Of a DNA stretch of 64,000 bases, positions 1 to 64,000 are shown piece by piece (within the stretch, counting starts at the first letter, position 1; every line of letters starts with the position of its first letter). The DNA is from Gemmatimonadota bacterium. GTDB taxonomy: Bacteria > Gemmatimonadota > Gemmatimonadetes > Gemmatimonadales > Gemmatimonadaceae. A model generated the notes under the pieces. That model was not told where the DNA came from. It was given only the letters and a program-made list of their open reading frames with translations, and did not search any database. The position numbers and the translations under genes were made by a program. The DNA lies in the NCBI GenBank assembly GCA_003134685.1, contig PLCA01000003.1:369174-433173 (forward strand), in the 5' to 3' direction.

Positions 1-216
1 CTGGCGATCCTCGGGAGTGCCGTGCGTTCGAGCGCTCGCGCCGCGGATCTGGCGCAGCAGCGGTTCGAAGCGGGGCTCACGGATTTCCTCCAGGTGCTGG
101 ATGCGGAGCGGACGCTGCTCGATGCAGAGAGCCAGCTGACACAGGGATATACGTCGGCCGCGACCGCGCTCGTTGTGGTTTACAAGGCGGTCGGAGGGAC
201 CTGGCCGATCAGGTAG
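1..216 (+). CDS. TolC-family outer-membrane efflux protein, C-terminal fragment
   Basis: Only the last 71 codons are in the window; the reading frame is open at base 1 and stops at 214-216. The peptide carries the alpha-helical repeat typical of the TolC/OEP family: an A-x-x-L-A-x-Q-R-F-E-A-G-L-x-D-F-L-Q-V-L-D-A-E-R-T-L-L stretch, then a helix ending in Y-K-A-V-G-G-x-W, which is how these proteins usually finish. The family forms the periplasmic and outer-membrane duct of tripartite RND or ABC exporters. The matching pump and adaptor would lie upstream, outside the window. Family assignment is firm; substrate cannot be inferred. Confidence 0.88.
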   Translation: MAILGSAVRSSARAADLAQQRFEAGLTDFLQVLDAERTLLDAESQLTQGYTSAATALVVVYKAVGGTWPIR

Positions 217-243
217 CCATGATCGACCTCGAAACCCACTCGC

Positions 244-804
244 TCAAGAAGGCGGTGGAGGGGTTCCTTCCCCGGTCGGCGGCGGGGGCTTCAGCGTTAC
301 AGTCACGTACGTAACCGTGTCCCAGGCGTTGTGGATGCCGACGAAGAGGAGAATCAGGGCAAACAGAGCAACTCCAAAAAGTGCGGGCACGTGCCAGAAC
401 GTGAGCGCAACACCGGCGGCGAGGAGCGTTGCATACGCCACCAGCGGAAGCACGCAGTGAAAGATCCAGTCTTCCAATTCCGGTTTGTAAACCATTACGC
501 GTCGCGCTCGACGCACGACGATCAGGCTATAGATCACGCCCGCTGTTCCACAAATTCCGATGGCGGCGGCAGCTTGCGAGAGCGCGGGCCACGGCGCGCT
601 GAGGAGCGAGGAAACCAGCAACACGGCGCAGAAGTGAACGACGGTCGGGGTTCCAAAAGTGTCGATCGTGCCCGAATCGGTTCGCGCCGGCGAGTCCGCC
701 ACGAGCGCCATGACCACGAATTGCAGCCCCGTGAGCGCGCCCGCAGACGATCCCACGACGATGTAGAAATTTTCCCACTGTAGCAGCGTGTCTTGCGTCG
801 GCAT
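244..804 (-). CDS. Small integral membrane protein of unknown function
   Basis: A 186-residue protein with about five hydrophobic segments: one near residues 14-35, two between 55 and 100, and two between 118 and 160. It ends in a Pro-rich cytoplasmic or periplasmic tail. The N-terminus resembles a widespread family of unnamed bacterial four/five-TM proteins that open with W-E-N-F-Y-x-V-x-G-S-S-A-x-A-L-T-G-L-x-F-V. No catalytic or metal-binding motif is visible. It is read toward the TolC-like gene, so the two converge. A long inverted repeat lies just upstream of its start (869-1068) and could affect its expression. Confidence 0.75.
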   Translation of the reverse strand: MPTQDTLLQWENFYIVVGSSAGALTGLQFVVMALVADSPARTDSGTIDTFGTPTVVHFCAVLLVSSLLSAPWPALSQAAAAIGICGTAGVIYSLIVVRRARRVMVYKPELEDWIFHCVLPLVAYATLLAAGVALTFWHVPALFGVALFALILLFVGIHNAWDTVTYVTVTLKPPPPTGEGTPPPPS

Positions 805-868
805 GACCCGGGAATATTGACGATTCCTGCCTGCCTCGCGCCAGAGCGCGCGCCGGGCTCAAAAACTT

Positions 869-1068
869 CAACTGCAAATGAACGGGGCGGGAGGCGTCAG
901 AAGCATAGATGCCAGGTACCGGGTCACTACGCCCGGACTTCACCGTCGCGCTTCAGGGTACAAGCAACTGACTGTGCCCGGAACGCCACCTGGTGAAGTC
1001 CGGGCGTCGTGACCTGACAACTGGCATCTATGCTTCTGACGCCTCCCACCCCGTTCAGTTCGCAGTTG
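869..1068. repeat. Long imperfect inverted repeat (about 76-bp arms, 47-bp loop)
   Basis: Bases 869-944 are nearly the reverse complement of bases 992-1068, with roughly eight differences over 76 positions. The loop is 945-991. The right arm reaches into the last few codons of the membrane-protein gene that ends at 1055, and the left arm lies about 65 bp upstream of the gene that starts at 804. There is no coding sequence inside. The arms could fold into a very stable hairpin in either transcript. It may be a MITE-like or REP-type element; no target-site duplication was clear by eye. Confidence 0.85.
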
Positions 1069-1795
1069 GAAGCGTTCGGGTTACAGCCGAACCAGCCGGC
1101 ACTACGGGTCGGCGCAGCAACCGCCACGGGAAGTAGTACACGGCGTAAACCACCGCGAACACCGCGAAATTCTCCAGCTTCGCGAAATGCGCGAGGAAGA
1201 AGAAGAAAATCAGGAAGTGCATCCGCATGACGTTCCGGTATGGCTCGATCGTTAAATCGCGGATTTTGTTGCCGCCGGAGAAGGAAGCGAGGGACAGATC
1301 CCGATCGAGCGAGAACGGTTTGCGCAGAAAAGCGGCCCGGTGCGCGAGAAAGGCCGAGGGAAGCGCTGGCCAATAGCGGCGCGCAATCTCCACGTAAGTG
1401 GACATTCCCGCGTCCATCCCGTGCGCCGTACCGATCGGAAAAAACGAGATCAGGAACTGTGAATGGCCGTAGTGGAACCCCACGAAGTGAATCGTGAAGA
1501 ACGCGAGCACGAATAACGCGCCGGCCAGTAACACCGCCCAGAGCACGATGAGGGGCCGAAGATTCGAACCCACCAGCGCGCGGTCCTTCCATGAGGCACG
1601 GGCGATCTCGAAGGTCGGCTGACCGATCATCCACACTATCGTCGAATAGCCGACCACGAGGCTCGACAGCCACAAGCTCCACACGAGATCGCCCGCGTTC
1701 CAGCTCGCCCACCACGCTACGGCGAGGACGGCCACGAACGCCACCGCGTCGGGCCAGGACGAGAGCCAGTTATCCAGCGTGTTGTCTGTTTCCAT
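1055..1795 (-). CDS. DUF6498-like integral membrane protein
   Basis: A 246-residue polytopic membrane protein starting at the ATG at 1795. The frame is open further upstream, but that extension is Arg/Cys-rich and unlike a real N-terminus. Hydrophobic helices lie near residues 14-32, 35-58, 80-110 and 195-225. A G-F-H-Y-G-H-S-Q-F-L-x-x-F-F-P loop after the third helix recalls the DUF6498 family, whose biochemical role is unknown. The final residues are encoded inside the right arm of the inverted repeat at 869-1068, so the C-terminus may have been altered by insertion of that element. The family name is from memory. Confidence 0.7.
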   Translation of the reverse strand: METDNTLDNWLSSWPDAVAFVAVLAVAWWASWNAGDLVWSLWLSSLVVGYSTIVWMIGQPTFEIARASWKDRALVGSNLRPLIVLWAVLLAGALFVLAFFTIHFVGFHYGHSQFLISFFPIGTAHGMDAGMSTYVEIARRYWPALPSAFLAHRAAFLRKPFSLDRDLSLASFSGGNKIRDLTIEPYRNVMRMHFLIFFFFLAHFAKLENFAVFAVVYAVYYFPWRLLRRPVVPAGSAVTRTLPTAN

Positions 1796-2154
1796 CTCGA
1801 GGGGGGCGAAGGAATCCGGTCGGAGCTTCGGCGAGCGCTCCGGCTCCACTCTCGACGCCCGTGCCTCCCCCTCGTAACACCGCCAGCAGCGCGCAAAACG
1901 GAGCCCCGCCGGCTGGGCCCTGAAGCGGTCACTAATCCCGTGGCCAGCAGCCCGACACGCGCCCCGCAACCGGATGCCGGCAAACTCCCAGCACGATTGC
2001 AAGCAACGCATCGTGACCAGCGGATCATTTCTTGATGTAGCGGCGCTGCGGGTTTCCCTGACTTGACCTGCATTCCGGGTTTCTGTCTTTTTCCGGATTG
2101 TGCAGGAGATTGGTAGACAGACGTCGCCGTACGAACGTCAACAACAGGAGTTCG
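1796..2154. other. Divergent intergenic region upstream of the Rieske gene
   Basis: About 360 bp between the minus-strand membrane-protein gene and the plus-strand electron-transfer cluster. Codon-like sequence continues on both strands, but no protein family is recognisable. TTGACC at 2063-2068 is a possible -35 box, followed after 17 bp by only a weak -10 (TCTTTT). The cluster promoter is therefore probably here but cannot be fixed by eye. Confidence 0.35.
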
Positions 2155-2709
2155 TTGTCCTCAACTTCAGCTGAGCAGGTCCCCGCCTCCGACGGCGACG
2201 GAAGCGAAGGGCGCCGCAGTTTTCTCAAGCGTCTCAGTGCGTTCGGTGCGCTCATCAGCGCGGGGCTGGTCTCCATCCCGGTGGTGCGCGCGATCTTCCC
2301 TCCCATCTCCCTCCGCCCGAAGGGCGGCAACTGGGTGAAGGTCGCCGACGATACCGCTCTCCTCGACATTGGCGTTCCCATTCGCGTGAACTTCGTCCAG
2401 TCGGTTGACGACGCGTGGATCGAGAGCCGTACCCTCAACGGTGTTTGGCTGTACACCGAAGACGGCGAGAAATTCAAGGCGTACAACGGCCATTGTACGC
2501 ATCTCGGCTGCAGCTATTTCTACGACAAGGACAGAAAGGACTTTTTCTGTCCCTGTCACCGCGGGCAGTTCGACGTGAAGACCGGCAAGGTTCTCGATGG
2601 GCCTCCTCCCAGGCCGCTCGACGAGCTGGAGGTCCAAGTGCGCGACGCCTCGGTATTCGTGAATTACAAGGATTTCCGGCTGGGCGTGCCTGAGCGCATC
2701 GAGGCATAG
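2155..2709 (+). CDS. qcrA: Rieske 2Fe-2S subunit of a cytochrome bc/b6f-type complex
   Basis: The 184-residue protein passes electrons from quinol to the c-type heme of a bc complex. The two Rieske boxes are present: C-T-H-L-G-C with ligands near C114 and H116, and C-P-C-H with ligands near C132 and H135; the remaining cysteines C119 and C134 can form the usual disulfide. A twin-arginine motif R-R-S-F-L-K at 20-25 followed by a hydrophobic helix indicates Tat-dependent export and an N-terminal anchor. I chose TTG at 2155 because AGGAG at 2146-2150 sits correctly ahead of it; a longer frame from TTG 2098 exists but lacks such spacing. The cytochrome b gene follows four bases after the stop. 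Confidence 0.93.
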   Translation: MSSTSAEQVPASDGDGSEGRRSFLKRLSAFGALISAGLVSIPVVRAIFPPISLRPKGGNWVKVADDTALLDIGVPIRVNFVQSVDDAWIESRTLNGVWLYTEDGEKFKAYNGHCTHLGCSYFYDKDRKDFFCPCHRGQFDVKTGKVLDGPPPRPLDELEVQVRDASVFVNYKDFRLGVPERIEA

Positions 2710-2713
2710 CAAA

Positions 2714-4216
2714 ATGAGCCGGCTGGGACGCTGGATCGACGAGCGGATAGATCTGACGGGAATTCGGCGATCCCTCCTCGACCGGCCGGTTTCGCAGAAC
2801 CTCACGTGGTGGCATACGCTGGGCAGCGCGACGCTTGCCGTTTTCATGGTCCAGGTGGTGACCGGCATCGTGCTGGGAATGTACTACTCCCCTTCTCCCG
2901 ACCACGCGTACGAGAGCATCCGATATCTCGAGCGTGCCGTTGTCAGCGGCGCCACCGTGCGCGGGATGCACCACTGGGGTGCGTCGGCAATGGTGGTGCT
3001 CGTCTTCGCCCACATGATTCGCGTATTCACGATGGGAGCGTACAAGTATCCCCGCGAAATAAACTGGCTCCTCGGCGTGGCCCTTCTCTTCATAGTGCTC
3101 GGTTTCGGCTTTACCGGTTATCTCCTGCCGTGGGATCAAAAGGCATACTGGGCAACCGCGGTCGGAACGAACATCGCCGGCACCACTCCGTTCATCGGCG
3201 CGAAGCTCGTGACTCTCCTGCGCGGCGGATCACAGCAGGGCGCGGCAACGCTGACGCGATTCTATTCGCTGCACGTCCTCCTTCTGCCAGTCCTGCTCGT
3301 CATCATCGTTGGACTTCATCTCTTTCTCGTCATCAGACAGGGAGTCGCGCCGCGGACGGCGGAGCTCGAGACGAACGCTCCGAAGCGCACCTCGGATTCC
3401 GGGTATCCGGCATACTATCGCACTCGCGAGCACGAATCGAAGACCGGCGGATATCGCTTCTGGCCCGACATCATCGCGAAGGACGTCATCACGGGGACGA
3501 TGGTCATCGCGATTCTCGCGATCCTCGGCAAGTTCGTGGGCGCGCCGCTGGAAGCGCCAGCCGACCCTACAGATTCCTCGTACGTGCCGTTGCCGGAGTG
3601 GTATTTCCGGCCGTTTTTCCAGCTGCTCAAGCTGGTCCCCGGATCGTGGGAGAGCGCGATTGCGGTGGGATTGCCGATGGCGCTCGTGGTCGTCCTGCTC
3701 CTGCTTCCATTCTTCGACAGGCGGAGCACGAGATCGATCACGAAGCGGCCGGCGGCCGCCACCATCCTCGGAGGAATCATCATATCGATGGCGGTTCTCC
3801 TTGGCGCATCGATGCGTGACCAGCCGAGGAACGTCGTTGCGCCCGAGGTGGGACGGATCCTGACATCGACGGAGCGGGCGGGACGAACGCAGTTCGAGCG
3901 CCAGCAGTGCGGCGGATGTCACAAGCTCGCGGGCATGGCCGCCGTACCAAAAAAGGAAGACGCGCCCGACGCGCCCGAGCTGACCGAAGTCGGGCTGAGG
4001 CATTCCACAGCGTGGTTGCACAGCTACATCGAGGATCCAATTCGCTTTCACCCCGACTCGAAGATGCCGGCTTATGGGCCGCCCACTCTGAGCCACCAGG
4101 AGATCGAGGAGCTGGCGCGCTACCTCTCGTCGCTTCGCGGATTGCCCGCGCTCAACAAGCAGCCGGAGTTCCGCGACACATTCCCAGAGCCTCTCAAACC
4201 AAAGGAGACAAAGTGA
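2714..4216 (+). CDS. qcrB: Cytochrome b6/subunit IV protein fused to a C-terminal c-type heme domain
   Basis: A 500-residue quinol-oxidising core subunit. Heme b ligands are visible as H86 (or H87), H100, H187 and H202; the 15-residue step between the second pair is the b6 type. The Qo-site P-E-W-Y motif at about 294-297 marks the subunit IV part, so the two b6f polypeptides are joined. A last TM helix near 348-366 leads to a periplasmic domain with C-x-x-C-H at 399-403 and a later M that could be the axial ligand. One chain thus holds the b hemes and a covalent c heme, replacing a separate cytochrome c1/f. It overlaps the next gene by four bases. Confidence 0.93.
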   Translation: MSRLGRWIDERIDLTGIRRSLLDRPVSQNLTWWHTLGSATLAVFMVQVVTGIVLGMYYSPSPDHAYESIRYLERAVVSGATVRGMHHWGASAMVVLVFAHMIRVFTMGAYKYPREINWLLGVALLFIVLGFGFTGYLLPWDQKAYWATAVGTNIAGTTPFIGAKLVTLLRGGSQQGAATLTRFYSLHVLLLPVLLVIIVGLHLFLVIRQGVAPRTAELETNAPKRTSDSGYPAYYRTREHESKTGGYRFWPDIIAKDVITGTMVIAILAILGKFVGAPLEAPADPTDSSYVPLPEWYFRPFFQLLKLVPGSWESAIAVGLPMALVVVLLLLPFFDRRSTRSITKRPAAATILGGIIISMAVLLGASMRDQPRNVVAPEVGRILTSTERAGRTQFERQQCGGCHKLAGMAAVPKKEDAPDAPELTEVGLRHSTAWLHSYIEDPIRFHPDSKMPAYGPPTLSHQEIEELARYLSSLRGLPALNKQPEFRDTFPEPLKPKETK

Positions 4217-4572
4217 GACCGCATTCAGTACTCGTAGCAATCGCCGCTGTGAGCATCAGCGTGACCTACGCCAGTCGATTCGCGCACGCGTCAACGCCGA
4301 GTCAGGACCCGCCAGGCAAGGCTCCGTACGAGGACAACTGTCGGAAATGCCACGGCGTGCGCGGCGTCGCACCGAAAACGATGAAGGCCAAGTTCCCGAA
4401 GATCGTGACGTTCGACGCGGAGTTCTTCGAAAAGCACTCCAAAGATTCGATTGTGACGATACTGACGAAAGGCAAAGACGAGGACATGAAGTCCTTCAAG
4501 GGCAAGCTGAGTCACGAGCAGATGGAGGCGGTGGCCGACTACATCAAGCTGTTCGGCCAGAAGGAAAAGTAG
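4213..4572 (+). CDS. Small periplasmic monoheme cytochrome c
   Basis: A 119-residue class I-like cytochrome c with an N-terminal signal sequence (about residues 1-27), a single C-R-K-C-H heme site at 43-47 and a likely distal Met near M92, followed by the usual C-terminal helix (A-D-Y-I). GTG at 4213 is preceded by AAAGGAG at 4201-4207 and overlaps the stop of the cytochrome b gene, showing translational coupling. It is the natural electron acceptor of the bc complex and could deliver electrons to the decaheme cytochrome encoded next, or work in the opposite direction. The specific partner is inference. Confidence 0.92.
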   Translation: MRPHSVLVAIAAVSISVTYASRFAHASTPSQDPPGKAPYEDNCRKCHGVRGVAPKTMKAKFPKIVTFDAEFFEKHSKDSIVTILTKGKDEDMKSFKGKLSHEQMEAVADYIKLFGQKEK

Positions 4573-4634
4573 AAGGTCGGCGCGGACCCGCGCCGGCGAG
4601 GGGAATCCCTCAAGGAAATAGCACGGAGGGGATG

Positions 4635-5564
4635 ATGCGCATCGGTTCGAGACCGCTGTTCGGAATTGCCCTGCTGGCCCTGTGCGCCAGCGGCGCGGGC
4701 GGGCAGGTCACGGCCATGCCCCCCGCCGACTCGCTGCCGCCGGGATACGCGGGGTCAGCAAGCTGCCTGGACTGTCACGCAAAGGAACATGCGGTCTTTG
4801 CCGGCACCGTGAAGGGACGTCTGCTCGTCGGTCGCCCCCGCGACAAGCACGAGGCGCTCGGGTGCGAAAGCTGTCACGGCCCGGGCAAAGCTCACGAGCA
4901 ATCGGGAGGCGAAGAGCTTGGCCAGCTGATCACGTTCAGCCCGCGATCCAAGACGAGCGTCAAGGCGAGGGATGCCGTCTGCCTCAGCTGCCACGAGAAG
5001 ACTGCGCGCGTGATGTGGGCGGGAAGTGTGCACGAGACCCGGGACGTGGCATGCACGAGCTGCCACACGCTGATGCACTCGGTCTCCGACCGGGCAAACC
5101 TCCGGCGGGAGACTGCGCCCGCGACGTGCGGGCGATGTCACCAGCAGCGCGTGGCGCAGATGCTGCGCGCATCCCATATGCCGGTGGGCGAGGGAAAGAT
5201 GGACTGTACCTCGTGTCACAACCCGCACGGCTCACCGAATGAGAAACTGCTGATCGCGAGCTCGGTCAACGAGGTGTGCTTCGCCTGCCACGCCGAGAAA
5301 CGCGGGCCGTTCATGTGGCAGCATCCGCCAGTGATTGAAAGCTGCTCCAACTGTCACGATCCCCATGGCACCGCCCACGAGAAGCTCCTCAAGGTTCCCA
5401 AGCCACGTCTCTGCCAGCAGTGCCACGATCCCACGTCACATCCCACTCAGCCGCGTGGAATTACCGCCGTCGACGCGCGGTTCATTCAGGGACGCCAATG
5501 CGTCGACTGCCACTTCAACATTCACGGATCCAACCATCCATCGGGCAAATACTTCACCCGTTAG
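4635..5564 (+). CDS. DmsE/MtrA-family decaheme cytochrome c
   Basis: A 309-residue exported protein with exactly ten C-x-x-C-H sites spread over the whole mature chain, several in the C-x-x-C-H-[ND]-P-H-G form seen in DmsE, MtrA and PioA. The length is right for that family. A signal peptide of about 24 residues precedes it. ATG at 4632 is followed by a second ATG at 4635; the GGAGG at 4625-4629 is better spaced for 4635. In known systems this protein sits inside or against an MtrB-type porin and carries electrons across the outer membrane. Here the porin gene follows by 20 bp, which strongly supports that role. No MtrC-like outer-surface cytochrome is next to it. Confidence 0.95.
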   Translation: MRIGSRPLFGIALLALCASGAGGQVTAMPPADSLPPGYAGSASCLDCHAKEHAVFAGTVKGRLLVGRPRDKHEALGCESCHGPGKAHEQSGGEELGQLITFSPRSKTSVKARDAVCLSCHEKTARVMWAGSVHETRDVACTSCHTLMHSVSDRANLRRETAPATCGRCHQQRVAQMLRASHMPVGEGKMDCTSCHNPHGSPNEKLLIASSVNEVCFACHAEKRGPFMWQHPPVIESCSNCHDPHGTAHEKLLKVPKPRLCQQCHDPTSHPTQPRGITAVDARFIQGRQCVDCHFNIHGSNHPSGKYFTR

Positions 5565-5584
5565 CCCCTGACCGGGGAGCTGCC

Positions 5585-7975
5585 ATGCACGTCAGTACAC
5601 ACAACTTCGGAATTGTTGTCGCGGCCGGCATCGTCATCGCCGTAAGCTCCGTCGCGGCCCAGGTTCCAGCGAAGCCGGCAGATACCGTCGCAAAAACCTC
5701 CGCGGACACGGTCAAGAAGGCTGCGGACACGACCGCGAAGCCCACCGCGGACACGGTCAAGAAGGCTGCGGACACGACCGCGAAGCCCACCGCGGATACG
5801 ATCAAGAAGCCGGCGGATACGACGAAGACGCCCGCCACTAGCGCGGCCGCTCTGGCTGCCGCGGCGCTGGCGGGGAGCTCGCTGCCTTCGCTCGGTCCAA
5901 ATACCGTGATTTTTGGCGGCGAGCTCGGTGAGCGCGCCTTCATCGACAGACCCAACCACCTCGACTTCGCCAAGCTCGTCGAGTACAAGGCGGTGCCGAC
6001 CGGACCCGTCCTTCTCAACCTCCTGCTCGGCTTTACCGGGTCGGACAGCATCACGGTCTTTCAGCTCAGTGGAACCAATTTTGGCCAGCGTGACCAGGCG
6101 GTCAGGCTGAGGGCCAACAGCCCCGGCGTGTTCGACGTCCAGGTCCGGTGGGACCGCATCCCGCACACGTTCAGTACCAACGCGCGGTCATTTGGCAGCC
6201 AACCGGCTCCCAATATTTTCGTGTTGCCGAATCCCCGGCCCGACACGGCCACATGGAACCCGAGCGCACCATACCTCGCGCCCGTGCGGACATTGTGGAA
6301 CGCGGTGAAGGTCGCCGCAGCCTTCACCCCGTCACCGCACTGGGACTTGCGAACCGAGTACACTGGGATCGAAAAATCCGGCTCACGGCCGATGGGGATG
6401 GCGATGGGAGGACCGGGAAACAACTTCCGCGAGATTCTCGAGCCCATCGACCAGACGATGCAGGACCTCAAGTTCACCGAGGGATACTCGAACCAGAGAT
6501 TCCAGGTGATCGGATCCTACGACTACTCAGCGTTCCTCAACACCTTCGCGTCAGTAACCTCTGACAATCCACTGCTGTCCACAGATCAGGCGACTACGGG
6601 CTCGTCGCGCGGACGGACCGCGCTCGCTCCAAGCAACCAGGCCCACACTGGCGTCGTGACTGCCGCTCTCAGCCTGCCGTACCGCACGCGACTCAACGCC
6701 AGCGGCAGCTACAGTCTCTGGATTCAGAACCAGCCCTTCATCCCCGCGACGATCAACAGCGCTATCGTCGCAGACCTGTCGCAGATTCCCCAGAGCCTCG
6801 GCGGGCATTCGGGGACTTCGTCCCTCTATGTATCGGGTGTGAGCAGGCCGATCACTCCGCTCACCCTCACGGCGCGCCTTCGAACCTTCAGTTTTCGTGA
6901 CAACGTGGACGTGGCAAGCATGCCTGTCCTCATCATCAACGACCGTTCGGTGGCGGCGGCCGAAGACCGGGACAATCTGCCCTTCACGAGAAGAAACGCC
7001 GACGCCGCCGCAACGTGGAGACTCGAGACCGCGGTGCCGCTGACTTTCTCCGCCGGATACGGCTGGGAGAACTGGAAGCGAAGCGAGGCGCGCAACGTCG
7101 CCGATCTGCGGGAGGGATCGCCTCACTTCAGCCTCGACGTTGGTGTGTTCGACTGGATGTCCCTCAGGTCGAGCTACACGACAGGACGGCGGCGGATTCA
7201 TGGAGAGTACATCCAGAACACCACCGATGACCAGCCACTGCATCGTCGCTTCGACCAGGCGGATCGCGATCGTGAGAGAACGAATCTGCTGGCGACGGTG
7301 ACCCCACTCGATCAGCTGACGATGTCGGGGAGCTGGACGGTCGGACACGACGAGTACCCGCACTCCGCGTACGGATTGCAGAGTGACAGGAACAACATGG
7401 AGGAAGGCGACGTCTCGTGGGCCCTCACGGATCGATTCTCCGTGGACGGCAGCCTGACGAACGAGAGGTTTCTCACGCGGCTCCGCTCCCAGTACCGCGC
7501 CACCGGTCAGCTGAACAACCCTACCTATGATTGGGTCGCCAACAACCACGACGAGATAAGGACGGTGAGCGCGGGGTTCCGGGCGGCATTCGTTCCGGAT
7601 CGGTTCGAGGCGGGGGGGCGCCTGGACGCCTCGCGGGCAAAGTTCCGAATGGCGACTTTCAACCCGCTCACTCCCACCGGCGGAACCGCGACGCAGAATT
7701 TCAACGCCACTGCGTCGGACCTTCCGGAGGTGACGCAGAAGTTTCAGCCGATGAACCTCTTCGCGACTTATTTCGTGACGCCCGAATGGGGGATGACGGT
7801 CCGGTACCAAACCGAGAGGTGGGCACAGAACGACTTCAGGACGCTCGGACTACAACCGTCGACAGGAAGCGCCATTTTCCTGGGGAACAATCTCAACGAT
7901 TACAACGCGAAGTACATCACGATCTCGGTGAGCTACCGGCCACGCCTGCGCAGAGTCGCTCGTCCGGCGTTGTAG
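5585..7975 (+). CDS. MtrB/PioB-family decaheme-associated outer-membrane porin
   Basis: A 796-residue protein with a signal peptide (cleavage near A-A-Q, residue 25), a disordered Lys/Thr/Asp/Ala-rich linker of about 60 residues made of three near-identical 15-residue units, then a long beta-strand-rich domain with the W-D-R-I-P-H motif typical of MtrB/PioB. The barrel runs to the C-terminus with alternating hydrophobic and polar residues. I see no cysteine, so the N-terminal C-x-x-C of some MtrB proteins is absent. ATG at 5585 has GGGGAG at 5574-5579. The protein would form the outer-membrane sleeve for the decaheme cytochrome encoded just upstream. Confidence 0.93.
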   Translation: MHVSTHNFGIVVAAGIVIAVSSVAAQVPAKPADTVAKTSADTVKKAADTTAKPTADTVKKAADTTAKPTADTIKKPADTTKTPATSAAALAAAALAGSSLPSLGPNTVIFGGELGERAFIDRPNHLDFAKLVEYKAVPTGPVLLNLLLGFTGSDSITVFQLSGTNFGQRDQAVRLRANSPGVFDVQVRWDRIPHTFSTNARSFGSQPAPNIFVLPNPRPDTATWNPSAPYLAPVRTLWNAVKVAAAFTPSPHWDLRTEYTGIEKSGSRPMGMAMGGPGNNFREILEPIDQTMQDLKFTEGYSNQRFQVIGSYDYSAFLNTFASVTSDNPLLSTDQATTGSSRGRTALAPSNQAHTGVVTAALSLPYRTRLNASGSYSLWIQNQPFIPATINSAIVADLSQIPQSLGGHSGTSSLYVSGVSRPITPLTLTARLRTFSFRDNVDVASMPVLIINDRSVAAAEDRDNLPFTRRNADAAATWRLETAVPLTFSAGYGWENWKRSEARNVADLREGSPHFSLDVGVFDWMSLRSSYTTGRRRIHGEYIQNTTDDQPLHRRFDQADRDRERTNLLATVTPLDQLTMSGSWTVGHDEYPHSAYGLQSDRNNMEEGDVSWALTDRFSVDGSLTNERFLTRLRSQYRATGQLNNPTYDWVANNHDEIRTVSAGFRAAFVPDRFEAGGRLDASRAKFRMATFNPLTPTGGTATQNFNATASDLPEVTQKFQPMNLFATYFVTPEWGMTVRYQTERWAQNDFRTLGLQPSTGSAIFLGNNLNDYNAKYITISVSYRPRLRRVARPAL
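5702..5836 (+). repeat. Three 45-bp tandem repeats inside the porin gene
   Basis: Units at 5702-5746 and 5747-5791 appear identical, and a third diverged unit spans 5792-5836. The repeats are in frame and encode a Lys/Asp/Thr-rich 15-residue unit just after the signal peptide. Such arrays change length by slippage, so the linker length may vary between strains. Confidence 0.9.
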
Positions 7976-8137
7976 GGCAGCTACACCACCACTTGACGCT
8001 CGCCGACATGACGGGCGGAGCGTAACCGTCATCGGCGCGCCGGGGCCGGGCGGACGCTGAGCGCGCGATCACGCTTTATATTGGTTGTTCCGATCGTGCT
8101 CCGGACCGCACGTCACCTCCGCCCACAGCTTCATCCG

Positions 8138-8794
8138 ATGGTCAACGGCCAGCCCGATCGAGCGATCAACGTCATTGGTCTTGGCAAGCGCTTCGGCGCA
8201 CGATGGGTGCTGCGCGGAGTTTCGCTCGAAGTGCGGCGCGGCGAAGCCGTGGCGCTGCTGGGACCAAACGGCAGCGGGAAGAGCACGGTGCTGCGGATCC
8301 TCGGGACACTGCTCAACCCGAATTCCGGCTCCGCCTCTGTCAACGGGCTCGATGTCGTGCGCGACGCCAGCGGTGTACGCGGTCAGGTCGGATACCTGGC
8401 GCACACCCCCGGTCTCTACGACGACCTTACGGCACGCGAGAATCTGCGGTTCGCCGCAGACATGCTGGGGTTGCCATACGCGGCGGTAGAGAGCAGCCTC
8501 GAACGCGTTGGCTTGGCGCACGTAGCGGGTGACCGTGTGCGCGGATTTTCTGCTGGAATGCAGCGCCGGCTGGCGCTCGCCCGTCTCGTCCTGCAAGATC
8601 CCCGGGTTCTTCTGCTGGACGAGCCGTACAGCAATCTCGACGCCGATGGTGTCGAGCTCATGAACTCCGTGATCGCCGGCATCGTACGATCCGGCGGTGC
8701 GCTGCTCGTGGCGCTGCACGAGCTCGCCCCTGCCAAAGCGATGCTCGATCGCACGCTCACTCTCGTCGAAGGGCGTATCGAAGGGGCGCACTGA
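8138..8794 (+). CDS. ccmA: Heme exporter ATP-binding subunit CcmA
   Basis: A 218-residue ABC ATPase. The Walker A motif G-P-N-G-S-G-K-S-T lies near 42-50, the signature is F-S-A-G-M-Q-R-R-L-A-L-A-R, and Walker B is V-L-L-L-D-E-P. With CcmB and CcmC it releases holo-CcmE during System I cytochrome c maturation. I chose ATG at 8138; the frame also allows TTG at 8081, and no clear ribosome site separates the two. The stop overlaps the ccmB start by one base (TGATG). A TATATT at 8075-8080 is a possible -10 box for the ccm operon, but no matching -35 is evident. Confidence 0.92.
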   Translation: MVNGQPDRAINVIGLGKRFGARWVLRGVSLEVRRGEAVALLGPNGSGKSTVLRILGTLLNPNSGSASVNGLDVVRDASGVRGQVGYLAHTPGLYDDLTARENLRFAADMLGLPYAAVESSLERVGLAHVAGDRVRGFSAGMQRRLALARLVLQDPRVLLLDEPYSNLDADGVELMNSVIAGIVRSGGALLVALHELAPAKAMLDRTLTLVEGRIEGAH

Positions 8795-9480
8795 TGACGT
8801 GGCGCGATGATTGGCGCCGAGTGCGCGCCATCGCGAGAAAGGATGTCACCACTGAGCTCCGCGCCAAGGCGGGGTTCAACAGCGTAGCGTCGCTCGGCGT
8901 GACGATCCTTATTCTTCTCGGGCTGGCGCTCGGTCCCGATGCAGAAGCGCTGCGCAATGCGTCGGTCGGGGCGGTGTGGCTCGCCACGCTGTTCTCGGGC
9001 GTGCTCGCTTTCAATCGGTCCTTCCAGGTTGAGCTGGAGAGCGGTGCCCTCGAACCGCTGCTGCTGTATCCCGGGCCGCGCTGGACGATTTTTGCCGGAA
9101 AGCTGCTCGGCAACCTGATCTTTCTGACGCTGATGGTGGCCATCGTGGTGGCCGCTGGCATCGTGTTGTTCGGGGTGCAGATCCCCGCTGATTGGCCGTC
9201 GTTGATCGGCGTCCTGGCGCTCGGCGTCGTGGGGCTGGTAGTGCTGGGCACGTTCTACGCGTCGATGGCGAGTCGCAGCCGCGCGCGCGAAGTCCTGCTT
9301 CCGCTGCTGCTTTTTCCGATGCTGGTGCCGGTCCTGCTCGCCGCGACAACGGCATCAAAGGCGCTGCTGGGCGCGGACGTGATGCACGAAGCAGGCGCCT
9401 GGATTCGACTACTCGTGGCCTACGACCTAGTTTTCCTGATAGCCACGTTCATCGCGTTTGAACACGTCATTGAAGCCTGA
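8794..9480 (+). CDS. ccmB: Heme exporter membrane subunit CcmB
   Basis: A 228-residue inner-membrane protein with about six TM helices and the CcmB-type segments L-x-x-G-x-L-E-P-L-L-L-x-P in the first third and L-P-L-L-L-F-P-x-L-V-P-V-L near residue 170. It forms the CcmABCD complex that loads heme onto CcmE and releases it. The start codon overlaps the ccmA stop by one base. Length and helix number match the family. Confidence 0.93.
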   Translation: MTWRDDWRRVRAIARKDVTTELRAKAGFNSVASLGVTILILLGLALGPDAEALRNASVGAVWLATLFSGVLAFNRSFQVELESGALEPLLLYPGPRWTIFAGKLLGNLIFLTLMVAIVVAAGIVLFGVQIPADWPSLIGVLALGVVGLVVLGTFYASMASRSRAREVLLPLLLFPMLVPVLLAATTASKALLGADVMHEAGAWIRLLVAYDLVFLIATFIAFEHVIEA

Positions 9481-9487
9481 AGGCCAA

Positions 9488-10207
9488 TTGAACTCTTCCT
9501 CCGACCGTTTGCGGGACCCCAGCGCCGCGCGCCCGCCGCGCACCAGCATCTGGCTGGCGTTCGTCAGCATCGGCGCCGTGATCGTGGCGCAGACGTACGC
9601 CATCCTGACGTCTCCCGCCGAAGGCGACATGGGGCATCTGCAGAAAATCATGTACGTGCACGTCCCGGCAGCGTGGATGACGTTCCTCTCGTTCTTTGTC
9701 GTGTTCGCCTTCAGCGTGCGCTATCTGTGGCAACGCAGGGAAAACGACGACCTGCTCGCAGCTTCAGCGGCCGAAGTCGGTGCGACGTTCAACGGCCTGA
9801 CGCTGATGCTGGGAATGATCTGGGGGCGCCCTGCCTGGGGGGTATGGTGGGTATGGGACGCGCGCCTGACGTCCACGCTGGTGCTATTCCTGATCTTCGT
9901 CGGCTATCTTGCGCTTCGTGCGTTCACCGACGACACGCAACAGAAGGCGCGATGGAGCGCGGCGGTCGGCGCGATCGGCGCGCTCAACGTTCCGATCGTG
10001 TACATGTCGGTGAAGTGGTGGCGTACACTCCATCAGCCGCCGTCGAGCCCGGCCACCCTCGACCCCAGGTACACGATGGGGCTGCGGCTGAATGCGATCG
10101 CGCTGCTGCTGGTTATGATCTATTTCATCCGTAAGCGCTACGAGATCGCCCGTCTCGAGCGAGCGACCGAGCACATGGCCGAGGCGGCCGCAATGGGAGG
10201 CAAGTGA
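9488..10207 (+). CDS. ccmC: Heme handling protein CcmC (CcsA-related)
   Basis: A 239-residue six-TM protein with the tryptophan-rich periplasmic loop W-G-x-x-x-W-G-V-W-W-V-W-D-A-R-L-T-S that binds heme, and flanking conserved histidines in Y-V-H-V-P-A-A-W and W-W-R-T-L-H-Q-P. It presents heme to CcmE. I place the start at TTG 9488 because GAAGG at 9479-9483 is well spaced before it; in-frame TTGs at 9458 and 9470 lie within ccmB. Its stop overlaps the next small gene (GTGA). Confidence 0.93.
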   Translation: MNSSSDRLRDPSAARPPRTSIWLAFVSIGAVIVAQTYAILTSPAEGDMGHLQKIMYVHVPAAWMTFLSFFVVFAFSVRYLWQRRENDDLLAASAAEVGATFNGLTLMLGMIWGRPAWGVWWVWDARLTSTLVLFLIFVGYLALRAFTDDTQQKARWSAAVGAIGALNVPIVYMSVKWWRTLHQPPSSPATLDPRYTMGLRLNAIALLLVMIYFIRKRYEIARLERATEHMAEAAAMGGK

Positions 10208-10365
10208 CGACAGCTGCGTCGAATCTGAATTTCATCATTGCGGCGTACGCGGTGACGTGGATCGTCATTCTCGGATATCTATGGCGCCTTGTCCGAAAGG
10301 GTGGGCGCGCCCGCGCCGACTATGAGCGCATGGCGCAACAGCGCAGCGGGGAGAAGAGCCAATGA
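10204..10365 (+). CDS. ccmD: Small heme-exporter subunit CcmD
   Basis: A 53-residue protein translated from GTG at 10204, overlapping the ccmC stop, and ending at 10363-10365 where it overlaps the ccmE start. It has a short N-terminus, one TM helix (about residues 10-29, A-A-Y-A-V-T-W-I-V-I-L-G-Y-L-W) and a positively charged tail with R-x-D-Y-E-R, the usual CcmD plan. CcmD stabilises the CcmABC complex and is needed for release of holo-CcmE. Position and topology make the call; sequence conservation in this family is low. Confidence 0.85.
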   Translation: MTTAASNLNFIIAAYAVTWIVILGYLWRLVRKGGRARADYERMAQQRSGEKSQ

Positions 10366-10802
10366 AACGCGGGTGGATAATTGGAGGTGCGGCCGTCATC
10401 GTCGCGGTGTTCGCGTGGCTGCTGTTCGGCGGCCTGCAGAAGAACGTGGTGTTCTTCCTGACGCCAAAGGAACTGTTGGCGAAGGGCACCGACGGCGTCG
10501 GCGTGCCGGTGCGCCTCGGCGGACAGGTGAAGCCGGGCTCGGTGAAGTGGAACGCGCAGACGCTCGATCTGCGTTTCATTGTTACCGACGGCGCACGAGA
10601 GGTGCCGGTGCACTCGACTGGTGCTCCCCCGCAAATGTTCCGCGACGGCATGGGCGTCGTCGTCGAGGGACGCTTCGGTACGGCCGGAGTGTTCGAGGCA
10701 ACGGGCCTGATGGTGAAGCACTCGAACGAGTACCGTCCGCCCAAACCGGGCGAGGAAGCGCACGAGAAGTACAAGACGCTCATACAGCAGTCGAGCCAGT
10801 GA
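10362..10802 (+). CDS. ccmE: Periplasmic heme chaperone CcmE
   Basis: A 146-residue protein with an N-terminal TM anchor (about residues 5-23) and an OB-fold domain. The heme-attaching H120 and the following tyrosine lie in V-K-H-S-N-E-Y, matching the family H-x-x-x-Y motif. It carries heme covalently from CcmC to CcmF. ATG overlaps the ccmD stop, and its own stop overlaps the GTG of ccmF, so the whole block is translationally coupled. Confidence 0.94.
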   Translation: MKRGWIIGGAAVIVAVFAWLLFGGLQKNVVFFLTPKELLAKGTDGVGVPVRLGGQVKPGSVKWNAQTLDLRFIVTDGAREVPVHSTGAPPQMFRDGMGVVVEGRFGTAGVFEATGLMVKHSNEYRPPKPGEEAHEKYKTLIQQSSQ

Positions 10803-12808
10803 TCGACCTGCTCGCGCACAATGCGCTGTTGGTATCGCTGGCGGCGGTGGCATTCGGAGCAATCCTCACTCCCGTAACGATCCGCACTGGCAGGCGGGAG
10901 TGGCTTCAGCTGGTGTACGGCGCGGTCTACGCGAACTTCCTGCTGGTGAGCATCGCGGCGGTGTCGATGGTTGTGGCGCTCGTCACGCATGACTTCTCAG
11001 TGTCGTACGTGGCGCAGGTGGGCAGCCGCTCCACGCCACTGCTCTTCACAGTCATTTCGCTCTGGGGCGCACTCGAAGGCTCGATTCTCTTCTGGGCCTG
11101 GGTGCTGGGCCTCTACTCGGCAGCCGTCGTGGCGCTTCACCGTCGCCGCCTCGGAAATCTCGTTCCGTACGCGGTGATGACATTGCTCGCGGTCGCCGCG
11201 TTCTTCGCGATTCTGCTCGTGGGCCCCGCCGATCCGTTTCTGCCCGTGTTCCCGGTACCAGCCGACGGACCGGGTCCGAACACGTTGCTGCAGAACCACT
11301 ATCTCATGGCGGTTCACCCGCCGTTGCTGTACCTCGGCTACGTTGGAATGTCGGTGCCCTTCGCATTCGCCCTCGGCGCCATTTTCTCCAACGAGGCCGC
11401 ATCGAACGACTGGTCCATTCTTTCGCGGCGCTGGATGCTCACGTCCTGGGGATTTCTCTCCGCCGCGATCATCGCCGGCATGTGGTGGTCGTACGAGGTG
11501 CTCGGCTGGGGCGGCTACTGGGCGTGGGATCCGGTCGAGAACGCGTCGTTTCTTCCGTGGCTCACGGCGACAGCCTATCTCCATTCGGTGATGGTGCAGG
11601 AGCGGCGCAACATGCTCCGGCTGTGGACTCTGAACCTGTGCGTCGCGACGTTCGTGCTGACCATCCTCGGGACGTTCCTGACCCGCTCGGGAATCCTTTC
11701 GTCCGTCCACGCGTTCACGACGGGCGCGATCGGCTACTACTTTCTCGCGTTCATCGCGATCGTCCTCGTGACCACGCTGATGCTGGTTGCCGGCAACTCG
11801 GAACGCATTCAGACGAAGGGGAAACTGGGCGGCGCCGCGTCTCGCGAAACGGTGTTCCTGCTGAACAATCTCTTCCTCACCGCGGTAATGCTGACGGTGC
11901 TCGTCGGCACACTGTATCCGCTCGTCGCCGAAGCAGTGCGCGGCGTCAAAGTCAGCGTCGGGGTGCCGTTCTTCAACCGGATGGCACTCCCAGCGATGGT
12001 GTCGCTCCTCTTCCTCATGGGCGTGGGGCCCGCGCTTCCATGGGGCAGCACTACGTGGGCCGATGCTCGCAAGCGACTGTATCCACCGGGCATCGCCGCG
12101 ATGATCCTTGGCGCGATTGCGGTGATCGCGGGAGCACGCAGCGTCTACGCGATTCTCGCGTTCGCGTTCGTCGGGTACGCGGCGATGAGCAACGTGCGGG
12201 AGTTCTGGATCGGCATGCGCGCCCGGCACCGCGCGCACGGCGAGAGCTGGCCGACGGCACTCGTGCGACTGGTCGCCGGCAATCGCCGCCGCTACGGTGG
12301 ATACGTTGCGCACATTGGCGTGCTGTTGATCGCGCTGGGAATCACGGCATCGTCGACGTTTCGCTCAGAGCGCGAGGCGACGCTCACGCCGGGCCAGACG
12401 CTCACCGTCGCCGGCCATACGGTGCGACTGAAGAACCTGTGGGGCCGAGAGGAACCGCAGCGGTCGGTGATCGGCGCGACGATGGATGTAGTCGGCAAGA
12501 ACGGTGCAATCATTGGAACCATGGAACCGCGAATGAACTACTACCGGGTGTCGGACCAGCCGGTGCCGACGCCCGCCGTGCGCAGCAGTATTACGGGCGA
12601 CCTCTACGTCAATCTCATGGCCTTCGAATCGAGCGGCGCCAACGCGACGGTGAAGGTGATCGTCGAGCCATTCGTTCCGTGGATCTGGTTCGGCGGGCTA
12701 GTGATTGTGATCGGAGCGATCATCGGCCTGGGCTACGGCGGTCGGAGCGCGACCGCGCCTGCGCCCGCCACGAATCCTGCTCCGAGTATCGCGAGCGCGG
12801 ATTCATGA
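10799..12808 (+). CDS. ccmF: Cytochrome c heme lyase subunit CcmF
   Basis: A 669-residue polytopic protein with about 14-15 TM helices and the conserved heme-binding loop G-W-G-G-Y-W-A-W-D-P-V-E-N-A-S around residue 240. It ligates heme from CcmE to apocytochrome C-x-x-C-H motifs together with CcmH. GTG at 10799 overlaps the ccmE stop; the longer frame upstream is antisense-free read-through of ccmD/E and can be ignored. The window encodes cytochromes with some C-x4-C-H sites, so the substrate range of this lyase is of interest. Confidence 0.95.
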   Translation: MIDLLAHNALLVSLAAVAFGAILTPVTIRTGRREWLQLVYGAVYANFLLVSIAAVSMVVALVTHDFSVSYVAQVGSRSTPLLFTVISLWGALEGSILFWAWVLGLYSAAVVALHRRRLGNLVPYAVMTLLAVAAFFAILLVGPADPFLPVFPVPADGPGPNTLLQNHYLMAVHPPLLYLGYVGMSVPFAFALGAIFSNEAASNDWSILSRRWMLTSWGFLSAAIIAGMWWSYEVLGWGGYWAWDPVENASFLPWLTATAYLHSVMVQERRNMLRLWTLNLCVATFVLTILGTFLTRSGILSSVHAFTTGAIGYYFLAFIAIVLVTTLMLVAGNSERIQTKGKLGGAASRETVFLLNNLFLTAVMLTVLVGTLYPLVAEAVRGVKVSVGVPFFNRMALPAMVSLLFLMGVGPALPWGSTTWADARKRLYPPGIAAMILGAIAVIAGARSVYAILAFAFVGYAAMSNVREFWIGMRARHRAHGESWPTALVRLVAGNRRRYGGYVAHIGVLLIALGITASSTFRSEREATLTPGQTLTVAGHTVRLKNLWGREEPQRSVIGATMDVVGKNGAIIGTMEPRMNYYRVSDQPVPTPAVRSSITGDLYVNLMAFESSGANATVKVIVEPFVPWIWFGGLVIVIGAIIGLGYGGRSATAPAPATNPAPSIASADS

Positions 12809-13398
12809 ACTGGAAGCGCGCCGCTATCGCCGTGCTCGCCGCGGCGCCGCTCATTGCGCTGTTCGCCTATGGATTTTCCCGCGACCCGGCTGAGATTCCC
12901 TCTCCACTTCCAGGACACGCCGCACCGGAGTTCACGCTGGCGGTTTTCGCTCCCGGCGAGGGCCCGCTCATGCGGCCGCTCGGTGATACTGTCCGACTTG
13001 GCGCGCTCGTGGGCAAAGTGGTGGTCGTGAATTTCTGGGCGTCGTGGTGCGGGCCTTGTCGCGCCGAGCACGCCGGGCTGAGCGAGACGGCCCGGCAGTA
13101 CGTCGGCAAGCCAGTGCGGTTCATTGGTGTGCTTTACAACGACGGCGCAGCGGCGGCAAGCGACTGGATCACGCAGATGGGCGGCCAGAGCTACCCGGCC
13201 GTGATGGACCTCGGCTCAGTGACGGCCATCGACTATGGAGTCTACGGCGTGCCCGAGACATACATCGTGGACGCGAGCGGACGCATCGCGTACAAGTACG
13301 TGGGACCCATTCCGCCGAGCGTGTTGCGCCAATGGATTGATTCCTTGCTTCCGAATGCGACGGCCACCGGAATGATGCCGCTCGCCGTCGTCCGGTGA
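12805..13398 (+). CDS. ccmG: Thiol-disulfide reductase CcmG (DsbE)
   Basis: A 197-residue membrane-tethered thioredoxin-fold protein. It has an N-terminal TM helix (about residues 7-23), the active site W-C-G-P-C with cysteines near 82 and 85, and the cis-proline region Y-G-V-Y-G-V-P-E-T. It keeps the apocytochrome heme-site cysteines reduced for ligation. ATG at 12805 overlaps the ccmF stop and the GTG of ccmH overlaps its own stop. Confidence 0.94.
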   Translation: MNWKRAAIAVLAAAPLIALFAYGFSRDPAEIPSPLPGHAAPEFTLAVFAPGEGPLMRPLGDTVRLGALVGKVVVVNFWASWCGPCRAEHAGLSETARQYVGKPVRFIGVLYNDGAAAASDWITQMGGQSYPAVMDLGSVTAIDYGVYGVPETYIVDASGRIAYKYVGPIPPSVLRQWIDSLLPNATATGMMPLAVVR

Positions 13399-13838
13399 AA
13401 CGGCACGCGCTCGCGACGCTGGCTGTCGTGGCCGGTGCGCTGTGCGCTGCGCGGCCCGCGTCCGCACAAGGCGTCGAAGCGCGTTCACGCCCTTCGGTAG
13501 CGACGGCCGCGGATTCCGCGCTCGAGGCGCAAACGACGGCTGTCGCGTCGACACTCCGGTGCCCGGTGTGCCAGGGCGAATCCCTCCAGGACTCGCCGTC
13601 TGATCTCGCGCGGCAGATGCGGGCCGTCGTGCGTGACAAATTGCGTGCAGGCGAAACGCCGGACGAGGTCAGGGCCTATTTTGTCTCCAAGTACGGCGAG
13701 TGGATCCTCCTCGAGCCCACCATGACAGGCCTCAACATTCTGCTTTATTTTATTCCGGTTCTCCTCGTGATCGGAGGACTGGTGCTCGTCGCGTTTCTGG
13801 TGCGGCGGTGGACCGCACCAGAGTCAACCACACCTTAG
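13395..13838 (+). CDS. ccmH: Cytochrome c maturation protein CcmH (CycL-like)
   Basis: A 147-residue protein with a signal peptide, the L-R-C-P-V-C-Q motif (C56, C59) in a three-helix domain, a G-E-W-I-L-L-E-P end of that domain, and a C-terminal TM helix (about residues 115-137). It reduces or presents apocytochrome thiols to CcmF. GTG at 13395 overlaps ccmG. Only the short CcmH form is present; a separate TPR subunit (CcmI) may be supplied by the next gene. Confidence 0.94.
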   Translation: MKRHALATLAVVAGALCAARPASAQGVEARSRPSVATAADSALEAQTTAVASTLRCPVCQGESLQDSPSDLARQMRAVVRDKLRAGETPDEVRAYFVSKYGEWILLEPTMTGLNILLYFIPVLLVIGGLVLVAFLVRRWTAPESTTP

Positions 13839-13918
13839 TCGCGCTGCTCAAGGATTTTCCTGCGCCGGGCGTTCGCCATGCGCGAAGTCGCCCATAAGCC
13901 GTCTTTTCCAGGTGTACC

Positions 13919-14650
13919 ATGGCAACGAATACTCCAGTGACGAATCCACGGTTCTGCAGCGATTGCGGAACAAAACTCAACGCGAACGCGGGGTTTTGCC
14001 ACAATTGCGGTTCGCCGATTCACGGGCATAGCTCGCATGACGATCGCGCGACGGGGAACGTGCGCGCGCCATCGACGCCAGGCTCAAACGCGTTGCGGTG
14101 GGTCGTTCCCGCTCTTGCCCTCGTCGCGCTGTTAGTGCTCTCGGTCGTTCAACTCAGTTCACGCGGCGGCGCGACCGACTCTGTGGCCCGTGTACCGTTC
14201 GGCACAGGTACGGTTCAGGCGCCTGACATCTCATCGATGTCGCCGGAAGAACGAGCTGATCGCTTGTTCAATCGGGTCATGCGGCTCTCGACCGAGGGAA
14301 AAATGGACAGTGCCGCGTTCTTTGGACCGATGGCGCTGGGCGCCATCGAGGCGCTTAGACCGCTCGACGCTCATCGACGCTATGACGTGGGACTCGTTGC
14401 GCTCGTGACCGGCGATGTTTCGAGCGCGACGGCGCAGGGCGACACGATCCTCGCGCAGCGCCCGACGCACTTGCTTGGTTTGGCGCTCGCCGCGCGAGCG
14501 GCCGATGCGCGCGGCGACGCCGCTGCGAGCAAGAACTTTCGACGACGGCTGCTCGCGGCGGAGTCAGCCGAGAAAGCGCGCAATCTTCCGGAATACACCG
14601 ACCACGCCGCCGACATTAGCGCCGCTATTGAGCAGGCAAAAAAACGTTGA
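13919..14650 (+). CDS. Zinc-ribbon membrane protein with TPR-like periplasmic domain
   Basis: A 243-residue protein in three parts. Residues 10-35 form a Cys4 zinc ribbon (F-C-x-x-C-G then F-C-x-x-C-G). A TM helix follows near 60-78. The C-terminal 150 residues are Ala-rich helices of TPR type, including a run that begins with the A-D-R-L-F-N-R-V-M-R segment. It follows ccmH by 80 bp on the same strand. In System I, CcmI has a membrane part and a TPR domain that holds apocytochromes, so this protein is placed where CcmI would be expected, but I see no direct sequence proof. It may instead be a general zinc-ribbon membrane protein. Confidence 0.75.
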   Translation: MATNTPVTNPRFCSDCGTKLNANAGFCHNCGSPIHGHSSHDDRATGNVRAPSTPGSNALRWVVPALALVALLVLSVVQLSSRGGATDSVARVPFGTGTVQAPDISSMSPEERADRLFNRVMRLSTEGKMDSAAFFGPMALGAIEALRPLDAHRRYDVGLVALVTGDVSSATAQGDTILAQRPTHLLGLALAARAADARGDAAASKNFRRRLLAAESAEKARNLPEYTDHAADISAAIEQAKKR

Positions 14651-14784
14651 TGCGGTGGGGGTGGTGAATCACCTGACAACTTATCGGAAGGTTCCCTGAC
14701 TTACTTTTTTCCAGAGTGACGCTAGCATTAGTGTCGTAGAGTTAGAGTCGCACAGTCGAATGCCTCGGTGGGTTTGCGTAACGC

Positions 14785-16500
14785 ATGATTTCGCCCCCCA
14801 CGAGCCTACAACACAGCGCTATGCACGACCCGTCTGTCACTGCGCTTGTTTGCAACACCCTACGGCACGGAGTAGTTCCCACCCGTACCGCCCGCTCTTC
14901 TACACTACAAAACCAGGTGCGCGGGGCGCCATCGCGCGCACGAGCCTACGGTCTGCTGACAGCAGCGTTCATCACCGCTGTCTCGCTCGCCGGGTGTGCC
15001 AGCGACAAAATCGTCTTCCGTGATCGGGGCCCATTCAATCCCCCGCCTGACGCCGCCTCAGGGTTCCTTGGCTATTTCGACGCGGCGACGAAGCAGACGA
15101 CGTGCGGCAATTGCCACGTCGACTTCCAGGCCAGCTGGAAAGTGACCAAGCACGCCGGTGCCTATAACGCGGTGACCACAAGCTCGGTCAAGACTCCAGA
15201 GTGTTACAGCTGCCATTCGCTGACGGGCAACGGCAACGCTGCGAGCGGCACGGTGGCGGGACACGATAAAGTCGCGGACTCCGCGTATTTCGATGTCCAG
15301 TGCGAGAGTTGTCACGGCGCGGGCCTTCAACACGTTGAAGGCGTCGGCCAGGGAACGCTGATAAGGCCGCTCGCGAAACTGAGCATGGCCGGCACCGGCA
15401 ACTGCGGCGACTGCCATTCCGGAACGCACCAGCCGTTCGTGGAAGAGTGGAGTGCGTCACGACACGCGACCATAAACGCATCGCGCGTCTCGAACGCTAC
15501 GTGCGCCGGCTGCCACGAAGGCCGCGCGGCGCTCTTACGGTGGGGCGTCGATGTGAACTTCGTCGAGAAGGCCAATCCGACGGACTATCAGCCGGTGGCG
15601 GCCTGCGCCGTCTGCCACGATCCTCACGGTTCAGGCAACCCGAGCCAGCTGCGCTTTCCGGTGACATCCCAGGATCCCGACCAGAATCTCTGCATGAAAT
15701 GCCATAACCGGCGCAGCGAACCGGAGATTGGAACGAGCTCGCCTCATGCTCCGCAGGGCGCAATGCTGCTGGGGTTTGCCGGCTGGCGGCCGCCAGGCTT
15801 TACATACGACACTGCACGCATCTATGGGTCGCATGCAACGACGCTGAACCCGAAGCTCTGCGCCGGGTGCCACATCGCCAAGTTCACCGTGACCGACCCG
15901 GCGACCGGCGGCTTTGCGTTCCAGGCGACGGGTCACCTGATGCGGCCGATTCCGTGCCTCGACGCCGCGGGCAAGCCGACGGCCGACAAGACATGTCCGT
16001 ACACGGAAAGCGCCCGGTCGTGGCAGACATGCGCGGCTTCGGGCTGTCACGCCAACGCCGCGGTGGCTGTCTCGGCGTTCACAACCGTCCGCGCCCGGAT
16101 GAAGTTCTTCGCCGATCAACTCTGGGTGGACTCCAACGGCAGCGGCTCGCTCCAGGCGTCGCCGACTGACGGTGGTCTTCTGGCCCAGGTAAAAGCCTCG
16201 AGACCAACCGAATGGAGCAACACGGACCTCGTCATCACACCGGCCGAGGGCGCTGAATTCAACGCGCGGCTCTGCGGCGAGTTTGGCCAAACCAACGCCG
16301 ACAACTCGAAGGGCGTTCACAATCCGTTCCTGTGTGAGGCGTTGATGATCGCCACGATCAATTACATCACGACCTACTACGCATTGCCGGCTGCGTCACC
16401 TAGTGTTCAGGCCGGCATGACCGGTCCGATCGGCGGCAAGTTCAATCGTTCGATGCATGTTTCTCGCGCACCCCTGGTAGGTGAACCGATCTCGCAGTAA
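14785..16500 (+). CDS. Nine-heme c-type cytochrome lipoprotein
   Basis: Up to 571 residues with eight C-x-x-C-H sites and one C-x4-C-H (C-A-A-S-G-C-H) site. A hydrophobic run ending S-L-A-G-C (C71 in the longest frame) is a lipobox, so the mature protein should be lipid-anchored, probably at the outer membrane. The first seven hemes are clustered; the eighth follows a loop, and the C-terminal 150 residues have no heme site. The start is uncertain: ATG 14785, ATG 14821 and GTG 14920 are in frame, and GTG 14920 would give an ordinary 26-residue lipoprotein signal. It heads a cluster with two larger multiheme proteins and a porin. Confidence 0.88.
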   Translation: MISPPTSLQHSAMHDPSVTALVCNTLRHGVVPTRTARSSTLQNQVRGAPSRARAYGLLTAAFITAVSLAGCASDKIVFRDRGPFNPPPDAASGFLGYFDAATKQTTCGNCHVDFQASWKVTKHAGAYNAVTTSSVKTPECYSCHSLTGNGNAASGTVAGHDKVADSAYFDVQCESCHGAGLQHVEGVGQGTLIRPLAKLSMAGTGNCGDCHSGTHQPFVEEWSASRHATINASRVSNATCAGCHEGRAALLRWGVDVNFVEKANPTDYQPVAACAVCHDPHGSGNPSQLRFPVTSQDPDQNLCMKCHNRRSEPEIGTSSPHAPQGAMLLGFAGWRPPGFTYDTARIYGSHATTLNPKLCAGCHIAKFTVTDPATGGFAFQATGHLMRPIPCLDAAGKPTADKTCPYTESARSWQTCAASGCHANAAVAVSAFTTVRARMKFFADQLWVDSNGSGSLQASPTDGGLLAQVKASRPTEWSNTDLVITPAEGAEFNARLCGEFGQTNADNSKGVHNPFLCEALMIATINYITTYYALPAASPSVQAGMTGPIGGKFNRSMHVSRAPLVGEPISQ

Positions 16501-18549
16501 GTGGTGATCGGCATACAGTTCACTGGCGTCGTCCGCGTTCTGCGCTCGGCGGCGGCGCTTCAGCAGGCGCACGCCGCGCCCGCGGACTCGATCGTCGTCC
16601 AGTCGCCGCTCCCCGGCGGCATCGCACACTTCGTCCGGTTTCTGCTGAACACAGTCCCGCAGTGGGTGCAAATCGGCGGGGTTGTCGTCGGGGCCGCTGT
16701 TGCCGCGTTCATCCTCTGGTTCTTGTTCGTGCGGCGCGTTGCGATACGCGGTTGGCTGACCTCGCGCACGAGCGGCGTCAAGTTGGCGCTCGCGGCGATA
16801 GCCGTCGTGCTGATTACCGGCATCGCCGCCATGGGCACCGTGACCTGGAACTATACCCAGCACTCGAACGACTTCTGCGTCGGGTGTCACATCATGAACC
16901 CGGCGTTCCAGAAGTTCGGCGACGCGACCAACAAGCACGCCAAGCTATCGTGTCACGACTGCCATCAGCAGTCTCTGTACGCAAGCGCGCGGCAGGTTTA
17001 CCTGTGGGTCGCGGAGCGACCCGAGAAAATAGGCAAGCACGCCAAAGTGCCGAACAAGGTCTGCGAGAACTGCCACATCACGAAGGACACGGCAACCTGG
17101 CAACATGTCGCGTCGACAGCAGGACACCGCGTGCATCTGGAGTCGCACTCGAGCGCGCTCAAGAACATTCAGTGCATAACGTGTCACGGGGTCGAGCTGC
17201 ATCGGTTCGCGTCGGTGAACGAGACGTGCGGCCAGAGCGGCTGCCACAAGGCGAGCGAAACCAACATCGCGCTCGGCAAAATGGCGGAGCAGACGGACCT
17301 CCATTGCATCAGCTGCCACGCGTTCACGGCCAACGTTCCCTTACTCGCAACGCGTGACTCGGCACGGGGCACCCTGGTACCCGGGCAGACTGAGTGTCTC
17401 GCGTGCCACAAGATGCAAAAGGTTCTCGCAGACTTCGATGAAGCTAAGGACCCTCATGGCGGAAAGTGCGGAACCTGCCACAATCCGCACCTGCAGAAGA
17501 CGGCGGCGGCGGCGGTGAAGTCCTGCGCGACGGCGGGCTGTCACGCGAATTGGCGCGACACGCCCTTCCACGTTGGCGCGAGCCACAAGCAGATCGCCTC
17601 GCAGTGCCTCACCTGCCACGTACCGCATGCCGCGAGGGTTGACGCGAGCAATTGCGAAGGATGTCACCTGAGCGTGCGGAGCCATGGACGGTTGCGGCCG
17701 CCCCTTCCCTTCGACACGACCAAGGCGCTGCGACGCGTGGGCACGAGCACGGCTCCTCCCTCGCCCGATGCGGCCTATGCGGATTCCCGGCATTCGGTGA
17801 CGATAGCGTCGGTCCGCAGCAGCGGTCCGTCGGCGGAATCCGGCGATGATGCGACGCTCCTCGAGCGGGACGATGTACGTCCCGCGACGAACTACGCCGG
17901 CGCGCCTCTCTCCCGAGCGCCGCCCGCAACGGCCGACCCCTTTCCTCACGCGAGGCACGCAAAGCTTGCGTGCCTCGTCTGTCATGTGACTGGGACGGGG
18001 GTTGGCCTCCTCACGTTCAAGCCACCGCGCGGCTGCGCCATCTGCCACCATCAGGCGCCAACGTCGGGCAAGTGCGCGACGTGCCACGCGACGAGCGAGT
18101 ACACGGCCGTGAAGCACACGACGATGACGGTAACGGTGCCCGGCCACGACCCCCGTCCGCGGCCGGTAGACTTTTTTCACGCGGTGCACACCAAGCGCGC
18201 ATGCCTGGAGTGCCATACGACACCAGTGACGTTGGTGCCTTCGACGGCGCAGGCGCAGTGCAAGGATTGCCACAGCGACCACCACGCCGCCGGCCGTAAC
18301 TGCTCGGCGTGTCACACGATCGCCGAGCCCAAGTTTGCGCATCGGACCCTCGAGACCGCGCACCAGCGCTGCGACGCGTGCCACACTGCGACGACGATCG
18401 CGGAGCTGACGCCGACGCGAAGCTTCTGCAGTACCTGCCACGCGGCAAAGGCAAAGGGGCATTACGACCAGAAGGAATGCAGCGTCTGCCACTTCCTCGC
18501 CGAACCCGGCGTCTATCGCTCGAGACTCGTCACGTCGCGGCCACAATGA
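16501..18549 (+). CDS. Membrane-anchored 20-heme cytochrome c with NapC/NirT-like N-terminus
   Basis: A 682-residue protein with two predicted TM helices (about 55-77 and 93-116) and 20 heme sites: 18 C-x-x-C-H and two C-x4-C-H. The first pair after TM2 (F-C-V-G-C-H ... S-C-H-D-C-H) looks like the quinol-oxidising module of NapC/NirT/CymA. Eleven hemes follow in the N-terminal half, then a Pro/Ser-rich linker of about 85 residues with no heme, then nine more. I infer that it takes electrons from menaquinol and carries them across the periplasm in one chain. GTG 16501 directly follows the previous stop, and the next gene overlaps its own stop by four bases. Confidence 0.9.
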   Translation: MVIGIQFTGVVRVLRSAAALQQAHAAPADSIVVQSPLPGGIAHFVRFLLNTVPQWVQIGGVVVGAAVAAFILWFLFVRRVAIRGWLTSRTSGVKLALAAIAVVLITGIAAMGTVTWNYTQHSNDFCVGCHIMNPAFQKFGDATNKHAKLSCHDCHQQSLYASARQVYLWVAERPEKIGKHAKVPNKVCENCHITKDTATWQHVASTAGHRVHLESHSSALKNIQCITCHGVELHRFASVNETCGQSGCHKASETNIALGKMAEQTDLHCISCHAFTANVPLLATRDSARGTLVPGQTECLACHKMQKVLADFDEAKDPHGGKCGTCHNPHLQKTAAAAVKSCATAGCHANWRDTPFHVGASHKQIASQCLTCHVPHAARVDASNCEGCHLSVRSHGRLRPPLPFDTTKALRRVGTSTAPPSPDAAYADSRHSVTIASVRSSGPSAESGDDATLLERDDVRPATNYAGAPLSRAPPATADPFPHARHAKLACLVCHVTGTGVGLLTFKPPRGCAICHHQAPTSGKCATCHATSEYTAVKHTTMTVTVPGHDPRPRPVDFFHAVHTKRACLECHTTPVTLVPSTAQAQCKDCHSDHHAAGRNCSACHTIAEPKFAHRTLETAHQRCDACHTATTIAELTPTRSFCSTCHAAKAKGHYDQKECSVCHFLAEPGVYRSRLVTSRPQ

Positions 18550-20045
18550 CGCGCATCCGCGCTCAGATTGCCGCGTCAATTCCGGTTGCCGCGTTCATCA
18601 TGGTGGCGGGCGCCGCGCCAGTAGCGGCGCAGGATTACCGTGTTCGTGTCGACGCGAGCGTACAGACCGTTTCGTTTCGCGGCCTCGTCTCCGACAGCAT
18701 CCCGGTCGCGTTGGTGGTGCCCTCCCCCGACGGTGGACTGGAGACGCCCGATGGCCACGCGGTTCGATGCGGCGCGGCCGATTACTGCTTTTTCTTTTTG
18801 CCGGGTCCCGTGTTGCGCGCGGTCCCGGTGACGACTTCCGCGAGTCTGGTCATGTGGGGCTTGGGCGTCGAGGGGCTCGCTCTCCACGCGACCGGCCGCC
18901 TCGTGGGAGATCTCGGACCCGATCGAGTGTGGCCAGGCACAGTTCCGTCGGGGCAGCTCATCGAGGGGTATCTCGAGTACCAGCGCTCAGTTTTCATCGC
19001 GCGCGCCGGGCGCCAGCTCGTCACGTCGCGACTGGAGCCGGTCGGCTTCGACGGCGGTCTGCTGAGGGTTCGGTGGGACAAGGCGTCGCTCGATTTCACG
19101 GGCTACGGCGGCTGGGGTCTCGGACAGGCAGCCGCTATTTCGGCGGCCAGCCCGGCACTCAATCCTCTCGATGAGTGGCGACCGAGCAACAGGCAGCTCG
19201 TAGCGGGTGCCGAGGCGGCGCTGCGCGTGAGGGATGTCGACGTCCGCGCGGAATACCGGCGAGAGATCGACCCGCAGAACCATTACTTCGTCTCGGAGCG
19301 TACGGCGTTCTCGCTAGGCGCAACCGTCGCGGCATTTCGGGCAGCCGGCGGACTCGACTACAACATTGCGGAAGGACATCTGGGGAGTGCCGATTTCGCG
19401 CTCACCTATTTGCACTCGCGATTTTCGGTGACGGCAGGAGCGCGCCGTTACCATCCCTACTTCAGCCTGTGGACGCTGTGGGGCGCATTCAGCCCGGTGC
19501 CGTACAACGCGGTGAACGTTTCCGCGCAGTTTCGGCCGACCGATTGGTTGTCGGTGAACGGACGGGGGGAACGGTACCACTACGATGACGCGAATGTCTC
19601 CACGGCGATCGTGCCGCAGCTCGAGGACCGGGGATGGCGCTCGAGCGCCGGCGCCACCGCGACGCTCAATACCCGCTGGACACTCGACGGCGATTTCGGC
19701 CTCGAGCACGGACCCGGCGCCGCGGCGCGGTTTGCCGACGGCACTGTGACTTACACGCCCAACGAGAAGTTCTCGTTCGATGTATACGGTGGGTCCTTGG
19801 CCCGGCCGCTGGAGCTGCGCTATCTCGACGCAACGAGCCGCTGGATCGGTGGTCGCGCCGAGTGGCAGGTCACTTCGCAGCAACGCATCTGGAGCGACCT
19901 TGCTCTCGTCAGCGATGATCGCCAGAGGCCCGACCCGAGCGCATCGTCCCTGGATCAGTTCCGAATCCGGGCGGGACTGACTGTCGCTTTCGGCTCCGGC
20001 GCCGATCGCACGCCCTTGCCTCCGGCTCACAGGACCGGACAATGA
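18546..20045 (+). CDS. Outer-membrane beta-barrel porin partner of the multiheme cytochromes
   Basis: A 499-residue exported protein with a signal peptide of about 30 residues (cleavage near V-A-A-Q) and a long series of amphipathic beta-strands to the end, with aromatic girdle residues, as in outer-membrane barrels. It lacks the W-D-R-I-P-H motif of MtrB/PioB and is much shorter than that family. It lies between the 20-heme and 18-heme genes, with four-base overlaps on both sides. By analogy with the porins of Geobacter-type porin-cytochrome conduits it should sheathe a cytochrome in the outer membrane. That role is inferred from context only. Confidence 0.82.
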   Translation: MTRIRAQIAASIPVAAFIMVAGAAPVAAQDYRVRVDASVQTVSFRGLVSDSIPVALVVPSPDGGLETPDGHAVRCGAADYCFFFLPGPVLRAVPVTTSASLVMWGLGVEGLALHATGRLVGDLGPDRVWPGTVPSGQLIEGYLEYQRSVFIARAGRQLVTSRLEPVGFDGGLLRVRWDKASLDFTGYGGWGLGQAAAISAASPALNPLDEWRPSNRQLVAGAEAALRVRDVDVRAEYRREIDPQNHYFVSERTAFSLGATVAAFRAAGGLDYNIAEGHLGSADFALTYLHSRFSVTAGARRYHPYFSLWTLWGAFSPVPYNAVNVSAQFRPTDWLSVNGRGERYHYDDANVSTAIVPQLEDRGWRSSAGATATLNTRWTLDGDFGLEHGPGAAARFADGTVTYTPNEKFSFDVYGGSLARPLELRYLDATSRWIGGRAEWQVTSQQRIWSDLALVSDDRQRPDPSASSLDQFRIRAGLTVAFGSGADRTPLPPAHRTGQ

Positions 20046-21712
20046 GCCTGCTCACGCGTGTCGGCTCAGCGTTGGCAGCCGGCCTGCTCGCGGCGGGAGC
20101 ATTGGTCGCCGCGCCTCACGTGAGCCGCGCGCCGCAAGAATCCTTTCCACACGACAAACACGCCAGCTTGTTTCCGCTCTGTGTCACGTGCCACGCGGGT
20201 GTCGTGGAGCCGGGACAGCCGATGTGGCCTGACCCGGCACGCTGCGCATCGTGTCACGATGGTGTGGTGAAGCCACGAGTCGCGTGGACGCCGCGAACCG
20301 GACCGCGCGCGGGCAATCTGCGGTTCACTCACGATGGACATAGCCGCGCGGCGACAGCGGGACACCCGGCTGACAGCGCGCTGATTCAAGACTGCTCCGC
20401 GTGTCATAACGTGGCCGGCGCACCGCGGATGACCGTGCAGCCCGCCGTCGTCGCGCAATGCCTGGATTGTCACGGGCTCAAGGCGCCCCATGTGGATGTC
20501 GCGAGCGCAGCGTGCGCGACCTGTCACGTGCGACTGACAGACGCTCCGAGCCTGACCCGTGATGTCATCGCGCAATTCCCCAAGCCCCAGTCGCACAACG
20601 CGCCGGATTTCCTGCTCGGCGGCCACGGCATGGCCGCACGAGTCACGGGCGTGGCCTCGGGCCCGAACGCCATCGCGGCCAGCTGCGCCACGTGCCACTC
20701 GAGAAACCTGTGCATCACGTGTCACGTGAACGCTCCCGAGTCGCCCGTGATTCTCGCGCTGGCGCTCGACGAACGGACGCCGGCCTACGCGGCCTCGCGG
20801 CTGGTGCCGCCGAGCCATTCAGCGACAGGCTGGTTGCGCGCGCACGGCCTGGAGGCGCAGCGATCGGGCGCGACGTGCGCGACCTGTCACACACGCGAGA
20901 GCTGCATGAGCTGCCACGTCGGCGTGCCGTCGCGGGTGATTGCGGCGCTCCCGGCCGCCGGTCCGGGACGCGCAGTGGGCGCGCGGTTGTCACGCGCGAA
21001 ACCATCAAGTCACACAGTGGACTTCAGGGAACGGCACGGGGCGGAGGCAAACGCCCACCCGATGACATGCGCGAGCTGTCACGCGCGCGAGAGCTGCACG
21101 ACCTGCCATGTCGGCGCGTTGCCGCGCGTCGTGGCAGCGATGCCGCCCGGCGCCACCGGACGCGTGGCGGGCCTGCTATGGGCACGCATAAAACCATCGA
21201 GCCACACGCTGGAATTCAGGGAGGGACACGGCCCCATCGCAAGCGCCAGCCCCAGGACGTGCGAGACCTGCCACGAGCGATCGATGTGTCTCGAGTGTCA
21301 TCGCCCTGACGGTAGCCGGCAATCTCGTTATCACCCTCAGAACTTCATCACGCGTCATCCAAGCTCGGCCTACGCGCGCGAAGCGAATTGCAGCGATTGC
21401 CACAACCCGGCGCAGTTCTGTCAGAGCTGCCACCAGCGGGCGGGACTCGTCGCGACCGCGCGAATCGGTCAAAAGGGTTACCACGACGCGTTTCGCGGCT
21501 TCAGCCTGGGACACGGACAGGCAGCGCGGCAGAGTCTTGAATCGTGCGCGTCGTGCCACGCCGAGCGTGACTGCACTGCGTGCCATTCCGCAGTGGGCGC
21601 CGGCTTCCGATTCAACCCACACGGGCCCGACTTCAATGCGGCGCGCATGCGATCAAAGAACCCATCCGTGTGCATCGCGTGTCATGGCCGGGCGATACCA
21701 GGAGGCCCTTGA
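20042..21712 (+). CDS. 18-heme periplasmic/outer-membrane cytochrome c
   Basis: A 556-residue exported protein with 18 C-x-x-C-H sites. From the sixth heme on, sites come in tight pairs (C-x-x-C-H-x4/5-C-x-x-C-H), for example C-A-T-C-H-T-R-E-S-C-M-S-C-H. Several pairs lie in repeats of about 60 residues containing K-P-S-S-H-T-x-x-F-R-E-x-H-G, so the gene grew by internal duplication. A Sec signal peptide (about residues 1-25) is present with no lipobox. It is coupled to the porin gene upstream and could be the cytochrome held by it. I cannot match it to a named family. Confidence 0.9.
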   Translation: MSLLTRVGSALAAGLLAAGALVAAPHVSRAPQESFPHDKHASLFPLCVTCHAGVVEPGQPMWPDPARCASCHDGVVKPRVAWTPRTGPRAGNLRFTHDGHSRAATAGHPADSALIQDCSACHNVAGAPRMTVQPAVVAQCLDCHGLKAPHVDVASAACATCHVRLTDAPSLTRDVIAQFPKPQSHNAPDFLLGGHGMAARVTGVASGPNAIAASCATCHSRNLCITCHVNAPESPVILALALDERTPAYAASRLVPPSHSATGWLRAHGLEAQRSGATCATCHTRESCMSCHVGVPSRVIAALPAAGPGRAVGARLSRAKPSSHTVDFRERHGAEANAHPMTCASCHARESCTTCHVGALPRVVAAMPPGATGRVAGLLWARIKPSSHTLEFREGHGPIASASPRTCETCHERSMCLECHRPDGSRQSRYHPQNFITRHPSSAYAREANCSDCHNPAQFCQSCHQRAGLVATARIGQKGYHDAFRGFSLGHGQAARQSLESCASCHAERDCTACHSAVGAGFRFNPHGPDFNAARMRSKNPSVCIACHGRAIPGGP

Positions 21713-21714
21713 GC

Positions 21715-22197
21715 ATGGAAAACCATAGAACGCCTTTCATGAAGAGGATCGCAGTGTCTTCCCTGTGTTTCTGCCTCACGGCGGCGGCGGCGATCTGGGG
21801 GTGTGTCGGAAGCAAGCGTGAAGCGCCGAAGATCCCACTCGATCAAGCAAACCTCGCGAGCACCGCCAGAGGTGGAGTGACCACACCGAGCGCGATCGCG
21901 GGCGAGGCGAAAACGGCCCTCGACAGCGGCAACATGCTTTTTCGGGCAAAGGCGTATGACCGCGCGCTTGCGCAGTACCGTCGCTCCGCCAGGCTGGCGC
22001 CCACCGCCCTGGCTCCACTCTTCGGAATTCTGATGGTCACCGATGTGACGAAGGACGCTAAGCTCGCGGACAGCACGCGGTCGCGCATGCGCGAACTGGA
22101 TCCCGCGTCCGCGGACTCCTCGGCCGCAATGTCGCACGCCCAGATCGTTCACGAGCATTCCCACGCCCCGAAAACCCCGCCCGTGCCCCGGGCGTAG
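21715..22197 (+). CDS. Small lipoprotein with TPR-like repeat
   Basis: A 160-residue protein. ATG at 21715 is preceded by AGGAGG (21700-21705); a second ATG lies at 21739. The signal sequence ends in A-A-I-W-G-C, a lipobox-like site. The mature part contains a TPR-like segment (L-F-R-A-K-A-Y-D-R-A-L-A-Q-Y-R-R-S-A-R-L-A-P) and a His-rich end. It follows the 18-heme gene by two bases and so ends the second porin-cytochrome cluster. TPR lipoproteins often help assemble outer-membrane complexes; an assembly or stabilising role is a guess. Confidence 0.8.
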   Translation: MENHRTPFMKRIAVSSLCFCLTAAAAIWGCVGSKREAPKIPLDQANLASTARGGVTTPSAIAGEAKTALDSGNMLFRAKAYDRALAQYRRSARLAPTALAPLFGILMVTDVTKDAKLADSTRSRMRELDPASADSSAAMSHAQIVHEHSHAPKTPPVPRA

Positions 22198-22319
22198 GAC
22201 CGGGAGCGATGGTTTTGGATGGCGTGCGCTGAAAGAAGCCGCCGGTTGCCCTATTTGGTTGCATGCTGAATATTCCTCCCGTCCGGCTCGATTCCCCCGT
22301 GTAACACCATCTCCTTCCC

Positions 22320-24020
22320 ATGGCCGACGCCAGCATTTCAGCAATCGGGAAATACCGCATCATCGAGCTCGTAGGCGAGGGCGCGATGGGGGTGGTCTAC
22401 AGGGCGCACGATTCCGTCCTCGACCGCAACGTCGCGATCAAGGTGATGAATGAGTCGATCGCCAGGCAGGACGACCTGCGGAAGCGCTTCCTGCACGAGG
22501 CGCAGGCTGCCGCATCTCTCCAGCATCCCAACGTCGTGTGCATCTACGACCTTGGTGAATCGGATGGGCACCTCTACATCGCGATGGAATTCATCCAGGG
22601 GGTGGACCTGGAGCGACTGATCGAGTTGGCGGAGCCGCTCTCGCTGCAAGCCAGACTCGACATCATAATCGACGTTCTCACAGGGCTCTCGTTCGCGCAC
22701 AGGCGCGGCATCGTACATCGAGACATCAAACCGGCGAATATTCGCGTAGCGGAAGATGGGAGAGCGAAGATCATGGACTTCGGCGTCGCCCATCTCGCGT
22801 CTTCGAGCATGACCAGCACCGGGTCGATTCTGGGAACCCCGACCTACATGGCTCCGGAGCAGATCACCGAGGGAAAGACCAGCCCGGCTACCGATATCTT
22901 CGCGGTCGGTGGCGTCCTGTATCAGATCCTCACGATGATGAAGCCCTTCGAGGCTCCCACTCTACAGAACCTGTTCTTCAAAATCATCACCGAAACGCCG
23001 CGAAATATTACCGAGCTGATGCCCGGACTTCCTCCCGCCCTCGACCGCATCGTCCGGAAGGCCATGGCGAAGGAGCCAACGGATCGGTATGCGAGCGCGC
23101 TCGACATGGCGAATGACCTGACCAACGTGCGATCCAAGTTGAGCGGCCCTTCCTATCCGGCATCGGTTTCGTTGAGCGCTTCAGTTGCCAGTGCCATCGA
23201 GCAGTCCAGGACGAGCTCCCGGAAGCGGGTGAGAACGCTCGCCTTCGCAGGCGGGGGAGCGCTCGCCGTGGCCTCCTTGTTCGCGATCGCGTGGTCGCAA
23301 GGCTCGCGATCCGGTTCGCCAAAGCTGGAAGCCGCCGACAAGCCGGTGCCGTTAGCCACGCCAGCATCGCCTCAGGTGACTGCTGGGACTTCTTCGGCAG
23401 CGGCCACCCCCATTCGCGAAACTCAGCCGCCGTCCTCGATGCCGCGGCCTATCAAGCAGGAAAAACCCCGCGCTACCGTGCGCGACACGCGTGCTGGTAC
23501 CGTCGTCACCAAGGTCGCGTCCAAGCCGATTCAATCTCAGGTCACGACCACGGCGGCTCCGCTCACGCAGGCGCCGGCGCAAATTCCGAGTACCAGGCAG
23601 GAAGCATTGCCGGCGCCTCCTTCGGTCGTAACCGCGGCTGCAGTCGTCCCGGCGCCACCGAAGCAAGAGACAGCGCCGCCCCCGGTGGCGGCGCCAACTG
23701 CCGCTGACATCGCGCCTACGGTTGAAGCTTTCGCTCGCGCGATAGAGTCGAAGGACATCGGCGCCATCCGTCGTGTCTACCCGGGCCTGACATCGGATCA
23801 GCAGCGGCGCTTCGAGCAGTTCTTCCAGGGCGCGCGGACTATCAACGCCAGTTTCAAGGTGGCGAACGTTGCGGCTTCAGGCGCGTCGGCGGCGGACGCT
23901 CAACTTGTTGGAGCTTACGAGTATGTGACGACGGCGGGCAAAACAGAGCGCCAGCCAGTCACTTTTGCCGTGACCCTTGGGCACGACGGACGCGTGTGGC
24001 GACTCACGTCAATGCGCTGA
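22320..24020 (+). CDS. Transmembrane Ser/Thr protein kinase with C-terminal NTF2-like domain
   Basis: A 566-residue Hanks-type kinase. The Gly loop G-E-G-A-M-G-V-V-Y is at 19-27, the ATP-binding K near 41, the catalytic H-R-D-I-K-P-A-N at 133-140, D-F-G at 153-155 and G-T-P-T-Y-M-A-P-E at 172-180. A TM helix at about 305-325 is followed by a Pro/Ala/Thr-rich spacer of about 130 residues. The last ~105 residues resemble a SnoaL/NTF2-like fold, starting at A-V-E-A-F-A-R-A-I-E-S-K-D and ending in W-R-L-T-S-M-R. This would sit in the periplasm and could sense a ligand. The substrate is unknown. Confidence 0.92.
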   Translation: MADASISAIGKYRIIELVGEGAMGVVYRAHDSVLDRNVAIKVMNESIARQDDLRKRFLHEAQAAASLQHPNVVCIYDLGESDGHLYIAMEFIQGVDLERLIELAEPLSLQARLDIIIDVLTGLSFAHRRGIVHRDIKPANIRVAEDGRAKIMDFGVAHLASSSMTSTGSILGTPTYMAPEQITEGKTSPATDIFAVGGVLYQILTMMKPFEAPTLQNLFFKIITETPRNITELMPGLPPALDRIVRKAMAKEPTDRYASALDMANDLTNVRSKLSGPSYPASVSLSASVASAIEQSRTSSRKRVRTLAFAGGGALAVASLFAIAWSQGSRSGSPKLEAADKPVPLATPASPQVTAGTSSAAATPIRETQPPSSMPRPIKQEKPRATVRDTRAGTVVTKVASKPIQSQVTTTAAPLTQAPAQIPSTRQEALPAPPSVVTAAAVVPAPPKQETAPPPVAAPTAADIAPTVEAFARAIESKDIGAIRRVYPGLTSDQQRRFEQFFQGARTINASFKVANVAASGASAADAQLVGAYEYVTTAGKTERQPVTFAVTLGHDGRVWRLTSMR

Positions 24021-24059
24021 CCGTCGTTCTCGTCGATGCGCTGACCCTCGCTCTCGCCG
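24012..24059 (+). repeat. 24-bp tandem duplication over the kinase stop codon
   Basis: Two adjacent 24-base units with about three differences begin at 24012 and 24036. The first contains the last codons and stop of the kinase gene. This looks like local slippage, without clear function. Confidence 0.7.
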
Positions 24060-24063
24060 ATAG

Positions 24064-25431
24064 CTAGAACGTGTACTCGATGCCGGCGGTGTAGACGAGG
24101 TTGGCTCTCAATCCACCGCGATTCAGCGGAAAGAGCGCGTTCAGAACGCCCGTCGTGTTGCGAGCGGGAGTGAACTTGAAGCCGAACGAGCCATTGACGA
24201 TATCGTCCCGAATCTCGGGAATATTCGTGGGAATCAGCGTTCGGCGAAACGGCGCGTCATAAGTTACGAGGCCGGGCAAGTGAAGCTTGCTGTCACCCAC
24301 CTGCAGCTCCGACACAAGATCCGCGGCGAGAGTGACGTTGTCGTTCATTCGATCATCGAATCCGATAGTCCCTAGCACGGCGTCGTTCTGCTGTGTGCCG
24401 GCGTGATGCAAATAACCGGCGTTCAGATGGGGCGAGAAGTCACTGAAGCGTGAATTGAAGATCAACACGGCCCGCCCCGCAAATTTGCCGGAGCCGAGCA
24501 TGTCCTGTTGGCTCCCGGTCGGAAATCGGCCGTCGACGAGAAATGCGAAGCTGGCGTCGGGCGTCTCTCTCAGGTTTACCTTTGCTCGCAGCGCGACATC
24601 GCCAAGACCGGCCGCCGAGCCCAGGCTCTGACGACTGGCGGTCAGGACGGGATTATCCGGGGTACCGGCAAAATAGTGCGCTGCCGTCGTGCCCCCGAAC
24701 GGCCGGATTTGCGCATCGCTGGCGCCGCGAAAGTCCGCTTGCACGACGGGCACCACCAGTCCGAAGTCGAATCGATCTGTCACACCGTAAGTGACGTAAA
24801 TCGAGGTGACCTGAACGCTGAGGTCCATCGACAGGTGAAAATCCATCGCGTCGTTCTCGAGAACCGGTACGCCGTACAGCGAGCAGTCGGCGCCGAACTG
24901 GACATTGCACCCGGGAAAATTGACGTTCTGGTGCGTGAATGTCAGACCGATGTCATGCATGTCTACGCCGCGCAGCGTGGCGAATCGGAAACCGGTTCGA
25001 CTTATCCCCGCCAGTACCCGTCCCCGTCCCAGAGTTTGCGCCCGCTCGGCGAAGATCGGACCCGCCGACGTGGAAGTCCGCACCGGCACGCCGCCCTCGA
25101 ACCGGAACGTCTCTCCGCCGCTGGTCGATCCGATCGGGATATTGGCGACGCTGGCACCGAGCGCGTCGGTGATGAACGCGATCAGCGACGCGTTCTCCGC
25201 GTTCGAAGAAGGTATGAAATGGAGCCCGTGGGCCTGCAACGACGCGGGATTGTTGGGGTCTCCGGACCCGGCCAGAAAGAGTGGGTCCTGTCCCGGACCG
25301 AAAATAAAGAGCTCCGATATCCGGTCGCGGAGGTGCTGCGCACTTGCCGGGGACGACGTCAGGAGGGTCGCGCAGCACGCGAGTGCGACCAACCTAAGGA
25401 TGCTGTTGAGCCTTGCAGCACGATTTCGCAT
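24064..25431 (-). CDS. Outer-membrane beta-barrel protein of unknown function
   Basis: A 455-residue exported protein with a signal peptide (A-S-A near residue 31), a region of beta-strands and the C-terminal aromatic signature Y-T-A-G-I-E-Y-T-F used for BAM-dependent insertion. The middle contains Y-V-T-Y-G-V-T-D-R-F-D-F-G-L-V-V-P-V, a pattern common in transporter-like barrels of the MetA/phenol-degradation type. It converges with the kinase gene. I cannot assign a substrate. Confidence 0.8.
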   Translation of the reverse strand: MRNRAARLNSILRLVALACCATLLTSSPASAQHLRDRISELFIFGPGQDPLFLAGSGDPNNPASLQAHGLHFIPSSNAENASLIAFITDALGASVANIPIGSTSGGETFRFEGGVPVRTSTSAGPIFAERAQTLGRGRVLAGISRTGFRFATLRGVDMHDIGLTFTHQNVNFPGCNVQFGADCSLYGVPVLENDAMDFHLSMDLSVQVTSIYVTYGVTDRFDFGLVVPVVQADFRGASDAQIRPFGGTTAAHYFAGTPDNPVLTASRQSLGSAAGLGDVALRAKVNLRETPDASFAFLVDGRFPTGSQQDMLGSGKFAGRAVLIFNSRFSDFSPHLNAGYLHHAGTQQNDAVLGTIGFDDRMNDNVTLAADLVSELQVGDSKLHLPGLVTYDAPFRRTLIPTNIPEIRDDIVNGSFGFKFTPARNTTGVLNALFPLNRGGLRANLVYTAGIEYTF

Positions 25432-25658
25432 CGGGGACCGGAGACCTGGCAGGGTCGTTAGGGAGGATCAAGCCGCAATATCTTAGCTGCGAACGTACGG
25501 CTAGGCAACGCCGGATGGATGCGGCCGCCGAAGGCGTTTTTCAGGCTACGCTCAGGCCGATTCCGTGTCGCGAGGGCATCGACCTTATTGCGGCTGAGCT
25601 TGGCCGGTTGGAGTCGCACGCGCTAAACTAGGTCGTCTGTAACAGCACCGAGGAAGCA

Positions 25659-25868
25659 ATGGACACGACGGGTCCGTCACAGAAAGCCAACATCGGAGTG
25701 AGCGAGCGGCGCAAGCGACTTACGTTTGGGATCGGGGCGCTTAGTGTCGGCGTCGTCATCGCCGTGCTCCTGATCGGCATCCGCGCCCCTCTCGTGTGGA
25801 GGCTTCCCCTCTTTCTTCCGTTCTGCGTTGGCGCACTCGGCGTCTTTCAGGCGCGGGACAAAACGTGA
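25659..25868 (+). CDS. Small two-TM membrane protein, stopped by an in-frame TGA
   Basis: The frame from ATG 25659 (preceded by GAGGAAG at 25649-25655) encodes 69 residues with two TM helices (about 22-41 and 46-63), then Q-A-R-D-K-T and a TGA at 25866-25868. The same frame continues to 26027 with a charged helix and a third TM helix. From memory, full-length homologues of this unnamed family read K-T-C-V at this position, so the TGA replaces a cysteine codon. The product is therefore either a truncated protein or, if TGA is read as selenocysteine, a 122-residue selenoprotein. See the downstream hairpin. Confidence 0.75.
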   Translation: MDTTGPSQKANIGVSERRKRLTFGIGALSVGVVIAVLLIGIRAPLVWRLPLFLPFCVGALGVFQARDKT

Positions 25869-26027
25869 GTAAAACTCGCATCGCGCGGTCAGCGCGATAT
25901 GGACAACGGCCCGCAACAGATTTCGGACGCCGCCGAGTTGCAGCAGGTTCAGCGGCAGGCGCGCGCGGTTTACGTCAAATCGGTCATCACGGCTGCAATT
26001 CTAACGGCGATCGCCCTCATTCCATAG
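25869..26027 (+). pseudogene. In-frame continuation of the 25659 gene after TGA
   Basis: Fifty-two codons in the same frame as the 69-residue gene follow the TGA without another stop until TAG at 26025-26027. They encode a basic helix with D-M-D-N-G-P-Q-Q, a Gln/Ala-rich amphipathic helix and a final TM helix (V-I-T-A-A-I-L-T-A-I-A-L-I-P). The conserved look of this part and its fit to the family's usual length show that it was, or still is, part of the same protein. It is labelled pseudogene only as the conservative default. Confidence 0.6.
25880..25898 (+). promoter_or_regulatory. SECIS-like hairpin 11 nt after an in-frame TGA
   Basis: A perfect 7-bp stem (25880-25886 with 25892-25898) closes a five-base loop GGTCA. 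The loop starts 18 nt after the TGA, inside the window known for bacterial SECIS elements, and its GGUC matches the loop of the E. coli fdhF element. The stem lacks the bulged U of fdhF. The hairpin lies in coding sequence of high GC content, so it could be chance. Confidence 0.4.
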
Positions 26028-26116
26028 CGCTCACGGAGCAAAGGTGACAATGGGCATGTATAACGGCGTGCGAAGGGAGCTCTGACAGGAACCGTCACTC
26101 CAACCGCAAGAGGCGA

Positions 26117-27079
26117 ATGAGCAATCGTCTCGCCCTACTGCTGCTCCTCTTTGCCGCGACGCGCATTGTGGCGCAAAGCCCCGCGCGCCTCGACGCGATT
26201 GCCCGCGCACAGGCGGACAGCGGTTTTGCCGGCGTCGTGCTGGTGGCGAGAGACACTTCGGTCCTGTTCGAGAAGGCCTATTCGCCGCGCACCGGAAAGC
26301 GGCTCACTCTCTCGAGCAAGTTCAACATAGGCTCGATGACAAAGGGGTTCACCGCGGCGGCGATCCTGAGATTGCGCTCGCAGCATCGCCTCTCCTTCAA
26401 CGATCCCATCTCCCGTTTTTTCCCCCACGCCCCGGAGACAAAGCGCGGGATTACGGTTTTCCATCTCCTGACGCACACCTCGGGGCTGCGGGGACATTCG
26501 GCCGGCACGGGAATCATGCGCCGCGATGGCGCCGTCAACGCGATACTCGCGCTCCCCCTCGAGTACCCGCCGGGTACTCATTACAGGTACTCGGATGACG
26601 ACTATCAACTGCTGGCGGCGATCATCGAGGTGGCTTCGGGCTTCACCTGGGAGGAATATGTCAAGCGAGAGCTGCTCGTCCCCGCCCGCATAGAATCGAC
26701 CGATTTTCAGGGCGGAGACTGGGGACACAAAGGCGCGAACGGGATGCGCAGCACGGCGAGAGACATTGCGCGCTGGGTAACCGCGATCCACGAAGCGCGG
26801 CTCTTTGGCCGAGCCGAAAGCGTGGAGCTCGAGTCACCCCTGATGCACGTCCGGAGCGAGCCGCCGTTCGAGATTCACTACGGCTACGGCACCAGGGTAT
26901 ACGTCCGGAACGGGAGAGTTGCGGAAGTGATGCATTCCGGGATCGGAGACGCCGGCAACACCAGCATCGCGCGCGTTCTTTCTGACGGCACCGTCGTCGT
27001 GGTCCTGTCCACCAGAGGCCAGCATCACGGGACGACTTGGGCATCGTATGTCGCACAGCGTCTCGTCCCGCGCAGGTGA
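26117..27079 (+). CDS. Exported serine hydrolase, class C beta-lactamase family
   Basis: A 320-residue protein with a signal peptide (about residues 1-19). The catalytic S-x-x-K is S-M-T-K near residue 73, the second motif is Y-S-D (in Y-R-Y-S-D-D-D-Y, taking the place of Y-x-N), and H-S-G near 275 takes the place of K-T-G. H-L-L-T-H-T-S-G-L is also typical. Family members act as D-Ala-D-Ala peptidases, esterases or rarely beta-lactamases; resistance should not be assumed. It stands alone on its strand. Confidence 0.9.
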   Translation: MSNRLALLLLLFAATRIVAQSPARLDAIARAQADSGFAGVVLVARDTSVLFEKAYSPRTGKRLTLSSKFNIGSMTKGFTAAAILRLRSQHRLSFNDPISRFFPHAPETKRGITVFHLLTHTSGLRGHSAGTGIMRRDGAVNAILALPLEYPPGTHYRYSDDDYQLLAAIIEVASGFTWEEYVKRELLVPARIESTDFQGGDWGHKGANGMRSTARDIARWVTAIHEARLFGRAESVELESPLMHVRSEPPFEIHYGYGTRVYVRNGRVAEVMHSGIGDAGNTSIARVLSDGTVVVVLSTRGQHHGTTWASYVAQRLVPRR

Positions 27080-27129
27080 TCTGTTTGGGCACAGCTGCAG
27101 GAAGCACGATTGACGTTCCTGTCGATCAC

Positions 27130-27945
27130 TCAGAACGTGTGTGAGACAATCGTCTTGAGCACGAGCTTGTCTGACGCCGCAGTCAAGCCGAAACCGATGC
27201 CTGCCTCCACGTCGAAGAGCTTGCGAGCGTAGTCGGCCACGGCAAAGAGGTTGTGCTCCTGCCTCGCGCGACTTTCCAGGTGACCGATCTGGCCGAAGTC
27301 GGCGTAGTGCTCCACCGCCAGCGCGAACGCCGGCGATCGGTTATATGCGAGGCGCAGAGACGGCGCGAAATCGAGGCGGGAAAACCCGTCAAACGAGGTG
27401 TCCAGGATGGGATTCACGATCAGATCCCAGGGACCTGCCCGCGCCCCGACTATCGGCCGTATCTCACCCCCGTATCGCGACTGGTCCCAATGCCTCGAAT
27501 TGAAGCTCAGCTCGAAGTTCACCCCGTAGAAGAAACTTCGGGTCTCGGCGTGCGGCACCGCGAACAGCGCCCGCAGCTTGCCCCCATCGAGCTCGAGTTT
27601 CCGGTCGCTGGTAAGGGTGTAAACGGGAAGATAGGTACCTGCCTCGAACCAGTCAGTTACGCCGTAAGCCCACTCGAAGGCGCCATTGAGCGATCCCTGC
27701 GGCACCACCGCGCCGGGAAATCCGGGAACCGTGCGACCGTCGGGCGTGTAGTTGGCGTGAACCGTGAGATTCGCCTTGCCCGGCGTCTCAAGCTCGCCAG
27801 TGTAGACCTGGATCTCGTCGGTCTGCGCCTGCAGCGGCTGGATCGCCAGCAAACAGGCCACTATCATGGTGGGCCGCCAGCCCATTCGACCGCTCTTCAT
27901 GGGCAAAAAATAGTGCAGGAGACCGGTGGCGACCACGCGATTCAT
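27130..27945 (-). CDS. Outer-membrane protein of unknown function
   Basis: A 271-residue protein beginning at ATG 27945 (a second possible start is ATG 27900, which gives a shorter signal sequence). A hydrophobic run ends in L-Q-A-Q, a signal cleavage site. The rest is beta-strand-rich, with Y-G-V-T-D-W-F-E-A-G-T-Y-L-P-V near residue 108 and a C-terminal I-V-S-H-T-F, as in outer-membrane barrels. It is divergent from the next gene (28009), the two starts being about 60 bp apart. Possible homologue of COG3637-type or transporter-like porins; no function can be given. Confidence 0.75.
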   Translation of the reverse strand: MNRVVATGLLHYFLPMKSGRMGWRPTMIVACLLAIQPLQAQTDEIQVYTGELETPGKANLTVHANYTPDGRTVPGFPGAVVPQGSLNGAFEWAYGVTDWFEAGTYLPVYTLTSDRKLELDGGKLRALFAVPHAETRSFFYGVNFELSFNSRHWDQSRYGGEIRPIVGARAGPWDLIVNPILDTSFDGFSRLDFAPSLRLAYNRSPAFALAVEHYADFGQIGHLESRARQEHNLFAVADYARKLFDVEAGIGFGLTAASDKLVLKTIVSHTF

Positions 27946-28008
27946 CTTGGTGACGGTACGCCGTCCTAGTCGGAAGCGTTGACGGTCGGATAAATTGGCT
28001 GGAGCGAC

Positions 28009-28506
28009 ATGCCGGCAACCCCGTTCCACCTCGGTCCTGGCCTTCTCATCAAGGCCGCCGCCCCACGACAGTTCTCGATGGCGGCGTACTCGCTCGCGCA
28101 GGTCGTGATCGACGTCGAGTCAGGCTACTACCTGTTGCAGGGCGAATACCCCGTGCATCGGCAGGCGCACACTTTTCTTCTCGGCGGTCTGATCGGAATG
28201 CTGTGCGGACTGATCGTCTCGCGGATCGGCGGCTGGTGGGCACGACCCCGTGACGCGGTCCCCGAGGCGCTCGCGGCCGAGTTCCGCATGCCGGTGGCGG
28301 TTGTGAGCGGAGTCTTTGGCGGGATCTTCCACTCGATGCTCGACGGCATCATGTACGCGGACATCCGTCCCTTCCGGCCATTTACCGAAGCGAATCCGTT
28401 GTACGAGCTCGTGAGCATCCGGACGCTTTACCTTTTCTGCACCATCACCGGTCTCGTGGGCGCGGCGCTGCTGCTGGCCCGGGAACGACGATCGAGACGC
28501 TACTGA
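28009..28506 (+). CDS. Membrane protein resembling YdjM/DUF4184-type metal-dependent hydrolases
   Basis: A 165-residue protein with about four TM helices. The M-P-x-T-P-F-H-L-G-P-G-L-L-I-K start and later H-R-x-x-H-T-F (H-R-Q-A-H-T) and F-H-S-M-L-D-G-I are typical of a family of membrane proteins with conserved His and Asp, often named membrane-bound metal-dependent hydrolases. The activity of this subgroup has not been shown to my knowledge. The next gene starts one base after its stop, so the two are probably co-transcribed. Confidence 0.75.
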   Translation: MPATPFHLGPGLLIKAAAPRQFSMAAYSLAQVVIDVESGYYLLQGEYPVHRQAHTFLLGGLIGMLCGLIVSRIGGWWARPRDAVPEALAAEFRMPVAVVSGVFGGIFHSMLDGIMYADIRPFRPFTEANPLYELVSIRTLYLFCTITGLVGAALLLARERRSRRY

Positions 28507-29676
28507 GTGAAAGAGAGCGTCCGGGAGCCCTCCAGCCTTCTACACGATCACGCCGCCCAGCAGCACGCGAACGTCTTCATGAGGGCGTTTTCGTACCCGG
28601 CAAGCCAGTTGCCGATCAGTTTCGAAAAAGAAGTCGAGATCGCCGATAGGGTGCTGATAATGGACGGCATCCTGTTCATTTTCCAATTGTGCGAGCGCGA
28701 TCAAAAGGTTACGTCCAAGGCGGGCGACCTCGAGAAGTGGATCTCCGGTCACGTAGTGAGGAAGGGCGTGAAGCGGATCCAGAATACCCGCGCCCTGCTC
28801 GGCGCCTACGTGGGTCTGTCGCTGGTGAATCACTTCGGACATCGCATCATGGTCTCGCCGAAGGAGTCTGATTCTCTCGTCAGCATGATCATCTACCGCG
28901 TGCCGCTGAAATCGCGCGCGTTTCGCGCGGCGCGGTTCAAGAAGAGTCGCAACGGCGGCTTCGTCCATGTCCTGAGGGACGTCGACTACTTCGAGATCTG
29001 CGACCACTTCGTCACGCCTGCGGAGCTGCTCGACTACTTCACCTTCCGGCGCGACATTCTTCTCAACTGGGATCCGCCATCGACCGCCGTCAGCGAGTCG
29101 GCGCTGATCGGACAGTACCTGCTGGAGGATTTTTCGTCGCCGCCCGATCCCAGGTTCGAGAGGGCGGCGCTTTCCCGCGGGGGGCCGACCGCCTGCGAGT
29201 TCTCCTTTGTGCTTGAGACCCTCGGGAGCAAGATTGCGGCTCATGAGGGAGAGTACGCCGACTCCGATTGCTACGAGATTCTTTCCGAGCTCGCGCTACT
29301 GGGGCGGTACGAGCTGCGCGCGCTCAAGCTGGAGCTGCGTCTGGCGATCGAGGGCGTTCGGGCCGACAAGTTCGAGCTCCCGTACCGAATCGCGTCGGAG
29401 CGGACAGGATGCGGATTTCTCATCCTGCCCGTGACGAGGGAGTTTCACGATCGCGCCTTCGACGCGCTACGAAGTCTTTCGCTCGCATCCAAGCACGAGC
29501 TGGACCTGGAAAGACAGGTCGGGATCGGAATGTGGAAGAACAGCGAGTTCGTCGACGTTGAATGGATTTTTCTGGACGGAGGCAATCCTCCAAACCCGGA
29601 TCTCGAGGGGCGGCTGGCGTTCAGCTATCCGTTCCGAAGGGCGAGCGAACAAAGGCTGCCGCCCATTTTCACCTGA
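28507..29676 (+). CDS. Hypothetical protein with degenerate nuclease-like N-terminus
   Basis: A 389-residue soluble protein starting at GTG 28507, directly after the preceding stop. Residues 38-70 (F-E-K-E-V-E-I-A-D-R-V-L-I-M-D-G-I-L-F-I-F-Q-L-C-E-R-D) recall a family whose members read E-I-x-D ... F-Q-x-K-E-R, a restriction-endonuclease-like core; here the expected lysine is a cysteine. A basic helix follows (V-V-R-K-G-V-K-R-I-Q-N-T). No other domain is recognised. If the comparison is right the nuclease site is inactive. This is an inference from memory and weak. Confidence 0.65.
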   Translation: MKESVREPSSLLHDHAAQQHANVFMRAFSYPASQLPISFEKEVEIADRVLIMDGILFIFQLCERDQKVTSKAGDLEKWISGHVVRKGVKRIQNTRALLGAYVGLSLVNHFGHRIMVSPKESDSLVSMIIYRVPLKSRAFRAARFKKSRNGGFVHVLRDVDYFEICDHFVTPAELLDYFTFRRDILLNWDPPSTAVSESALIGQYLLEDFSSPPDPRFERAALSRGGPTACEFSFVLETLGSKIAAHEGEYADSDCYEILSELALLGRYELRALKLELRLAIEGVRADKFELPYRIASERTGCGFLILPVTREFHDRAFDALRSLSLASKHELDLERQVGIGMWKNSEFVDVEWIFLDGGNPPNPDLEGRLAFSYPFRRASEQRLPPIFT

Positions 29677-29696
29677 CAGATTCCAAAGGAGGTCCA

Positions 29697-30074
29697 ATGC
29701 TCGGATCAATGGACATCGTCGCGTTCGTTCCGACCAGACGCAGGGAGAAGGCGCGCGCGTTCTACGAGAAGACGATTGGGCTCCGCTTTGTGAGCGACGA
29801 CCAGTTCGCGCTGGTTTTCGACGCGAATGGAGTGATGGTCCGGGTCGTCGACGTTTCGAGCGTGACAGGGTTCCAACCGGCGCCGTTCACCATACTCGGC
29901 TGGAGCGTAGACGATATCGGCAAAATCGTGAAAGGCCTTGAGAAGAAAGGCGTAAAGTTCGAGCGCTACCCCGGCATGCAGCAGGACCAGCTTGGCGTCT
30001 GGAGCTCGCCGAGCGGAGCGAAGGTGGCGTGGTTCAAGGATCCGGATGGGAACGTGCTATCGGTGACGGAATAG
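29697..30074 (+). CDS. VOC-family (glyoxalase/bleomycin-resistance fold) protein
   Basis: A 125-residue single VOC domain with the paired beta-alpha-beta pattern: A-R-A-F-Y-E-K-T-I-G-L-R-F in the first half and K-V-A-W-F-K-D-P-D-G-N-V-L-S at the end. A strong ribosome site AAAGGAGGT (29686-29694) sets the ATG at 29697. VOC proteins may be lyases, isomerases, dioxygenases or binding proteins; nothing in the sequence tells which. Confidence 0.9.
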   Translation: MLGSMDIVAFVPTRRREKARAFYEKTIGLRFVSDDQFALVFDANGVMVRVVDVSSVTGFQPAPFTILGWSVDDIGKIVKGLEKKGVKFERYPGMQQDQLGVWSSPSGAKVAWFKDPDGNVLSVTE

Positions 30075-30176
30075 CTCGTCCGAAACGGCCCGCTGCCCCT
30101 GCTATTGACCAGCTGTAAATCGGAACAATCACTGCCATTTTGTGGTTTAAACAGGTATCCCCCACTGAGAATCACG

Positions 30177-30866
30177 ATGAAACGCTCTCTGCCGAGCTTC
30201 CTCGCTGTTTTGGCCGTAATTTCGATCGCGCTCGTTCTTTTCGCCGCGAAGCTCACGAACGGCGCTTCCCGCTCGACGGATGGGCCGGTGATCGCGCCGT
30301 CGCTCGATGCGCAGGTGACGGGCGGCGCCGCCGAGGACACCGCGGTGTTCGCTGGCGGGTGCTTCTGGGGAGTCGAAGCTGTGTACGACCACGTGAAGGG
30401 GGTCAAACGCGCGATCTCGGGTTACGCCGGCGGCGACGTCGCGAATCCTTCGTACGAGCAGGTGAGCACGGGTGACACGGGGCACGCGGAATCGGTGGAG
30501 GTCATCTACGATCCGTCGCAGGTCACCTACGGCAAGCTCCTCCAGATCTTCTTCTCCGTCGCGCACGACCCCACGCAGCTCAATCGTCAGGGACCGGACC
30601 GCGGCACACAGTACCGCTCGGCGATCTTCTACAGAAACGCCCAGCAGCAGCAGGTTGCAGAGAGCTACGTCAAGCAGCTGGCGACGGCAAAGACGTTTTC
30701 ACGTCCGATCGTGACGCAGGTCGCGACGCTCCGCGGGTTCTACCCGGCTGAGGAGTACCACCAGCATTACCTGGCGCAGCATCCCGACCAGCCGTACATC
30801 GTGATCAATGATCAGCCGAAGATCGTGGCGCTGAAGAAGCAGTTTGCTGACGTGTACCAGGAGTAG
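30177..30866 (+). CDS. msrA: Exported peptide methionine sulfoxide reductase MsrA
   Basis: A 229-residue protein with an N-terminal hydrophobic segment (about residues 7-25), then a full MsrA domain. The catalytic cysteine is C62 in A-G-G-C-F-W-G-V-E; the Y-S-G-Y-A-G-G-type strand reads I-S-G-Y-A-G-G, and D-P-T-Q-L-N-R-Q-G-P-D-x-G-T-Q-Y-R-S and E-E-Y-H-Q-H-Y-L follow. It repairs methionine S-sulfoxide, here probably in the periplasm. I chose ATG 30177, since the longer frame places a non-signal peptide before the hydrophobic run. No C-terminal recycling cysteines are visible. Confidence 0.93.
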   Translation: MKRSLPSFLAVLAVISIALVLFAAKLTNGASRSTDGPVIAPSLDAQVTGGAAEDTAVFAGGCFWGVEAVYDHVKGVKRAISGYAGGDVANPSYEQVSTGDTGHAESVEVIYDPSQVTYGKLLQIFFSVAHDPTQLNRQGPDRGTQYRSAIFYRNAQQQQVAESYVKQLATAKTFSRPIVTQVATLRGFYPAEEYHQHYLAQHPDQPYIVINDQPKIVALKKQFADVYQE

Positions 30867-30889
30867 AACTTCAAACTGCACTGAAGTTC
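30866..30889 (+). terminator. Hairpin at the msrA stop codon
   Basis: An 8-bp perfect stem (30866-30873 with 30882-30889) with an 8-base loop overlaps the last base of the msrA stop. No T-tract follows, so it may be a weak terminator or an mRNA 3' stabiliser. Confidence 0.4.
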
Positions 30890-30953
30890 CGCTTCCGAAA
30901 CTTTGTATCTCGCGGCCGCGTAGATCGAGAAGACCCCTCGTCCGGAGCATTAG

Positions 30954-31502
30954 ATGAAGTCCCGCCGTATTCTCGAGTCCACTTTCGCGCTCGCTGTCAC
31001 CGTCGCGATCGTCGCCGCTCCAGCGGTCGCGCAGGACTCCGCGACGATGCATGTCACTGTCCACGTTCCGGATTCGGTCGCGCACGTGACGGACAGAGAG
31101 CTGCCGAGTCACGCCCGTTTTGGGATCGTGAGCAGGGATGGACAGGCGGCGCTCCTGCTCATGGACACGACGATAGTCGCGCAGATGACCGACCGCGGAC
31201 TCGCGCACATGAACGCCCGAGAGGCGACGGATACGATCAAGAGTCCCGTCAACCGGATGTTCGCGCGCATGGCTCTGGGGGCGCTCCTGCCGCTCTTCGA
31301 CCATGGTGTTGCCTACCACCTGCGCGATCTCGCCGACGCAAAGTACGCGGATGGTCGGCTTCAGCTCCTCCGCGCAAATGGCGAGGAGGTTTTCCGCGAA
31401 GTGGAGATCGGAAAGGGACCGCTCATGGAGAGCTTCTCGCCGGATGACGCGAAGGCGTTTGCCGCGAGAGCGCGCCAAGCCAGGGCGCGCCTCGACCGCT
31501 AG
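30954..31502 (+). CDS. Hypothetical exported protein
   Basis: A 182-residue protein with a clear signal peptide (cleavage near V-A-Q, residue 27). The mature part is mixed alpha/beta with D-R-G-L-A-H-M-N-A-R-E-A near the middle and an Ala/Arg-rich amphipathic tail. No family is recognised. It stands alone between msrA and the DUF1761 gene, both on the same strand. Confidence 0.7.
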   Translation: MKSRRILESTFALAVTVAIVAAPAVAQDSATMHVTVHVPDSVAHVTDRELPSHARFGIVSRDGQAALLLMDTTIVAQMTDRGLAHMNAREATDTIKSPVNRMFARMALGALLPLFDHGVAYHLRDLADAKYADGRLQLLRANGEEVFREVEIGKGPLMESFSPDDAKAFAARARQARARLDR

Positions 31503-31655
31503 GCTTGGGCAAAGGCGGTGGCCTTCTTGTCCAGCCGCTGATACAGATGGCGCCGCGGCCGATGCCGCCATTCGCACTATTTTCGCTGCGGCGTTCGCGG
31601 GCGGAACGTAGATTCTCCGAGGCTCCCCCCACCAATACCCGACGGAGGTCTTGCA

Positions 31656-32102
31656 ATGCATTTCCCCCCGGTCAACTACTTCGCAGTTCTGGTAGCCGCC
31701 ATCCTGATGTTCATCCTCGGCGGACTCTGGTACTCTCCCGTTCTGTTCATGAAGAAATGGCTTGCGCTTCAGGATAGAACCGAGGAGCAGATGAAGGCCC
31801 AGGCGGCGGTAGCGAACATGCCGCTCATGTACGCCAGCGCCTTCGTGACAGCGTTGATCACGGCGTGGGTGATGGCGCATCTGCTCGGGCATTTTGCGGT
31901 GGCAGTGGATCCTAATGTCATGCGTCCCGACGCCGCGCACGGCGCCGCGTTCGGCTTCGTCTGCTGGCTCGGCTTTGCCGCGCCGACCAGCTACGCGACT
32001 GCGATCTTCTCGGGCAAGCCAAAGCAGCTGTGGTTCATTGATACGTCCTACTATCTCGTCTCGTTCGTGATCGCCGGCGCCATTCTCGGGGCGTGGAGAT
32101 AG
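31656..32102 (+). CDS. DUF1761 family membrane protein
   Basis: A 148-residue protein with four TM helices. The start P-P-V-N-Y-F-A-V-L-V-A-A-I-L-M-F-I-L-G-G-L-W-Y-S-P-V-L-F and the later L-W-F-I-D-T-S-Y-Y-L-V are typical of DUF1761. A GGAGG at 31643-31647 precedes ATG 31656. The role of the family is unknown. Confidence 0.88.
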   Translation: MHFPPVNYFAVLVAAILMFILGGLWYSPVLFMKKWLALQDRTEEQMKAQAAVANMPLMYASAFVTALITAWVMAHLLGHFAVAVDPNVMRPDAAHGAAFGFVCWLGFAAPTSYATAIFSGKPKQLWFIDTSYYLVSFVIAGAILGAWR

Positions 32103-32135
32103 GGCGATCTCGTTCAGCCAACCAGGAGGATAGAC

Positions 32136-32738
32136 ATGATGTCCAAGTCAGGCAGATACCGGGCAGCGACGTTCGCCGTTGCCTCAATGATTCTCGGAGT
32201 GGCATCGATCGCCGCCGCCCAGGGGCAGAGACCTGTACCAACACGGGGCCGCGGGCATTTCACGCTGACCGCCCCCGATCTCGCATCGAAGGGGCGGATC
32301 ACAGCACCGCATGTCTTCAACGGCATGGGGTGCACCGGACAGAATATTTCCCCGACACTCCAGTGGTCGAACCCGCCAGCCGGGACGAAATCCTTCGCGG
32401 TCACCGCGTACGATCCTGATGCGCCGACCGGAAGCGGCTGGTGGCATTGGGTGATGTACAATATTCCCGCGACGACGACCGCTCTCTTGTCTGGCGCTGG
32501 AAATGGAAAGAACGCGCCGAGGGGAAGCGCTCAGGGTACGACCGATTTCGGGACGAAGGGTTACGGAGGCCCGTGTCCGCCGGTGGGTGACAAGCCGCAT
32601 CACTACACCTTCACGGTGTTTGCATTGAAGGTGGACAAGCTCGACCTCCCCGGAAACGCGACTGCCGCCATGGTTGGATACAACCTGAACGCCAACAAGC
32701 TTGGGACCGCGCGCCTTACGAGCCTTTACGGACGGTAG
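32136..32738 (+). CDS. Exported YbhB/YbcL-type PEBP-family protein
   Basis: A 200-residue protein with a signal peptide (about residues 1-29) and a phosphatidylethanolamine-binding-like fold. Typical segments are C-T-G-Q-N-I-S-P-x-L-x-W, A-Y-D-P-D-A-P, W-W-H-W-V-M-Y-N-I-P and the late Y-G-G-P-C-P-P ... H-x-Y-x-F-T-V. AGGAGG at 32122-32127 precedes adjacent ATGs at 32136 and 32139. The biochemical role in bacteria is unclear. Its 3' end overlaps the convergent M1 peptidase by about 20 bp. Confidence 0.9.
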   Translation: MMSKSGRYRAATFAVASMILGVASIAAAQGQRPVPTRGRGHFTLTAPDLASKGRITAPHVFNGMGCTGQNISPTLQWSNPPAGTKSFAVTAYDPDAPTGSGWWHWVMYNIPATTTALLSGAGNGKNAPRGSAQGTTDFGTKGYGGPCPPVGDKPHHYTFTVFALKVDKLDLPGNATAAMVGYNLNANKLGTARLTSLYGR

Positions 32739-34413
32739 TTGAGTCCGGAGCCGGTTTGAGGAGATCCTTCGCGTTGACATAGAAGTTCTCGTCGATGCGA
32801 AACTCCTCGGGCCGGGCGAGATGTATCAGGGTTGTCTTCCATGTCTCCGTTGGCCTGATCCAGGAGTAGGTGCCCGTCGATGTCGTGACCTTCACCGGCA
32901 TCGCAAATCCCGGCACGACATTGCTCCAGCGGTAGGAGAGTTCCTGCCCCTCGATCTTGTACTCGAGCGTCGGAATTTTTGTCGAGCGAAGATACTCATC
33001 GAACACTTTGCTCAGATCCATTCCCGAGCCACGACTGATGTAGTCCTCGATCTGTTTGGTGGTCACGGTCTGGTGCCAGAAGGTCTTGCCCAGCCCGCGC
33101 AGAATTCCGCGCCAGCGGGCGTCGTCGTTGACCAGCTGGCGGATCGTGTGGAGCAAGTTGCCACCCTTGTCGTACATGTCGCCTGAGCCTTCGTGGTTCA
33201 GTCCGTACACGCCGATTATCGGTACGTCATTTCTAATCAGTTTCCGCTGTCCAATGGTGTACTCCGCTCCTGCCTTCTTCCCCTGCTGGCATTCCGTGTA
33301 AAGGCCTTCAGCATAGGTAGCGAAGCTCTCGTGGATCCACATGTCGGCCGCATCCTTCATCGTGATGCTGTTGCCGAACCACTCGTGCGCGCTCTCGTGG
33401 ATGATGATGAAATCCCAGAGCAAACCGCGTCCAGTCTGCGACCGATCGCGTCCGAGGTAGCCGTTCATGTAGTGATTGCCGTAGGCGATGGCGCTCTGGT
33501 GCTCCATTCCAAGGTGTGGAGTCTCGACGAGCTTGTAGCCGTCCTCGTACCACGGGAACGGACCGAACCAGCTCTCGAAGCACTGGAGCATCGGCTTCAC
33601 CTGCTGGAACTGCTTCCTGGCGGTGTCGACGTGATAGTCGAGCGGATAGAAGTCGAGTGTGAGCTTCCCCTTCTCTCCCTGGTATACATCATCGAAGTGC
33701 GCGTAGTGCCCGGCGTTGACGGCGACGTCGTAATTGTTGATCGGATTCCTGACGAACCATTCGTACGTCGTCGTGCCATCTGCGTTCCGTGTCGTGTGGC
33801 GTAACCGTCCGTTCGAGGCATCCAGCAGCGAGTCTGGAACGGTGATCGCGATGCGTTGGCTGTCGGGCTCATCGGAGTAGATGTCCTTGTTCGGCCACCA
33901 CGCGCTCGCGCCCAGACCTTCGTTGGCCGTCACCACCCAATCGCGCTTAAGGCTGTCGCGCGCCCACACGAAGCCGCCATCCCAGGGCGCGCGCGTCGCG
34001 ACGATCGGCTTGCCATGGTAGTAGACGGCGATCGTCTTCCTCGTTCCCCGTTTCTGCGGCGCGATCAGCGTGACGAAGAAAGCGTTGCCGTCGCGCCGAG
34101 CGCTCAGCTCGAGTCCGTCCTGCACGATGCTGTCGACGACGAGCGGCACCTGCAGATCGATTTGCATCTCGCGCCCAGGCGGGGGCTTGAGCACACGATA
34201 GGTGATCGCGTTATAGCCGCTGATGCTGCTGTCGGCCGGATTCACCTTGACGTGCAAGTCGTAGAGCGCGGCGTCCCACCACGCGCGCTGCGGCGTGTTC
34301 GAGCCGCGGATGGTGTCGGCATGGCTGAACACCTCGGGGGCGACTTGCGCTGCGAGCATCACGGGCGATGTTGCCAGGCAACTGCAGAACAAGACTGTTG
34401 CGTTTTTCATCAT
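32716..34413 (-). CDS. Exported M1-family metallopeptidase
   Basis: A 565-residue aminopeptidase-like protein with a signal peptide (about residues 1-22). The zinc site is H-E-S-A-H followed 18 residues later by the third ligand E in W-I-H-E-S-F-A-T-Y; the substrate-binding motif is G-M-E-H-Q-S in place of G-A-M-E-N. The start overlaps the stop of the S9 peptidase gene by four bases, so three peptidase genes form one operon read on the minus strand. It probably cleaves peptides in the periplasm or outside the cell. Confidence 0.93.
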   Translation of the reverse strand: MMKNATVLFCSCLATSPVMLAAQVAPEVFSHADTIRGSNTPQRAWWDAALYDLHVKVNPADSSISGYNAITYRVLKPPPGREMQIDLQVPLVVDSIVQDGLELSARRDGNAFFVTLIAPQKRGTRKTIAVYYHGKPIVATRAPWDGGFVWARDSLKRDWVVTANEGLGASAWWPNKDIYSDEPDSQRIAITVPDSLLDASNGRLRHTTRNADGTTTYEWFVRNPINNYDVAVNAGHYAHFDDVYQGEKGKLTLDFYPLDYHVDTARKQFQQVKPMLQCFESWFGPFPWYEDGYKLVETPHLGMEHQSAIAYGNHYMNGYLGRDRSQTGRGLLWDFIIIHESAHEWFGNSITMKDAADMWIHESFATYAEGLYTECQQGKKAGAEYTIGQRKLIRNDVPIIGVYGLNHEGSGDMYDKGGNLLHTIRQLVNDDARWRGILRGLGKTFWHQTVTTKQIEDYISRGSGMDLSKVFDEYLRSTKIPTLEYKIEGQELSYRWSNVVPGFAMPVKVTTSTGTYSWIRPTETWKTTLIHLARPEEFRIDENFYVNAKDLLKPAPDSTTVRKGS

Positions 34414-36653
34414 GGAACGCGCGGTCTCCCTCCTGCCTTGATCTCATATTCCTTCGGCGGCTCTGCGCCGCGCAGATTCTTGACGAAATAATCCCAGCGC
34501 CGTCGGATCATGTAGGGCTCGTTACCGAAACCGTGGGTGCGGTTGGGTAGCAGAATGAGATCGAAATCCTTGTTCGCCTTGATCAGCTCGTTGACGACGA
34601 GAAGCGTGTTGTAGGGCGGAACGTTGTCGTCCATGGTCCCGTGCGCGAGGAGCAGCTTCCCTTTCAGATTCTTCGCCAGGAGCTGATTCGCCTCCGGCGC
34701 GTAGTTGTCGCTGCTGTCCGGAGTGCGCACGAGCAAGCCCTGGTATCGCTCGCCCCAGTCGTCCTCGTACTCGCGCTGATCGTGATTCCCCGCTTCCGAG
34801 ATTCCGACCTTGAACAAATCCGGGTAGCGGAACATCGCATCGGCGGCAGCGAATCCCCCGCCGGAATGTCCGTAGATTCCGGCGCGGTTGAGGTCGATCC
34901 ACGAATAGCGCCGAGCGAGCTCCCTCATCCCCGCGACCTGATCGGGGAGCGTGTTGTCGCCCATCCTCCCGAAATAGGCGTCGTGGAACGATTTCGATCT
35001 CCACGGCGTCCCCATTCCGTCGATCTCCACGACGATGAACCCCAGCTCGGCCAGCGCTTGCGCATCGCCGCGCGCCGGTGAGAAGCTGCGGCCTCCGACG
35101 CTGCCGGTCTGGGGACCCGGATAGATGTGATTGACGATCGGGTACTTCCTCGCGCGATCCAGATTCGTGGGCACGTACATCAGGCCGTAGAGATCGGTCT
35201 TGCCGTCGCGCGCCTTGACCGTGATGGGAATCGGCGGCTTCCAACCGATCGCGCGCAATCTCGTTATGTCCGCCGTCTCGAGCGTGACTATGCTCTTCCC
35301 ATTCAGATCGCGCACCACCGTGACTGGCGGCACTTCGGGCGTCGAGTACGCGTCGATGAAGTACTGGCCCGATGGTGTCAGCGCGATTTCGTGGTCGGCG
35401 TTTTCAGGAGTGAGAAGAGTCAGCCCCTTTCCATCCATTCCGATCTTGTAGAAGTGACGAAAATAGGGGTCTCGTCCTCGCTCCTTCGCGTTTCCAACGA
35501 ACCAGAGAGTTCTGCTCTTCTCGTCGACTCGGCGTAGCTGCGCGACGTTCCCTTCCCCGCTCGTGATTTTGCTTTTGAGCTGACCAGTCGTGAGGTCGTA
35601 GAGATAGAGTTGGCCCCAGTCGTCACGTTCCGAGAACCAGATCACTTCGTTGGACGCCGGAAGAGCGCGCCAGTTGACCATGCCGTTCCCGGATTCGTAC
35701 TGAGTCGCGACGTCTTCCCGAAAGACATCGCGAACATTCCCGTTCGCCGCATCTGCAACGCGGAATACCTCGTGCTTGTGGTCGCGCGATGTCGAGACAA
35801 ACGCGATGTGCGACCCATCCGGATACCATTGCACATCCGCCCACTCGCTGCCCCGGCAGACGACGTGATCGCAGAGCGTGGAGCGGTGAGGATCCGGCGG
35901 CATCTGGAACCGCACGACGCGCGGCGTATCGACATCGATCACAACGCGCTGGATCATCGCGATCACGCTGTCGCCGGGCAGCGGATACTTCCACGCCTGA
36001 AGCTGCGGATGGCCGACCTTCGTGTTGACGAGATACATCTCTCCGACGCCGCGCTCGTCCTGCTGAAATGTTGCGATCTTCCGCGAATCCGGCGACCAGG
36101 CGAGGACAGGCCTGTCGCTTTTCACCCAGCCGGCGTTGTCGGTAGCGTAGCCGAAGTCTTTCTGTCCATCGGCGGTGAGCTGCGTCTCGCGGCCAGTGGC
36201 GACGTCACGTACCCACAAGTTGTAGCTCCGGATGAAGGCCGCGCGCTTGCCATCCGGCGAGACGGACTCCGTCCGCGATCCCGTCATCAGCGCTGCTGTG
36301 CCGCGGAGACGCGCCATCTCGCGCGGATCGAGCGCTCCACCGCAACGATCGGTCTCCGGACTGCAGGGCACTCGAGTGCCCTTAGAGGGATCGACGAGAA
36401 TGAACTGATTCTGGCCTCGCACGGTCGTGCGATAGCCGAAGCGGTCGCCCGAGAGCCAGGTCGGCTGCACACCCATCCCGCTGACGAGCGGCAACACGTT
36501 GTCTCTCAGAAATCTTTCCGCCCGCGCGTAGTCCGCGGCGGTGACGATAGGCGCTCGCTGCGCATTAGCCTGTAGCGAGAACAGCGCGACACCAATTGAC
36601 CCCGCGGAGAGTCTGATTGCCGCCCGAGCGCGCACTACTCGACTGACACGCAC
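34410..36653 (-). CDS. Exported S9-family (dipeptidyl peptidase IV-like) peptidase
   Basis: A 747-residue protein: signal sequence (A-N-A-Q near residue 32), beta-propeller of the DPP IV N-terminal type, and a C-terminal alpha/beta hydrolase. The nucleophile lies in G-H-S-G-G-G, the acid in T-M-D-D-N-V-P, and the base in R-T-H-G-F. I placed the start at GTG 36653, since an AGGAA site precedes it with good spacing and the signal peptide begins there; the open frame to 36893 lies inside the next gene. It probably releases N-terminal dipeptides. Confidence 0.92.
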   Translation of the reverse strand: MRVSRVVRARAAIRLSAGSIGVALFSLQANAQRAPIVTAADYARAERFLRDNVLPLVSGMGVQPTWLSGDRFGYRTTVRGQNQFILVDPSKGTRVPCSPETDRCGGALDPREMARLRGTAALMTGSRTESVSPDGKRAAFIRSYNLWVRDVATGRETQLTADGQKDFGYATDNAGWVKSDRPVLAWSPDSRKIATFQQDERGVGEMYLVNTKVGHPQLQAWKYPLPGDSVIAMIQRVVIDVDTPRVVRFQMPPDPHRSTLCDHVVCRGSEWADVQWYPDGSHIAFVSTSRDHKHEVFRVADAANGNVRDVFREDVATQYESGNGMVNWRALPASNEVIWFSERDDWGQLYLYDLTTGQLKSKITSGEGNVAQLRRVDEKSRTLWFVGNAKERGRDPYFRHFYKIGMDGKGLTLLTPENADHEIALTPSGQYFIDAYSTPEVPPVTVVRDLNGKSIVTLETADITRLRAIGWKPPIPITVKARDGKTDLYGLMYVPTNLDRARKYPIVNHIYPGPQTGSVGGRSFSPARGDAQALAELGFIVVEIDGMGTPWRSKSFHDAYFGRMGDNTLPDQVAGMRELARRYSWIDLNRAGIYGHSGGGFAAADAMFRYPDLFKVGISEAGNHDQREYEDDWGERYQGLLVRTPDSSDNYAPEANQLLAKNLKGKLLLAHGTMDDNVPPYNTLLVVNELIKANKDFDLILLPNRTHGFGNEPYMIRRRWDYFVKNLRGAEPPKEYEIKAGGRPRVP

Positions 36654-36657
36654 GGGT

Positions 36658-38730
36658 TCAATTCCTGCCGGTCGGTTTGGTCGCCGCCGGTGATCGCGGC
36701 CACACGTTGTCGGTAACGTCGCGATCCGGGAATCTCCCGTTCGGATCCAGAGTGATCTTCGTGATCGCGCGTCCACCGAAATCCAGATTCGCGGTGAAGG
36801 TGCGACTCCCGGCAAACCAGACATCCACCGGCCAGGTGACGATCGCCGTGTTGGCGTCCGCCATTCTGCTGTTGGCCATTGGCCTGATCGCACTACCCGT
36901 CGTCGCGAATTCGACCTTCAGGATGATTGGCGACGGCATCTGTCCGCTCTGCCGAATCGTTACCGCGGTGCGCCGGCCGGACGTGCGCACGTTCTGAATC
37001 GAGCCATCGACTGACTCGGTCGTGAACAGCCAGTAGTTCCAGAACCAGCCGAGGTCCTGGTGGAGCGCGTTGCTCATGAAGTTGGCGTAGTCCCAGGGAG
37101 ACGGATGCTTGAAGCGCCACGCTTTGGCGTAGTCGCTCATCGCGCGCCACACGGCGCTGTCGCCGACGATGCCGCCAAGCGACGAGAGCATCAGCGGCGC
37201 TTTTCCGTATGCAACGAATCCGTAGAACGGACCCGCGTAATTTTCGTCCCACATTAGCGGCGGCTCGAGCTCGTTGCCGCTGATGCGTCCGTAAGAGGTA
37301 CCGAGGCTGTCCAGCGTGTACGGCTTCTTCTCGCGGTCGGCGTCGGAGAGGATGTTCATGTACTGGTTGAATCCCTCGTCCATCCATCCGTACCAGGTCT
37401 CGTTGACGCCGACCATCATCGGCCACCACTCGTGTCCGGTTTCGTGGTCCGCCGCGAATACCGCGGACATGATAAACATCGGGTACTCCATTCCCAGCTC
37501 CGGTCCGTCGACCATCGTGAGCTGCGGGAAGGCGTAGGGCATCCAGAGCTTCGAGTAATACTCGAGCGCATGGCGGACCACGTGCGGTCCATCAGCGTAT
37601 GCCTGGGCATGACCGGGGAGATACATGACATTGAACGGCACCGGGCCCCTTCCCGGAATCGTGGCGCGCGACGCGTCCCAGACGAACTGATTCGCGGTCG
37701 CCCATGCGAAATCTCCAACGGTGTCAGCGACGAAGCGCCAGACGAGCCGACCATTCGTGCCAGCGGCCGTTGATTTGCCCGGACCACGCTCGGCCGCCGA
37801 AACGATGGTGCGCGTGGAATCAGATTCGAGAATGTGCGACAGGCGTTCGCGCGCGGTCGGCGTGAGAACGTCCGTCGGATTCTGCAGCACACCCGTTGCG
37901 CCGACTATCCACCCCGCGGGCACATCGATGCTCACGTCGAAGTGGCCGAAGTTGTTGTAGAACTCGCCGTTCCCCAGGTACGGGTCGGTGTCCCAGCCGC
38001 GGAGATCGTCGAAGACGGCAACTCGAGGATACCACTGCGCGACCTGGTAGAGTGTGTCGGCCCAGCGGCCCATCCGGAATCCACGCGGGCCATCGGTGCG
38101 CGGCACCTGGAAGCTCCAATCCGCCTCGATTGTCCCGCTCGAGTGAGCGGCGATCGGTGTCGGCAGATCGATGCGGGCGGAAGTCTGTTTGAGGGCGCGC
38201 GAGAGCGGAGTCGTGCGGCGCCTCGAACCCGGAATCGGATTACCAAGCGTGTCCGTCACCGACAACGTCTGACCGTTGACGACGAGTCTGGTGATCCTCA
38301 TTCCGTCCGTAAGCGCATCCATCTGGCTGACATGGGGCGCTTCAGGCCTGAAGATGTTCTGATCGAGCCGCAGCACCACGGATCCCATCGCCGAGTCGCT
38401 GTTATTGCGAAAGGTGATGGTCTCGCGGCCGGAGACGACGGATGTCGCGGAGTCGAGGCGGGCGTTGATTTTGTAGTCGGACCAGAGCTGCCAGTAATTG
38501 CGTCCTGGCCGGCCAGTGGAGTCCCTCGTCCCCGCGGCAAACGCGCGTCGGATCGTGTTCGTCATCGGAATGTCTCGGCGTACCGGACGCTCCGGATATC
38601 TCGCTGGCGCGCTGGGCTGCGATCTCGTCGAGCCCGGGGGAGACGTGGCGGTGGCTTGAGCCGTCGAGGATGAAGGAGCGAGCGCAAGGACAGCGGGGAT
38701 GGCGAGAGCGATCAGCATTCGAGCGGACAT
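36658..38730 (-). CDS. Exported M1-family metallopeptidase (second copy)
   Basis: A 690-residue protein with signal peptide (about residues 1-24) and M1 catalytic region: G-M-E-Y-P-M for substrate binding, H-E-T-G-H-E-W-W for zinc, and the third ligand in W-M-D-E-G-F. ATG 38730 has GGAG at an ideal distance; an earlier ATG (38772) does not give a better signal. It is only distantly related to the M1 protein two genes downstream. It leads the three-gene peptidase operon, its stop lying four bases before the S9 start. Confidence 0.93.
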   Translation of the reverse strand: MSARMLIALAIPAVLALAPSSSTAQATATSPPGSTRSQPSAPARYPERPVRRDIPMTNTIRRAFAAGTRDSTGRPGRNYWQLWSDYKINARLDSATSVVSGRETITFRNNSDSAMGSVVLRLDQNIFRPEAPHVSQMDALTDGMRITRLVVNGQTLSVTDTLGNPIPGSRRRTTPLSRALKQTSARIDLPTPIAAHSSGTIEADWSFQVPRTDGPRGFRMGRWADTLYQVAQWYPRVAVFDDLRGWDTDPYLGNGEFYNNFGHFDVSIDVPAGWIVGATGVLQNPTDVLTPTARERLSHILESDSTRTIVSAAERGPGKSTAAGTNGRLVWRFVADTVGDFAWATANQFVWDASRATIPGRGPVPFNVMYLPGHAQAYADGPHVVRHALEYYSKLWMPYAFPQLTMVDGPELGMEYPMFIMSAVFAADHETGHEWWPMMVGVNETWYGWMDEGFNQYMNILSDADREKKPYTLDSLGTSYGRISGNELEPPLMWDENYAGPFYGFVAYGKAPLMLSSLGGIVGDSAVWRAMSDYAKAWRFKHPSPWDYANFMSNALHQDLGWFWNYWLFTTESVDGSIQNVRTSGRRTAVTIRQSGQMPSPIILKVEFATTGSAIRPMANSRMADANTAIVTWPVDVWFAGSRTFTANLDFGGRAITKITLDPNGRFPDRDVTDNVWPRSPAATKPTGRN

Positions 38731-38841
38731 TCTTACTCCAGAGATAGAGATGGCTGCTTGCGGAGCAGCCAAAGCGGCCAGGCGAACAATTTAGCGCAGG
38801 GAAAAGTAGTTGACGAACGCACGGGAGCGTATCATTCGGAG

Positions 38842-39372
38842 ATGGACTTCAAGCTCGATGAAGCGATTCCGGTTCTGGAGCGGACGCCGGTGGTGTTGTC
38901 GGCGCTGCTCGATGACCTGCCGGAGGATTGGACGCGGGTGGACGAGGGACGGGATACCTGGAGCGCCCGTGAAGTCGTCGCGCACCTCATCCATGGTGAG
39001 AGGACGGACTGGATTCCGCGCGCCCGGATAATCCTCAAGCAGGAGAGTTATCGCCGGTTCGATCCGTTCGACCGTTTCGCCGAGCTGAAATCGGAGCGCC
39101 CCCTCAGGGATCTGCTGGCAGAGTTCGACGAGCTGCGGTCGGGCAATGTCGCGACGCTGCGCGGCTGGAATATGAAGGAGAAGGACATGGAGCTGACGGG
39201 CGAGCATCCGGAGTTCGGCGCCGTGACGATGCGCCAGCTGCTCGCCACGTGGGTGGTCCACGATCTTTCGCACATCGCCCAGATCACGCGGACCATGGCC
39301 CGCGCGTACACCAGTGCCGTGGGTCCCTGGACAGCGTACTTCCGCGTTCTGCAGCGCGACGTGACGCAATGA
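38842..39372 (+). CDS. DinB-family protein
   Basis: A 176-residue four-helix DinB/YfiT-like protein. The metal-binding histidines are seen in V-A-H-L-I-H-G-E (near residue 52) and H-D-L-S-H-I-A-Q (near residue 140). Such proteins often act as thiol transferases or remain uncharacterised. It is divergent from the M1 peptidase, with about 110 bp between the starts. ATG 38842 was chosen as the family start; its ribosome site is close and weak. Confidence 0.88.
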   Translation: MDFKLDEAIPVLERTPVVLSALLDDLPEDWTRVDEGRDTWSAREVVAHLIHGERTDWIPRARIILKQESYRRFDPFDRFAELKSERPLRDLLAEFDELRSGNVATLRGWNMKEKDMELTGEHPEFGAVTMRQLLATWVVHDLSHIAQITRTMARAYTSAVGPWTAYFRVLQRDVTQ

Positions 39373-39409
39373 TTAGGCTACTAAATCGCACGGTCCTGGA
39401 TCCATCGCC

Positions 39410-39545
39410 GGTCAGTCGGGCGAGGGTGTCCTCTTCGGCCGCACACTCGCTTGGTCGGAGCCCCTAACTGCGCTCCTTCGCTCCGCTCAGTCGCGGGTCT
39501 CCTCCTCGCGCTCGTTTGCAGCGGCCTACGAGGACACCCTCGCCC
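39410..39545 (+). repeat. Palindrome-ended intergenic element, copy D (forward)
   Basis: Begins with GGTCAGTCGG (39410-39419), followed by a perfect 16-bp inverted repeat (39418-39433 with 39530-39545) that contains GAGGGTGTCCTC. The interior differs from copies A-C. It fills most of the gap between the DinB and LURP-one genes. Confidence 0.75.
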
Positions 39546-39590
39546 TCCTTCCCACTAGTCTCTTAACCCGTTTCTGACAGGATCCGACCA

Positions 39591-40082
39591 ATGCGCTACG
39601 TAATGCGGCAGAAGCTGCTGTCGCTGGCAGACAGTTTCACGATCAAGGACGAGAACGAACGCGACGCTTACCTCGTTAAGGGAAAGTTGTTCAGCTTCGG
39701 GGACAAGCTCTCGTTCCAGGACACGGGTGGGAACGAGCTCGTTTACATCGATCAGCGGCTTCTCAACTGGAGCCCTACCTATGAGCTATGGCGAGGGGCT
39801 GACCTGCTCGCGGTCGTGAAGCGCGAGCTGTTCTCGTTCATCCACCACCGCTTCACGGTCGATGTCCCGGGACCCGACGATCTCGAGTCCGAGGGCGATT
39901 TCCTGGATCACGAATACACGTTCACGCGGGGTGATCACGTCGTGGCCACGGTGTCGAAGCGCTGGTTCAGCTTTGCCGACACGTACGGAATCGAAATCGC
40001 GGACGGCGAGGATCCGGTGCTGATCCTGGCGAGCGCCGTCGTCGTCGACATGGTCTGCCACAGCGACAACAAACGGCGGTAG
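39591..40082 (+). CDS. LURP-one-related (LOR) family protein
   Basis: A 163-residue protein with the twelve-strand tubby-like fold of LURP-one-related proteins: M-R-Y-V-M-R-Q-K at the start, F-T-I-K-D-E, Y-x-V-K-G-K-L-F-S-F-G-D-K-L, and K-R-W-F-S-F-x-D-T-Y-G-I-E-I near the end. The family is related to phospholipid scramblases and is thought to bind membranes or nucleic acids, with no set role in bacteria. GACAGGATCC precedes the ATG. Confidence 0.92.
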   Translation: MRYVMRQKLLSLADSFTIKDENERDAYLVKGKLFSFGDKLSFQDTGGNELVYIDQRLLNWSPTYELWRGADLLAVVKRELFSFIHHRFTVDVPGPDDLESEGDFLDHEYTFTRGDHVVATVSKRWFSFADTYGIEIADGEDPVLILASAVVVDMVCHSDNKRR

Positions 40083-40092
40083 CAAAACAAAA

Positions 40093-40122
40093 CCTCCGCG
40101 AAGTGACTGAGCTTTGCGGAGG
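40093..40122 (+). terminator. Hairpin downstream of the LOR gene
   Basis: An 11-bp stem with one G-T pair (40093-40103 with 40112-40122) and an 8-base loop lies ten bases after the stop. The stem is strong but no T-run follows, so termination efficiency is uncertain. Confidence 0.5.
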
Positions 40123-40223
40123 CGGCGCACAGGAAAGCAAAGGGATTGCTCGTGGCCTGCGCTATTGGAGGCCCGTACTGGGGTCCTGTCCGCTTTGGCG
40201 CCGGAGCGCCAAATTCTTGCGTC

Positions 40224-40595
40224 ATGACGCAGAATTTCCCGTACGCCACCCACCTCGATATCCGCTACCCGCCGCTCGAGGTCGTCGACGTTCCAGCGAT
40301 GGTCGCTGCCGTGAGAGACCAGTGGTACAACCAAACGCTTTGCAAGGTCAACGATTCGGTCGTTCGGCTGGGCGTGATGCAGGGCGAATACCACTGGCAC
40401 AAGCACGACGACCTCGAGGAGTTCTTCTACGTCGTCGAGGGAAAGTTTCTGATCGATCTCGAGGGCCGCACCGTTGAGCTCGGCGAGCGCCAGGGATTCG
40501 TGGTGCCGAAGGGAGTCGTCCACCGCACTCGCGCGCCAAAGCGCGCGATCATCCTGATGGTCGAGGGGGCGGGGATAGTTCCGACGGGCGATTAG
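40224..40595 (+). CDS. Single-domain cupin protein
   Basis: A 123-residue cupin. The first metal-binding motif reads G-E-Y-H-W-H-K-H-D-D-L-E-E-F-F-Y-V and the second region is V-P-K-G-V-V-H-R-T-R-A. It should bind a divalent metal. The reaction cannot be told from sequence. ATG 40224 is the family-like start; the frame is open upstream to 40146. Confidence 0.88.
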   Translation: MTQNFPYATHLDIRYPPLEVVDVPAMVAAVRDQWYNQTLCKVNDSVVRLGVMQGEYHWHKHDDLEEFFYVVEGKFLIDLEGRTVELGERQGFVVPKGVVHRTRAPKRAIILMVEGAGIVPTGD

Positions 40596-40639
40596 TTGGT
40601 CAGCTAATAGCTCCCCTCTCGTTCAGTTGCCGTTGCTTG

Positions 40640-42394
40640 CTACCGCGCGCCGACTTGGAAGTCGTGCTCCAGCACCATGTTCGCGGGAAAGGCGAGCTTC
40701 TCCTGCACGGTGTTCTTTCCAGCCACCCCGACCTTCGCCGTGATCTGCGCGTTGCGCGTGAATCCGCACATCATGTAGGACCCATCGCTGTTGGAGTCGG
40801 TCTCGACTGTCCGCTGCTGATTGGTGGAAACCAGGCGGCCGTTCTGCTCCACCCAAAGGATCTGCCAGGTTGCCCAGACGTGAGCCCGCGGTAGCGGCCT
40901 GCCCGCGGCATCTCTCACGTAGCCGGCCATGAAGCCCTGCGCCTCGGTGCCGGTTTCATTCCGCCCGCAGAGGCGTTTGCGCAGCGATTCGTACGATGGA
41001 ATGATCACCGACGCGCGGCCGCGCCCGCCAGCCGGCATCGAGAAGGGCTGCAAGCGCTCCGCGATGTGAAAGAGTCGAAGCCGCGGATGCTCGAATACAA
41101 GCGTGTCGTCGAGCGCTCCGTCGATTGTAAGCTCATACCCTCCGCCGGACCTCGTTTGCGTCTTGAAGCGACCGCCACCGGTCGAGACCTGCACGCCGCT
41201 CAACGGCCTGCCAGTGGTGCTGTCGTAGACGATGCCAGTGAGCATCGACTGACTTGCTGCGGGCGACGAATCGACCACCTGCGCGCTCGCGGGCGTGGGC
41301 GATGCAGGAGCCGCGGGCGACGGCGCTGCGGCAGCACCGGTTGAAACGGGCGCCGTCCCAGCTGGACGCGCGGCCCCTCCGACTTCCTGATACCCCGCCA
41401 GACTGTCGCGCGAGGCGGCGGGAGAGCCGAGGTCGGTCGAATTCACGCGCGCGACGCGCGGCATCCTGATGTACCAGCGCGGAACGATCCACTGACCGCC
41501 CGCGAGCTGCTGAAACTCGACGCGTCCCGTAGTTCTCGCGATGCGCAAAGGAATCGGCAGGTTCACGTAGTCGAAGCTGAGTGAGCGAAGCGCGTTCGCC
41601 TTCGGATCAAGCCAGAGAATTCCCGTGAGCTCCGGTTGCGCCGCCACCCTTGCGGGCTTGAACTCGAGTCCCGTCAGTCCGGTCTCAGGACCGTAGCCGC
41701 GAATCGCGGCATAGCAATGCGACCTCACGAACTGGTCGGACAGCATCGTCGCGGCATCGGGTGGGCGATAGACGTCATTGTTGGAGGCTACGCCGTGCTT
41801 GGCAGAATCGAGCTGATCCCACGAGATGCCCGTCGCCGGACGGCGCGAGATTCGGGTGCGCTGCTCAGAGCGCTCGGAGACGACGGCGAGGTTTCGATCG
41901 AGCACACGCTCGTACAGGTCGACGTCGATCGGCACCAGGCCCTGCGCTTCGGTCAGCGCGTTGGCGGTCAGCGCCTTCTTCAATTCGATCCACAGATCGC
42001 CCGCCGGAGTTCCCGGGCCGGTGAGCTGCTGGCAGGCCGTCTCGCTCCGCGGCATTATCGGCGCCGGAATTCTCGTCGGCGCCATTCCCACGCGGACCAG
42101 GACCGGGCGATCGCCCAGGTGGAGCTCCACAGAGGTCCACGTATCGTATCCAACCTTGTCGGCGCGTACGCGATAGGCGCCGCTCGAGGGAGCGCGAAGG
42201 TCGGTACGTCCGATCTGATCGCTGAAGCCGCCGCCGAGCGAGCTGACCGCAGCAGAATCGAGAAGCGAGACGTTGGCGCCCACAATGGGCTTACCCGTGG
42301 ATGCTTCGACGACTTCGACGCGCACGTCCTGCGCGCCGGCGCCAGCACCGGCCGCCAGAATTGCCGCAAATAGAGCGATTGACCGCAGTTGCAT
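40640..42394 (-). CDS. Exported protein with two carboxypeptidase-regulatory-like domains
   Basis: A 584-residue protein with a signal peptide (residues 1-21). Residues 22-105 form a first Ig-like carboxypeptidase regulatory domain (V-E-A-S-T-G-K-P-I-V-G-A-N-V). The middle ~230 residues are unassigned, and a Pro/Ala/Ser-rich linker of about 50 residues leads to two more such domains (Y-D-S-T-T-G-R-P-L-S-G-V-Q-V and V-R-D-A-A-G-R-P-L-P-R-A-H-V). These domains usually serve in cell-surface binding. It is a common type of protein in Gemmatimonadota. Nothing else ties it to neighbours. Confidence 0.8.
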   Translation of the reverse strand: MQLRSIALFAAILAAGAGAGAQDVRVEVVEASTGKPIVGANVSLLDSAAVSSLGGGFSDQIGRTDLRAPSSGAYRVRADKVGYDTWTSVELHLGDRPVLVRVGMAPTRIPAPIMPRSETACQQLTGPGTPAGDLWIELKKALTANALTEAQGLVPIDVDLYERVLDRNLAVVSERSEQRTRISRRPATGISWDQLDSAKHGVASNNDVYRPPDAATMLSDQFVRSHCYAAIRGYGPETGLTGLEFKPARVAAQPELTGILWLDPKANALRSLSFDYVNLPIPLRIARTTGRVEFQQLAGGQWIVPRWYIRMPRVARVNSTDLGSPAASRDSLAGYQEVGGAARPAGTAPVSTGAAAAPSPAAPASPTPASAQVVDSSPAASQSMLTGIVYDSTTGRPLSGVQVSTGGGRFKTQTRSGGGYELTIDGALDDTLVFEHPRLRLFHIAERLQPFSMPAGGRGRASVIIPSYESLRKRLCGRNETGTEAQGFMAGYVRDAAGRPLPRAHVWATWQILWVEQNGRLVSTNQQRTVETDSNSDGSYMMCGFTRNAQITAKVGVAGKNTVQEKLAFPANMVLEHDFQVGAR

Positions 42395-42714
42395 TGAGTC
42401 CAGCGATTAGTGGGCGCGATGAGACGACAGGCCCGAGCGAGGCTCGGCCTACTCTAACAGGACGCGTCACAGAGGCCGGGGTTTTGATATTCATCTCGGG
42501 GCCCCCGGCAACGACAACCACACTGCCGCCCGCAGCCCGCTATTCGCCGCCGGCTTGCTGCTGCCTACGCCGGGACCGTTCCGTCGATTCCAACCTGAGC
42601 CCGACGTAGGCGGCCAGATCTCACTCTTTTATCTCCAAAATGAGTGACCGCCCGAGCTTGGCCCTCGTCAATTCGGGGGACAAACATGTCCCCGAACTCG
42701 AGGGGAGGAAGAAG
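42395..42714. other. Intergenic region upstream of the binding protein, with a short hairpin
   Basis: About 320 bp between two divergent genes. A perfect 7-bp inverted repeat GGGGACA-aaca-TGTCCCC lies at 42676-42693, roughly 20 bp before the chosen start at 42715, and could be an operator or leader hairpin. No coding family is recognised in the rest. Confidence 0.5.
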
Positions 42715-43809
42715 TTGTCGTCTAAAGCCGTCTGGTCAATCGCGCTGCTCGCGCTCGCCGCATGCGCCACGAGCAAGCCGCCTTACGTAGTGGGAGCCGC
42801 CGGGCCCTGGAAGCAGGGCTACGGTCTTCAGAATCTTCAGGGCATTGACCTCGCGATCGAAGAGATCAACAAGGCCGGCGGTATCGACGGTCACCAGCTG
42901 CGGGTGATTCCGCGGGATGACGACGGCGACGGTCCCACGGCCGCGAAGATTGCGCGTGATTTCGTCTCGATGCGCTCCATCTCGGCGGTCATCGGTCACG
43001 TGAACTCATCCGGCATGCTGTCCGCCGCCCCCGTTTACGATGGGCAGCTGGCCGCGGTCGCGACGAGCGCCACCTCCCCCGACCTCAGCGGCATCTCTAG
43101 CTGGGTATTCCGCATCATATCGAGCGACTCCCTCAACGGAATCGCGCTCGCCAACTTCGCATCGAGGTCCGGGCTGCGGACTCCGGCGACCGTCGCAGTG
43201 CTCTATGAAAACAATACCTACGGCCGCGGACTGGCCGATTCGTTCCGCCGCTCCTTTCACGGCGAGATCCTCAGTCTCGATCCGATCAACGCGGACATGG
43301 CGAGCGCGGAGCCCTACATATCGTATCTCAAGACGCGGAAGCCGAAGATCGTGTTCGTCGCCGGTCGCGTCGCATCGGGGCTGAAGATTCTGCAGGAAGC
43401 GAAGCGTCAGGGCTTCAACGCGACCTTTGTCGGTGGCGACGGATGGCAAGGAATCCTCGCCGATACCGCACTGTCCGAAGGGACTTACATTGGTATGTCG
43501 TTCACGGCGGAGGACCGCACACCGGCGGCGCGCGCATTCGTTACCGCATTCAGAAAGAAATTCAATACGGACCCGGACGCGCATGCGGCGCTCGCTTACG
43601 ACGCGACCCGGCTGATCGCGCAGGCGCTCAAGGCAAAGGGTCCGGATCGCAGAGCAATCCGCGACTATCTCCATTCTCTGAACCGTGAGTCCGCGTATCA
43701 GGGATTGACCGGTCCGGCCTTCTTCGAGGACACCGGCGATCCGGTCGGGATGCGATTCCGCGTCCTCCGCGCGCACGACGGGCTGTTGACCCTCGCGGAG
43801 GCCAAGTGA
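42715..43809 (+). CDS. Periplasmic binding lipoprotein, branched-chain amino acid (LivK-like) type
   Basis: A 364-residue type I periplasmic binding protein. TTG 42715 is preceded by GGGGAGGAAGAAG, and yields a classic lipoprotein signal (L-L-A-L-A-A-C, C17). ATG 42640 is in frame but adds a non-signal extension that covers the hairpin at 42676. The LivK-like core is [16 protein letters not shown]-x-x-L, then [13 protein letters not shown] and [11 protein letters not shown]. No ABC permease is adjacent. It overlaps a chemoreceptor gene by four bases, so it is likely the ligand-binding partner of that receptor. Confidence 0.85.
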
Positions 43810-45611
43810 AGCTTCCCTTCAAATTCCAGACGATTCGTCAGGTCCTGACGGTCGGCTTCTCTTTCCTCATTCTGTTGCTGCTGGGAGCGGGAGCGGTGGG
43901 CTGGATCTCGATGGCGCAGATGGCCGATCGCGTAACCGAGACTCTCGCCGACGCGCAGCAGGACGCGAAGCAGGCGTCTGATTTCTCAAATGTCGTCACG
44001 CAGGAAATACAGGCCGCGAACACGTATCTCAGCGATCAGGATGCCAAGTCCGACGCCGAATTTCGTCGCCTCGGCTGGGAAGCGCACCGCCTGCACCGGA
44101 ATTTCAGCTCCCAGCGCGACGTCGCCGACCAGATCGCTCGCACAGTGGCAATCGACACGACGCTGGCACGGGTAGAATCGTCCTTTGCGCTGTCGCACAG
44201 GTTGACCGACCTCGGGCGCCTCGACGAGGCGCATGCGGAAGCGCAGAAGGCGCGCAAGATGGTCCCCGGGCTGCTGGAGCAGTTGACCGGCCTCGAGCAT
44301 TCCCGCGCGCAGGGGCTGGCCGGGATGTCGGCCGATCTCCGTGGTCAGGCGACCGCGCGCTCCCGCATTCTCGTGTCCGTCATCATCGTTGCGACTCTGC
44401 TCGCACTCATGATTGTTCTTCGCACCGGTCGCGCAGTCGGCCGTCCGCTGCGGGCGCTCGTCAAGCACGCGGTTCAGCTGAGTCACGGCGACCTGCAACA
44501 GCGCACCGAAGGCGAAATGCCCGGCGAGTTCCGCACTCTCGCCGACGCGATGAACCACGCGACGATTGCGTTGTCACGGATCGCATCGGGCGCGGCCAAG
44601 ACGGCCGATGAAGTGGCGCAATCCGCGAGCGATCTACTGTCGGCGTCCAAACAGATCTCGGCTTCGGCCGGTGAAGTCGCGGACGCCGTGGAAGAAGTCT
44701 CACACGGCGCCGAGTCGCAGGTGGCGCAGCTGCGCCAGGTGAACGAGGCGCTTGATGGAATCCGCACTCGCGGCGACAACCTCGTTGGCGGCGCGCAGGA
44801 AGTGCATGGACTCGCGAGCGCGATCGAAGCAGAGGCCGAAGCGAAGCGAATCGACATCGATCGCTCACTCAAGATTCTGTTCGACGTGCGCACGATCGTC
44901 GAGCAGGCGGCGGCCCAGGTACGCGAGCTGAACACGAGCGCGAGCGAGATCAACAAGTTCGTCGTCTCGGTCAGCCGGATCGCCGAGCAGACGAATCTTC
45001 TCTCCCTCAACGCGGCGATCGAAGCAGCGCGAGCCGGTGAGGCCGGTCGCGGCTTCGCGGTCGTCGCCGGAGAAGTGAGAAAGCTGGCCGATCAGACGCA
45101 GGCTGCGGCTGACGACGTCGTGAAGATGACGGAGAGCGTGACGACTCGCGTCCTCGCGACTTCGAAGGCAATGGAGCAGGGTGTGAAACAGGTGGGCGAG
45201 ATCGAGATGGTGAGCCGCGAGCTGGATAGCGCGCTGACGACGATTCTTGCGGCGGCCGAGAGAACGCGAGCCGCCGCGTCGGCGGTGACTACGGCTGCAA
45301 CCGAGAATGCGCGCGCGGTCGATTCAGCCGCGGCGAATCTCGGATTGGTCGCGCGCACGGCCGAGAGCCACGCGACGGCCGCGATGCAGGTGAGCGCATC
45401 GACCGAAGAGCAGAGCGCGGCATGCGAGCAGATGAGCATGGCATCCACGCAGCTGTTCCATGGAAGCCACACGCTCAGGGATCTCGTCGGCGAGCTCAAG
45501 ACCGAGACTCCGGTCACGCCACTCACAACCGAAGTTGTGGCGGAGGAATCGCCGCATCCGAGGCTGACGCCGCCGCATCCACGTCCCCCGCTGGCAAAGA
45601 AGGTCGCGTAA
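43806..45611 (+). CDS. Methyl-accepting chemotaxis protein
   Basis: A 601-residue receptor. TM1 is at about 15-36, a periplasmic helical domain follows, and TM2 is at about 185-206. HAMP follows, then a long coiled coil with the conserved tip [28 protein letters not shown] at about 390-417. The C-terminal tail is Pro-rich without a C-x-x-x-W-like CheR tether. GTG 43806 overlaps the upstream binding-protein gene, implying that binding-protein occupancy is sensed. CheA and CheW must be elsewhere. Confidence 0.93.
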
Positions 45612-45626
45612 GCGACCTTCTTTCTT
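45596..45626 (+). terminator. Rho-independent terminator after the chemoreceptor gene
   Basis: A 12-bp perfect stem (45596-45607 with 45612-45623) around the loop GTAA, with the gene's stop codon inside the loop. A-rich on the left and T-rich on the right, so it could end transcripts from both strands. Confidence 0.85.
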
Positions 45627-45661
45627 GGCCTGCAGCGGCTTCGACTTAGAGGGCATCACGC

Positions 45662-45812
45662 GGTCGGTCGGCGTGGGGTCCTCTTCGGCTCCAGACTCTC
45701 GCTAGTGGCGCAACCAGTCTGCAACGCGCAGCTAAGCGTCGCTTCCCGGCGCTAGCTGATACCGATCTCTCTGTCGCTCGTGGGTTGTCGCCTGCGAGGA
45801 CCCCGCGCCTCC
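45662..45812 (+). repeat. Palindrome-ended intergenic element, copy A (forward)
   Basis: Starts with GGTCGGTCGG (45662-45671) and has 13-bp inverted ends (45671-45683 with 45796-45808, one mismatch). A 35-bp core at 45759-45793 is identical in copies B and C. No gene lies within. Confidence 0.85.
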
Positions 45813-45987
45813 CTCCCCCGCCGAGAGCTAGTCGAAGCGGCGCCGCGGCCCGTGACAGAGAAGCACGGGCGGCGCGGGCTTGTGTGCTAGAGTCCGCCCG
45901 CGCGAACCGGTTGCGAGCTGTAACCTTCGCCCACGAACCGGCCACCTCCGGCGGCCGGGCGCTGTTACGATGGTCGACCGGGAAGGA
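45813..45987. other. Spacer between repeat copies A and E
   Basis: About 170 bp, very GC-rich, with several short palindromes such as the one near 45840-45870. I see no gene. It is flanked by inverted copies of the repeat, as is 57739-57947, but the two spacers do not look alike. Confidence 0.5.
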
Positions 45988-46108
45988 GGAGGAGTGTCCT
46001 CTGAGGGAGCGGCCGGAGCCAGCGCCGCTGCAAGGCGGCGCGGTGACGCGAGCCGCCAGGCGAAGCGGCAGGCGAGAGCTCCCGAAGAGGACACTCCTCC
46101 GACTGACC
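45988..46108 (-). repeat. Palindrome-ended intergenic element, copy E (reverse)
   Basis: A perfect 15-bp inverted repeat (45988-46002 with 46086-46100) followed by CCGACTGACC (46099-46108), the end motif on the other side from copy A. The interior is divergent. It lies 60 bp after the M28 peptidase stop. Confidence 0.7.
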
Positions 46109-46167
46109 AGCGGCGAGATCTCTAACACGCACGGGCGAGCCGGAAAAGGCAGTCGACGCGAGCGAGT

Positions 46168-47817
46168 CTACTGCACGCACGCCCCGCGCGGGTCGGGCTT
46201 AGGCTTATCGACCACAACACGGTGATCGAGGTTGCCAACACGGAGCGCGATGTCGTGCACCAGCTGCGCGACTTTGCGCATGTGCTCGTAGTCGATGTAC
46301 TGGGCCTCGTCGGTCAGCTGGTGATAATCCATGTGCAGGCCCGTCGTGAAGAACGTGATCGGAATCCCGTAGCGCGCGTACTCGTAATGGTCGCTCCGGC
46401 AGTAGATGCGCTCCGGATGTCCATTCGCGTCGAAGGCGTAGTCGAAGCTGAGCGGAGTCGGCTCGCTCTTGTTTACCGCCTCCACGATGTCCCCCAGCTC
46501 GGTCGAGAGGCGGCGCGATCCCACGAGCTGCAGGTACGTCGGTCCGCCACCCACCAAGTCGAACGCGCCGCCGCGGCCGATCATGTCCATGTTCAGCTGG
46601 GCCACGATCGAATCGCGCGGCACTGTGGGATTGTCCGTGAAGTAGCGCGATCCCAGGAGACCCGCCTCTTCTCCCGTGTGCCAGACGAAGATGAGCGAGC
46701 GGCGCGGTCTCACGCCGGACCTGGCGAACGCCTCCGCGATCTCGAGCGCCCCGACCGAGCCCGAGCCGTCATCATCGGCACCATTGTAGATCGAATCCCT
46801 CCGCGGCGGCCGGATGCGACGCAGACTGTCGACGTTGACGTGAATCGACGCCCGCTCGGCGGGCGTCATTCCCCCGCCCGGGGTGCCGGGCGTCGCGTGC
46901 GTCCTCGCTTCAACGATCCTGTTCGCCATGATGTTGTACGCGCGCAGGGAATCGTGATCGAGCGCGCCCGCGAAGCGGAAGCCCAGGTGATCGTTGTGCG
47001 CGCCGATCGCGACGTACTCGCCGCGCAAGGCGGGGTCGGTTCCGGGAATGATCCCGATGACGTTCCGCGCGGGTGCCGCCGAGCGAGTGAATGCAATCGA
47101 GGAGAAGTGAATCCACCGCCCGGGCGTTCCTGTCTTTACCGTCAGCGGATCGCCGCCCACGAGGCGCGCGGCGACAGGGGGAGAAACCACTAGGTTGACT
47201 CGCGCCGGGTTCGTATCCGTGGACATCGTCACCGCGTATGGCCTGACGGTGCGCGGATCGTTGGCCGTGATGATCGCTCTCGCCGCCGCGTAACGGGCAG
47301 TGATCGCGCCCGGATTCCGCTGAAGGGGTGTGCGAATCGTGAGGAGAATCGCCTTCCCCGCCGCCTGATCCGGCGGAATCAATGTCGTCGTATCAGATAG
47401 ATCGCCGCCGTACACGACCTGCACGCTGTCGAGGGGAATGGCGCGCCCCGATGCGGGGAAGCTGGTGATGTAGTCGGTTCCGAACGCTAGCGGCGCGCCG
47501 TCGAGGACTACCTGCGCGCCCGGCGAGAGCGAGACGCGATACGCTGGCACATCCTGGAAGTAGCTGCCTCCCGCGCCGCCGGGCTGGATCCCGAGATTAG
47601 ACAGCTCGTTGGCGATGTATTGCGTGCCCTTGAGATTTCCTTCAGTCCCGAACTGCCGCCCCATCATCGAGTCGTCCGCGAACGTGTAGAGACGCGTGCT
47701 CAGGTCCTGGGCGGTAATCGAGGCACTCGTTGATTCGCCCGACCGGGTTTGCATCGCGGACGTGCATCCGATCGTGAGTGCTCCCACCAGCGCGTAAGTC
47801 ATTCTCGAGATGTTCAA
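46168..47817 (-). CDS. Exported M28-family metallopeptidase
   Basis: A 549-residue protein. TTG 47817 is preceded by AGGAG with a five-base gap and yields a lipoprotein-like signal ending in L-T-I-G-C. The M28 zinc ligands are seen as H in A-I-G-A-H-N-D-H, D in N-G-A-D-D-D-G-S-G, E in H-T-G-E-E-A-G-L, D in N-M-D-M-I-G, and H in G-L-H-M-D-Y-H-Q. A PA-type insert precedes the catalytic part. It should act as an aminopeptidase on the cell surface or in the periplasm. Its start overlaps the end of a response-regulator remnant. Confidence 0.9.
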   Translation of the reverse strand: MNISRMTYALVGALTIGCTSAMQTRSGESTSASITAQDLSTRLYTFADDSMMGRQFGTEGNLKGTQYIANELSNLGIQPGGAGGSYFQDVPAYRVSLSPGAQVVLDGAPLAFGTDYITSFPASGRAIPLDSVQVVYGGDLSDTTTLIPPDQAAGKAILLTIRTPLQRNPGAITARYAAARAIITANDPRTVRPYAVTMSTDTNPARVNLVVSPPVAARLVGGDPLTVKTGTPGRWIHFSSIAFTRSAAPARNVIGIIPGTDPALRGEYVAIGAHNDHLGFRFAGALDHDSLRAYNIMANRIVEARTHATPGTPGGGMTPAERASIHVNVDSLRRIRPPRRDSIYNGADDDGSGSVGALEIAEAFARSGVRPRRSLIFVWHTGEEAGLLGSRYFTDNPTVPRDSIVAQLNMDMIGRGGAFDLVGGGPTYLQLVGSRRLSTELGDIVEAVNKSEPTPLSFDYAFDANGHPERIYCRSDHYEYARYGIPITFFTTGLHMDYHQLTDEAQYIDYEHMRKVAQLVHDIALRVGNLDHRVVVDKPKPDPRGACVQ

Positions 47818-47999
47818 GGCTGCTCCTGTTGCTGCAGAGTTGATTTGTGCCACGACGTTGGATGTAATCTTGCCTTATTCGACGAGGCCTCGTTGGTCAG
47901 CGCCTCACGAATGTTGCGAAGGAATTGGCCCGGTGTAAACGGCTTCTGAAAGAACGGGGTTTCGCCGTAGCACGATCGGCGCAAAGTGTATTCGCTCAG
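47814..47999 (-). pseudogene. Remnant of a response-regulator receiver domain
   Basis: Reading the minus strand from 47999 gives L-S-E-Y-T ... E-T-P-F-F-Q-K-P-F-T-P-G-Q-F-L-R-N-I-R-E-A-L-T, which is the end of a CheY-like receiver domain with its conserved lysine (K-P-F-T). The stop at 47814-47816 overlaps the M28 start. The rest of the receiver, including the phospho-acceptor Asp, is missing: upstream lies the start of an unrelated gene on the other strand. It appears to be the last third of a lost regulator or hybrid kinase. Confidence 0.65.
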
Positions 48000-48107
48000 G
48001 GTCGGCCACTGTTCCCCGCCGCGCCTGGATTGATCCCCGTTGCCCGCATTCGCTCTCTCGCTGGAACGGGCTGTGTGATCCCTGAGTTGCCAAGCCGCAA
48101 GCCGAAA

Positions 48108-48722
48108 ATGAGAATTCTCGTAGCCGAGGATGATGCCGTAACGCGGAAGATCCTCACCGCGACCCTGGAGCGTCTCGGCTGGGAAGTCATCACCGCATCT
48201 GACGGCACTGCTGCATGGGACACGCTGGAGACGCTTGGTGGGGGAAATGCCCCCGAGCTTGTCTTGCTCGACTGGATGATGCCCGGCATGGACGGGATCG
48301 AGATCTGCCGGAAGCTGCGAAGCACGCCGGGCTTTGAGTTCATATACATCATTCTCCTCACATCACGCAGCGAGAAGGAAGACCTCGCCATGGGGCTGAT
48401 GGCGGGAGCAAACGACTACATCGCAAAGCCGTTTCACCCGATCGAGCTCGAGTCGCGCGTCCGGGTCGGAGTGCGCATGGTGAAGCTGCAACGCAGTCTG
48501 GCATCTCGAGTCACCGAGCTCGAAGCAGCGCTCGCGCACGTGCAGCGGCTCCAAGGTCTGCTCCCGATTTGTAGCTACTGCAAGAAAGTGCGTAACGAGG
48601 CGAATTACTGGGAACAAGTCGATTCCTATCTGACAACTCATTCGGACGTGGAGCTCACGCACGGCATCTGTCCCCAATGCCTGGAGAAGATGATGAAGCA
48701 GGTCGACGAGTCACCAGCATGA
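48108..48722 (+). CDS. Response regulator with C-terminal Cys-rich module
   Basis: A 204-residue protein. Residues 1-120 form a receiver domain: E-D-D near 7-9, the phospho-acceptor D in L-L-D-W-M-M-P-G-M-D-G near 55, and K in A-K-P-F. A helix leads to a small module with L-L-P-I-C-S-Y-C-K-K-V-R ... Y-W-E-Q-V-D-S-Y-L ... H-G-I-C-P-Q-C-L-E-K, an output region often found behind receiver and PAS domains and of unknown mechanism; the four cysteines could bind metal. ATG 48108 opens the conserved part. It starts a three-gene signalling operon. Confidence 0.92.
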   Translation: MRILVAEDDAVTRKILTATLERLGWEVITASDGTAAWDTLETLGGGNAPELVLLDWMMPGMDGIEICRKLRSTPGFEFIYIILLTSRSEKEDLAMGLMAGANDYIAKPFHPIELESRVRVGVRMVKLQRSLASRVTELEAALAHVQRLQGLLPICSYCKKVRNEANYWEQVDSYLTTHSDVELTHGICPQCLEKMMKQVDESPA

Positions 48723-48735
48723 AAGGCTGCCTCGC

Positions 48736-51453
48736 GTGACCGCTCGCCGGACATCGCTGTCGATCAAAATGCTCTTCACTTTCATGGGAGTGTTCGCGAC
48801 GTTGACCGCGGTAACGCTCGCGTTCCAGTATCGAGGCATGCGCGCCGCGATGTATGATGCCAACGAGGTTTCTGCATCGAACATTCTGGCGACCATCCAG
48901 AGCATCATTCGGGAAGAGCCGGATCTCCTTCACTCAGCGACGCTGCCGCGCGCGATCCAGCGACTCTCGAGAGATTTGCCCAATGTCGCGCGTGTAGTGA
49001 TTTATGACGCGCAGAGACGAGTCATCGCGGATTCTGACCCGCGAAGCTCCGAAGGCGAGGCGATCGACCCCGGCCCGCACGCGCTCGTGGTGTCAGGAAG
49101 CGGTGCCCAGTACTACGTCGCCAACGGCACCACTTTCTATCGCCTGGTGCAGCCGCTCGTCGGATCCGGCGCCGGCGCGAGAAACGGCAGCGTGGTCGGC
49201 GTCGTATCCATCGACATGGGGATCGCGCCGGTCGACGCGACAATCACCCGAAACCTGTTTCGCGACATCGGCCTGAGGATCGCGTTGCTCTCGGGTCTTG
49301 GATTTTTCCTTTACTCATACGCAAGGCGCAGGTTCGTTCGGCCCCTCGTGGAGCTCGCGGCTGCCGCCGACCGATTTGGAAGTACTGGTTTCTCGCCGCC
49401 GGTCCACTTTCACACCGGTGACGAGTTCCAGGCTCTAGCGGACTCGTTCAACCGGTCGGTCGAGGAACGGAGGCGAAGCGAGGAGCTCTTGCGGCAGCGG
49501 CTGGAGGCCGACGACGCAAATCGCGCCAAAAGCGAATTTCTCGCCAACATGAGTCACGAGATCCGGACACCGATGAATGGCGTTATCGGCATGCTCGAGC
49601 TCGCCCTCGATACCGAGCTTTCGCACGATCAACGTGACTACCTCACCACTGCCCGAAGCTCCGCTGAATCGCTCGTCGACATCATCAACGACATCCTGGA
49701 TTTCTCGAGGATAGAGGCCGGGCACCTGGCGCTGGATTCATCGCACTTCAGGCTCGGCGAGAGCATTGCGGATACCATCAGCACGCTCGGACACCGTGCA
49801 GATCAGAAGGGGCTCGAATTCGGGCTGGAGATAGCATCCGACATTCCCGATGCGCTGATCGGCGATGTGGGAAGAATGCGGCAGGTAATCATCAACCTCG
49901 TTGGAAACGCGATCAAGTTCACCGAGCGGGGTGAAGTCACCCTTCGCATCGAGGTGGACAGCTGCGAAGAAAGCTTCGCGATGCTTCACTTCTTCGTCGC
50001 GGACACCGGCATCGGAATCGAACCAAAGAATCAGAAGCGCGTTTTCGAGGCCTTTCAGCAGGCGGATGCTTCGACGACACGACAGTACGGCGGCACGGGG
50101 CTCGGGCTGGCGATAGCGTCACGCATCGTCACGTTGATGGGCGGCCGCATGGGACTCATGAGTGAGCCCGGCAAGGGAAGCGTGTTCGATTTCACCGCCC
50201 GCTTCGGAATTCAATGTGCGGATACGGTTCCGGAATCCGTTGCCCACACGAGGTTGTCCAACGTTCGTGCGCTCGTGGTCGACGATAACGCGACCAACCT
50301 GAGGATTCTTGATGGCATTCTTCGCAGCTGGGGAATGCGCGCCACCCTGGCCGCGAGCGCGAGTGAGGCCCTGAAGATCCTCTCCGGAACCGATCAGAGC
50401 ACGGATGGGTTTGCGCTGATTCTTACGGACGCGCGCATGCCCGTGATGGACGGCTTTCAGCTCGTCGAGCGCATCCGTCAATTGCCGTCGTTCAAAGCAG
50501 CGACCGTTCTCATGCTCAGCTCGGTTCACAGCGCCGAGGACGTGATACGATCACGCGAGTTGGGGCTTTCGTCATACCTGATAAAGCCAGTTAGACGGTC
50601 CGCTCTGCTCTCGGCTATTACAGAATCGCTGGTTGGATCAACCGCCCTCTATGAGGAAACGGTCACGACGATTGCTGAACCCGCGCGAGACAAGTCGCTC
50701 AGGGTTCTCGTGGCTGAAGACAATGCCGTCAATCGGAAGTTGGCGTCGAGCATACTGCAGCGGGCGGGGCATAATGCTATTTTGGTCGTCAATGGGCGGG
50801 AGGCGGTGGATGCGGTGGAGCGCGAACGATTCGATGTGGTGCTCATGGATGTGCAAATGCCGGTCATGGGTGGGTTCGAGGCAACACGCTTGATACGCGA
50901 GCTGGAAGCCGGCTCTGGAAGAAGAACGCCGATCATTGCGGTGACCGCTCACGCGATGAAGGGAGACCGGGAAGCTTGTTTCGAGGCAGGCATGGACGGC
51001 TTCGCACCCAAGCCAATTCAGTCGGCGAAGCTCCTGGAAATGCTCGACCGTCTCGGTACGGGATCGATGCCCGAGCCGAATGCTCAAGCGGCAACCGCGG
51101 ACACTGGCTATTCGGACGCATTGGATGAAGTCGCGCTGATGAAACTGGTCGGCGGGAACAGGGAGCTCGCCGGCGAGCTGGCCGAGCTCTTTCTCGAGGA
51201 CCTCGAACCCCGGGTGACCGAGATCACCGCCGCGGTGACTGAACGCGACGCCGACCGTTTGCGCGCGGGCGCTCATGCGCTTTGCGGTTCCGCGGGGAGC
51301 CTGAGAGCAGGAATCGTGTCGGCCGCGGCGGGCGCCCTCGAGACGATGGGTCGCTCCGGCGAGATGGGCGGAGTGCAGCACGCTCTGGCGGATCTGAATT
51401 CCGCGCTCGCGAGTTTGCGCCCGCGGCTCGTCCTTCTCGCGGGAAGAGCATAG
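48736..51453 (+). CDS. Hybrid sensor histidine kinase with HAMP, two receivers and HPt
   Basis: A 905-residue kinase. TM1 is at about 12-32, a periplasmic sensor domain follows, and TM2 near 178-196 leads to HAMP. HisKA has its H in N-M-S-H-E-I-R-T-P-M-N-G (about 274), and the HATPase has N-x-x-x-N-A-I-K-F-T and G-T-G-L-G-L-A-I. Receiver 1 has L-T-D-A-R-M-P (about 565), receiver 2 L-M-D-V-Q-M-P (about 705), and the C-terminal HPt has A-H-A-L-C-G-S-A-G (about 847). All catalytic residues of a full phosphorelay are kept. GTG 48736 lies 13 bp after the upstream regulator. A single-domain regulator follows. Confidence 0.93.
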   Translation: MTARRTSLSIKMLFTFMGVFATLTAVTLAFQYRGMRAAMYDANEVSASNILATIQSIIREEPDLLHSATLPRAIQRLSRDLPNVARVVIYDAQRRVIADSDPRSSEGEAIDPGPHALVVSGSGAQYYVANGTTFYRLVQPLVGSGAGARNGSVVGVVSIDMGIAPVDATITRNLFRDIGLRIALLSGLGFFLYSYARRRFVRPLVELAAAADRFGSTGFSPPVHFHTGDEFQALADSFNRSVEERRRSEELLRQRLEADDANRAKSEFLANMSHEIRTPMNGVIGMLELALDTELSHDQRDYLTTARSSAESLVDIINDILDFSRIEAGHLALDSSHFRLGESIADTISTLGHRADQKGLEFGLEIASDIPDALIGDVGRMRQVIINLVGNAIKFTERGEVTLRIEVDSCEESFAMLHFFVADTGIGIEPKNQKRVFEAFQQADASTTRQYGGTGLGLAIASRIVTLMGGRMGLMSEPGKGSVFDFTARFGIQCADTVPESVAHTRLSNVRALVVDDNATNLRILDGILRSWGMRATLAASASEALKILSGTDQSTDGFALILTDARMPVMDGFQLVERIRQLPSFKAATVLMLSSVHSAEDVIRSRELGLSSYLIKPVRRSALLSAITESLVGSTALYEETVTTIAEPARDKSLRVLVAEDNAVNRKLASSILQRAGHNAILVVNGREAVDAVERERFDVVLMDVQMPVMGGFEATRLIRELEAGSGRRTPIIAVTAHAMKGDREACFEAGMDGFAPKPIQSAKLLEMLDRLGTGSMPEPNAQAATADTGYSDALDEVALMKLVGGNRELAGELAELFLEDLEPRVTEITAAVTERDADRLRAGAHALCGSAGSLRAGIVSAAAGALETMGRSGEMGGVQHALADLNSALASLRPRLVLLAGRA

Positions 51454-51815
51454 TGGCAACGGTTCTCGTGGTGGACGACGATCGCGTCGTCTCGCACCTG
51501 GTCGTGAGTCTCCTTAAGGAAAAAGGACACAAGACGCTCACCGCCTTCGATGCGGTTCAGGCGCTGATGCAGGCGAAGCGGACGCCGCAAGTCGATGCAA
51601 TCGTGCTCGACGTAAACATGCCGGGCGGGTCGGGCGAGGAGACTCTGAGAAAGCTCAAGACCATGTCGCACACATCCGACATCCCGGTCATCATCCTGAG
51701 TGGAAGCATAGATGCCAAGGGCCAGGAGCGCGTGCGTGTGCTAGGCGCTGCCGCGGTCCTGTCCAAGCCGGTTGTGCCAGAGGAGCTTTTCGAGGCCCTC
51801 GCCGCCGCGCTTTGA
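51453..51815 (+). CDS. Single-domain CheY-like response regulator
   Basis: A 120-residue receiver domain without an output part: V-V-D-D-D near 6-10, phospho-acceptor D in V-L-D-V-N-M-P (about 52), and K in L-S-K-P-V. GTG at 51453 overlaps the stop of the hybrid kinase (TAGTG), so it is translated together with that kinase. It is the likely final or intermediate acceptor from the kinase's HPt domain. Confidence 0.92.
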   Translation: MATVLVVDDDRVVSHLVVSLLKEKGHKTLTAFDAVQALMQAKRTPQVDAIVLDVNMPGGSGEETLRKLKTMSHTSDIPVIILSGSIDAKGQERVRVLGAAAVLSKPVVPEELFEALAAAL

Positions 51816-51923
51816 GCCAGGCGCCGGACCCGGCGGGGTGAGGCGCACACGTACTGTCGTTCGGCCACCCCATCCGCTCTCCAACGGCGGTCGCTGTGTA
51901 AGTTTCGGGGGAGAGCCGATCCA

Positions 51924-52682
51924 ATGACCGCATCCTCCCCAGCTCAACCCAAATCAGCGTCGGCAGCCGTGGTCCTCCTCAGTGGAGGCCTCGACTCGAC
52001 AACCGTGCTTGCGATCGCGCGCAGCGAAGGCTTTGTCGTCCACGCGCTCACGTTCAGGTACGGCCAGCGCCACTCCGCTGAGATCGACGCGGCGAAGAGA
52101 ATCGCGCGAAGCGCCGGCGTCGCGCGCCACCACGTCGTGGAAATCGACCTCACTCTCTTCGGCGGATCAGCGCTGACGGCCGACATACCGGTCCCCAAGG
52201 ATCGGGATCTCACGCCGTCGTCGCGCTCCGCTAAGGAGATTCCGGTGACCTACGTCCCGGCCCGGAACACGATCTTCCTCTCCTACGCGCTGGCGCTCGC
52301 CGAGGTCGTCGAGGCGTCGAACATCTTCATCGGCGTGAACGCACTCGATTACAGCGGCTACCCCGACTGCAGGCCCGAGTACATCCAGGCGTTCGAGAAG
52401 ATGGCGAATCTCGCCACGCGCGCGGGCGTCGAAGGAAGTACGCGCGTCGTGATCCGTACTCCCCTCATCTCGCTCTCCAAGGCCGCGATAATCAAACTCG
52501 GCGCATCACTCGGCGTCGATTATTCCCGGACCACCAGCTGCTACGATCCCGGGCCCAGCGGCGAAGCGTGCGGACGATGCGATGCTTGCCAGCTCCGCCT
52601 GAAGGGATTCAGCGAGGCGGGGTTCGAGGATCCGATCAGTTACGCGACCGCCAGGAGCGCGACGGGAGGTGGAGCGCGTTGA
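51924..52682 (+). CDS. queC: 7-cyano-7-deazaguanine synthase QueC
   Basis: A 252-residue enzyme that converts 7-carboxy-7-deazaguanine to preQ0 with ATP and ammonia. The PP-loop S-G-G-L-D-S-T is at 20-26; the zinc cysteines near the C-terminus are C206, C216, C219 and C222. Segments [11 protein letters not shown] and [13 protein letters not shown] are typical. It is coupled to queE by a four-base overlap. I saw no preQ1 riboswitch in the roughly 110 bp before the start. Confidence 0.96.
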
Positions 52683-53353
52683 CCTACACGGTAAAGGAGA
52701 TTTTCTACACGCTGCAGGGCGAAGGCGCGCAAACCGGGCGGGCGGCGGTGTTCTGCCGCTTCTCCGGATGCAACCTGTGGTCGGGGAGGGAGGAGGACCG
52801 GTCGCGCGCGGTTTGCCAGTTCTGCGACACCGATTTCGTGGGAACAGGACCGGATGGCGGCAGATTCGGGACCGCCAAAGAACTTGCGGACGCGATCGAT
52901 CGATGCTGGGAAGGAGAGGGTCGCGGCGGAGGCGAGGGCGACTCATCGGGGCGCTCAGCCGGACCGCCGAAGAAGTACGTGGTCTGCACGGGTGGAGAGC
53001 CGCTGCTGCAGGTCGATGAGAATCTGATTTCCGAGCTGCAGCAGCGAGGCTTCGAGGTCGCGGTCGAGACCAACGGCACCAGGCCCGCGCCCCAATCACT
53101 CGATTGGATCTGCGTCAGTCCCAAAGCCGGAGCGCCCCTGGTGCAAACGACGGGCAGCGAGCTGAAGCTCGTTTACCCTCAGGACAACGCGCCGCCGGAA
53201 AAGTTCGAGCGGCTCGACTTCCGCCATTTTTTTCTCCAGCCGATGGACGGACCCGACACGGCGGGCAACACCGAGCGCGCGATCGAGTATTGTCTGCGGC
53301 ATCCACGCTGGCGACTCAGCATCCAGACGCACAAGCTCGTCGGGCTCAGATAG
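52679..53353 (+). CDS. queE: 7-carboxy-7-deazaguanine synthase QueE (radical SAM)
   Basis: A 224-residue radical-SAM enzyme that forms CDG from carboxy-tetrahydropterin. The cluster-binding cysteines follow the C-x14-C-x2-C form (C31, C46, C49), with the [14 protein letters not shown] insert known from one QueE subtype. Further segments: Q-G-E-G near the start, G-G-E-P-L-L near 107 and V-E-T-N-G-T. TTG 52679, preceded by GGGAGGTGG, overlaps the queC stop. QueD is not nearby. Confidence 0.94.
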
Positions 53354-53413
53354 CCCGCGGCCATCGACTGGCCCGCCGACCACCTGCAGGTAGTCTTCAG
53401 TGGCAGTTCTTCG

Positions 53414-54643
53414 TCAAGTCCGGAGGGCAGGACCAAGAGCGCTGGGGCGTTGATTCCTCGGCGTCCGCTCCTTCGCCTCGCTGTCGAACGCGTCGAGATA
53501 CTTGATGCCCGAGCCGGTGTTGAAAAGCACGATTCTCTCGCTGGATTTCACTTTCCCGCGCTCGATGAGCTTGCGCAATGCCGGCACGCACGCGCCTCCC
53601 TCGGGCGCGGCAAAGATCCCTTCACGGCGCGCCAGCTCTCGGGCCCCCGCAATCAGCTCCTCGTCCGTAACTGCGACGGCGGTCCCATCCGATTCACGAA
53701 TCGCATCGAGAATGAGGAAATCACCGATCGCCTTCGGCACTCGCAGTCCCGAGGCAATCGTTGTGGCGTTCGGAAATTCCTCGGCGAAGCGTTCTCCTTT
53801 CTCGAAGGCGCGAACGATCGGCGGGCATCCCGCCGCCTGCACAGAAACCATGCGCGGGCGCTTCTCGCCGATCCATCCGAGCTGCTGCATCTCGTCGAAC
53901 GCCTTCCACATTCCGACGAGGCCCGTTCCTCCTCCCGTCGGATATATGATGACGTCCGGCAGCGTCCACTCAGACTGTTCGGCGATCTCGTAGCCGAGTG
54001 TCTTTTTCCCCTCGACGCGGTACGGCTCCTTGAGTGTCGAGACATCGAACCAGCCTTCCTCTTCCTTGCGTCTCCCGATCTCGGCTCCACAGTCGGTGAT
54101 GAGACCATCCACGAGCGTTACGTGCGCGCCCGCGACCTCGCACTCGATCAAATTCGCGCGCGGCGTGTCCCGCGGCATGAAGAGAAATGCCTGGAGCCCA
54201 CCTTGCGCGCAGTAGGCAGCGAGAGCGCCGGCGGCATTCCCGGCCGAAGGCGCCGCGATTTTTGTCACGCCCAGCTCTTTTGCCATCGACACCGCCACTG
54301 ACATTCCGCGGGCCTTGAAGCTCTGAGTGGGATTGAGAGACTCGTCCTTCACGTACAGTTCGCTCAGGCCCAGCGCCGCGCCCAGATTCTTGGCGTGGTG
54401 AAGCGGGGTCCAGCCTTCACCGAGCGTGACGATGTTGGACTCGCGCCGGACCGGCAAAAGCTCGCGATAGCGCCACAGATCCGATCGTCGCGCATAGAGC
54501 GCCTGCCGGGTCAGAAAGGCGCCGATGCGCTTCAGGTCATAGCGGACGAACAGCGGCTTGCCACAATCGATGCAGACGTTGTGGAGACGTCTCGCCTCGT
54601 ATTCGCGATGGCAAAAGGAGCACTCGAGATTCGTGACGTGCAT
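53414..54643 (-). CDS. thrC: Threonine synthase
   Basis: A 409-residue PLP enzyme converting O-phosphohomoserine to threonine. The N-terminus carries a zinc-finger-like C-x2-C ... C-x2-C (C8, C11, C24, C27), seen in many bacterial ThrC proteins. The PLP lysine is K110 in N-P-T-Q-S-F-K-A-R-G; the phosphate-binding G-G-G-T-G is near residue 250. ATG 54643 begins the conserved part; an earlier frame extends to 54754 without family likeness. It converges with queE. Confidence 0.93.
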   Translation of the reverse strand: MHVTNLECSFCHREYEARRLHNVCIDCGKPLFVRYDLKRIGAFLTRQALYARRSDLWRYRELLPVRRESNIVTLGEGWTPLHHAKNLGAALGLSELYVKDESLNPTQSFKARGMSVAVSMAKELGVTKIAAPSAGNAAGALAAYCAQGGLQAFLFMPRDTPRANLIECEVAGAHVTLVDGLITDCGAEIGRRKEEEGWFDVSTLKEPYRVEGKKTLGYEIAEQSEWTLPDVIIYPTGGGTGLVGMWKAFDEMQQLGWIGEKRPRMVSVQAAGCPPIVRAFEKGERFAEEFPNATTIASGLRVPKAIGDFLILDAIRESDGTAVAVTDEELIAGARELARREGIFAAPEGGACVPALRKLIERGKVKSSERIVLFNTGSGIKYLDAFDSEAKERTPRNQRPSALGPALRT

Positions 54644-54720
54644 CGGTGTCGTCGCTGGGTTGGCGGGGGACCTGGTTTGCGGGCGAGTTGATGGAGCCCA
54701 GTTTAACTTTACGAAACTAC

Positions 54721-54825
54721 ATGACATTTGAAAGGGATCACTTCTTCTACGCATTTCGACTGATTGGAGCGCTTCTTGTCGCCGTACTGGTGCCTCTGCT
54801 GATCGACCGCCGCTTCCGCCGCTAG
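54721..54825 (+). CDS. Possible 34-residue single-TM protein
   Basis: ATG 54721 opens a 34-codon frame ending at TAG 54823-54825, right before the ATG of the next gene (54826). The peptide has a charged N-terminus, a hydrophobic run L-I-G-A-L-L-V-A-V-L-V-P-L-L-I and an Arg-rich end (D-R-R-F-R-R), as in small membrane proteins. No ribosome site is visible. Exact abutment with the next gene favours a real, coupled small gene, but this is tentative. Confidence 0.4.
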   Translation: MTFERDHFFYAFRLIGALLVAVLVPLLIDRRFRR

Positions 54826-55350
54826 ATGTACATCGGACACGTCGGCGCCGCCCTGGCAGCGAAGCGCGTGCGCAGAAGCATCGGGCTGCTGGTGCTGCTC
54901 GTCGCCACCTATGCGCCTGACTGGGCCGACACGGACCTCTGCCTCGCGGGCGCCTACAATCCGGATGGGATGCTCTCTCATTCGATTCCGGCGGTGCTGC
55001 TCCTCGCGCTCGTCGGATTCGCCGCTTACGGGGCGGTCACGCGCGACTGGACAGGCGCTCTGGTCATCGCGGCGGTAATCCTGTCGCACATGTTCCTTGA
55101 CTGGATTACCGGGTACAAGCCGACGTGGCCGGGTGGCCCCATGATCGGTCTCAGACTCTACGGTCATCCCGTCCTGGATTTTGTGGCCGAGGGAATCGTG
55201 ATTTTCGTCGGCGCGATTCTATACGGACGCACTCTTCCCCCACGACGGCGACCCTGGGTCGATATCTCCATCATGGTCGGCGCTCTTCTCGCTCTTCAAC
55301 TGACTATCGACATCGCGCATATGCTGATGAAGTCACTCCCGAAATGCTGA
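54826..55350 (+). CDS. Membrane-bound metal-dependent hydrolase-like protein
   Basis: A 174-residue protein with about four TM helices and conserved polar residues in Y-I-G-H-V-G-A-A-L-A, Y-A-P-D-W-A-D, L-S-H-S-I-P and S-H-M-F-L-D-W-I-T-G. These are typical of the YdjM-like family (LexA-regulated membrane hydrolase-like). The activity is unproven. Its stop overlaps the start of the RNB gene by seven bases. Confidence 0.8.
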   Translation: MYIGHVGAALAAKRVRRSIGLLVLLVATYAPDWADTDLCLAGAYNPDGMLSHSIPAVLLLALVGFAAYGAVTRDWTGALVIAAVILSHMFLDWITGYKPTWPGGPMIGLRLYGHPVLDFVAEGIVIFVGAILYGRTLPPRRRPWVDISIMVGALLALQLTIDIAHMLMKSLPKC

Positions 55351-56921
55351 CGCCCGACCTTCGGGAAGTCGCGCGGCAGGCCATGATCGACGAAGGTTTC
55401 GATCCCAACCCCGATCCCGCCGTACGCGCCGAGCTCGCGAACGTCGGAAAGCATCCCGACACGGGCGCCCCGCTCAGAGATTTACGCAGCCTGCTCTGGT
55501 CCTCGGTCGACAACGACGACACGCGCGATCTCGATCAGATCGAATTCGCGGAGGAGGTGAGCAGCGGTGCCGTCGCGGCTGGGAGCATCGGTCCGGGAGC
55601 CGAGAAGCCGCTCGAGTGGCGACTCTACATCGGAGTCTCCGACGTCGACTCGGAGGCGCCCAAAGGCTCCGCGATCGACGCACACGCCGCGGCGCAGACG
55701 ACTTCGGTATACACGGGCGCCGCGATTTTTTCGATGATTCCGCCCGAGCTGTCCGCGGGTGCCACCTCGTTGTTCGAGGGCGCGGACCGGAAGGCCGTGG
55801 TGGTCGCGATGATCGTGGGCGCCGACGGAAGCGTGAAATCGACGGAGGTCTTCCGCGCGCGTGTGACGAACAAGGCGCAGCTCACCTACTCCGCCGTCGG
55901 AGGGTGGCTCGACTCCGGAACGGCAGCGCCGGAAAGGATTTCCAGGACTCCGCAACTCGAATCGGGCGCGACAATGCCGGCGAAGATTTCCGCGACTCCG
56001 GAGCTCGAGGCACAGCTCCGGCTTCAGGCGAAGATCGCGGCAGCGTTGCGACAGACGCGTCTCGACAACGGCGCGCTCGAGATCGACACGGTGGAGGCCC
56101 GCGCGGTGTCTCAGGACGGGAAGGTCACCGCGATCGAGAAATCGCAAAAGAACAAAGCAACCGACTTGATCGAGGATTTCATGATCGCGGCCAACGGCTC
56201 GGTGGCGCGATTCCTCGAGGGGCGCAACGTCTCTTCGATCAGGCGGATCGTGCGCAGCCCGGAGCGCTGGGCGAGGATCGTCGAGCTGGCGAAACAATAC
56301 GGCAGGAATCTTCCGCCGGAGCCGGATCCGATGGCGCTCCACGACTTCATGCTCGAGCGCAGAGCGTCGGACCCCGATCACTTCCCCGATCTCTCGCTGG
56401 CGGTGGTCAAGCTGCTGGGGCCCGGCGAATACATCCTCGATCAGCCGGGCGTCGCTGAGCCCGGCCACTTCGGGCTGGCCGTGCAGGACTACACGCACTC
56501 GACGGCACCCAATCGGCGCTACGCGGATCTGGTGACTCAACGCATCGTGAAAGCCGTGCTCGCCAACAATCCCGCGCCCTACACCGACGACGAGCTGACA
56601 GCGATCGCGCGCAATTGCACGCTCAAGGAAGACGCCGCCCGCAAGGTGGAGAGAACCGTGCGCAAGATCGCAGCGGCGATTCTCTTCAGCGATCGAATCG
56701 GCCAGCGCTTCAAGGCGATCGTTACCGGCAAGAACCAGAGCGGGACATTTGTGCGTGTGCTGGACCCGCCGGTGGAAGGGATGCTGGTGCGCGGCGGGGC
56801 CGGCGTCGACGTGGGTGACGAGATCGATGTCGAGCTCGTCTCGACAAATCCAAAGCGGGGCTTCATAGATTTCGGGAGATTGGGAGACACGCCGATGCCG
56901 AATCCACCGGGGAAGAGATGA
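55344..56921 (+). CDS. RNB-domain (RNase II/R-like) ribonuclease
   Basis: A 525-residue protein built around an RNB catalytic domain. The acidic metal site lies in S-V-D-N-D-D-T-R-D-L-D-Q (about 58-69); Y-I-G-V-S-D-V-D, R-T-x-x-Y-x-x-G-like T-S-V-Y-T-G-A and the late H-S-T-A-P-N-R-R-Y-A-D-L are characteristic. A shortened OB-like C-terminus (A-I-V-T-G-K-N-Q-S-G-T-F-V-R-V) follows, but no full N-terminal cold-shock domains. It should be a 3'-5' exoribonuclease. ATG 55344 lies within the end of the previous gene; the next gene overlaps by four bases. Confidence 0.9.
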   Translation: MLTPDLREVARQAMIDEGFDPNPDPAVRAELANVGKHPDTGAPLRDLRSLLWSSVDNDDTRDLDQIEFAEEVSSGAVAAGSIGPGAEKPLEWRLYIGVSDVDSEAPKGSAIDAHAAAQTTSVYTGAAIFSMIPPELSAGATSLFEGADRKAVVVAMIVGADGSVKSTEVFRARVTNKAQLTYSAVGGWLDSGTAAPERISRTPQLESGATMPAKISATPELEAQLRLQAKIAAALRQTRLDNGALEIDTVEARAVSQDGKVTAIEKSQKNKATDLIEDFMIAANGSVARFLEGRNVSSIRRIVRSPERWARIVELAKQYGRNLPPEPDPMALHDFMLERRASDPDHFPDLSLAVVKLLGPGEYILDQPGVAEPGHFGLAVQDYTHSTAPNRRYADLVTQRIVKAVLANNPAPYTDDELTAIARNCTLKEDAARKVERTVRKIAAAILFSDRIGQRFKAIVTGKNQSGTFVRVLDPPVEGMLVRGGAGVDVGDEIDVELVSTNPKRGFIDFGRLGDTPMPNPPGKR

Positions 56922-57511
56922 GCGCAAATGAAATTCCAGCGCGAGCGGACACACTCGCGCTCATGCACGAGTACACCGCCAGCGAATCGTTGCGCAAGCA
57001 CATGCTGGCGGTGGAAGGCGCGATGCGCGCCTACGCGCACAAGTTCGGGGAGGACGAGGAGCGCTGGGGCACCACCGGCCTCATCCACGACTTCGACTAC
57101 GAGCGCTTCCCGAACAACGCCCACTCACCAACGGAAGAGCATCCATCCGAGGGCGTGCGGCTGCTACGCTCGAAAGGCTATCCCGAGGGCATTCTGCAGG
57201 CGATACTCGGCCACGCGCATTACACGAACACGCCGCGGGAATCGAAGATGGCACAGGCACTTTTTGCTGTCGACGAGCTAACGGGGCTGATCACAGCCAC
57301 GGCGCTCGTTCGTCCGACGAAGAGTGTGCACGAGGTGGACGCGAAATCAGTTCGCAAGAAAATGAAGGACAAGGCGTTCGCGCGTGGCGTCAGTCGCGAG
57401 GACGTGGTCAACGGCGCGAATGAGCTGGGCGTCGATCTCGATGAGCACATAAGCTTCGTGATCGCGTCCATGCAGGCGCGCTCGGCCGACCTCGGCCTTT
57501 CGGGCTCGTAG
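56918..57511 (+). CDS. HD-domain hydrolase
   Basis: A 197-residue HD-domain protein with H28 (K-H-M-L-A), the H-D pair H57-D58 in G-L-I-H-D-F-D-Y-E, and later G-H-A-H-Y-T and D-E-L-T-G-L. The type is that of small putative phosphohydrolases that cleave nucleotides. It is translationally coupled to the RNB nuclease (ATGA), hinting at a nucleotide or RNA turnover role. Confidence 0.9.
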   Translation: MSANEIPARADTLALMHEYTASESLRKHMLAVEGAMRAYAHKFGEDEERWGTTGLIHDFDYERFPNNAHSPTEEHPSEGVRLLRSKGYPEGILQAILGHAHYTNTPRESKMAQALFAVDELTGLITATALVRPTKSVHEVDAKSVRKKMKDKAFARGVSREDVVNGANELGVDLDEHISFVIASMQARSADLGLSGS

Positions 57512-57585
57512 CGCGATACTAGCCGCGAGCCTTAACACATCTGCGCGGCCTTCGCGGGCGCGCTTCGATTAGCATTTCTGAATGC

Positions 57586-57738
57586 GGTCGGTGAGGGTGT
57601 CCTCTACGGCTCCAGGCTCTCGCTCGTGACGACACCAATCCGTAACACGCAGCCGGCCATCGCTTCGCTTCGCAGGGTCATACCGATCTCTCTGTCGCTC
57701 GTGGGTTGTCGCCTACGAGGACACCCTCACCTTCCGGC
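57586..57738 (+). repeat. Palindrome-ended intergenic element, copy B (forward)
   Basis: A perfect 15-bp inverted repeat (57590-57604 with 57717-57731) with the GAGGGTGTCCTC motif. The 35-bp core at 57680-57714 matches copies A and C exactly. Overall it is about 80 percent like copy A by eye. Confidence 0.85.
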
Positions 57739-57947
57739 ACAGATCTGTACCTGCGCGCGCCTGGCGGCGCGTGTTGCGTAGCGCTCCGGAATTCCCGCGC
57801 GTGCGTCCCGCATGGCCGTCTCGACGCTCACCGCACCAACCTTACTGCGCGATGTCGTTTGTGCGAGGCGAAGCGCCGACGCTGTCTTCAGTCGCCGCGC
57901 GCGTTGGGGAGTACGCGCGCTGCGGCGAGATCATGCATGGAGGGAAG
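57739..57947. other. Spacer between repeat copies B and C
   Basis: About 210 bp of GC-rich sequence with no recognisable coding or RNA feature, bounded by inverted copies of the same element. Confidence 0.5.
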
Positions 57948-58096
57948 TCGGAGGGGGCCCTCGTAGGCGACAACCCACGAGCGACAGAGAGATCGGTATG
58001 ACCTTGCGATGCGAAACGACGCTCTAGCCCCGCGTTACAGATCGGTGGCGCCACTAGCGAGAGCCTGGAGCCGCAGAGGACCCCCTCCGACTGACC
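57948..58096 (-). repeat. Palindrome-ended intergenic element, copy C (reverse)
   Basis: Ends 57948-57962 and 58076-58090 are inverted repeats with one mismatch, and the end motif CCGACTGACC is at 58087-58096. On the minus strand it aligns along its length with copies A and B; the shared 35-bp core is at 57965-57999. Confidence 0.85.
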
Positions 58097-58132
58097 GACG
58101 CGCCGAGATCCCGAACGCCAAGCGCTCGAAAC

Positions 58133-59101
58133 TCACTCCATTGCGAACACGCGATTGAAGACGACGTCGAACGAGAAGCTCTTGGGCTTGGTTTTTTTCT
58201 CCATAATTTCCGCGATGCGCTCGAGGCGGGCGGGAACCCCCATGATCTTCTCCTGCGCCATCCGCCCCAGATCATTCAGTCCGTCGAGCGACTCGATCGA
58301 CCAGTATTTGATCAGCTCCTGGACGATGCCGAGATAGTCCCGCGGTCCGTAGATACCCGCCCGCCGCACGACGTCCGCGAGCTCGCGGAAATGCGGCATG
58401 TTGACGCCCGGCATGTCTATCGCCGGCATGATCTTGGACGCCGCGATCAGCCCCTGGTTCGGATCCCTCTCCATCACCGCCTTGAACACCGAGCGGTAGA
58501 ACGTGTAGTGCCGCGCTTCCTCCTTTGCGACGTTCGCCAGCACCGTCCCGATCATCGGCTCGTACTGCGATGCGAACTTGCCGGTGTTGGCGTGTGATAC
58601 CTGGGTCGCTCTCTCCTGAAGAGACGTATACACGAACACGCGATACGGGTCCTTGTCCCACTCCGGCTCGAAGCCGGCCTTGATGTACTCGAACTGCATC
58701 TTCTCGATCACGACTGGATCGAACACCCCCGCGTCCCTCGTGTAGTCATGCAGAATCGCGCCGTGCCGGTCCTCTTCCGCCGTCCAGAGGTTGTTCCACT
58801 TGGCCCAGATGCTGTCGGTGCCGAGGTACACCGCGAGGAGCCTATGGAAGTGGGGCAGTCCTTCTTCGGTAAGGAGATTGAGCGCCAGCGCGACTCGCGC
58901 CGGGTCGCTGATGCCCCTCGCGCGTTCCCTCAGCGCCTTCAAGTGTTGGTCGGGGTCCTCGCCCGGCGGAGCGTCCAGAAGCTCCGCGGGGAACCAGAGC
59001 ACTCGCTTGGCCTCGTGCGAAGCCATCAACTCCACCACCAGGGGCTCGAGGTCGGAGAGCACCTCGATCTTCGACAGCGTCTCTTGTTCTACTGGATTCA
59101 C
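58133..59101 (-). CDS. Acyl-ACP desaturase (diiron, soluble type)
   Basis: A 322-residue member of the stearoyl-ACP desaturase family. The two diiron half-sites are E-E-D-R-H (E110-x2-H113) and K-E-E-A-R-H (E195-x2-H198), with further acidic ligands likely at E79/E80 (L-L-T-E-E-G-L-P) and E163. It introduces a double bond in an acyl chain carried on ACP, using O2 and reduced ferredoxin. Its presence implies aerobic or microaerobic life. A TATGAT on the minus strand near 59223-59228 is a possible -10 box. Confidence 0.9.
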   Translation of the reverse strand: MNPVEQETLSKIEVLSDLEPLVVELMASHEAKRVLWFPAELLDAPPGEDPDQHLKALRERARGISDPARVALALNLLTEEGLPHFHRLLAVYLGTDSIWAKWNNLWTAEEDRHGAILHDYTRDAGVFDPVVIEKMQFEYIKAGFEPEWDKDPYRVFVYTSLQERATQVSHANTGKFASQYEPMIGTVLANVAKEEARHYTFYRSVFKAVMERDPNQGLIAASKIMPAIDMPGVNMPHFRELADVVRRAGIYGPRDYLGIVQELIKYWSIESLDGLNDLGRMAQEKIMGVPARLERIAEIMEKKTKPKSFSFDVVFNRVFAME

Positions 59102-59441
59102 TCGCGACCTCGGACAGGATTAACGACGCGGCGACAGCCCCGCTTAAGACCAGCGGAGAGGTAGAAGCTACACAAACACGCCGCCTCGCGCCTCCTGCCC
59201 GGGCTCCTGCGGCGTATCCCTTTAATCATACAGCATCACACAAGTGGGAGAGAAGCAGAAATCCACATTTGTCGGCAGGATCGCGGGCCCGTTCGCCCTC
59301 GCCCGAAAATTGCGGCTTGCTGCTTCCGCATCAAGACACTCATTCAGACGCGGCCCCCCGCTCCGGCCAATCCACCGCTCGCGCGATGGATGTCGAGCAG
59401 GTCCGGCTGACAAACTCGAAATTCACGGCAGGAGATTGATA
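59102..59441. other. Divergent intergenic region before the KGG gene
   Basis: About 340 bp between two divergent starts. It contains the possible minus-strand -10 box (TATGAT) noted with the desaturase and a ribosome site GGAG at 59431-59434 for the KGG gene. No other gene or RNA is apparent. Confidence 0.4.
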
Positions 59442-59786
59442 ATGGCAGACCAGGCCAACAACCAAGGGGACAGGATGGACGAGCGGATCGGACGCAGCAG
59501 CAGCGGAGTGGGAGGCGTAAGCAGTAGCACGATGAGCAGCCCGAGAAGTGAGAGCGGAGCGGAGTCACGCAATACAGGCGGTGTGGGTCGCAAGACTCCC
59601 CGCGGATTCGCGGCGATGGATCCTCAGGCGCAGCGAGCAATCGCGGCGAAAGGTGGGCGCGCCGCCCACCAGAAAGGAACCGCGCACGAATTCACGAGCG
59701 AAGAGGCCAGAATCGCGGGAAGAAAAGGTGGTGAAGCATCCCGCGGCGGTCGCCGGTCGAGCGGAGAGAGCGAAAACAACAATTGA
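59442..59786 (+). CDS. KGG-repeat (YciG/con-10-like) stress protein
   Basis: A 114-residue hydrophilic protein, mostly Ser/Gly/Arg and disordered at its start, with two KGG motifs: A-A-K-G-G-R-A-A-H-Q-K-G-T-A-H-E-F and A-G-R-K-G-G-E-A-S-R-G-G. Proteins of this type are made in stationary phase or under stress in enterics and fungi (con-10). GGAG sits seven bases before the ATG. A good terminator follows, so it is a single-gene unit. Confidence 0.88.
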   Translation: MADQANNQGDRMDERIGRSSSGVGGVSSSTMSSPRSESGAESRNTGGVGRKTPRGFAAMDPQAQRAIAAKGGRAAHQKGTAHEFTSEEARIAGRKGGEASRGGRRSSGESENNN

Positions 59787-59811
59787 CCGACCAGGCCGGA
59801 CGGAAGCGAAT

Positions 59812-59844
59812 GAGGCACGGATCATCCGCGCCTCTTCGTTTTTT
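59812..59844 (+). terminator. Rho-independent terminator of the KGG gene
   Basis: A 9-bp stem with one mismatch (59812-59820 with 59826-59834), loop ATCAT, followed by a T-rich run (59835-59844). Confidence 0.85.
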
Positions 59845-59956
59845 CGGGATCCAGTGCTAGACCGTTTCTAACCCGAAAAACCCGATCCCATTGCCGCAAA
59901 TTCTGGCCTGAAATCGACGACCAAACTTGAGGCACTCGGCCCCGTAGTTGCATCTC

Positions 59957-61420
59957 ATGTCTCATGAAGAGAAGGCCCGCTTTACCCATCGCCGGCGCAG
60001 AATGATGGACCCCCGAAACCAACCGACTTCCGACGACCTCCGAGAGTCATCGCGCAACGTTCGCGACCTCGAGAAGCGTCCCGGGAACCGGCCGTCCGCG
60101 ACAGAGCTCGCGGATGTCCCGACAAAAGGAAGCGATCGCGAGGACCTTATCGACGCGCTTGAGGAGCTCCGACTCGCCGATATGGAGCTCCAGGCGCGAA
60201 GCAGGGCGCTTGCCGCCAGCAGGGACTCGCTCGATCGAGAGCGAATCAGGTTTCGCGAGCTGTTCGATTTCGCGCCCGACGCATACCTCATCACCGATCT
60301 GTACGGAACGATACGCGAAGCGAATGTCGCCGCCGGTCGGCTGCTCGGCGTCGAGCCCAAACAGCTCGTCGGGAAGCTGCTACCGTCATTCTTCGAGGAA
60401 TCAGCCAGGAAGCAATATCCTCATCAGGTCGATCAGCTCTGCGACATGAGCCGGCTCGATGACTGGGAGATGTGGGTGCAGCCGCGACGCGGTCCGAGAA
60501 CCGCGGTGTCGGCCTCGATCGCTCGATCTTCGAGAAACTATCTTGCTGCCGAATATCGCTGGATCGTCCGCGACGTCACCAAACGGCGCGCGGCCGACGA
60601 AGCGGTTCGCGAGCTGATTCGCCATCTCGAGCTGCGGGTGGCATCAGGCACCGTCCAGCTCGCGGCCGCATACCGGACCAAGGACGAACTCCTCTTGAGC
60701 GAGCGCAAAGCGCGCGAGGAAGCGGAAGCAGCAAACCGCGCGAAGTCCGACTTCCTGGCGCTGCTGAGCCACGAGTTCCGAACTCCCCTGCAGGCGATTT
60801 TCGGTTACACCGAGCTGCTGGAGCGGGAGATTCACGGACCTCTCAACGAAGCGCAGCACCGGGATCTCCTGCGAATTCAGCAGAGCCAGCAGCATCTCCT
60901 TGGACTGATCACGGCGATACTCGACTTCGCCCGGATTGAAAGCGGACAGGCGATCGAGGTGAACCTCGAGCCGACCGTCGTCAACGAGATCCTTCGCGAC
61001 ATGGAGGGATTGATCGGTTCGCAGCTGGAGGCAAAGGGCCTGAAGTACGACTATCGTGGCGGCAACGCGCGCCTGGCCGCGCGAGCAGACGCGGCAAAGG
61101 TGCAGCAGATCGTGCTGAACCTTCTTGCGAACGCGATAAAGTTCACGCCCCTCGGTGGCACCATTACTCTCGAGTGTGACTCAGAGCCGGAAGCCGTCGC
61201 GATTCGCGTCATCGACAGCGGCATTGGAATCCCGGCTGATCAACTCGATGCCGTTTTCCAGCCGTTCGTGCAGATCAGACCGAGGAACTCGTTGAGCGTC
61301 GGCACCGGGCTCGGGTTACCGATCAGCCGGAGGCTCGCCAGCGCCATGGGTGGCTCGCTCAGTGGGAAGAGCGAGTTGGGCAAGGGTTCCACCTTTACTC
61401 TCCGACTCCCGAAAGCCTGA
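59957..61420 (+). CDS. PAS-domain sensor histidine kinase
   Basis: A 487-residue soluble kinase. A basic, disordered N-terminus is followed by a coiled coil, then a PAS domain near 90-190 (R-F-R-E-L-F-D-F-A-P-D-A-Y-L-I-T-D), HisKA with H in L-L-S-H-E-F-R-T-P-L-Q (about 271) and HATPase with N-L-L-A-N-A-I-K-F-T, D-S-G-I-G-I-P and G-T-G-L-G-L-P-I. No TM helix, so it senses a cytoplasmic signal. No response regulator is adjacent. The start is not certain: ATG 59957, ATG 60002 and TTG 59948 are in frame, none with a clear ribosome site. Confidence 0.9.
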   Translation: MSHEEKARFTHRRRRMMDPRNQPTSDDLRESSRNVRDLEKRPGNRPSATELADVPTKGSDREDLIDALEELRLADMELQARSRALAASRDSLDRERIRFRELFDFAPDAYLITDLYGTIREANVAAGRLLGVEPKQLVGKLLPSFFEESARKQYPHQVDQLCDMSRLDDWEMWVQPRRGPRTAVSASIARSSRNYLAAEYRWIVRDVTKRRAADEAVRELIRHLELRVASGTVQLAAAYRTKDELLLSERKAREEAEAANRAKSDFLALLSHEFRTPLQAIFGYTELLEREIHGPLNEAQHRDLLRIQQSQQHLLGLITAILDFARIESGQAIEVNLEPTVVNEILRDMEGLIGSQLEAKGLKYDYRGGNARLAARADAAKVQQIVLNLLANAIKFTPLGGTITLECDSEPEAVAIRVIDSGIGIPADQLDAVFQPFVQIRPRNSLSVGTGLGLPISRRLASAMGGSLSGKSELGKGSTFTLRLPKA

Positions 61421-61500
61421 ACGGCGGAACCCCCACCGCCTGAGTCGAACAACAACTTTCCTTCGAGCTTCGCGCGAACGCCTACACGCCTCGCAATCGC

Positions 61501-62064
61501 TCAGGACGCAGCCGAGCCAGCGGCTTTTTTCACGGGGCCCATCACGCACCGAGTCTCCAGCATGTCCACGATTTCGTGCATGGTCGTGAGCCCGCGATCA
61601 CGCGCGTAGAACTTCCGGACCTCCTTGTATCGCTCGTCCTTGGGGAGGAGCATCCCCTTCTCCACCACCCATTTCTGCAGCGGGCTGGGCCGCGGTCCCC
61701 ACCAGCCGCACTCCTGGTATTTCTCGTTCAACAGAATCACTATCGGGATCGAACGGGATCTCCCGGTCAGATGGGCGTCCATGATGTCCAGGTTTTCATC
61801 ACGCGCGAGAATGCGGTGGTCCATGTTGCTCACCGACTCGGTGAGCTTCGCAAGGATCGGCACGATGTTCACTGAATCACCGCACCAGTCTTCGCTCAGC
61901 ACCAGCAAGTGCCAATGTCCGCCCAGGGCATTGACGCGCGCGGAGAGCTCAATCGGAATGACGACATGGTTTGTGATCCCAACCCACAGGTCATGGTTCT
62001 TGACCGGACGAGCCATGAACTCGCCGAAGGTTTCTCCCTCGCAGTAGCGTGCCTTGGTGATCAT
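61501..62064 (-). CDS. Thioredoxin-like protein with WCGDS site
   Basis: A 187-residue protein with a thioredoxin fold and active site region L-S-E-D-W-C-G-D-S, in which the second cysteine is replaced by Ser, and a cis-Pro region S-I-P-I-V-I-L-L-N. The single cysteine means that it cannot act as a dithiol oxidoreductase. Such proteins are common in Bacteroidetes, Firmicutes and Gemmatimonadota with unknown role. The ElaA-like gene lies 12 bp upstream on the same strand. Confidence 0.88.
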   Translation of the reverse strand: MITKARYCEGETFGEFMARPVKNHDLWVGITNHVVIPIELSARVNALGGHWHLLVLSEDWCGDSVNIVPILAKLTESVSNMDHRILARDENLDIMDAHLTGRSRSIPIVILLNEKYQECGWWGPRPSPLQKWVVEKGMLLPKDERYKEVRKFYARDRGLTTMHEIVDMLETRCVMGPVKKAAGSAAS

Positions 62065-62076
62065 GTGATTTGTTTT

Positions 62077-62589
62077 CTAGCGGAGCATGTCGACGTGAAT
62101 GATCCCATCTTCCTCGTACGGAGCGGAGACCGTCCTGAATCCGAGCGCGAGATAAAAATCCTCGATCCGGCGTTGCGCCGCGATCTTGATGGGCTGGCCC
62201 GGCGCCAGAGATTCGATTCGTCGCAAGGCTTCAGCCATCAGCGCCTTGCCCACACCGGTTCCCCGCACCTCTGGCGCTGTGACGACGCGCCCGATCGAGC
62301 CTTCGTCGTAACGCACTCCCGGCTCGAACAGCCGCGCGTAGGCGACGAGAGAGCGACTCATCGGCCCCTGGACCCAGCCAAGGAGATGCCAGGCGTTGGG
62401 ATCGCGTCCGTCGGCGTCGGGATAGGGACAGTTCTGCTCGACGATGAAAACCGCCTCGCGAAGCTGCACCACCGCGTAGAGATCCTTAACGGTCAGCTCG
62501 CTGAAGCGGGACCACTGCCAGAAAAAGTCGTCGGGGGCTCGCGACGCAATGTCCGGATCCCGCGCGGGTCGCGCGCTTGTCTTACTCAC
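62077..62589 (-). CDS. ElaA-like GNAT acetyltransferase
   Basis: A 170-residue GNAT protein of the ElaA type: L-Y-A-V-V-Q-L-R-E-A-V-F-I-V-E-Q-N-C-P-Y near residue 40, G-R-V-V-T-A-P-E-V-R-G-T-G-V-G-K-A-L-M as the acetyl-CoA loop near 98-116, and a final strand Y-E-E-D-G-I-I-H-V-D-M. The substrate is not known. It is likely co-transcribed with the downstream thioredoxin-like gene. Confidence 0.92.
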   Translation of the reverse strand: MSKTSARPARDPDIASRAPDDFFWQWSRFSELTVKDLYAVVQLREAVFIVEQNCPYPDADGRDPNAWHLLGWVQGPMSRSLVAYARLFEPGVRYDEGSIGRVVTAPEVRGTGVGKALMAEALRRIESLAPGQPIKIAAQRRIEDFYLALGFRTVSAPYEEDGIIHVDMLR

Positions 62590-62650
62590 TTCCGGTGCCT
62601 ATTCTGAGCCGTTGAACTCGTCCTCATTCGGATAAAAATAACATGCCGCG

Positions 62651-62713
62651 TAGCACGTTTTGCCGTTTGGCCTCCGCCATGCCGATTAGCACGTTTTGCC
62701 GTTTGGCCTCCGC
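62651..62713 (+). repeat. 27-bp direct repeat, 36-bp period
   Basis: Bases 62651-62677 and 62687-62713 are identical. In the peptidase frame they duplicate S-T-F-C-R-L-A-S-A at the signal peptide. Confidence 0.9.
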
Positions 62714-64000
62714 TGTTTTGCTCGCCCTTTCATGTTCGCCTCCTCCGTCGACCCAGATCGGGGCGGGACAGGTCGGGACACCAGGGGTCGTCATCGGTAT
62801 CGTTTCCCCCGGTATGGGCCCGGCGGCCGTGGTCTTCAGCACGCCCACGCGTCCCACCGGTGCATCCGATGCGACGCTCGGCCTCACCCGCGATCCGGCC
62901 CTCGCTGCTGCCATCGGCGACATCTCGGCGTCGGAGATCCGAGCGACGGACTCGACGCTCGTTTCCTTCGGCACCCGCCACACGATGAGCGATACGCTGA
63001 GCAACACCCGGGGAATTGGCGCGGCGCGCCGGTATCTATTCAGCAAGCTGCAGGGATACAGCCAGGCGTGTGGCGGATGCCTTCGCGTCGAGTACGATCC
63101 GGCGATGATGGAGATGCGCGGGCACCCAGAGCACCCGATGGTCAATATCGTCAATGTGGTCGCCTGGCTGCCGGGCCGCGACACGACGAGAGTGCTGGTG
63201 ATGGGCGGCCACTATGATTCGTGCGTCTGCGCCCGCACTGATCTTGGGCCGCTGGCGCGATTCGAGGCGACGCAGGACGCGCCCGGGGCCGACGACGATG
63301 GCTCGGGCACTTCGGCCATCGTCGAGCTTGCGCGGGTATTCTCGAAGCATTTTCCGCACGGGCTCGAAGCATCGGTGATCTTCGTTGCCTACTCCGGCGA
63401 GGAGGAGGGACTATACGGCTCGACGCACCTCGCGCAGCGATTGCACGCGACAGGCTACAAGATCGTGTCGGCATTCACCGACGACATCGTCGGCAACGTG
63501 GTCGCTGACGATGGCAAGGTTGACTCTACCAGCGCCCGGATTTTCGGCGCGGAGCCGGACAACGGTCCGAGCAGGGAGCTCGCGCGCTACGCCTGGGCGA
63601 CGGGAACGATTTATAACCCGTCCTTCCAGATTCTCCCCGTGTTCAGGCTCGATCGCATCTCTCGCGGAGGAGACCACAGCCCGTATGTGAGTCTTGGCGA
63701 TCCAGGGCTTCGTTTCACGGAGCGGCTCGAGAACTACAAGCGCCAACATCTGCCGACCGACGATTTCGCGCACGTGAACTTTGGTTACGTGGCGAACATA
63801 GCCAGGCTCAACGCTTCCGTCGTCGGAACGCTCGCCAACGCTCCGGCTCCACCCGCCGCACTCGCGCGTCGCGATCAGGCGTCGGGAGGACAGAAGTGGA
63901 TGATCACCTGGCGGCCCATTCCAGGCGCGACCACTTACGAGGTCCTATTCCGCCGAACCTTTGCGCCCACGTATGAAAAGATCTATCAGGCTGGAGACAC
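62679..64000 (+). CDS. Exported M28-family peptidase, truncated by the window end
   Basis: At least 440 residues; the frame is open at 64000. ATG 62679 gives a lipoprotein signal ending L-A-L-S-C; ATG 62643 is also in frame and adds a duplicated nonamer. The M28 metal ligands are H in M-G-G-H-Y-D-S, D in G-A-D-D-D-G-S-G-T-S, E in Y-S-G-E-E-E-G-L-Y-G-S and D in F-T-D-D-I-V-G-N. Past residue 410 an Ig/FnIII-like part begins (W-R-P-I-P-G-A-T-T-Y-E-V), suggesting a cell-surface or secreted enzyme. Confidence 0.88.
   Translation, partial: MPISTFCRLASAVLLALSCSPPPSTQIGAGQVGTPGVVIGIVSPGMGPAAVVFSTPTRPTGASDATLGLTRDPALAAAIGDISASEIRATDSTLVSFGTRHTMSDTLSNTRGIGAARRYLFSKLQGYSQACGGCLRVEYDPAMMEMRGHPEHPMVNIVNVVAWLPGRDTTRVLVMGGHYDSCVCARTDLGPLARFEATQDAPGADDDGSGTSAIVELARVFSKHFPHGLEASVIFVAYSGEEEGLYGSTHLAQRLHATGYKIVSAFTDDIVGNVVADDGKVDSTSARIFGAEPDNGPSRELARYAWATGTIYNPSFQILPVFRLDRISRGGDHSPYVSLGDPGLRFTERLENYKRQHLPTDDFAHVNFGYVANIARLNASVVGTLANAPAPPAALARRDQASGGQKWMITWRPIPGATTYEVLFRRTFAPTYEKIYQAGD

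Follow-up and report, generated by a model that had tools for sequence, protein, structure and literature searches.

A candidate porin-cytochrome conduit with a barrel unlike MtrB in Gemmatimonadota

Genes and heme sites of the locus

The window analysed here is a stretch of 64,000 nucleotides from a Gemmatimonadota genome (assembly of 3.63 Mb, 98% complete), covering 369174-433173 of its contig, and the coordinates given below refer to the window and, for the features of the module, to its forward (+) strand. Five genes on this strand, which we call A to E, follow each other in series between positions 14785 and 22197. The original prediction, which described five same-strand genes, most of them with stop/start overlaps, is confirmed: the start codon of B comes immediately after the stop codon of A, and four bases (ATGA) are shared at both the B/C and the C/D junctions. 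Its count of 47 heme sites also agrees with the motifs found, namely 9 in A, 20 in B and 18 in D (44 CXXCH and three CX4CH). After residue shuffling each protein retains 0.03-0.19 CXXCH, where A, B and D actually have 8, 18 and 18, respectively. The module has ccm genes as neighbours in the window (8794-13838), as in several relatives, and a serine/threonine kinase-like gene lies directly 3' of it (22320-24020), being kept in a close relative (L032, 79% identity).

The first gene, A (14785..16500; 8 CXXCH and one CX4CH), encodes a nine-heme lipoprotein related to OcwA, which makes it a candidate surface oxidoreductase. Translation likely starts at the GTG at 14917 or at an upstream ATG, and is followed by a lipobox (LAGC, Cys codon 14995-14997) whose Cys is invariant in 45 homologues, with the strict lipobox pattern present in 27 of the 45. 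All nine heme motifs are 100% conserved in these aligned homologues (except for the first Cys of the fifth motif, at 98%), and nine non-motif His, candidate distal ligands equal in number to the hemes, are conserved at 96-100%. Compared with the PDB, the profile of A matches the multiheme cytochrome 6qvm (E=4e-18) and OcwA (6i5b, E=1.1e-15), the similarity to the latter being collinear, with matching pieces that follow one another alike in both proteins. OcwA is a nine-heme cell-surface terminal reductase of the NrfA/HAO type from Thermincola potens, which has two open hemes under His-His motifs and reduces nitrite, slowly (PMC6703420). At the aligned positions of these two motifs A keeps one His each (H171 and H277, 96% conserved), and it lacks the CXXCK heme of NrfA. 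By its nine hemes and its homology, A can be classed with the OcwA-type nonaheme cytochromes, with the difference that the host of OcwA is a Gram-positive without an outer membrane, whereas the gene of A, a lipoprotein, sits in a cluster with a barrel. The earlier proposal of a surface lipoprotein fits A, refined to one that resembles OcwA and not MtrC or OmcB.

B (16501..18549; 18 CXXCH and two CX4CH) encodes a 20-heme membrane protein in which two hydrophobic stretches, predicted to be transmembrane segments (residues ~55-77 and ~95-115; 16663..16845), precede the first heme. The hemes are grouped in an N-terminal half of 11 (16876..17667) and a C-terminal half of 9 (17947..18492), with a linker of ~95 residues between them, and all 20 motifs are 100% conserved in 35 aligned homologues. 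Behind the hydrophobic segments, the first motif reads CVGCHIM as in NrfH/NapC, M132 is conserved in 91% of the aligned homologues, and profile positions 77-140 match NrfH in the PDB (E=3.8e-12). The N-terminus can accordingly be assigned to the NapC/NrfH-type quinol dehydrogenase domains, in line with the NapC-like inner-membrane anchor that had been predicted, and the score against the NCBIfam NrfH model (34 bits, under the cut-off of 134) indicates that B is not a full-length NrfH. In many loci the 9-heme half alone adjoins the barrel gene, several of these loci also carrying Rieske and cytochrome b genes, and in three (L098, L112 and L143) the 11-heme half is encoded by a separate gene; because the halves are separable and such genes lie alongside, the quinone-side module looks exchangeable.

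C (18546..20045) encodes a protein of 499 residues with a signal peptide and no heme motif. It has no Pfam or NCBIfam family above cut-off, and its profile finds no match among PDB sequences. The AlphaFold2 model (built with 74 homologues; pLDDT 88, pTM 0.81) is an outer-membrane beta-barrel of ~22 strands, when residues 80-104 are counted as one strand; long and short loops then alternate, as in outer-membrane proteins. Since the first strand begins right after the signal peptide, the barrel would have no plug. The nearest solved folds are 22-strand TonB-dependent receptors (PirA: Z 20.4, 353 residues aligned, rmsd 3.9), which sustains the earlier claim that this protein is a transmembrane barrel. 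The further claim, that the barrel is not MtrB-like, is borne out by sequence: C has no match to PF11854 (MtrB_PioB) at E<=1, whereas the MtrB gene upstream in the window scores 270 bits, and hhalign gives a probability of 0.7% between the C family and that MtrB. On these results we rejected C as a relative of MtrB, which does appear among the Foldseek matches of the model, with a modest score. Two features are unusually conserved in the predicted extracellular loops across the 74 sequences: an invariant Cys75/Cys81 pair in the first loop (18768..18788) and a near-invariant loop, PxFxLWTIWGAFSPV (residues ~304-318; 19452..19502), in which P304, F306, T310, W312 and F315 are invariant and the pLDDT is low at 310-314. 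The conservation of the latter suggests a bound partner, making it a candidate docking or pore loop.

D (20042..21712; 18 CXXCH) encodes an exported cytochrome, a candidate wire through the barrel, whose signal peptide has no lipobox (0 of 60 homologues). In the 60 aligned homologues 16 of the 18 motifs are 100% conserved, and this core has 15 conserved non-motif His and one Met for its 16 hemes, while the extra two hemes (343 and 352) are present in only 3%. The protein consists of an N-terminal five-heme part followed by two-heme repeats, with four units of the pattern SHx(n)HGx(n)CxxCHx4CxxCH (20591-20725, 20813-20917, 21008-21109 and 21200-21301; overall 20591..21301), the third of which carries the extra hemes. 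Because this pair is a repeat unit found in so few homologues, the family core amounts to 9+20+16 = 45 hemes, and the predicted 47 describe this locus but not the family. A 12-heme relative of D (family f11), encoded beside a distant barrel and an 11-heme lipoprotein, has one repeat unit; the numbers (one unit with 12 hemes, three with 16, four with 18) fit together with a lengthening of D by two-heme repeats. The AlphaFold2 model of D is mediocre (pLDDT 69.5), so that its one weak fold match, to the multiheme subunit of Alternative Complex III (Z 3.1), is uninformative. Taking the three cytochromes together, the full conservation of these motifs and a number of conserved non-motif His or Met close to that of the hemes are strong evidence from the alignments that all conserved heme sites, in A, B and the core of D, are used.

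The last gene, E (21715..22197, with its start at 21715 or 21739), encodes a small lipoprotein. It had been described as a TPR lipoprotein and the fifth member of the system; the lipoprotein signal is present, but the one, weak TPR match lies under the Pfam cut-off, and relatives of E occur at only 11 of 80 loci, outside the conserved module, which ruled it out as an essential part.

Occurrence and gene order in Gemmatimonadota

Searching with the C sequence, we detected relatives in 84 of 298 Gemmatimonadota genomes. With a profile of the 74 homologues, the barrel was found in 121 of 395 Gemmatimonadota genomes and in 69 of 138 genera, 4 of the 121 being partial, weak matches that all belong to one distant family. 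Neighbourhoods were compared in 40 genomes and in 80 loci from a contig scan (two sets which overlap), and the A-B-C-D order recurs repeatedly across them, so that the predicted arrangement extends over the phylum, usually as a 9-heme lipoprotein, a 20-heme membrane protein, the barrel and a 16-heme exported protein. D lies directly downstream of C in all 70 testable loci. The prevailing heme counts are 16 for D (57 of 66), 9 for A in the loci with A upstream (34 of 37) and 20 for B where it is adjacent (24 of 34). Additionally, the tree distances of C and D agree best of all gene pairs (r=0.89).

A and B are missing from some loci, whereas C and D were never separated in the 70, and this is not what an enzyme-centred operon would predict. 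The observation bears on a reading without any wire across the outer membrane, according to which A would be a periplasmic oxyanion reductase of the NrfA/HAO superfamily, D an electron store and C a substrate channel. Such a reading would suit the place of A in the OcwA/NrfA/HAO group, with OcwA acting slowly on nitrite (PMC6703420), and the transport barrels that are the closest solved folds of C; besides the gene order, the invariant lipoprotein Cys of A, its lack of the NrfA CXXCK heme and the low number of residues per heme in D (~31), which suits a wire, speak against it, and we consider it very unlikely.

The 80 loci lie in Gemmatimonadota records, except for two untitled records and two with doubtful titles; the apparent absence outside the phylum was judged from one contig scan with a single peptide pattern, and a plasmid search with C and D gave no match. 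Two records (L080 and L099) are titled Candidatus Kuenenia stuttgartiensis. A spread to Planctomycetes on this basis was rejected, as the matching genome groups in the family of the window, and the title is probably wrong.

Within its genus, the module is present in 4 of 13 sampled members. The type seen in the window occurs in a few genera of its own family and groups within family f2 in the trees of A, B, C and D (with support values from FastTree only), other members of the window's family having a distant version, often directly behind ccm genes. These trees and the patchy occurrence in the genus are most simply read as a transfer of the whole module within the phylum.

Several loci have variant layouts. 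In family f11, which lies outside the class of the window and whose barrel is distant from C (E about 1e-12), three loci (L159, L160 and L162) hold a barrel of ~410-427 aa with an 11-12-heme relative of D and a 10-11-heme lipoprotein; in L160 one longer open frame of the lipoprotein contains 24 motifs, and cytochrome b/Rieske-like genes and nine-heme genes are close by. Four other loci (L106, L130, L146 and L049) have a 19-heme protein of ~950-1000 aa directly upstream of the barrel, in some cases together with an 11-heme protein, which is a possible alternative surface component. In L104, L105, L129 and L151 the relatives of D are short (9-10 hemes, ~300 aa) and separate genes for four-heme proteins come after them, which may represent a wire that has been split or shortened. 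L086 encodes, downstream of the module (7250-11815 of that locus), two proteins very rich in hemes, one with 23 motifs and one with at least 32.

Relation to described conduits

With a predicted barrel encoded together with an exported multiheme cytochrome, the module would belong to the porin-cytochrome class. That it fits no named conduit, as originally proposed, agrees with the searches: neither C nor D matches an NCBIfam model, and the heme counts are unlike those of Mtr/Pio, OmbB-OmaB-OmcB, Ext, Oet, Uet and PCC3/PCC4, the comparison with Ext, Oet and Omb covering their described heme counts and order.

MtrCAB, PioAB and MtoAB share with the module a barrel and an exported multiheme cytochrome (in Mtr also a surface multiheme lipoprotein), as well as the inferred function. 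They differ in the barrel, that of A-D being unrelated to PF11854 and having ~22 strands instead of 26, and in the cytochromes, since D has 16-18 hemes, the surface protein A is OcwA-like, and D gives no match to the decaheme DmsE/MtrA family, its similarity to the MtrA of the window being a local one over 68 columns. The family tests rule out an MtrAB/PioAB identity. This MtrA (DmsE family, 251 bits) and an MtrB (PF11854, 270 bits; the only PF11854 match in the genome) form a genuine pair upstream of A-E (4092-7975), flanked by Rieske/cytochrome b genes (2098-4216) on one side and by the ccm genes on the other.

The OmbB-OmaB-OmcB (Pcc), ExtABCD, ExtEFG, ExtHIJKL and OetABI systems of Geobacter and relatives also combine a non-MtrB barrel with periplasmic and surface cytochromes, and the barrels and periplasmic cytochromes of Pcc likewise appear to co-evolve (PMC4245776). 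Where Pcc has an 8-heme periplasmic and a 12-heme outer-membrane cytochrome (PMC4245776), the module has 16-18 hemes in D and 9 in A. These numbers also differ from those of ExtACD (12/5/12) and ExtFG (5/12), as the heme numbers and order of Ext, Oet and Uet do in general (PMC6148476, PMC10553843, PMC10734462), and the Pcc, Ext and Oet clusters are described without an inner-membrane quinol module. A more distant kinship deserves consideration, in which A-D would be a remote branch of a described conduit (Geobacter Ext, Oet, OmbB-OmaB-OmcB, PCC3 or Uet) with a barrel diverged past recognition. The distant relatives in the phylum, made of a barrel, a 12-heme D relative and an 11-heme lipoprotein, are reminiscent of Ext/Oet layouts, and the ExtKL model, the one such model seen in NCBIfam, matches 7 of 45 A members, weakly. 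The same model matches neither C nor D, however, and the lack of any NCBIfam match for these two, the differing heme counts and order, the near confinement of the 80 loci to Gemmatimonadota records and a barrel without sequence match in the PDB make this descent distinctly unlikely.

PCC3, PCC4 and Uet, known from iron oxidizers, resemble the module in that their large periplasmic cytochrome is believed to bridge this compartment and the cluster also encodes an inner-membrane partner. In PCC3 of Gallionellaceae the periplasmic cytochrome has 21-27 hemes, the extracellular one at least 10, and the inner-membrane protein is a five-helix one with predicted b-heme binding (PMC5566968). No such five-helix protein is encoded among A-E: the anchor of A-D, in B, is NrfH-like and fused into a 20-heme chain, with two hydrophobic segments followed by hemes.

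None of the open-access papers that we found describes the module, those that link porin-cytochrome systems with Gemmatimonadota being few. A 2024 survey reports many unnamed cytochrome clusters, among which A-D may be included (PMC11475568).

Proposed route and direction of electron flow

Based on the gene order, the heme conservation and the barrel model, we infer that A-D are probably a phylum-specific porin-cytochrome conduit which spans the envelope and most likely exports electrons. In this conduit, electrons from the quinol pool would be taken by the NrfH-like 11-heme half of B, anchored in the inner membrane, and handed on into the periplasm by its 9-heme half. D, partly threaded through barrel C, would then carry them over the outer membrane via its 16-18 hemes, and A, as an OcwA-type lipoprotein at the surface, would pass them to a mineral, a shuttle, an electrode or a small oxyanion. 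The four proteins would form one complex, with D sitting in C, A facing outward and the usual flow outward. The quinone-to-surface route put forward in the original prediction fits each component and the phylum-wide synteny; its details now read differently, in that the module extends over the phylum, its quinone side looks exchangeable and the TPR lipoprotein is not an essential part. Against a conduit of this kind stand the 22-strand barrel, narrower than the 26 strands of MtrB, the mediocre model of D and the strict lipobox in only 27 of 45 A sequences.

The direction of flow is argued from three observations, which together make export likelier than uptake: the quinol-dehydrogenase-type domain of B, the kinship of A with a reductase, and RuBisCO, which was not found in the genome and is the one carbon fixation route searched. 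With heme-copper oxidases present, the RuBisCO result fits a heterotroph that exports electrons. The same conduit could run inward: a donor such as Fe(II) or Mn(II) would feed A, and D and B would carry the electrons on to a bc-type complex or the quinone pool. Bidirectional operation is considered possible for Mtr-type conduits (PMC10734462), Rieske/cytochrome b genes occur at 14 of the 80 loci and the oxidases are possible sinks, but an NrfH-like quinol-dehydrogenase domain in B, an A akin to a terminal reductase and the RuBisCO result point the other way, and we regard habitual inward flow as unlikely. Outward flow through A-D therefore remains our preferred reading, and, given that a genuine Mtr pair is also present, the electron export of this genome need not run through A-D.

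More tentatively, A-D may be a separately evolved, phylum-level conduit family with its own barrel, in which 20, 16-18 and 9 hemes would form one continuous chain without soluble carriers. Such a family would lengthen its wire by two hemes at a time and exchange its quinone side, and its OcwA/NrfA-type surface end may reduce small oxyanions outside the cell besides minerals.

Little capacity for extracellular electron transfer has been described in Gemmatimonadota, which are common in soil. Should the system work as proposed here, roughly one third of the species sampled could trade electrons with minerals, shuttles or neighbours, and C with D would serve as a sequence marker missed by the curated families searched. 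The module also raises the questions of whether a ~22-strand barrel can hold a heme wire and of how a reductase of the OcwA type, which is known from cells that lack an outer membrane, joined an outer-membrane barrel, and it offers a test case for the lengthening of a wire by two-heme units.

Upstream in the window, a cytochrome b protein carrying a cytochrome c domain at its C-terminus (2714-4216) is encoded beside a Rieske protein, and this pair is a possible quinol module for either conduit, A-D or Mtr. In L032 the same cytochrome b/Rieske pair follows D, E and the kinase gene on their downstream side.

Follow-up and report, generated by a model that had tools for sequence, protein, structure and literature searches.

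The open reading frame described here encodes a cytochrome with 20 heme sites that probably serves as a quinol dehydrogenase of the NrfH/NapC type, extended to a module of 11 hemes (N11) and flexibly tethered to a nine-heme module (C9) of an outer-membrane conduit, so that the tether replaces a diffusing carrier. It lies in a 64,000-nucleotide stretch of contig PLCA01000003.1 from a Gemmatimonadota bacterium, further referred to as the window. Its relatives were drawn from 395 Gemmatimonadota genomes. The positions of the relevant features are given in Table 1.

Table 1. Features of the 20-heme gene and its operon (window coordinates) and loci of the related 22-heme genes (coordinates within the locus).
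Feature	Position	Strand	Remarks
9-heme lipoprotein, candidate cell-surface cytochrome	14785..16500	+	LAGC lipobox
20-heme fused cytochrome, 682 aa	16501..18549	+	2 TM helices, N11, linker, C9
First TM helix, residues 54–77	16660..16731	+	hydropathy and AlphaFold
N11 module (profile A2)	16762..17679	+	TM2 and hemes 1–11
Second TM helix, residues 91–118	16771..16854	+	aligns with NrfH/NapC; hydropathy and AlphaFold
Heme 1 motif CxxCHxM	16876..16896	+	
Heme-free linker, 85 residues (394–478)	17680..17934	+	gap between the two module profiles
C9 module (profile A3)	17935..18522	+	nine hemes
Outer-membrane beta-barrel (predicted)	18546..20045	+	overlaps the 20-heme gene as ATGA
18-heme cytochrome, putatively periplasmic, candidate barrel-threading wire	20042..21712	+	overlaps the barrel gene as ATGA
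22-heme NapC-headed loci	L130 3758-5773; L131; L132; L133; L134; L136; L145		

The frame contains 18 CxxCH and two CxxxxCH sites (residues 243 and 342). All 40 cysteines of the protein are used in these motifs, and 31 histidines lie outside them. A chance origin of the motifs is excluded, since 2000 rounds of shuffling the protein gave 0.15 CxxCH on average and three at most. The sites form a group of 11 (residues 126–389) followed by a group of nine (residues 491–664). The preliminary description had listed 20 hemes in these two groups, separated by an 85-residue heme-free linker, and two transmembrane helices ahead of heme 1. The former is borne out by the motif count and the limits of the module profiles, and the latter by hydropathy and the AlphaFold model, which agree on the placement of both helices. 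The positive-inside rule suggests that the arginine-rich loop between them (residues 78–94) is cytoplasmic and that both ends of the protein are periplasmic. The GTG start at 16501 abuts the upstream stop codon, and the similarity of some relatives starts near residue 34; the true start codon is uncertain.

The kinship of TM2 and hemes 1–2 with the NapC/NirT family is well supported. The transmembrane anchor, the CxxCHxM motif at heme 1 and heme 2 of this family are all present. The NCBIfam NrfH profile matches the protein with the E-value 2.4e-8 (profile positions 4–61 of 138), and the PDB structure of NrfH, 2j7a, matches residues 105–157 with the E-value 5e-7. Among the N halves of 22 relatives, all 22 are matched by the NrfH profile TIGR03153 (best E-value 6e-15) and 13 by PF03264 (best 1.8e-8), so the profile searches do find the NapC/NirT similarity that had been proposed. 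It is weaker than claimed, though: PF03264 was absent from the Pfam scan of the 20-heme protein at E 0.1, and when the whole genome was searched with this profile, the protein ranked first with 23.6 bits (E-value 7.3e-5, profile positions 7–73 of 174), while the cut-off of 24.1 bits was passed by no protein of the genome. Instead of covering the tetraheme domain over the full profile length, the alignment stops at position 73 of 174, and the likeness ends after heme 2. Full membership in the NapC/CymA group was rejected because the profile match ends past that heme. Further downstream, hemes 6–11 of N11 resemble chain A of the Mtr complex structure 6r2q (E-value 1.3e-6), which we take to be MtrA, the chain being listed under an unrelated molecule name. 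The DmsE family matches the N halves of 18 of the 22 relatives.

The supply of axial histidines was counted over 69 full-length fusions. Eighteen non-motif histidines, nine per half, are invariant in all 69 sequences; His595 (68 sequences) is nearly so. In the C half, nine such residues stand against nine hemes, and the bis-histidine supply is therefore complete. In the N half, 11 hemes are accompanied by nine invariant histidines (ten in the first, smaller set) and by Met132 (62/69), His121 (62/69) and His268 (60/69); these counts would be consistent with heme 1 having a NrfH-like methionine or an open position. His152, found in 28 of 28 sequences of the first set, was dropped as an axial ligand since it is retained in 51 of the 69 sequences of the larger one.

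The phylum was searched with the profiles A2 and A3 in 395 genomes at E ≤ 1e-25. The best five and the best eight candidates per genome, respectively, were scored, and hence the counts are lower bounds. N11 was found in at least 80 genomes and C9 in at least 105. The two occur in one frame at least 72 times, in at least 71 of the 395 genomes, which share the architecture of the preliminary description. Exactly 20 motifs were counted in 69 of the 73 fused frames of the examined loci, and the other four (13, 13, 15 and 17 motifs) run into contig ends, which shows that the frame is not an accident of assembly. With 69 untruncated fusions among the relatives, a frameshift or an assembly chimera was ruled out. 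The linker, in contrast to the motif number, varies from 10 to 156 residues across 72 fusions, with just 10–14 residues in three of them. In the protein from the window it is rich in Ala, Ser, Pro, Arg and Thr and poorly conserved.

Both modules also exist separately. N11 lacks C9 in 13 places, several of them at contig ends, and was verified as an 11-heme frame in four loci (L047, L048, L058 and L158); on the contigs of two of the four (in genomes G203 and G295), C9 is also present as a gene of its own. C9 resides in frames of at most 320 residues in 27 places and in other frames in 26. The 26 separate C9 rows examined include 19 that lie clear of locus edges and have at least nine hemes. A lipoprotein and a barrel are found near the separate C9 in 12 loci, and in 11 of these C9, equipped with an N-terminal leader of its own, occupies the operon position of the fusion, the order being lipoprotein, C9, barrel. 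G203 has a separate C9 with a conduit and an N11 about 14 kb distant. Six genomes in which C9 is separate and a conduit is present (G091, G168, G216, G218, G221 and G307) yielded no N11 at E ≤ 1e-15, which means that the conduit can be fed otherwise.

In a quick tree of 114 C9 domains, the separate and fused forms are intermixed. The tree requires 18 changes between the two states if each of the 26 separate rows is included, contig-end fragments among them, and eight if only the 11 well-supported ones are kept. Repeated fusion or fission of C9 is likely, the number of events being soft, as 49 of the 111 inner forks are weak. Six short peptide patterns used for a search outside the phylum yielded 10 loci, nine from Gemmatimonadota and one from Myxococcales. 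The Myxococcales frame (L040 7716-10706; 997 aa, 35 CxxCH motifs) is weakly similar to the C9 part alone. In G168, the separate C9 (L054 5865-6422) is shortened to seven hemes by an in-frame TGA, which could be due to decay or a sequencing error. A frame from G133 (L055 3513-4703) has four heme motifs matching hemes 1–4 of N11; it may be a CymA-like protein with four hemes or an artefact of the frame.

The fused gene belongs to an operon with a conserved order: the 9-heme lipoprotein, N11+C9, an MtrB-like beta-barrel and a conduit cytochrome, the latter having 16 or 18 hemes in most relatives. Counting was limited to fused loci with enough flanking sequence. Downstream of the fusion lie the barrel (68 of 70 testable loci) and the 16/18-heme cytochrome (62 of 64), and upstream of it lies the 9-heme lipoprotein (53 of 57); a partner is missing in loci L067, L088, L093, L102, L112 and L114. 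The stop codon of the fusion overlaps the next start codon (ATGA) in 48 of 73 loci. The barrel encoded in the window is a predicted one. It has no Pfam or NCBIfam family and no match to the MtrB/PioB profiles (PF11854, TIGR03509). Its AlphaFold model (pLDDT 72.3, pTM 0.67) contains a signal helix and about 22 long strands, and the best fold match is MtrB (6r2q_B, E-value 1.6e-8), with modest TM-scores of 0.42/0.34 and many porins close behind. The multiheme lipoprotein and multiheme cytochrome that flank the barrel are conserved and are known here from their genes.

Two other clusters of the window concern cytochromes c. The one at 2714-7975 encodes a cytochrome b fused to a c-type domain, a decaheme cytochrome of the DmsE/MtrA family scoring above the cut-off, and a barrel matched by the MtrB/PioB profile (ORF 5420-7975); by gene content it resembles bc-linked porin–cytochrome clusters. 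Between both multiheme clusters, at 8794-13838, lie genes of cytochrome c maturation: CcmB, CcmC-like, CcmE, CcmF, thioredoxin and CcmH/NrfF-like.

The proposed role of the fusion builds on the heme motifs, the ligand supply, the modularity, the operon and the predicted barrel fold. Electrons from quinol would enter at heme 1 of the NrfH/NapC-type head, hop along the N11 hemes and move on to C9 upon contact between the two tethered modules. C9 would then contact the periplasmic face of the conduit formed by the lipoprotein, the barrel and the 16/18-heme cytochrome and hand the electrons over, and the whole path would serve extracellular electron transfer. The covalent tether would stand in for a diffusing carrier such as STC, FccA or PpcA. 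This replacement is supported by the loci where C9 is a gene of its own at the same operon position. No small multiheme carrier similar to PpcA or STC was seen in the genome of the studied bacterium with the paired CXXCH pattern at common spacings and PF14522. The paired pattern retrieved only the multiheme genes of the window, a five-heme protein, an eight-heme protein and two isolated places, and the single-CXXCH pattern was considered at the first 100 of its 270 places. The five-heme protein is QrcA-like and presumably ActA-like.

According to the preliminary description, the chain could span the periplasm without soluble carriers. The replacement of the carrier is supported by the separate C9 at the same position, whereas the single continuous wire is not supported, given the variable linker. 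As the linker has 85 residues here, is poorly conserved and ranges from 10 to 156 residues in the family, it is more likely that the two heme groups form tethered modules which have to dock. Moreover, each half has its own invariant ligands and occurs alone. A rigid 20-heme wire reaching across the periplasm is quite unlikely for these reasons, even though all hemes are in one chain and the three linkers of 10–14 residues imply that the modules can lie next to each other. In MtrA, ten hemes extend over 80 Å with edges 3.9–6.5 Å apart (available text of PMC7198977), and on this scale two such modules placed end to end would measure about 16 nm. The periplasm of Shewanella is quoted as 23.5 nm (PMC12114092, in the part available), which exceeds this length and is a further point against the wire; the periplasmic part of the conduit would therefore have to cover the rest. 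The AlphaFold prediction for the 20-heme protein (nine sequences) has a mean pLDDT of 34.8 and a pTM of 0.23 and is confident in the transmembrane helices only. A worm-like-chain estimate for the 85-residue linker, with an assumed persistence length of 4 Å, gave an rms distance of 51 Å, a contour length of 323 Å and an effective concentration of about 4 mM.

The direction of the flow is a separate matter. Relatives of NrfH and NapC are mostly quinol oxidisers, which makes the reverse route, where electrons from outside, e.g. from Fe(II), would travel via the conduit and C9 to quinone at the head, unlikely. In its favor, the direction is fixed by nothing in the sequence, and NapC-type heads such as CymA were proposed to be quinone reductases in Fe(II) oxidizers (PMC6295460, in the part available). 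It is highly improbable that the protein is a periplasmic distributor feeding soluble reductases, with the barrel operon serving uptake or some other task, since the barrel, the lipoprotein and the 16/18-heme cytochrome accompany nearly all fusions. What speaks for a distributor is a family of seven 22-heme frames of about 640–744 residues, each with a C9-like tail: their genes often adjoin those of a 9-heme protein and of a protein like cytochrome b, and no conduit-type barrel was seen in the examined stretch of six of the seven loci. These frames start NapC-like in the sequences inspected, and both of the two that were scanned score above the cut-off of PF03264 (1.9e-9 and 2.9e-7). C9 is thus not necessarily an adaptor dedicated to the conduit. 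Next to one of the 22-heme genes and a barrel lies a 951-residue frame with 19 heme motifs (L133 769-3621).

Two further frames, L056 4708-7920 (1071 aa) and L156 3-3194 (1064 aa), have 13 hemes and end in C9. Both combine a Tat-like leader and Fe-S motifs with C9 and a part of N11 (profile positions 201–303); the scan of the former revealed HmcB/HybA-like Fe-S and HmcC/NrfD-like membrane domains (NF008133, E-value 6.5e-130). Because the 22-heme NapC and the HmcB/HmcC(NrfD) heads carry a C9-like tail, C9 may be a standard plug, i.e. one type of tail that is fused to NrfH-like 11-heme, NapC-like 13-heme and HmcBC/NrfD heads and docks into an envelope conduit. We consider this generalization tentative, with a somewhat less than even chance of being correct; the barrel missing from the 22-heme loci argues against a plug specific for barrels. 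If it holds, the tether would be a third route across the periplasm beside diffusing and stacked carriers.

How electrons cross the periplasm of about 20 nm is an open question in well-studied systems. Diffusion or stacking is invoked there, and the heme chains, 3.5 nm long in FccA and 4.1 nm in CctA, could not bridge 23.5 nm as a static conduit, as stated in the available text of PMC12114092. The Gemmatimonadota offer a natural experiment, in that one operon occurs with a tethered carrier in some genomes and with a free one in related genomes, and comparison of the two would address whether carrier diffusion limits the flux.

No description of the N11+C9 fusion was found in the literature searched, mostly outside subscription journals and preprints. 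PMC13264449, in its examined text, groups porin–cytochrome clusters; cytochromes exceeding 20 motifs occur in some of these clusters, and ImcH or NapC/NirT genes in some. This fusion is absent from that text and from the examined text of PMC8067395, PMC12133095 and PMC10553843. Proteins of the CymA/NrfH/NapC type share with it a transmembrane helix, the CxxCHxM heme 1 and the subsequent second heme, where the profile and PDB matches are located. CymA has 4–5 hemes (PMC6295460, available part), whereas here there are two transmembrane helices, 20 hemes, a fused C9 and no likeness to the remaining tetraheme domain.

ImcH of Geobacter similarly combines a membrane-anchored NapC-like part and extra hemes in one chain; the available part of PMC6295460 gives it three transmembrane helices, a CX3CH first motif, 6–10 hemes and no adjacent mtrAB-type genes. 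The 20-heme protein differs in all these respects, having two helices, no CX3CH, 20 hemes and a barrel operon, and identity with ImcH was ruled out by the two helices seen in hydropathy and the lack of CX3CH. In CbcL, MtrH and MtoC, an inner-membrane quinone protein is fused to 3–23 heme motifs (same source, available part). Their head is a six-helix cytochrome b at the C-terminus, while here it is NapC-like and N-terminal; the absence of a cytochrome b match and the two helices ruled out identity with these proteins as well.

The MtrCAB and Pcc systems resemble the present operon in gene content, as each groups genes for a multiheme lipoprotein, a beta-barrel and a further multiheme cytochrome, the last being putatively periplasmic here, and the fold nearest to the barrel is that of MtrB, while hemes 6–11 of N11 resemble MtrA. 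Unlike these systems, the operon studied here has no MtrB_PioB match and a conduit cytochrome of 16 or 18 hemes, and it includes the quinol dehydrogenase, fused to a periplasmic cytochrome. Finally, the C9 profile matches the 16-heme HmcA (1z1n, E-value 1.8e-16), the nine-heme cytochrome c (1duw, 7e-11) and the 12-heme GSU1996 cytochrome (3ov0, 3e-11), and heme packing of the cytochrome c3/c7 type is expected in C9. Those three are separate soluble proteins, whereas C9 is fused to a membrane head.

Follow-up and report, generated by a model that had tools for sequence, protein, structure and literature searches.

We analysed a window of 64,000 nucleotides, the whole stretch of DNA considered here, from the genome of a Gemmatimonadota soil bacterium (assembly GCA_003134685.1, contig PLCA01000003.1). 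A gene for a small membrane protein lies at 25659–26027 on the plus strand and carries an in-frame TGA. The frame starts with an ATG at 25659, just 3' of a Shine–Dalgarno-like GAGGA (25650–25654), and runs through 69 codons to its sole internal TGA at 25866–25868. This TGA is followed by 52 open codons that end in a TAG stop (26025–26027), and our frame reading thus agrees with an earlier note that described a frame with one TGA and 52 further codons. Reading through the TGA would give a protein of 122 residues with selenocysteine (Sec) at position 70 (MDTTGPSQKANIGVSERRKRL...FQARDKT-U-VKLASRGQRDMDNG...), as judged from the frame and from the homologues. TGA is an ordinary terminator in the window, where 17 of 26 long frames end with it. 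We consider it very probable, on the basis of sequence comparison, that the gene encodes a selenoprotein and that the TGA is read as Sec, because the corresponding column in the homologues holds TGA or Cys, the genome has selABCD, a SECIS-like hairpin (25880–25898) follows the TGA, and selection continues beyond it.

Our read-through search detected the protein in 34 of 395 Gemmatimonadota genomes, which belong to 17 genera. Exactly one internal stop, always TGA, was present in 30 of the 34 carriers, and four had none. A later profile search of the same phylum returned these 34 genomes and one marginal partial match. A scan of a genome collection gave a further homologue (L056) in a record labelled 'uncultured proteobacterium'. 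The phylum of this homologue was then covered by a profile search in a genome set distinct from the 395 Gemmatimonadota, and 13 of 377 genomes were found to hold 16 genes; one TGA was present in ten of these genes and absent from the other six. In total, the family comprises 50 genes, of which 40 have one in-frame TGA and 10 have Cys.

Only the stop counts were seen for two genes (G375 and G042), whose sequence was unread, and hence 38 of the 40 TGA genes were read. The TGA falls at the identical alignment column in all 38, and the other 10 genes have TGC or TGT there. The earlier note had stated that the family has Cys at this site and had proposed an alignment of homologues; the ten Cys genes confirm the statement, and the alignment has no codon besides TGA or Cys at this column in the 48 genes read. 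The motif around the TGA is [KRHG]-T-U-[VIMS] across the homologues, and N11, T69, U/C70 and G77 are the sole invariant residues in 45 sequences. The sequence evidence supports an equivalence of Sec and Cys at the site of residue 70.

One homologue from the same genus as the window (L024; G291:C115:1748-2101) has TGC at the TGA site (DKT-C-V). The loop of its hairpin has drifted to GGCCA, and its genome retains tRNA-Sec and SelB. This gene is a recent Sec/Cys exchange. In the second phylum, a Sec paralogue coexists with a Cys paralogue in two genomes (L070 and L080 in G494; L071 and L081 in G701), and a third genome (G676) has two TGA copies (L068 and L079).

The structure of the read-through product was modelled with AlphaFold2 (45 sequences; mean pLDDT 92.8, pTM 0.80). 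The model and the hydropathy profile place transmembrane helix 1 at residues 14–40 (25698–25778, plus strand), where its start overlaps a basic SERRKR motif, and transmembrane helix 2 at residues 45–66 (25791–25856, plus strand), which ends four residues before Sec. Helix 3 (residues 91–120; 25929–26018, plus strand) has an amphipathic first half and a membrane-spanning second half. It is coded entirely 3' of the TGA, as had been claimed earlier for a transmembrane helix in this part of the frame. Between helices 2 and 3, the model has a short helix (71–75) and a small beta-hairpin (78–87). The product is therefore predicted by the model to be a three-helix membrane protein of about 120 residues.

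It could be supposed that the TGA serves chiefly for regulated termination, that the two-helix protein of 69 residues is the functional one, and that Sec readthrough is minor or selenium-dependent. This would be in accord with the two complete transmembrane helices that are already encoded before the TGA, and with the fact that Sec insertion is often inefficient. However, the conserved U70, G77 and R79 and the whole of helix 3 lie at or past the TGA, and the Cys homologues are full length. Moreover, dN/dS past the TGA (0.09–0.52) is similar to that of the region before it and just as low. Judged by sequence divergence, purifying selection constrains the parts of the protein on either side of the TGA equally strongly. 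A regulated stop is therefore very unlikely in our view.

The earlier note had proposed to look for selA, selB, selC and selD, and all four are present in the genome of the window (3.63 Mb, 98% complete). The selB match was over the cut-off, and the scores for selA and selD were 571.7 and 376.7 bits, respectively; SelD is the Cys form. The tRNA-Sec gene (69 bits) adjoins selD and is called by ARAGORN as tRNA-SeC with anticodon tca. No Gemmatimonadota carrier among the 34 is without both tRNA-Sec and a SelB match over the cut-off: the two carriers without tRNA-Sec have SelB over the cut-off, and the three without such a SelB match have tRNA-Sec. We found tRNA-Sec in 32 of the 34 carriers compared with 279 of the 395 genomes overall (Fisher P = 0.0007, with related genomes not fully independent). 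In the second phylum, tRNA-Sec was present in all nine TGA-bearing genomes and absent from two of the four Cys-only genomes. Because about 71% of the 395 Gemmatimonadota genomes have tRNA-Sec and only 9% have the family, other selenoproteins must maintain the Sec trait in this phylum.

Termination at UGA is leaky in bacteria, and the codon could be read as an amino acid other than Sec, by near-cognate readthrough or in a reassigned code. However, TGA terminates the majority of long frames in the window as noted above, and the residue that substitutes at the column is always Cys, never Trp, Arg or Gly. The presence of a SECIS-like element together with selABCD also argues against this explanation, to which we give hardly any chance.

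The bacterial SECIS-like hairpin begins 11 nt past the TGA, on the plus strand. Its sequence is ATCGCGC-GGTCA-GCGCGAT, in which 25880–25886 pairs with 25892–25898 as a perfect 7-bp stem around the 5-nt loop GGTCA (25887–25891). The loop lies 18 nt past the TGA, and the MFE was computed as −11.2 kcal/mol. Folding thus gave the same stem, loop and offset as the earlier note had claimed. The published model of bacterial SECIS elements (PMC13188914) requires a loop of 3–9 nt whose first two positions contain a G, a stem of 4–16 bp, a spacing of 16–37 nt and an MFE no higher than −7.5. We applied these constraints by hand and found that the hairpin satisfies all of them (5-nt loop, 7 bp, GG, 18 nt, −11.2 kcal/mol), so the claimed match of loop position and GGUC to the bacterial SECIS rules also stands. 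Among the 1,733 TGA triplets that both strands of the window contain, only two precede a GGTC-loop hairpin whose stem is perfect, has 7 bp or more and lies at the right distance. When the peptide is recoded with synonymous codons, about 5% of the recodings give an equally long stem. Taken by itself, such a hairpin is not very unusual in a single sequence, and therefore the evidential weight rests on the homologues.

GGT encodes the loop Gly in 30 of the main subfamily's 31 TGA genes, but accounts for only 43 of the 266 Gly codons at other positions of these genes (P = 5.8 × 10⁻²⁰). The loop codon is GGT in only one of nine Cys forms. Stem pair 18–30 is GC in 28 genes, AU in two and UA in one, and is never broken; pairs 17–31, 19–29, 20–28 and 21–27 are invariant. 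The changes at Ser TCG/Arg CGC, to TCA/CGT in L070 and L071 and to TCT/CGA in L048, are compensatory and synonymous on both sides. As a control, slid structures paired far worse, and no shuffle matched the observed covariation score. The GGT bias and the doubly synonymous covariation at one pair show that the hairpin is under selection as RNA beyond coding. Part of its conservation is due to coding, because the hairpin overlies the conserved peptide A-S-R-G-x-R-D.

As the simpler alternative, the earlier note had named a nonsense mutation of one base (TGC to TGA) or an error in sequencing, with a hairpin that arose by chance in GC-rich coding DNA. This explanation could draw on the Cys codons of relatives such as the same-genus L024 and on the 5% of recodings with an equally long stem, but it cannot explain an identical TGA in about 40 genes of two phyla, purifying selection that persists past the TGA, a synonymously conserved hairpin loop and carriers that have the Sec machinery, and its probability is negligible.

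In the selenoprotein reading, which we prefer, SelB with selenocysteyl-tRNA(Sec) would recognise the GGUC-loop hairpin 18 nt 3' of the UGA. The UGA at 25866–25868 would then be decoded as Sec, and the 122-residue protein would be made instead of the truncated form of 69 residues. By its mechanism this would be an ordinary SelB/SECIS selenoprotein, and the novelty lies in the protein. The three helices would be located in the inner membrane. Basic residues precede helix 1 and occur in the Sec loop, which suggests an N-in topology, and Sec would therefore be located at the cytoplasmic face. The motif [KR]-T-U-[VI]-x-L-A-x-R-G would be found at this face just past helix 2, where it may act as a thiol/selenol redox centre or as a sulfane-sulfur/selenium relay centre.

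A Cys lies three residues ahead of the N-I-G motif in many members, from other families and from the second phylum. This N-terminal Cys sits on the same side as Sec and may be its Se–S partner in those members. The window protein lacks it, and in its own group a low-molecular-weight thiol or another protein would serve as the partner. No second Cys common to all members was found. We also compared about 40 gene neighbourhoods and found no conserved operon partner; apart from one divergent neighbour in the second phylum, the shared gene order was mostly that of close relatives. In one genome of the second phylum only (L107), the gene directly upstream of the homologue is peroxiredoxin-like (FYRGGWCPIC) and overlaps its start codon. 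This overlap suggests translational coupling there, and for a thiol/peroxide context it is no more than a hint.

A function in thiol/selenol redox chemistry or in a sulfur/selenium relay at the membrane interface has, in our estimate, about an even chance. The redox role is weakly founded because there is no conserved operon partner, fold match or universal second Cys. We suggest more tentatively, and with some doubt, that the protein may be a membrane-embedded selenoenzyme of a new kind, built as a bundle of three helices with a lone Sec at the cytoplasmic face and without a thioredoxin fold or CxxU, that carries out redox or sulfur/selenium chemistry. This suggestion includes the N-terminal Cys of many members and a membrane substrate such as a quinone, a lipid peroxide or a persulfide.

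The window protein had no match in NCBIfam release 20.0 at E values up to 10. When the 45 members were compared with NCBIfam at E values up to 1, no selenoprotein family was among the matches listed (25 of 29). No Pfam family matches the window protein or, significantly, its relatives. There was no match in the PDB by sequence or among plasmids and no meaningful match in PHROGs, and an Rfam E-value scan of the locus gave sub-threshold chance matches only. The fold searches returned no match of note (Foldseek, best E 2.4; VIA-align, best Z 6.2), both values being uninformative for helical bundles. A 2026 catalogue (PMC13188914) has 119 selenoprotein families or subfamilies, and none was recognisable as that of the window protein in our comparison with its Table 1, which covered the NCBIfam/Pfam models and left out rows with PTHR or cd identifiers. 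The families that it lists from Haft and Tolstoy 2025 mostly have NCBIfam models, none of which matched. The open literature that we searched held nothing relevant on selenoproteins in Gemmatimonadota or on selenoproteins of this kind. We rate the protein as a new selenoprotein family, which matches no described family that could be checked.

The gene resembles those of SelB/bSECIS selenoproteins, such as the E. coli formate dehydrogenases and the families in PMC13188914, in its in-frame UGA, bSECIS hairpin, Cys homologues and selABCD. Unlike the families of that catalogue, the window protein fits none of the named NCBIfam/Pfam models. A thioredoxin-like fold or a redox motif is present in the majority of catalogued selenoproteins but not in the window protein, which is predicted to be a small integral membrane protein that lacks both a UxxC/CxxU motif and a thioredoxin fold. 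The Deep-Sep proteins DG, DW and DF (PMC12013277) are likewise hypothetical proteins predicted from Cys/Sec pairs, but their NCBIfam models (NF049953, NF041197 and NF049942) are absent among the matches listed for the window family.

The most frequent weak Pfam match was the YgaP-like transmembrane domain (PF11127, YgaP-like_TM), which was found for six of the 45 members (best E 0.042) and not for the window protein. This domain shares N-[IM]-G...R..R, two helices and a subsequent T-C with the family. However, the window family lacks the CPxY motif and has an added third helix. Kinship with PF11127 is suggestive, but it falls below the Pfam gathering cut-off and is far from significant, with an hhalign probability of 14% over 24 columns, and was not accepted.

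The present analysis would thus add a selenoprotein family that is backed by about 40 TGA genes in two phyla. The selenoproteome of Gemmatimonadota is hardly covered in the open literature searched, despite the tRNA-Sec in 279 of 395 genomes. Because standard gene calling is expected to stop at the TGA, annotation would overlook the family or show it as a truncated two-helix protein. The invariant N, T-U and G residues allow a direct mutational test of the new membrane selenol site.

A second TGA subfamily (L043, L044, L045, L050 and L051) has the hairpin GCGCT-CGGGG-AGCGC, with a 5-bp stem and without GGUC, a point against the selenoprotein reading; in L044, A-T replaces one G-C pair. The loop CGGG[GA] of this subfamily is still compatible with the published N-G-[G/U] loop pattern, and its difference from GGUC could be used to study the loop specificity of SelB. 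G143 (in L103) was grouped with this subfamily, which lies within the same phylum.

Elsewhere in the window, a second TGA with a GGTC hairpin (minus strand, 4612) was rejected as a candidate, as it is intergenic/antisense, next to c-type cytochrome genes, and outside any long frame. A strong GC hairpin lies at 4562–4620 (GGCGCGGGTCCGCGCC) between two c-type cytochrome genes, with a TGA before it on the minus strand. Although this hairpin resembles a SECIS element, it has no long open frame and may be a terminator.
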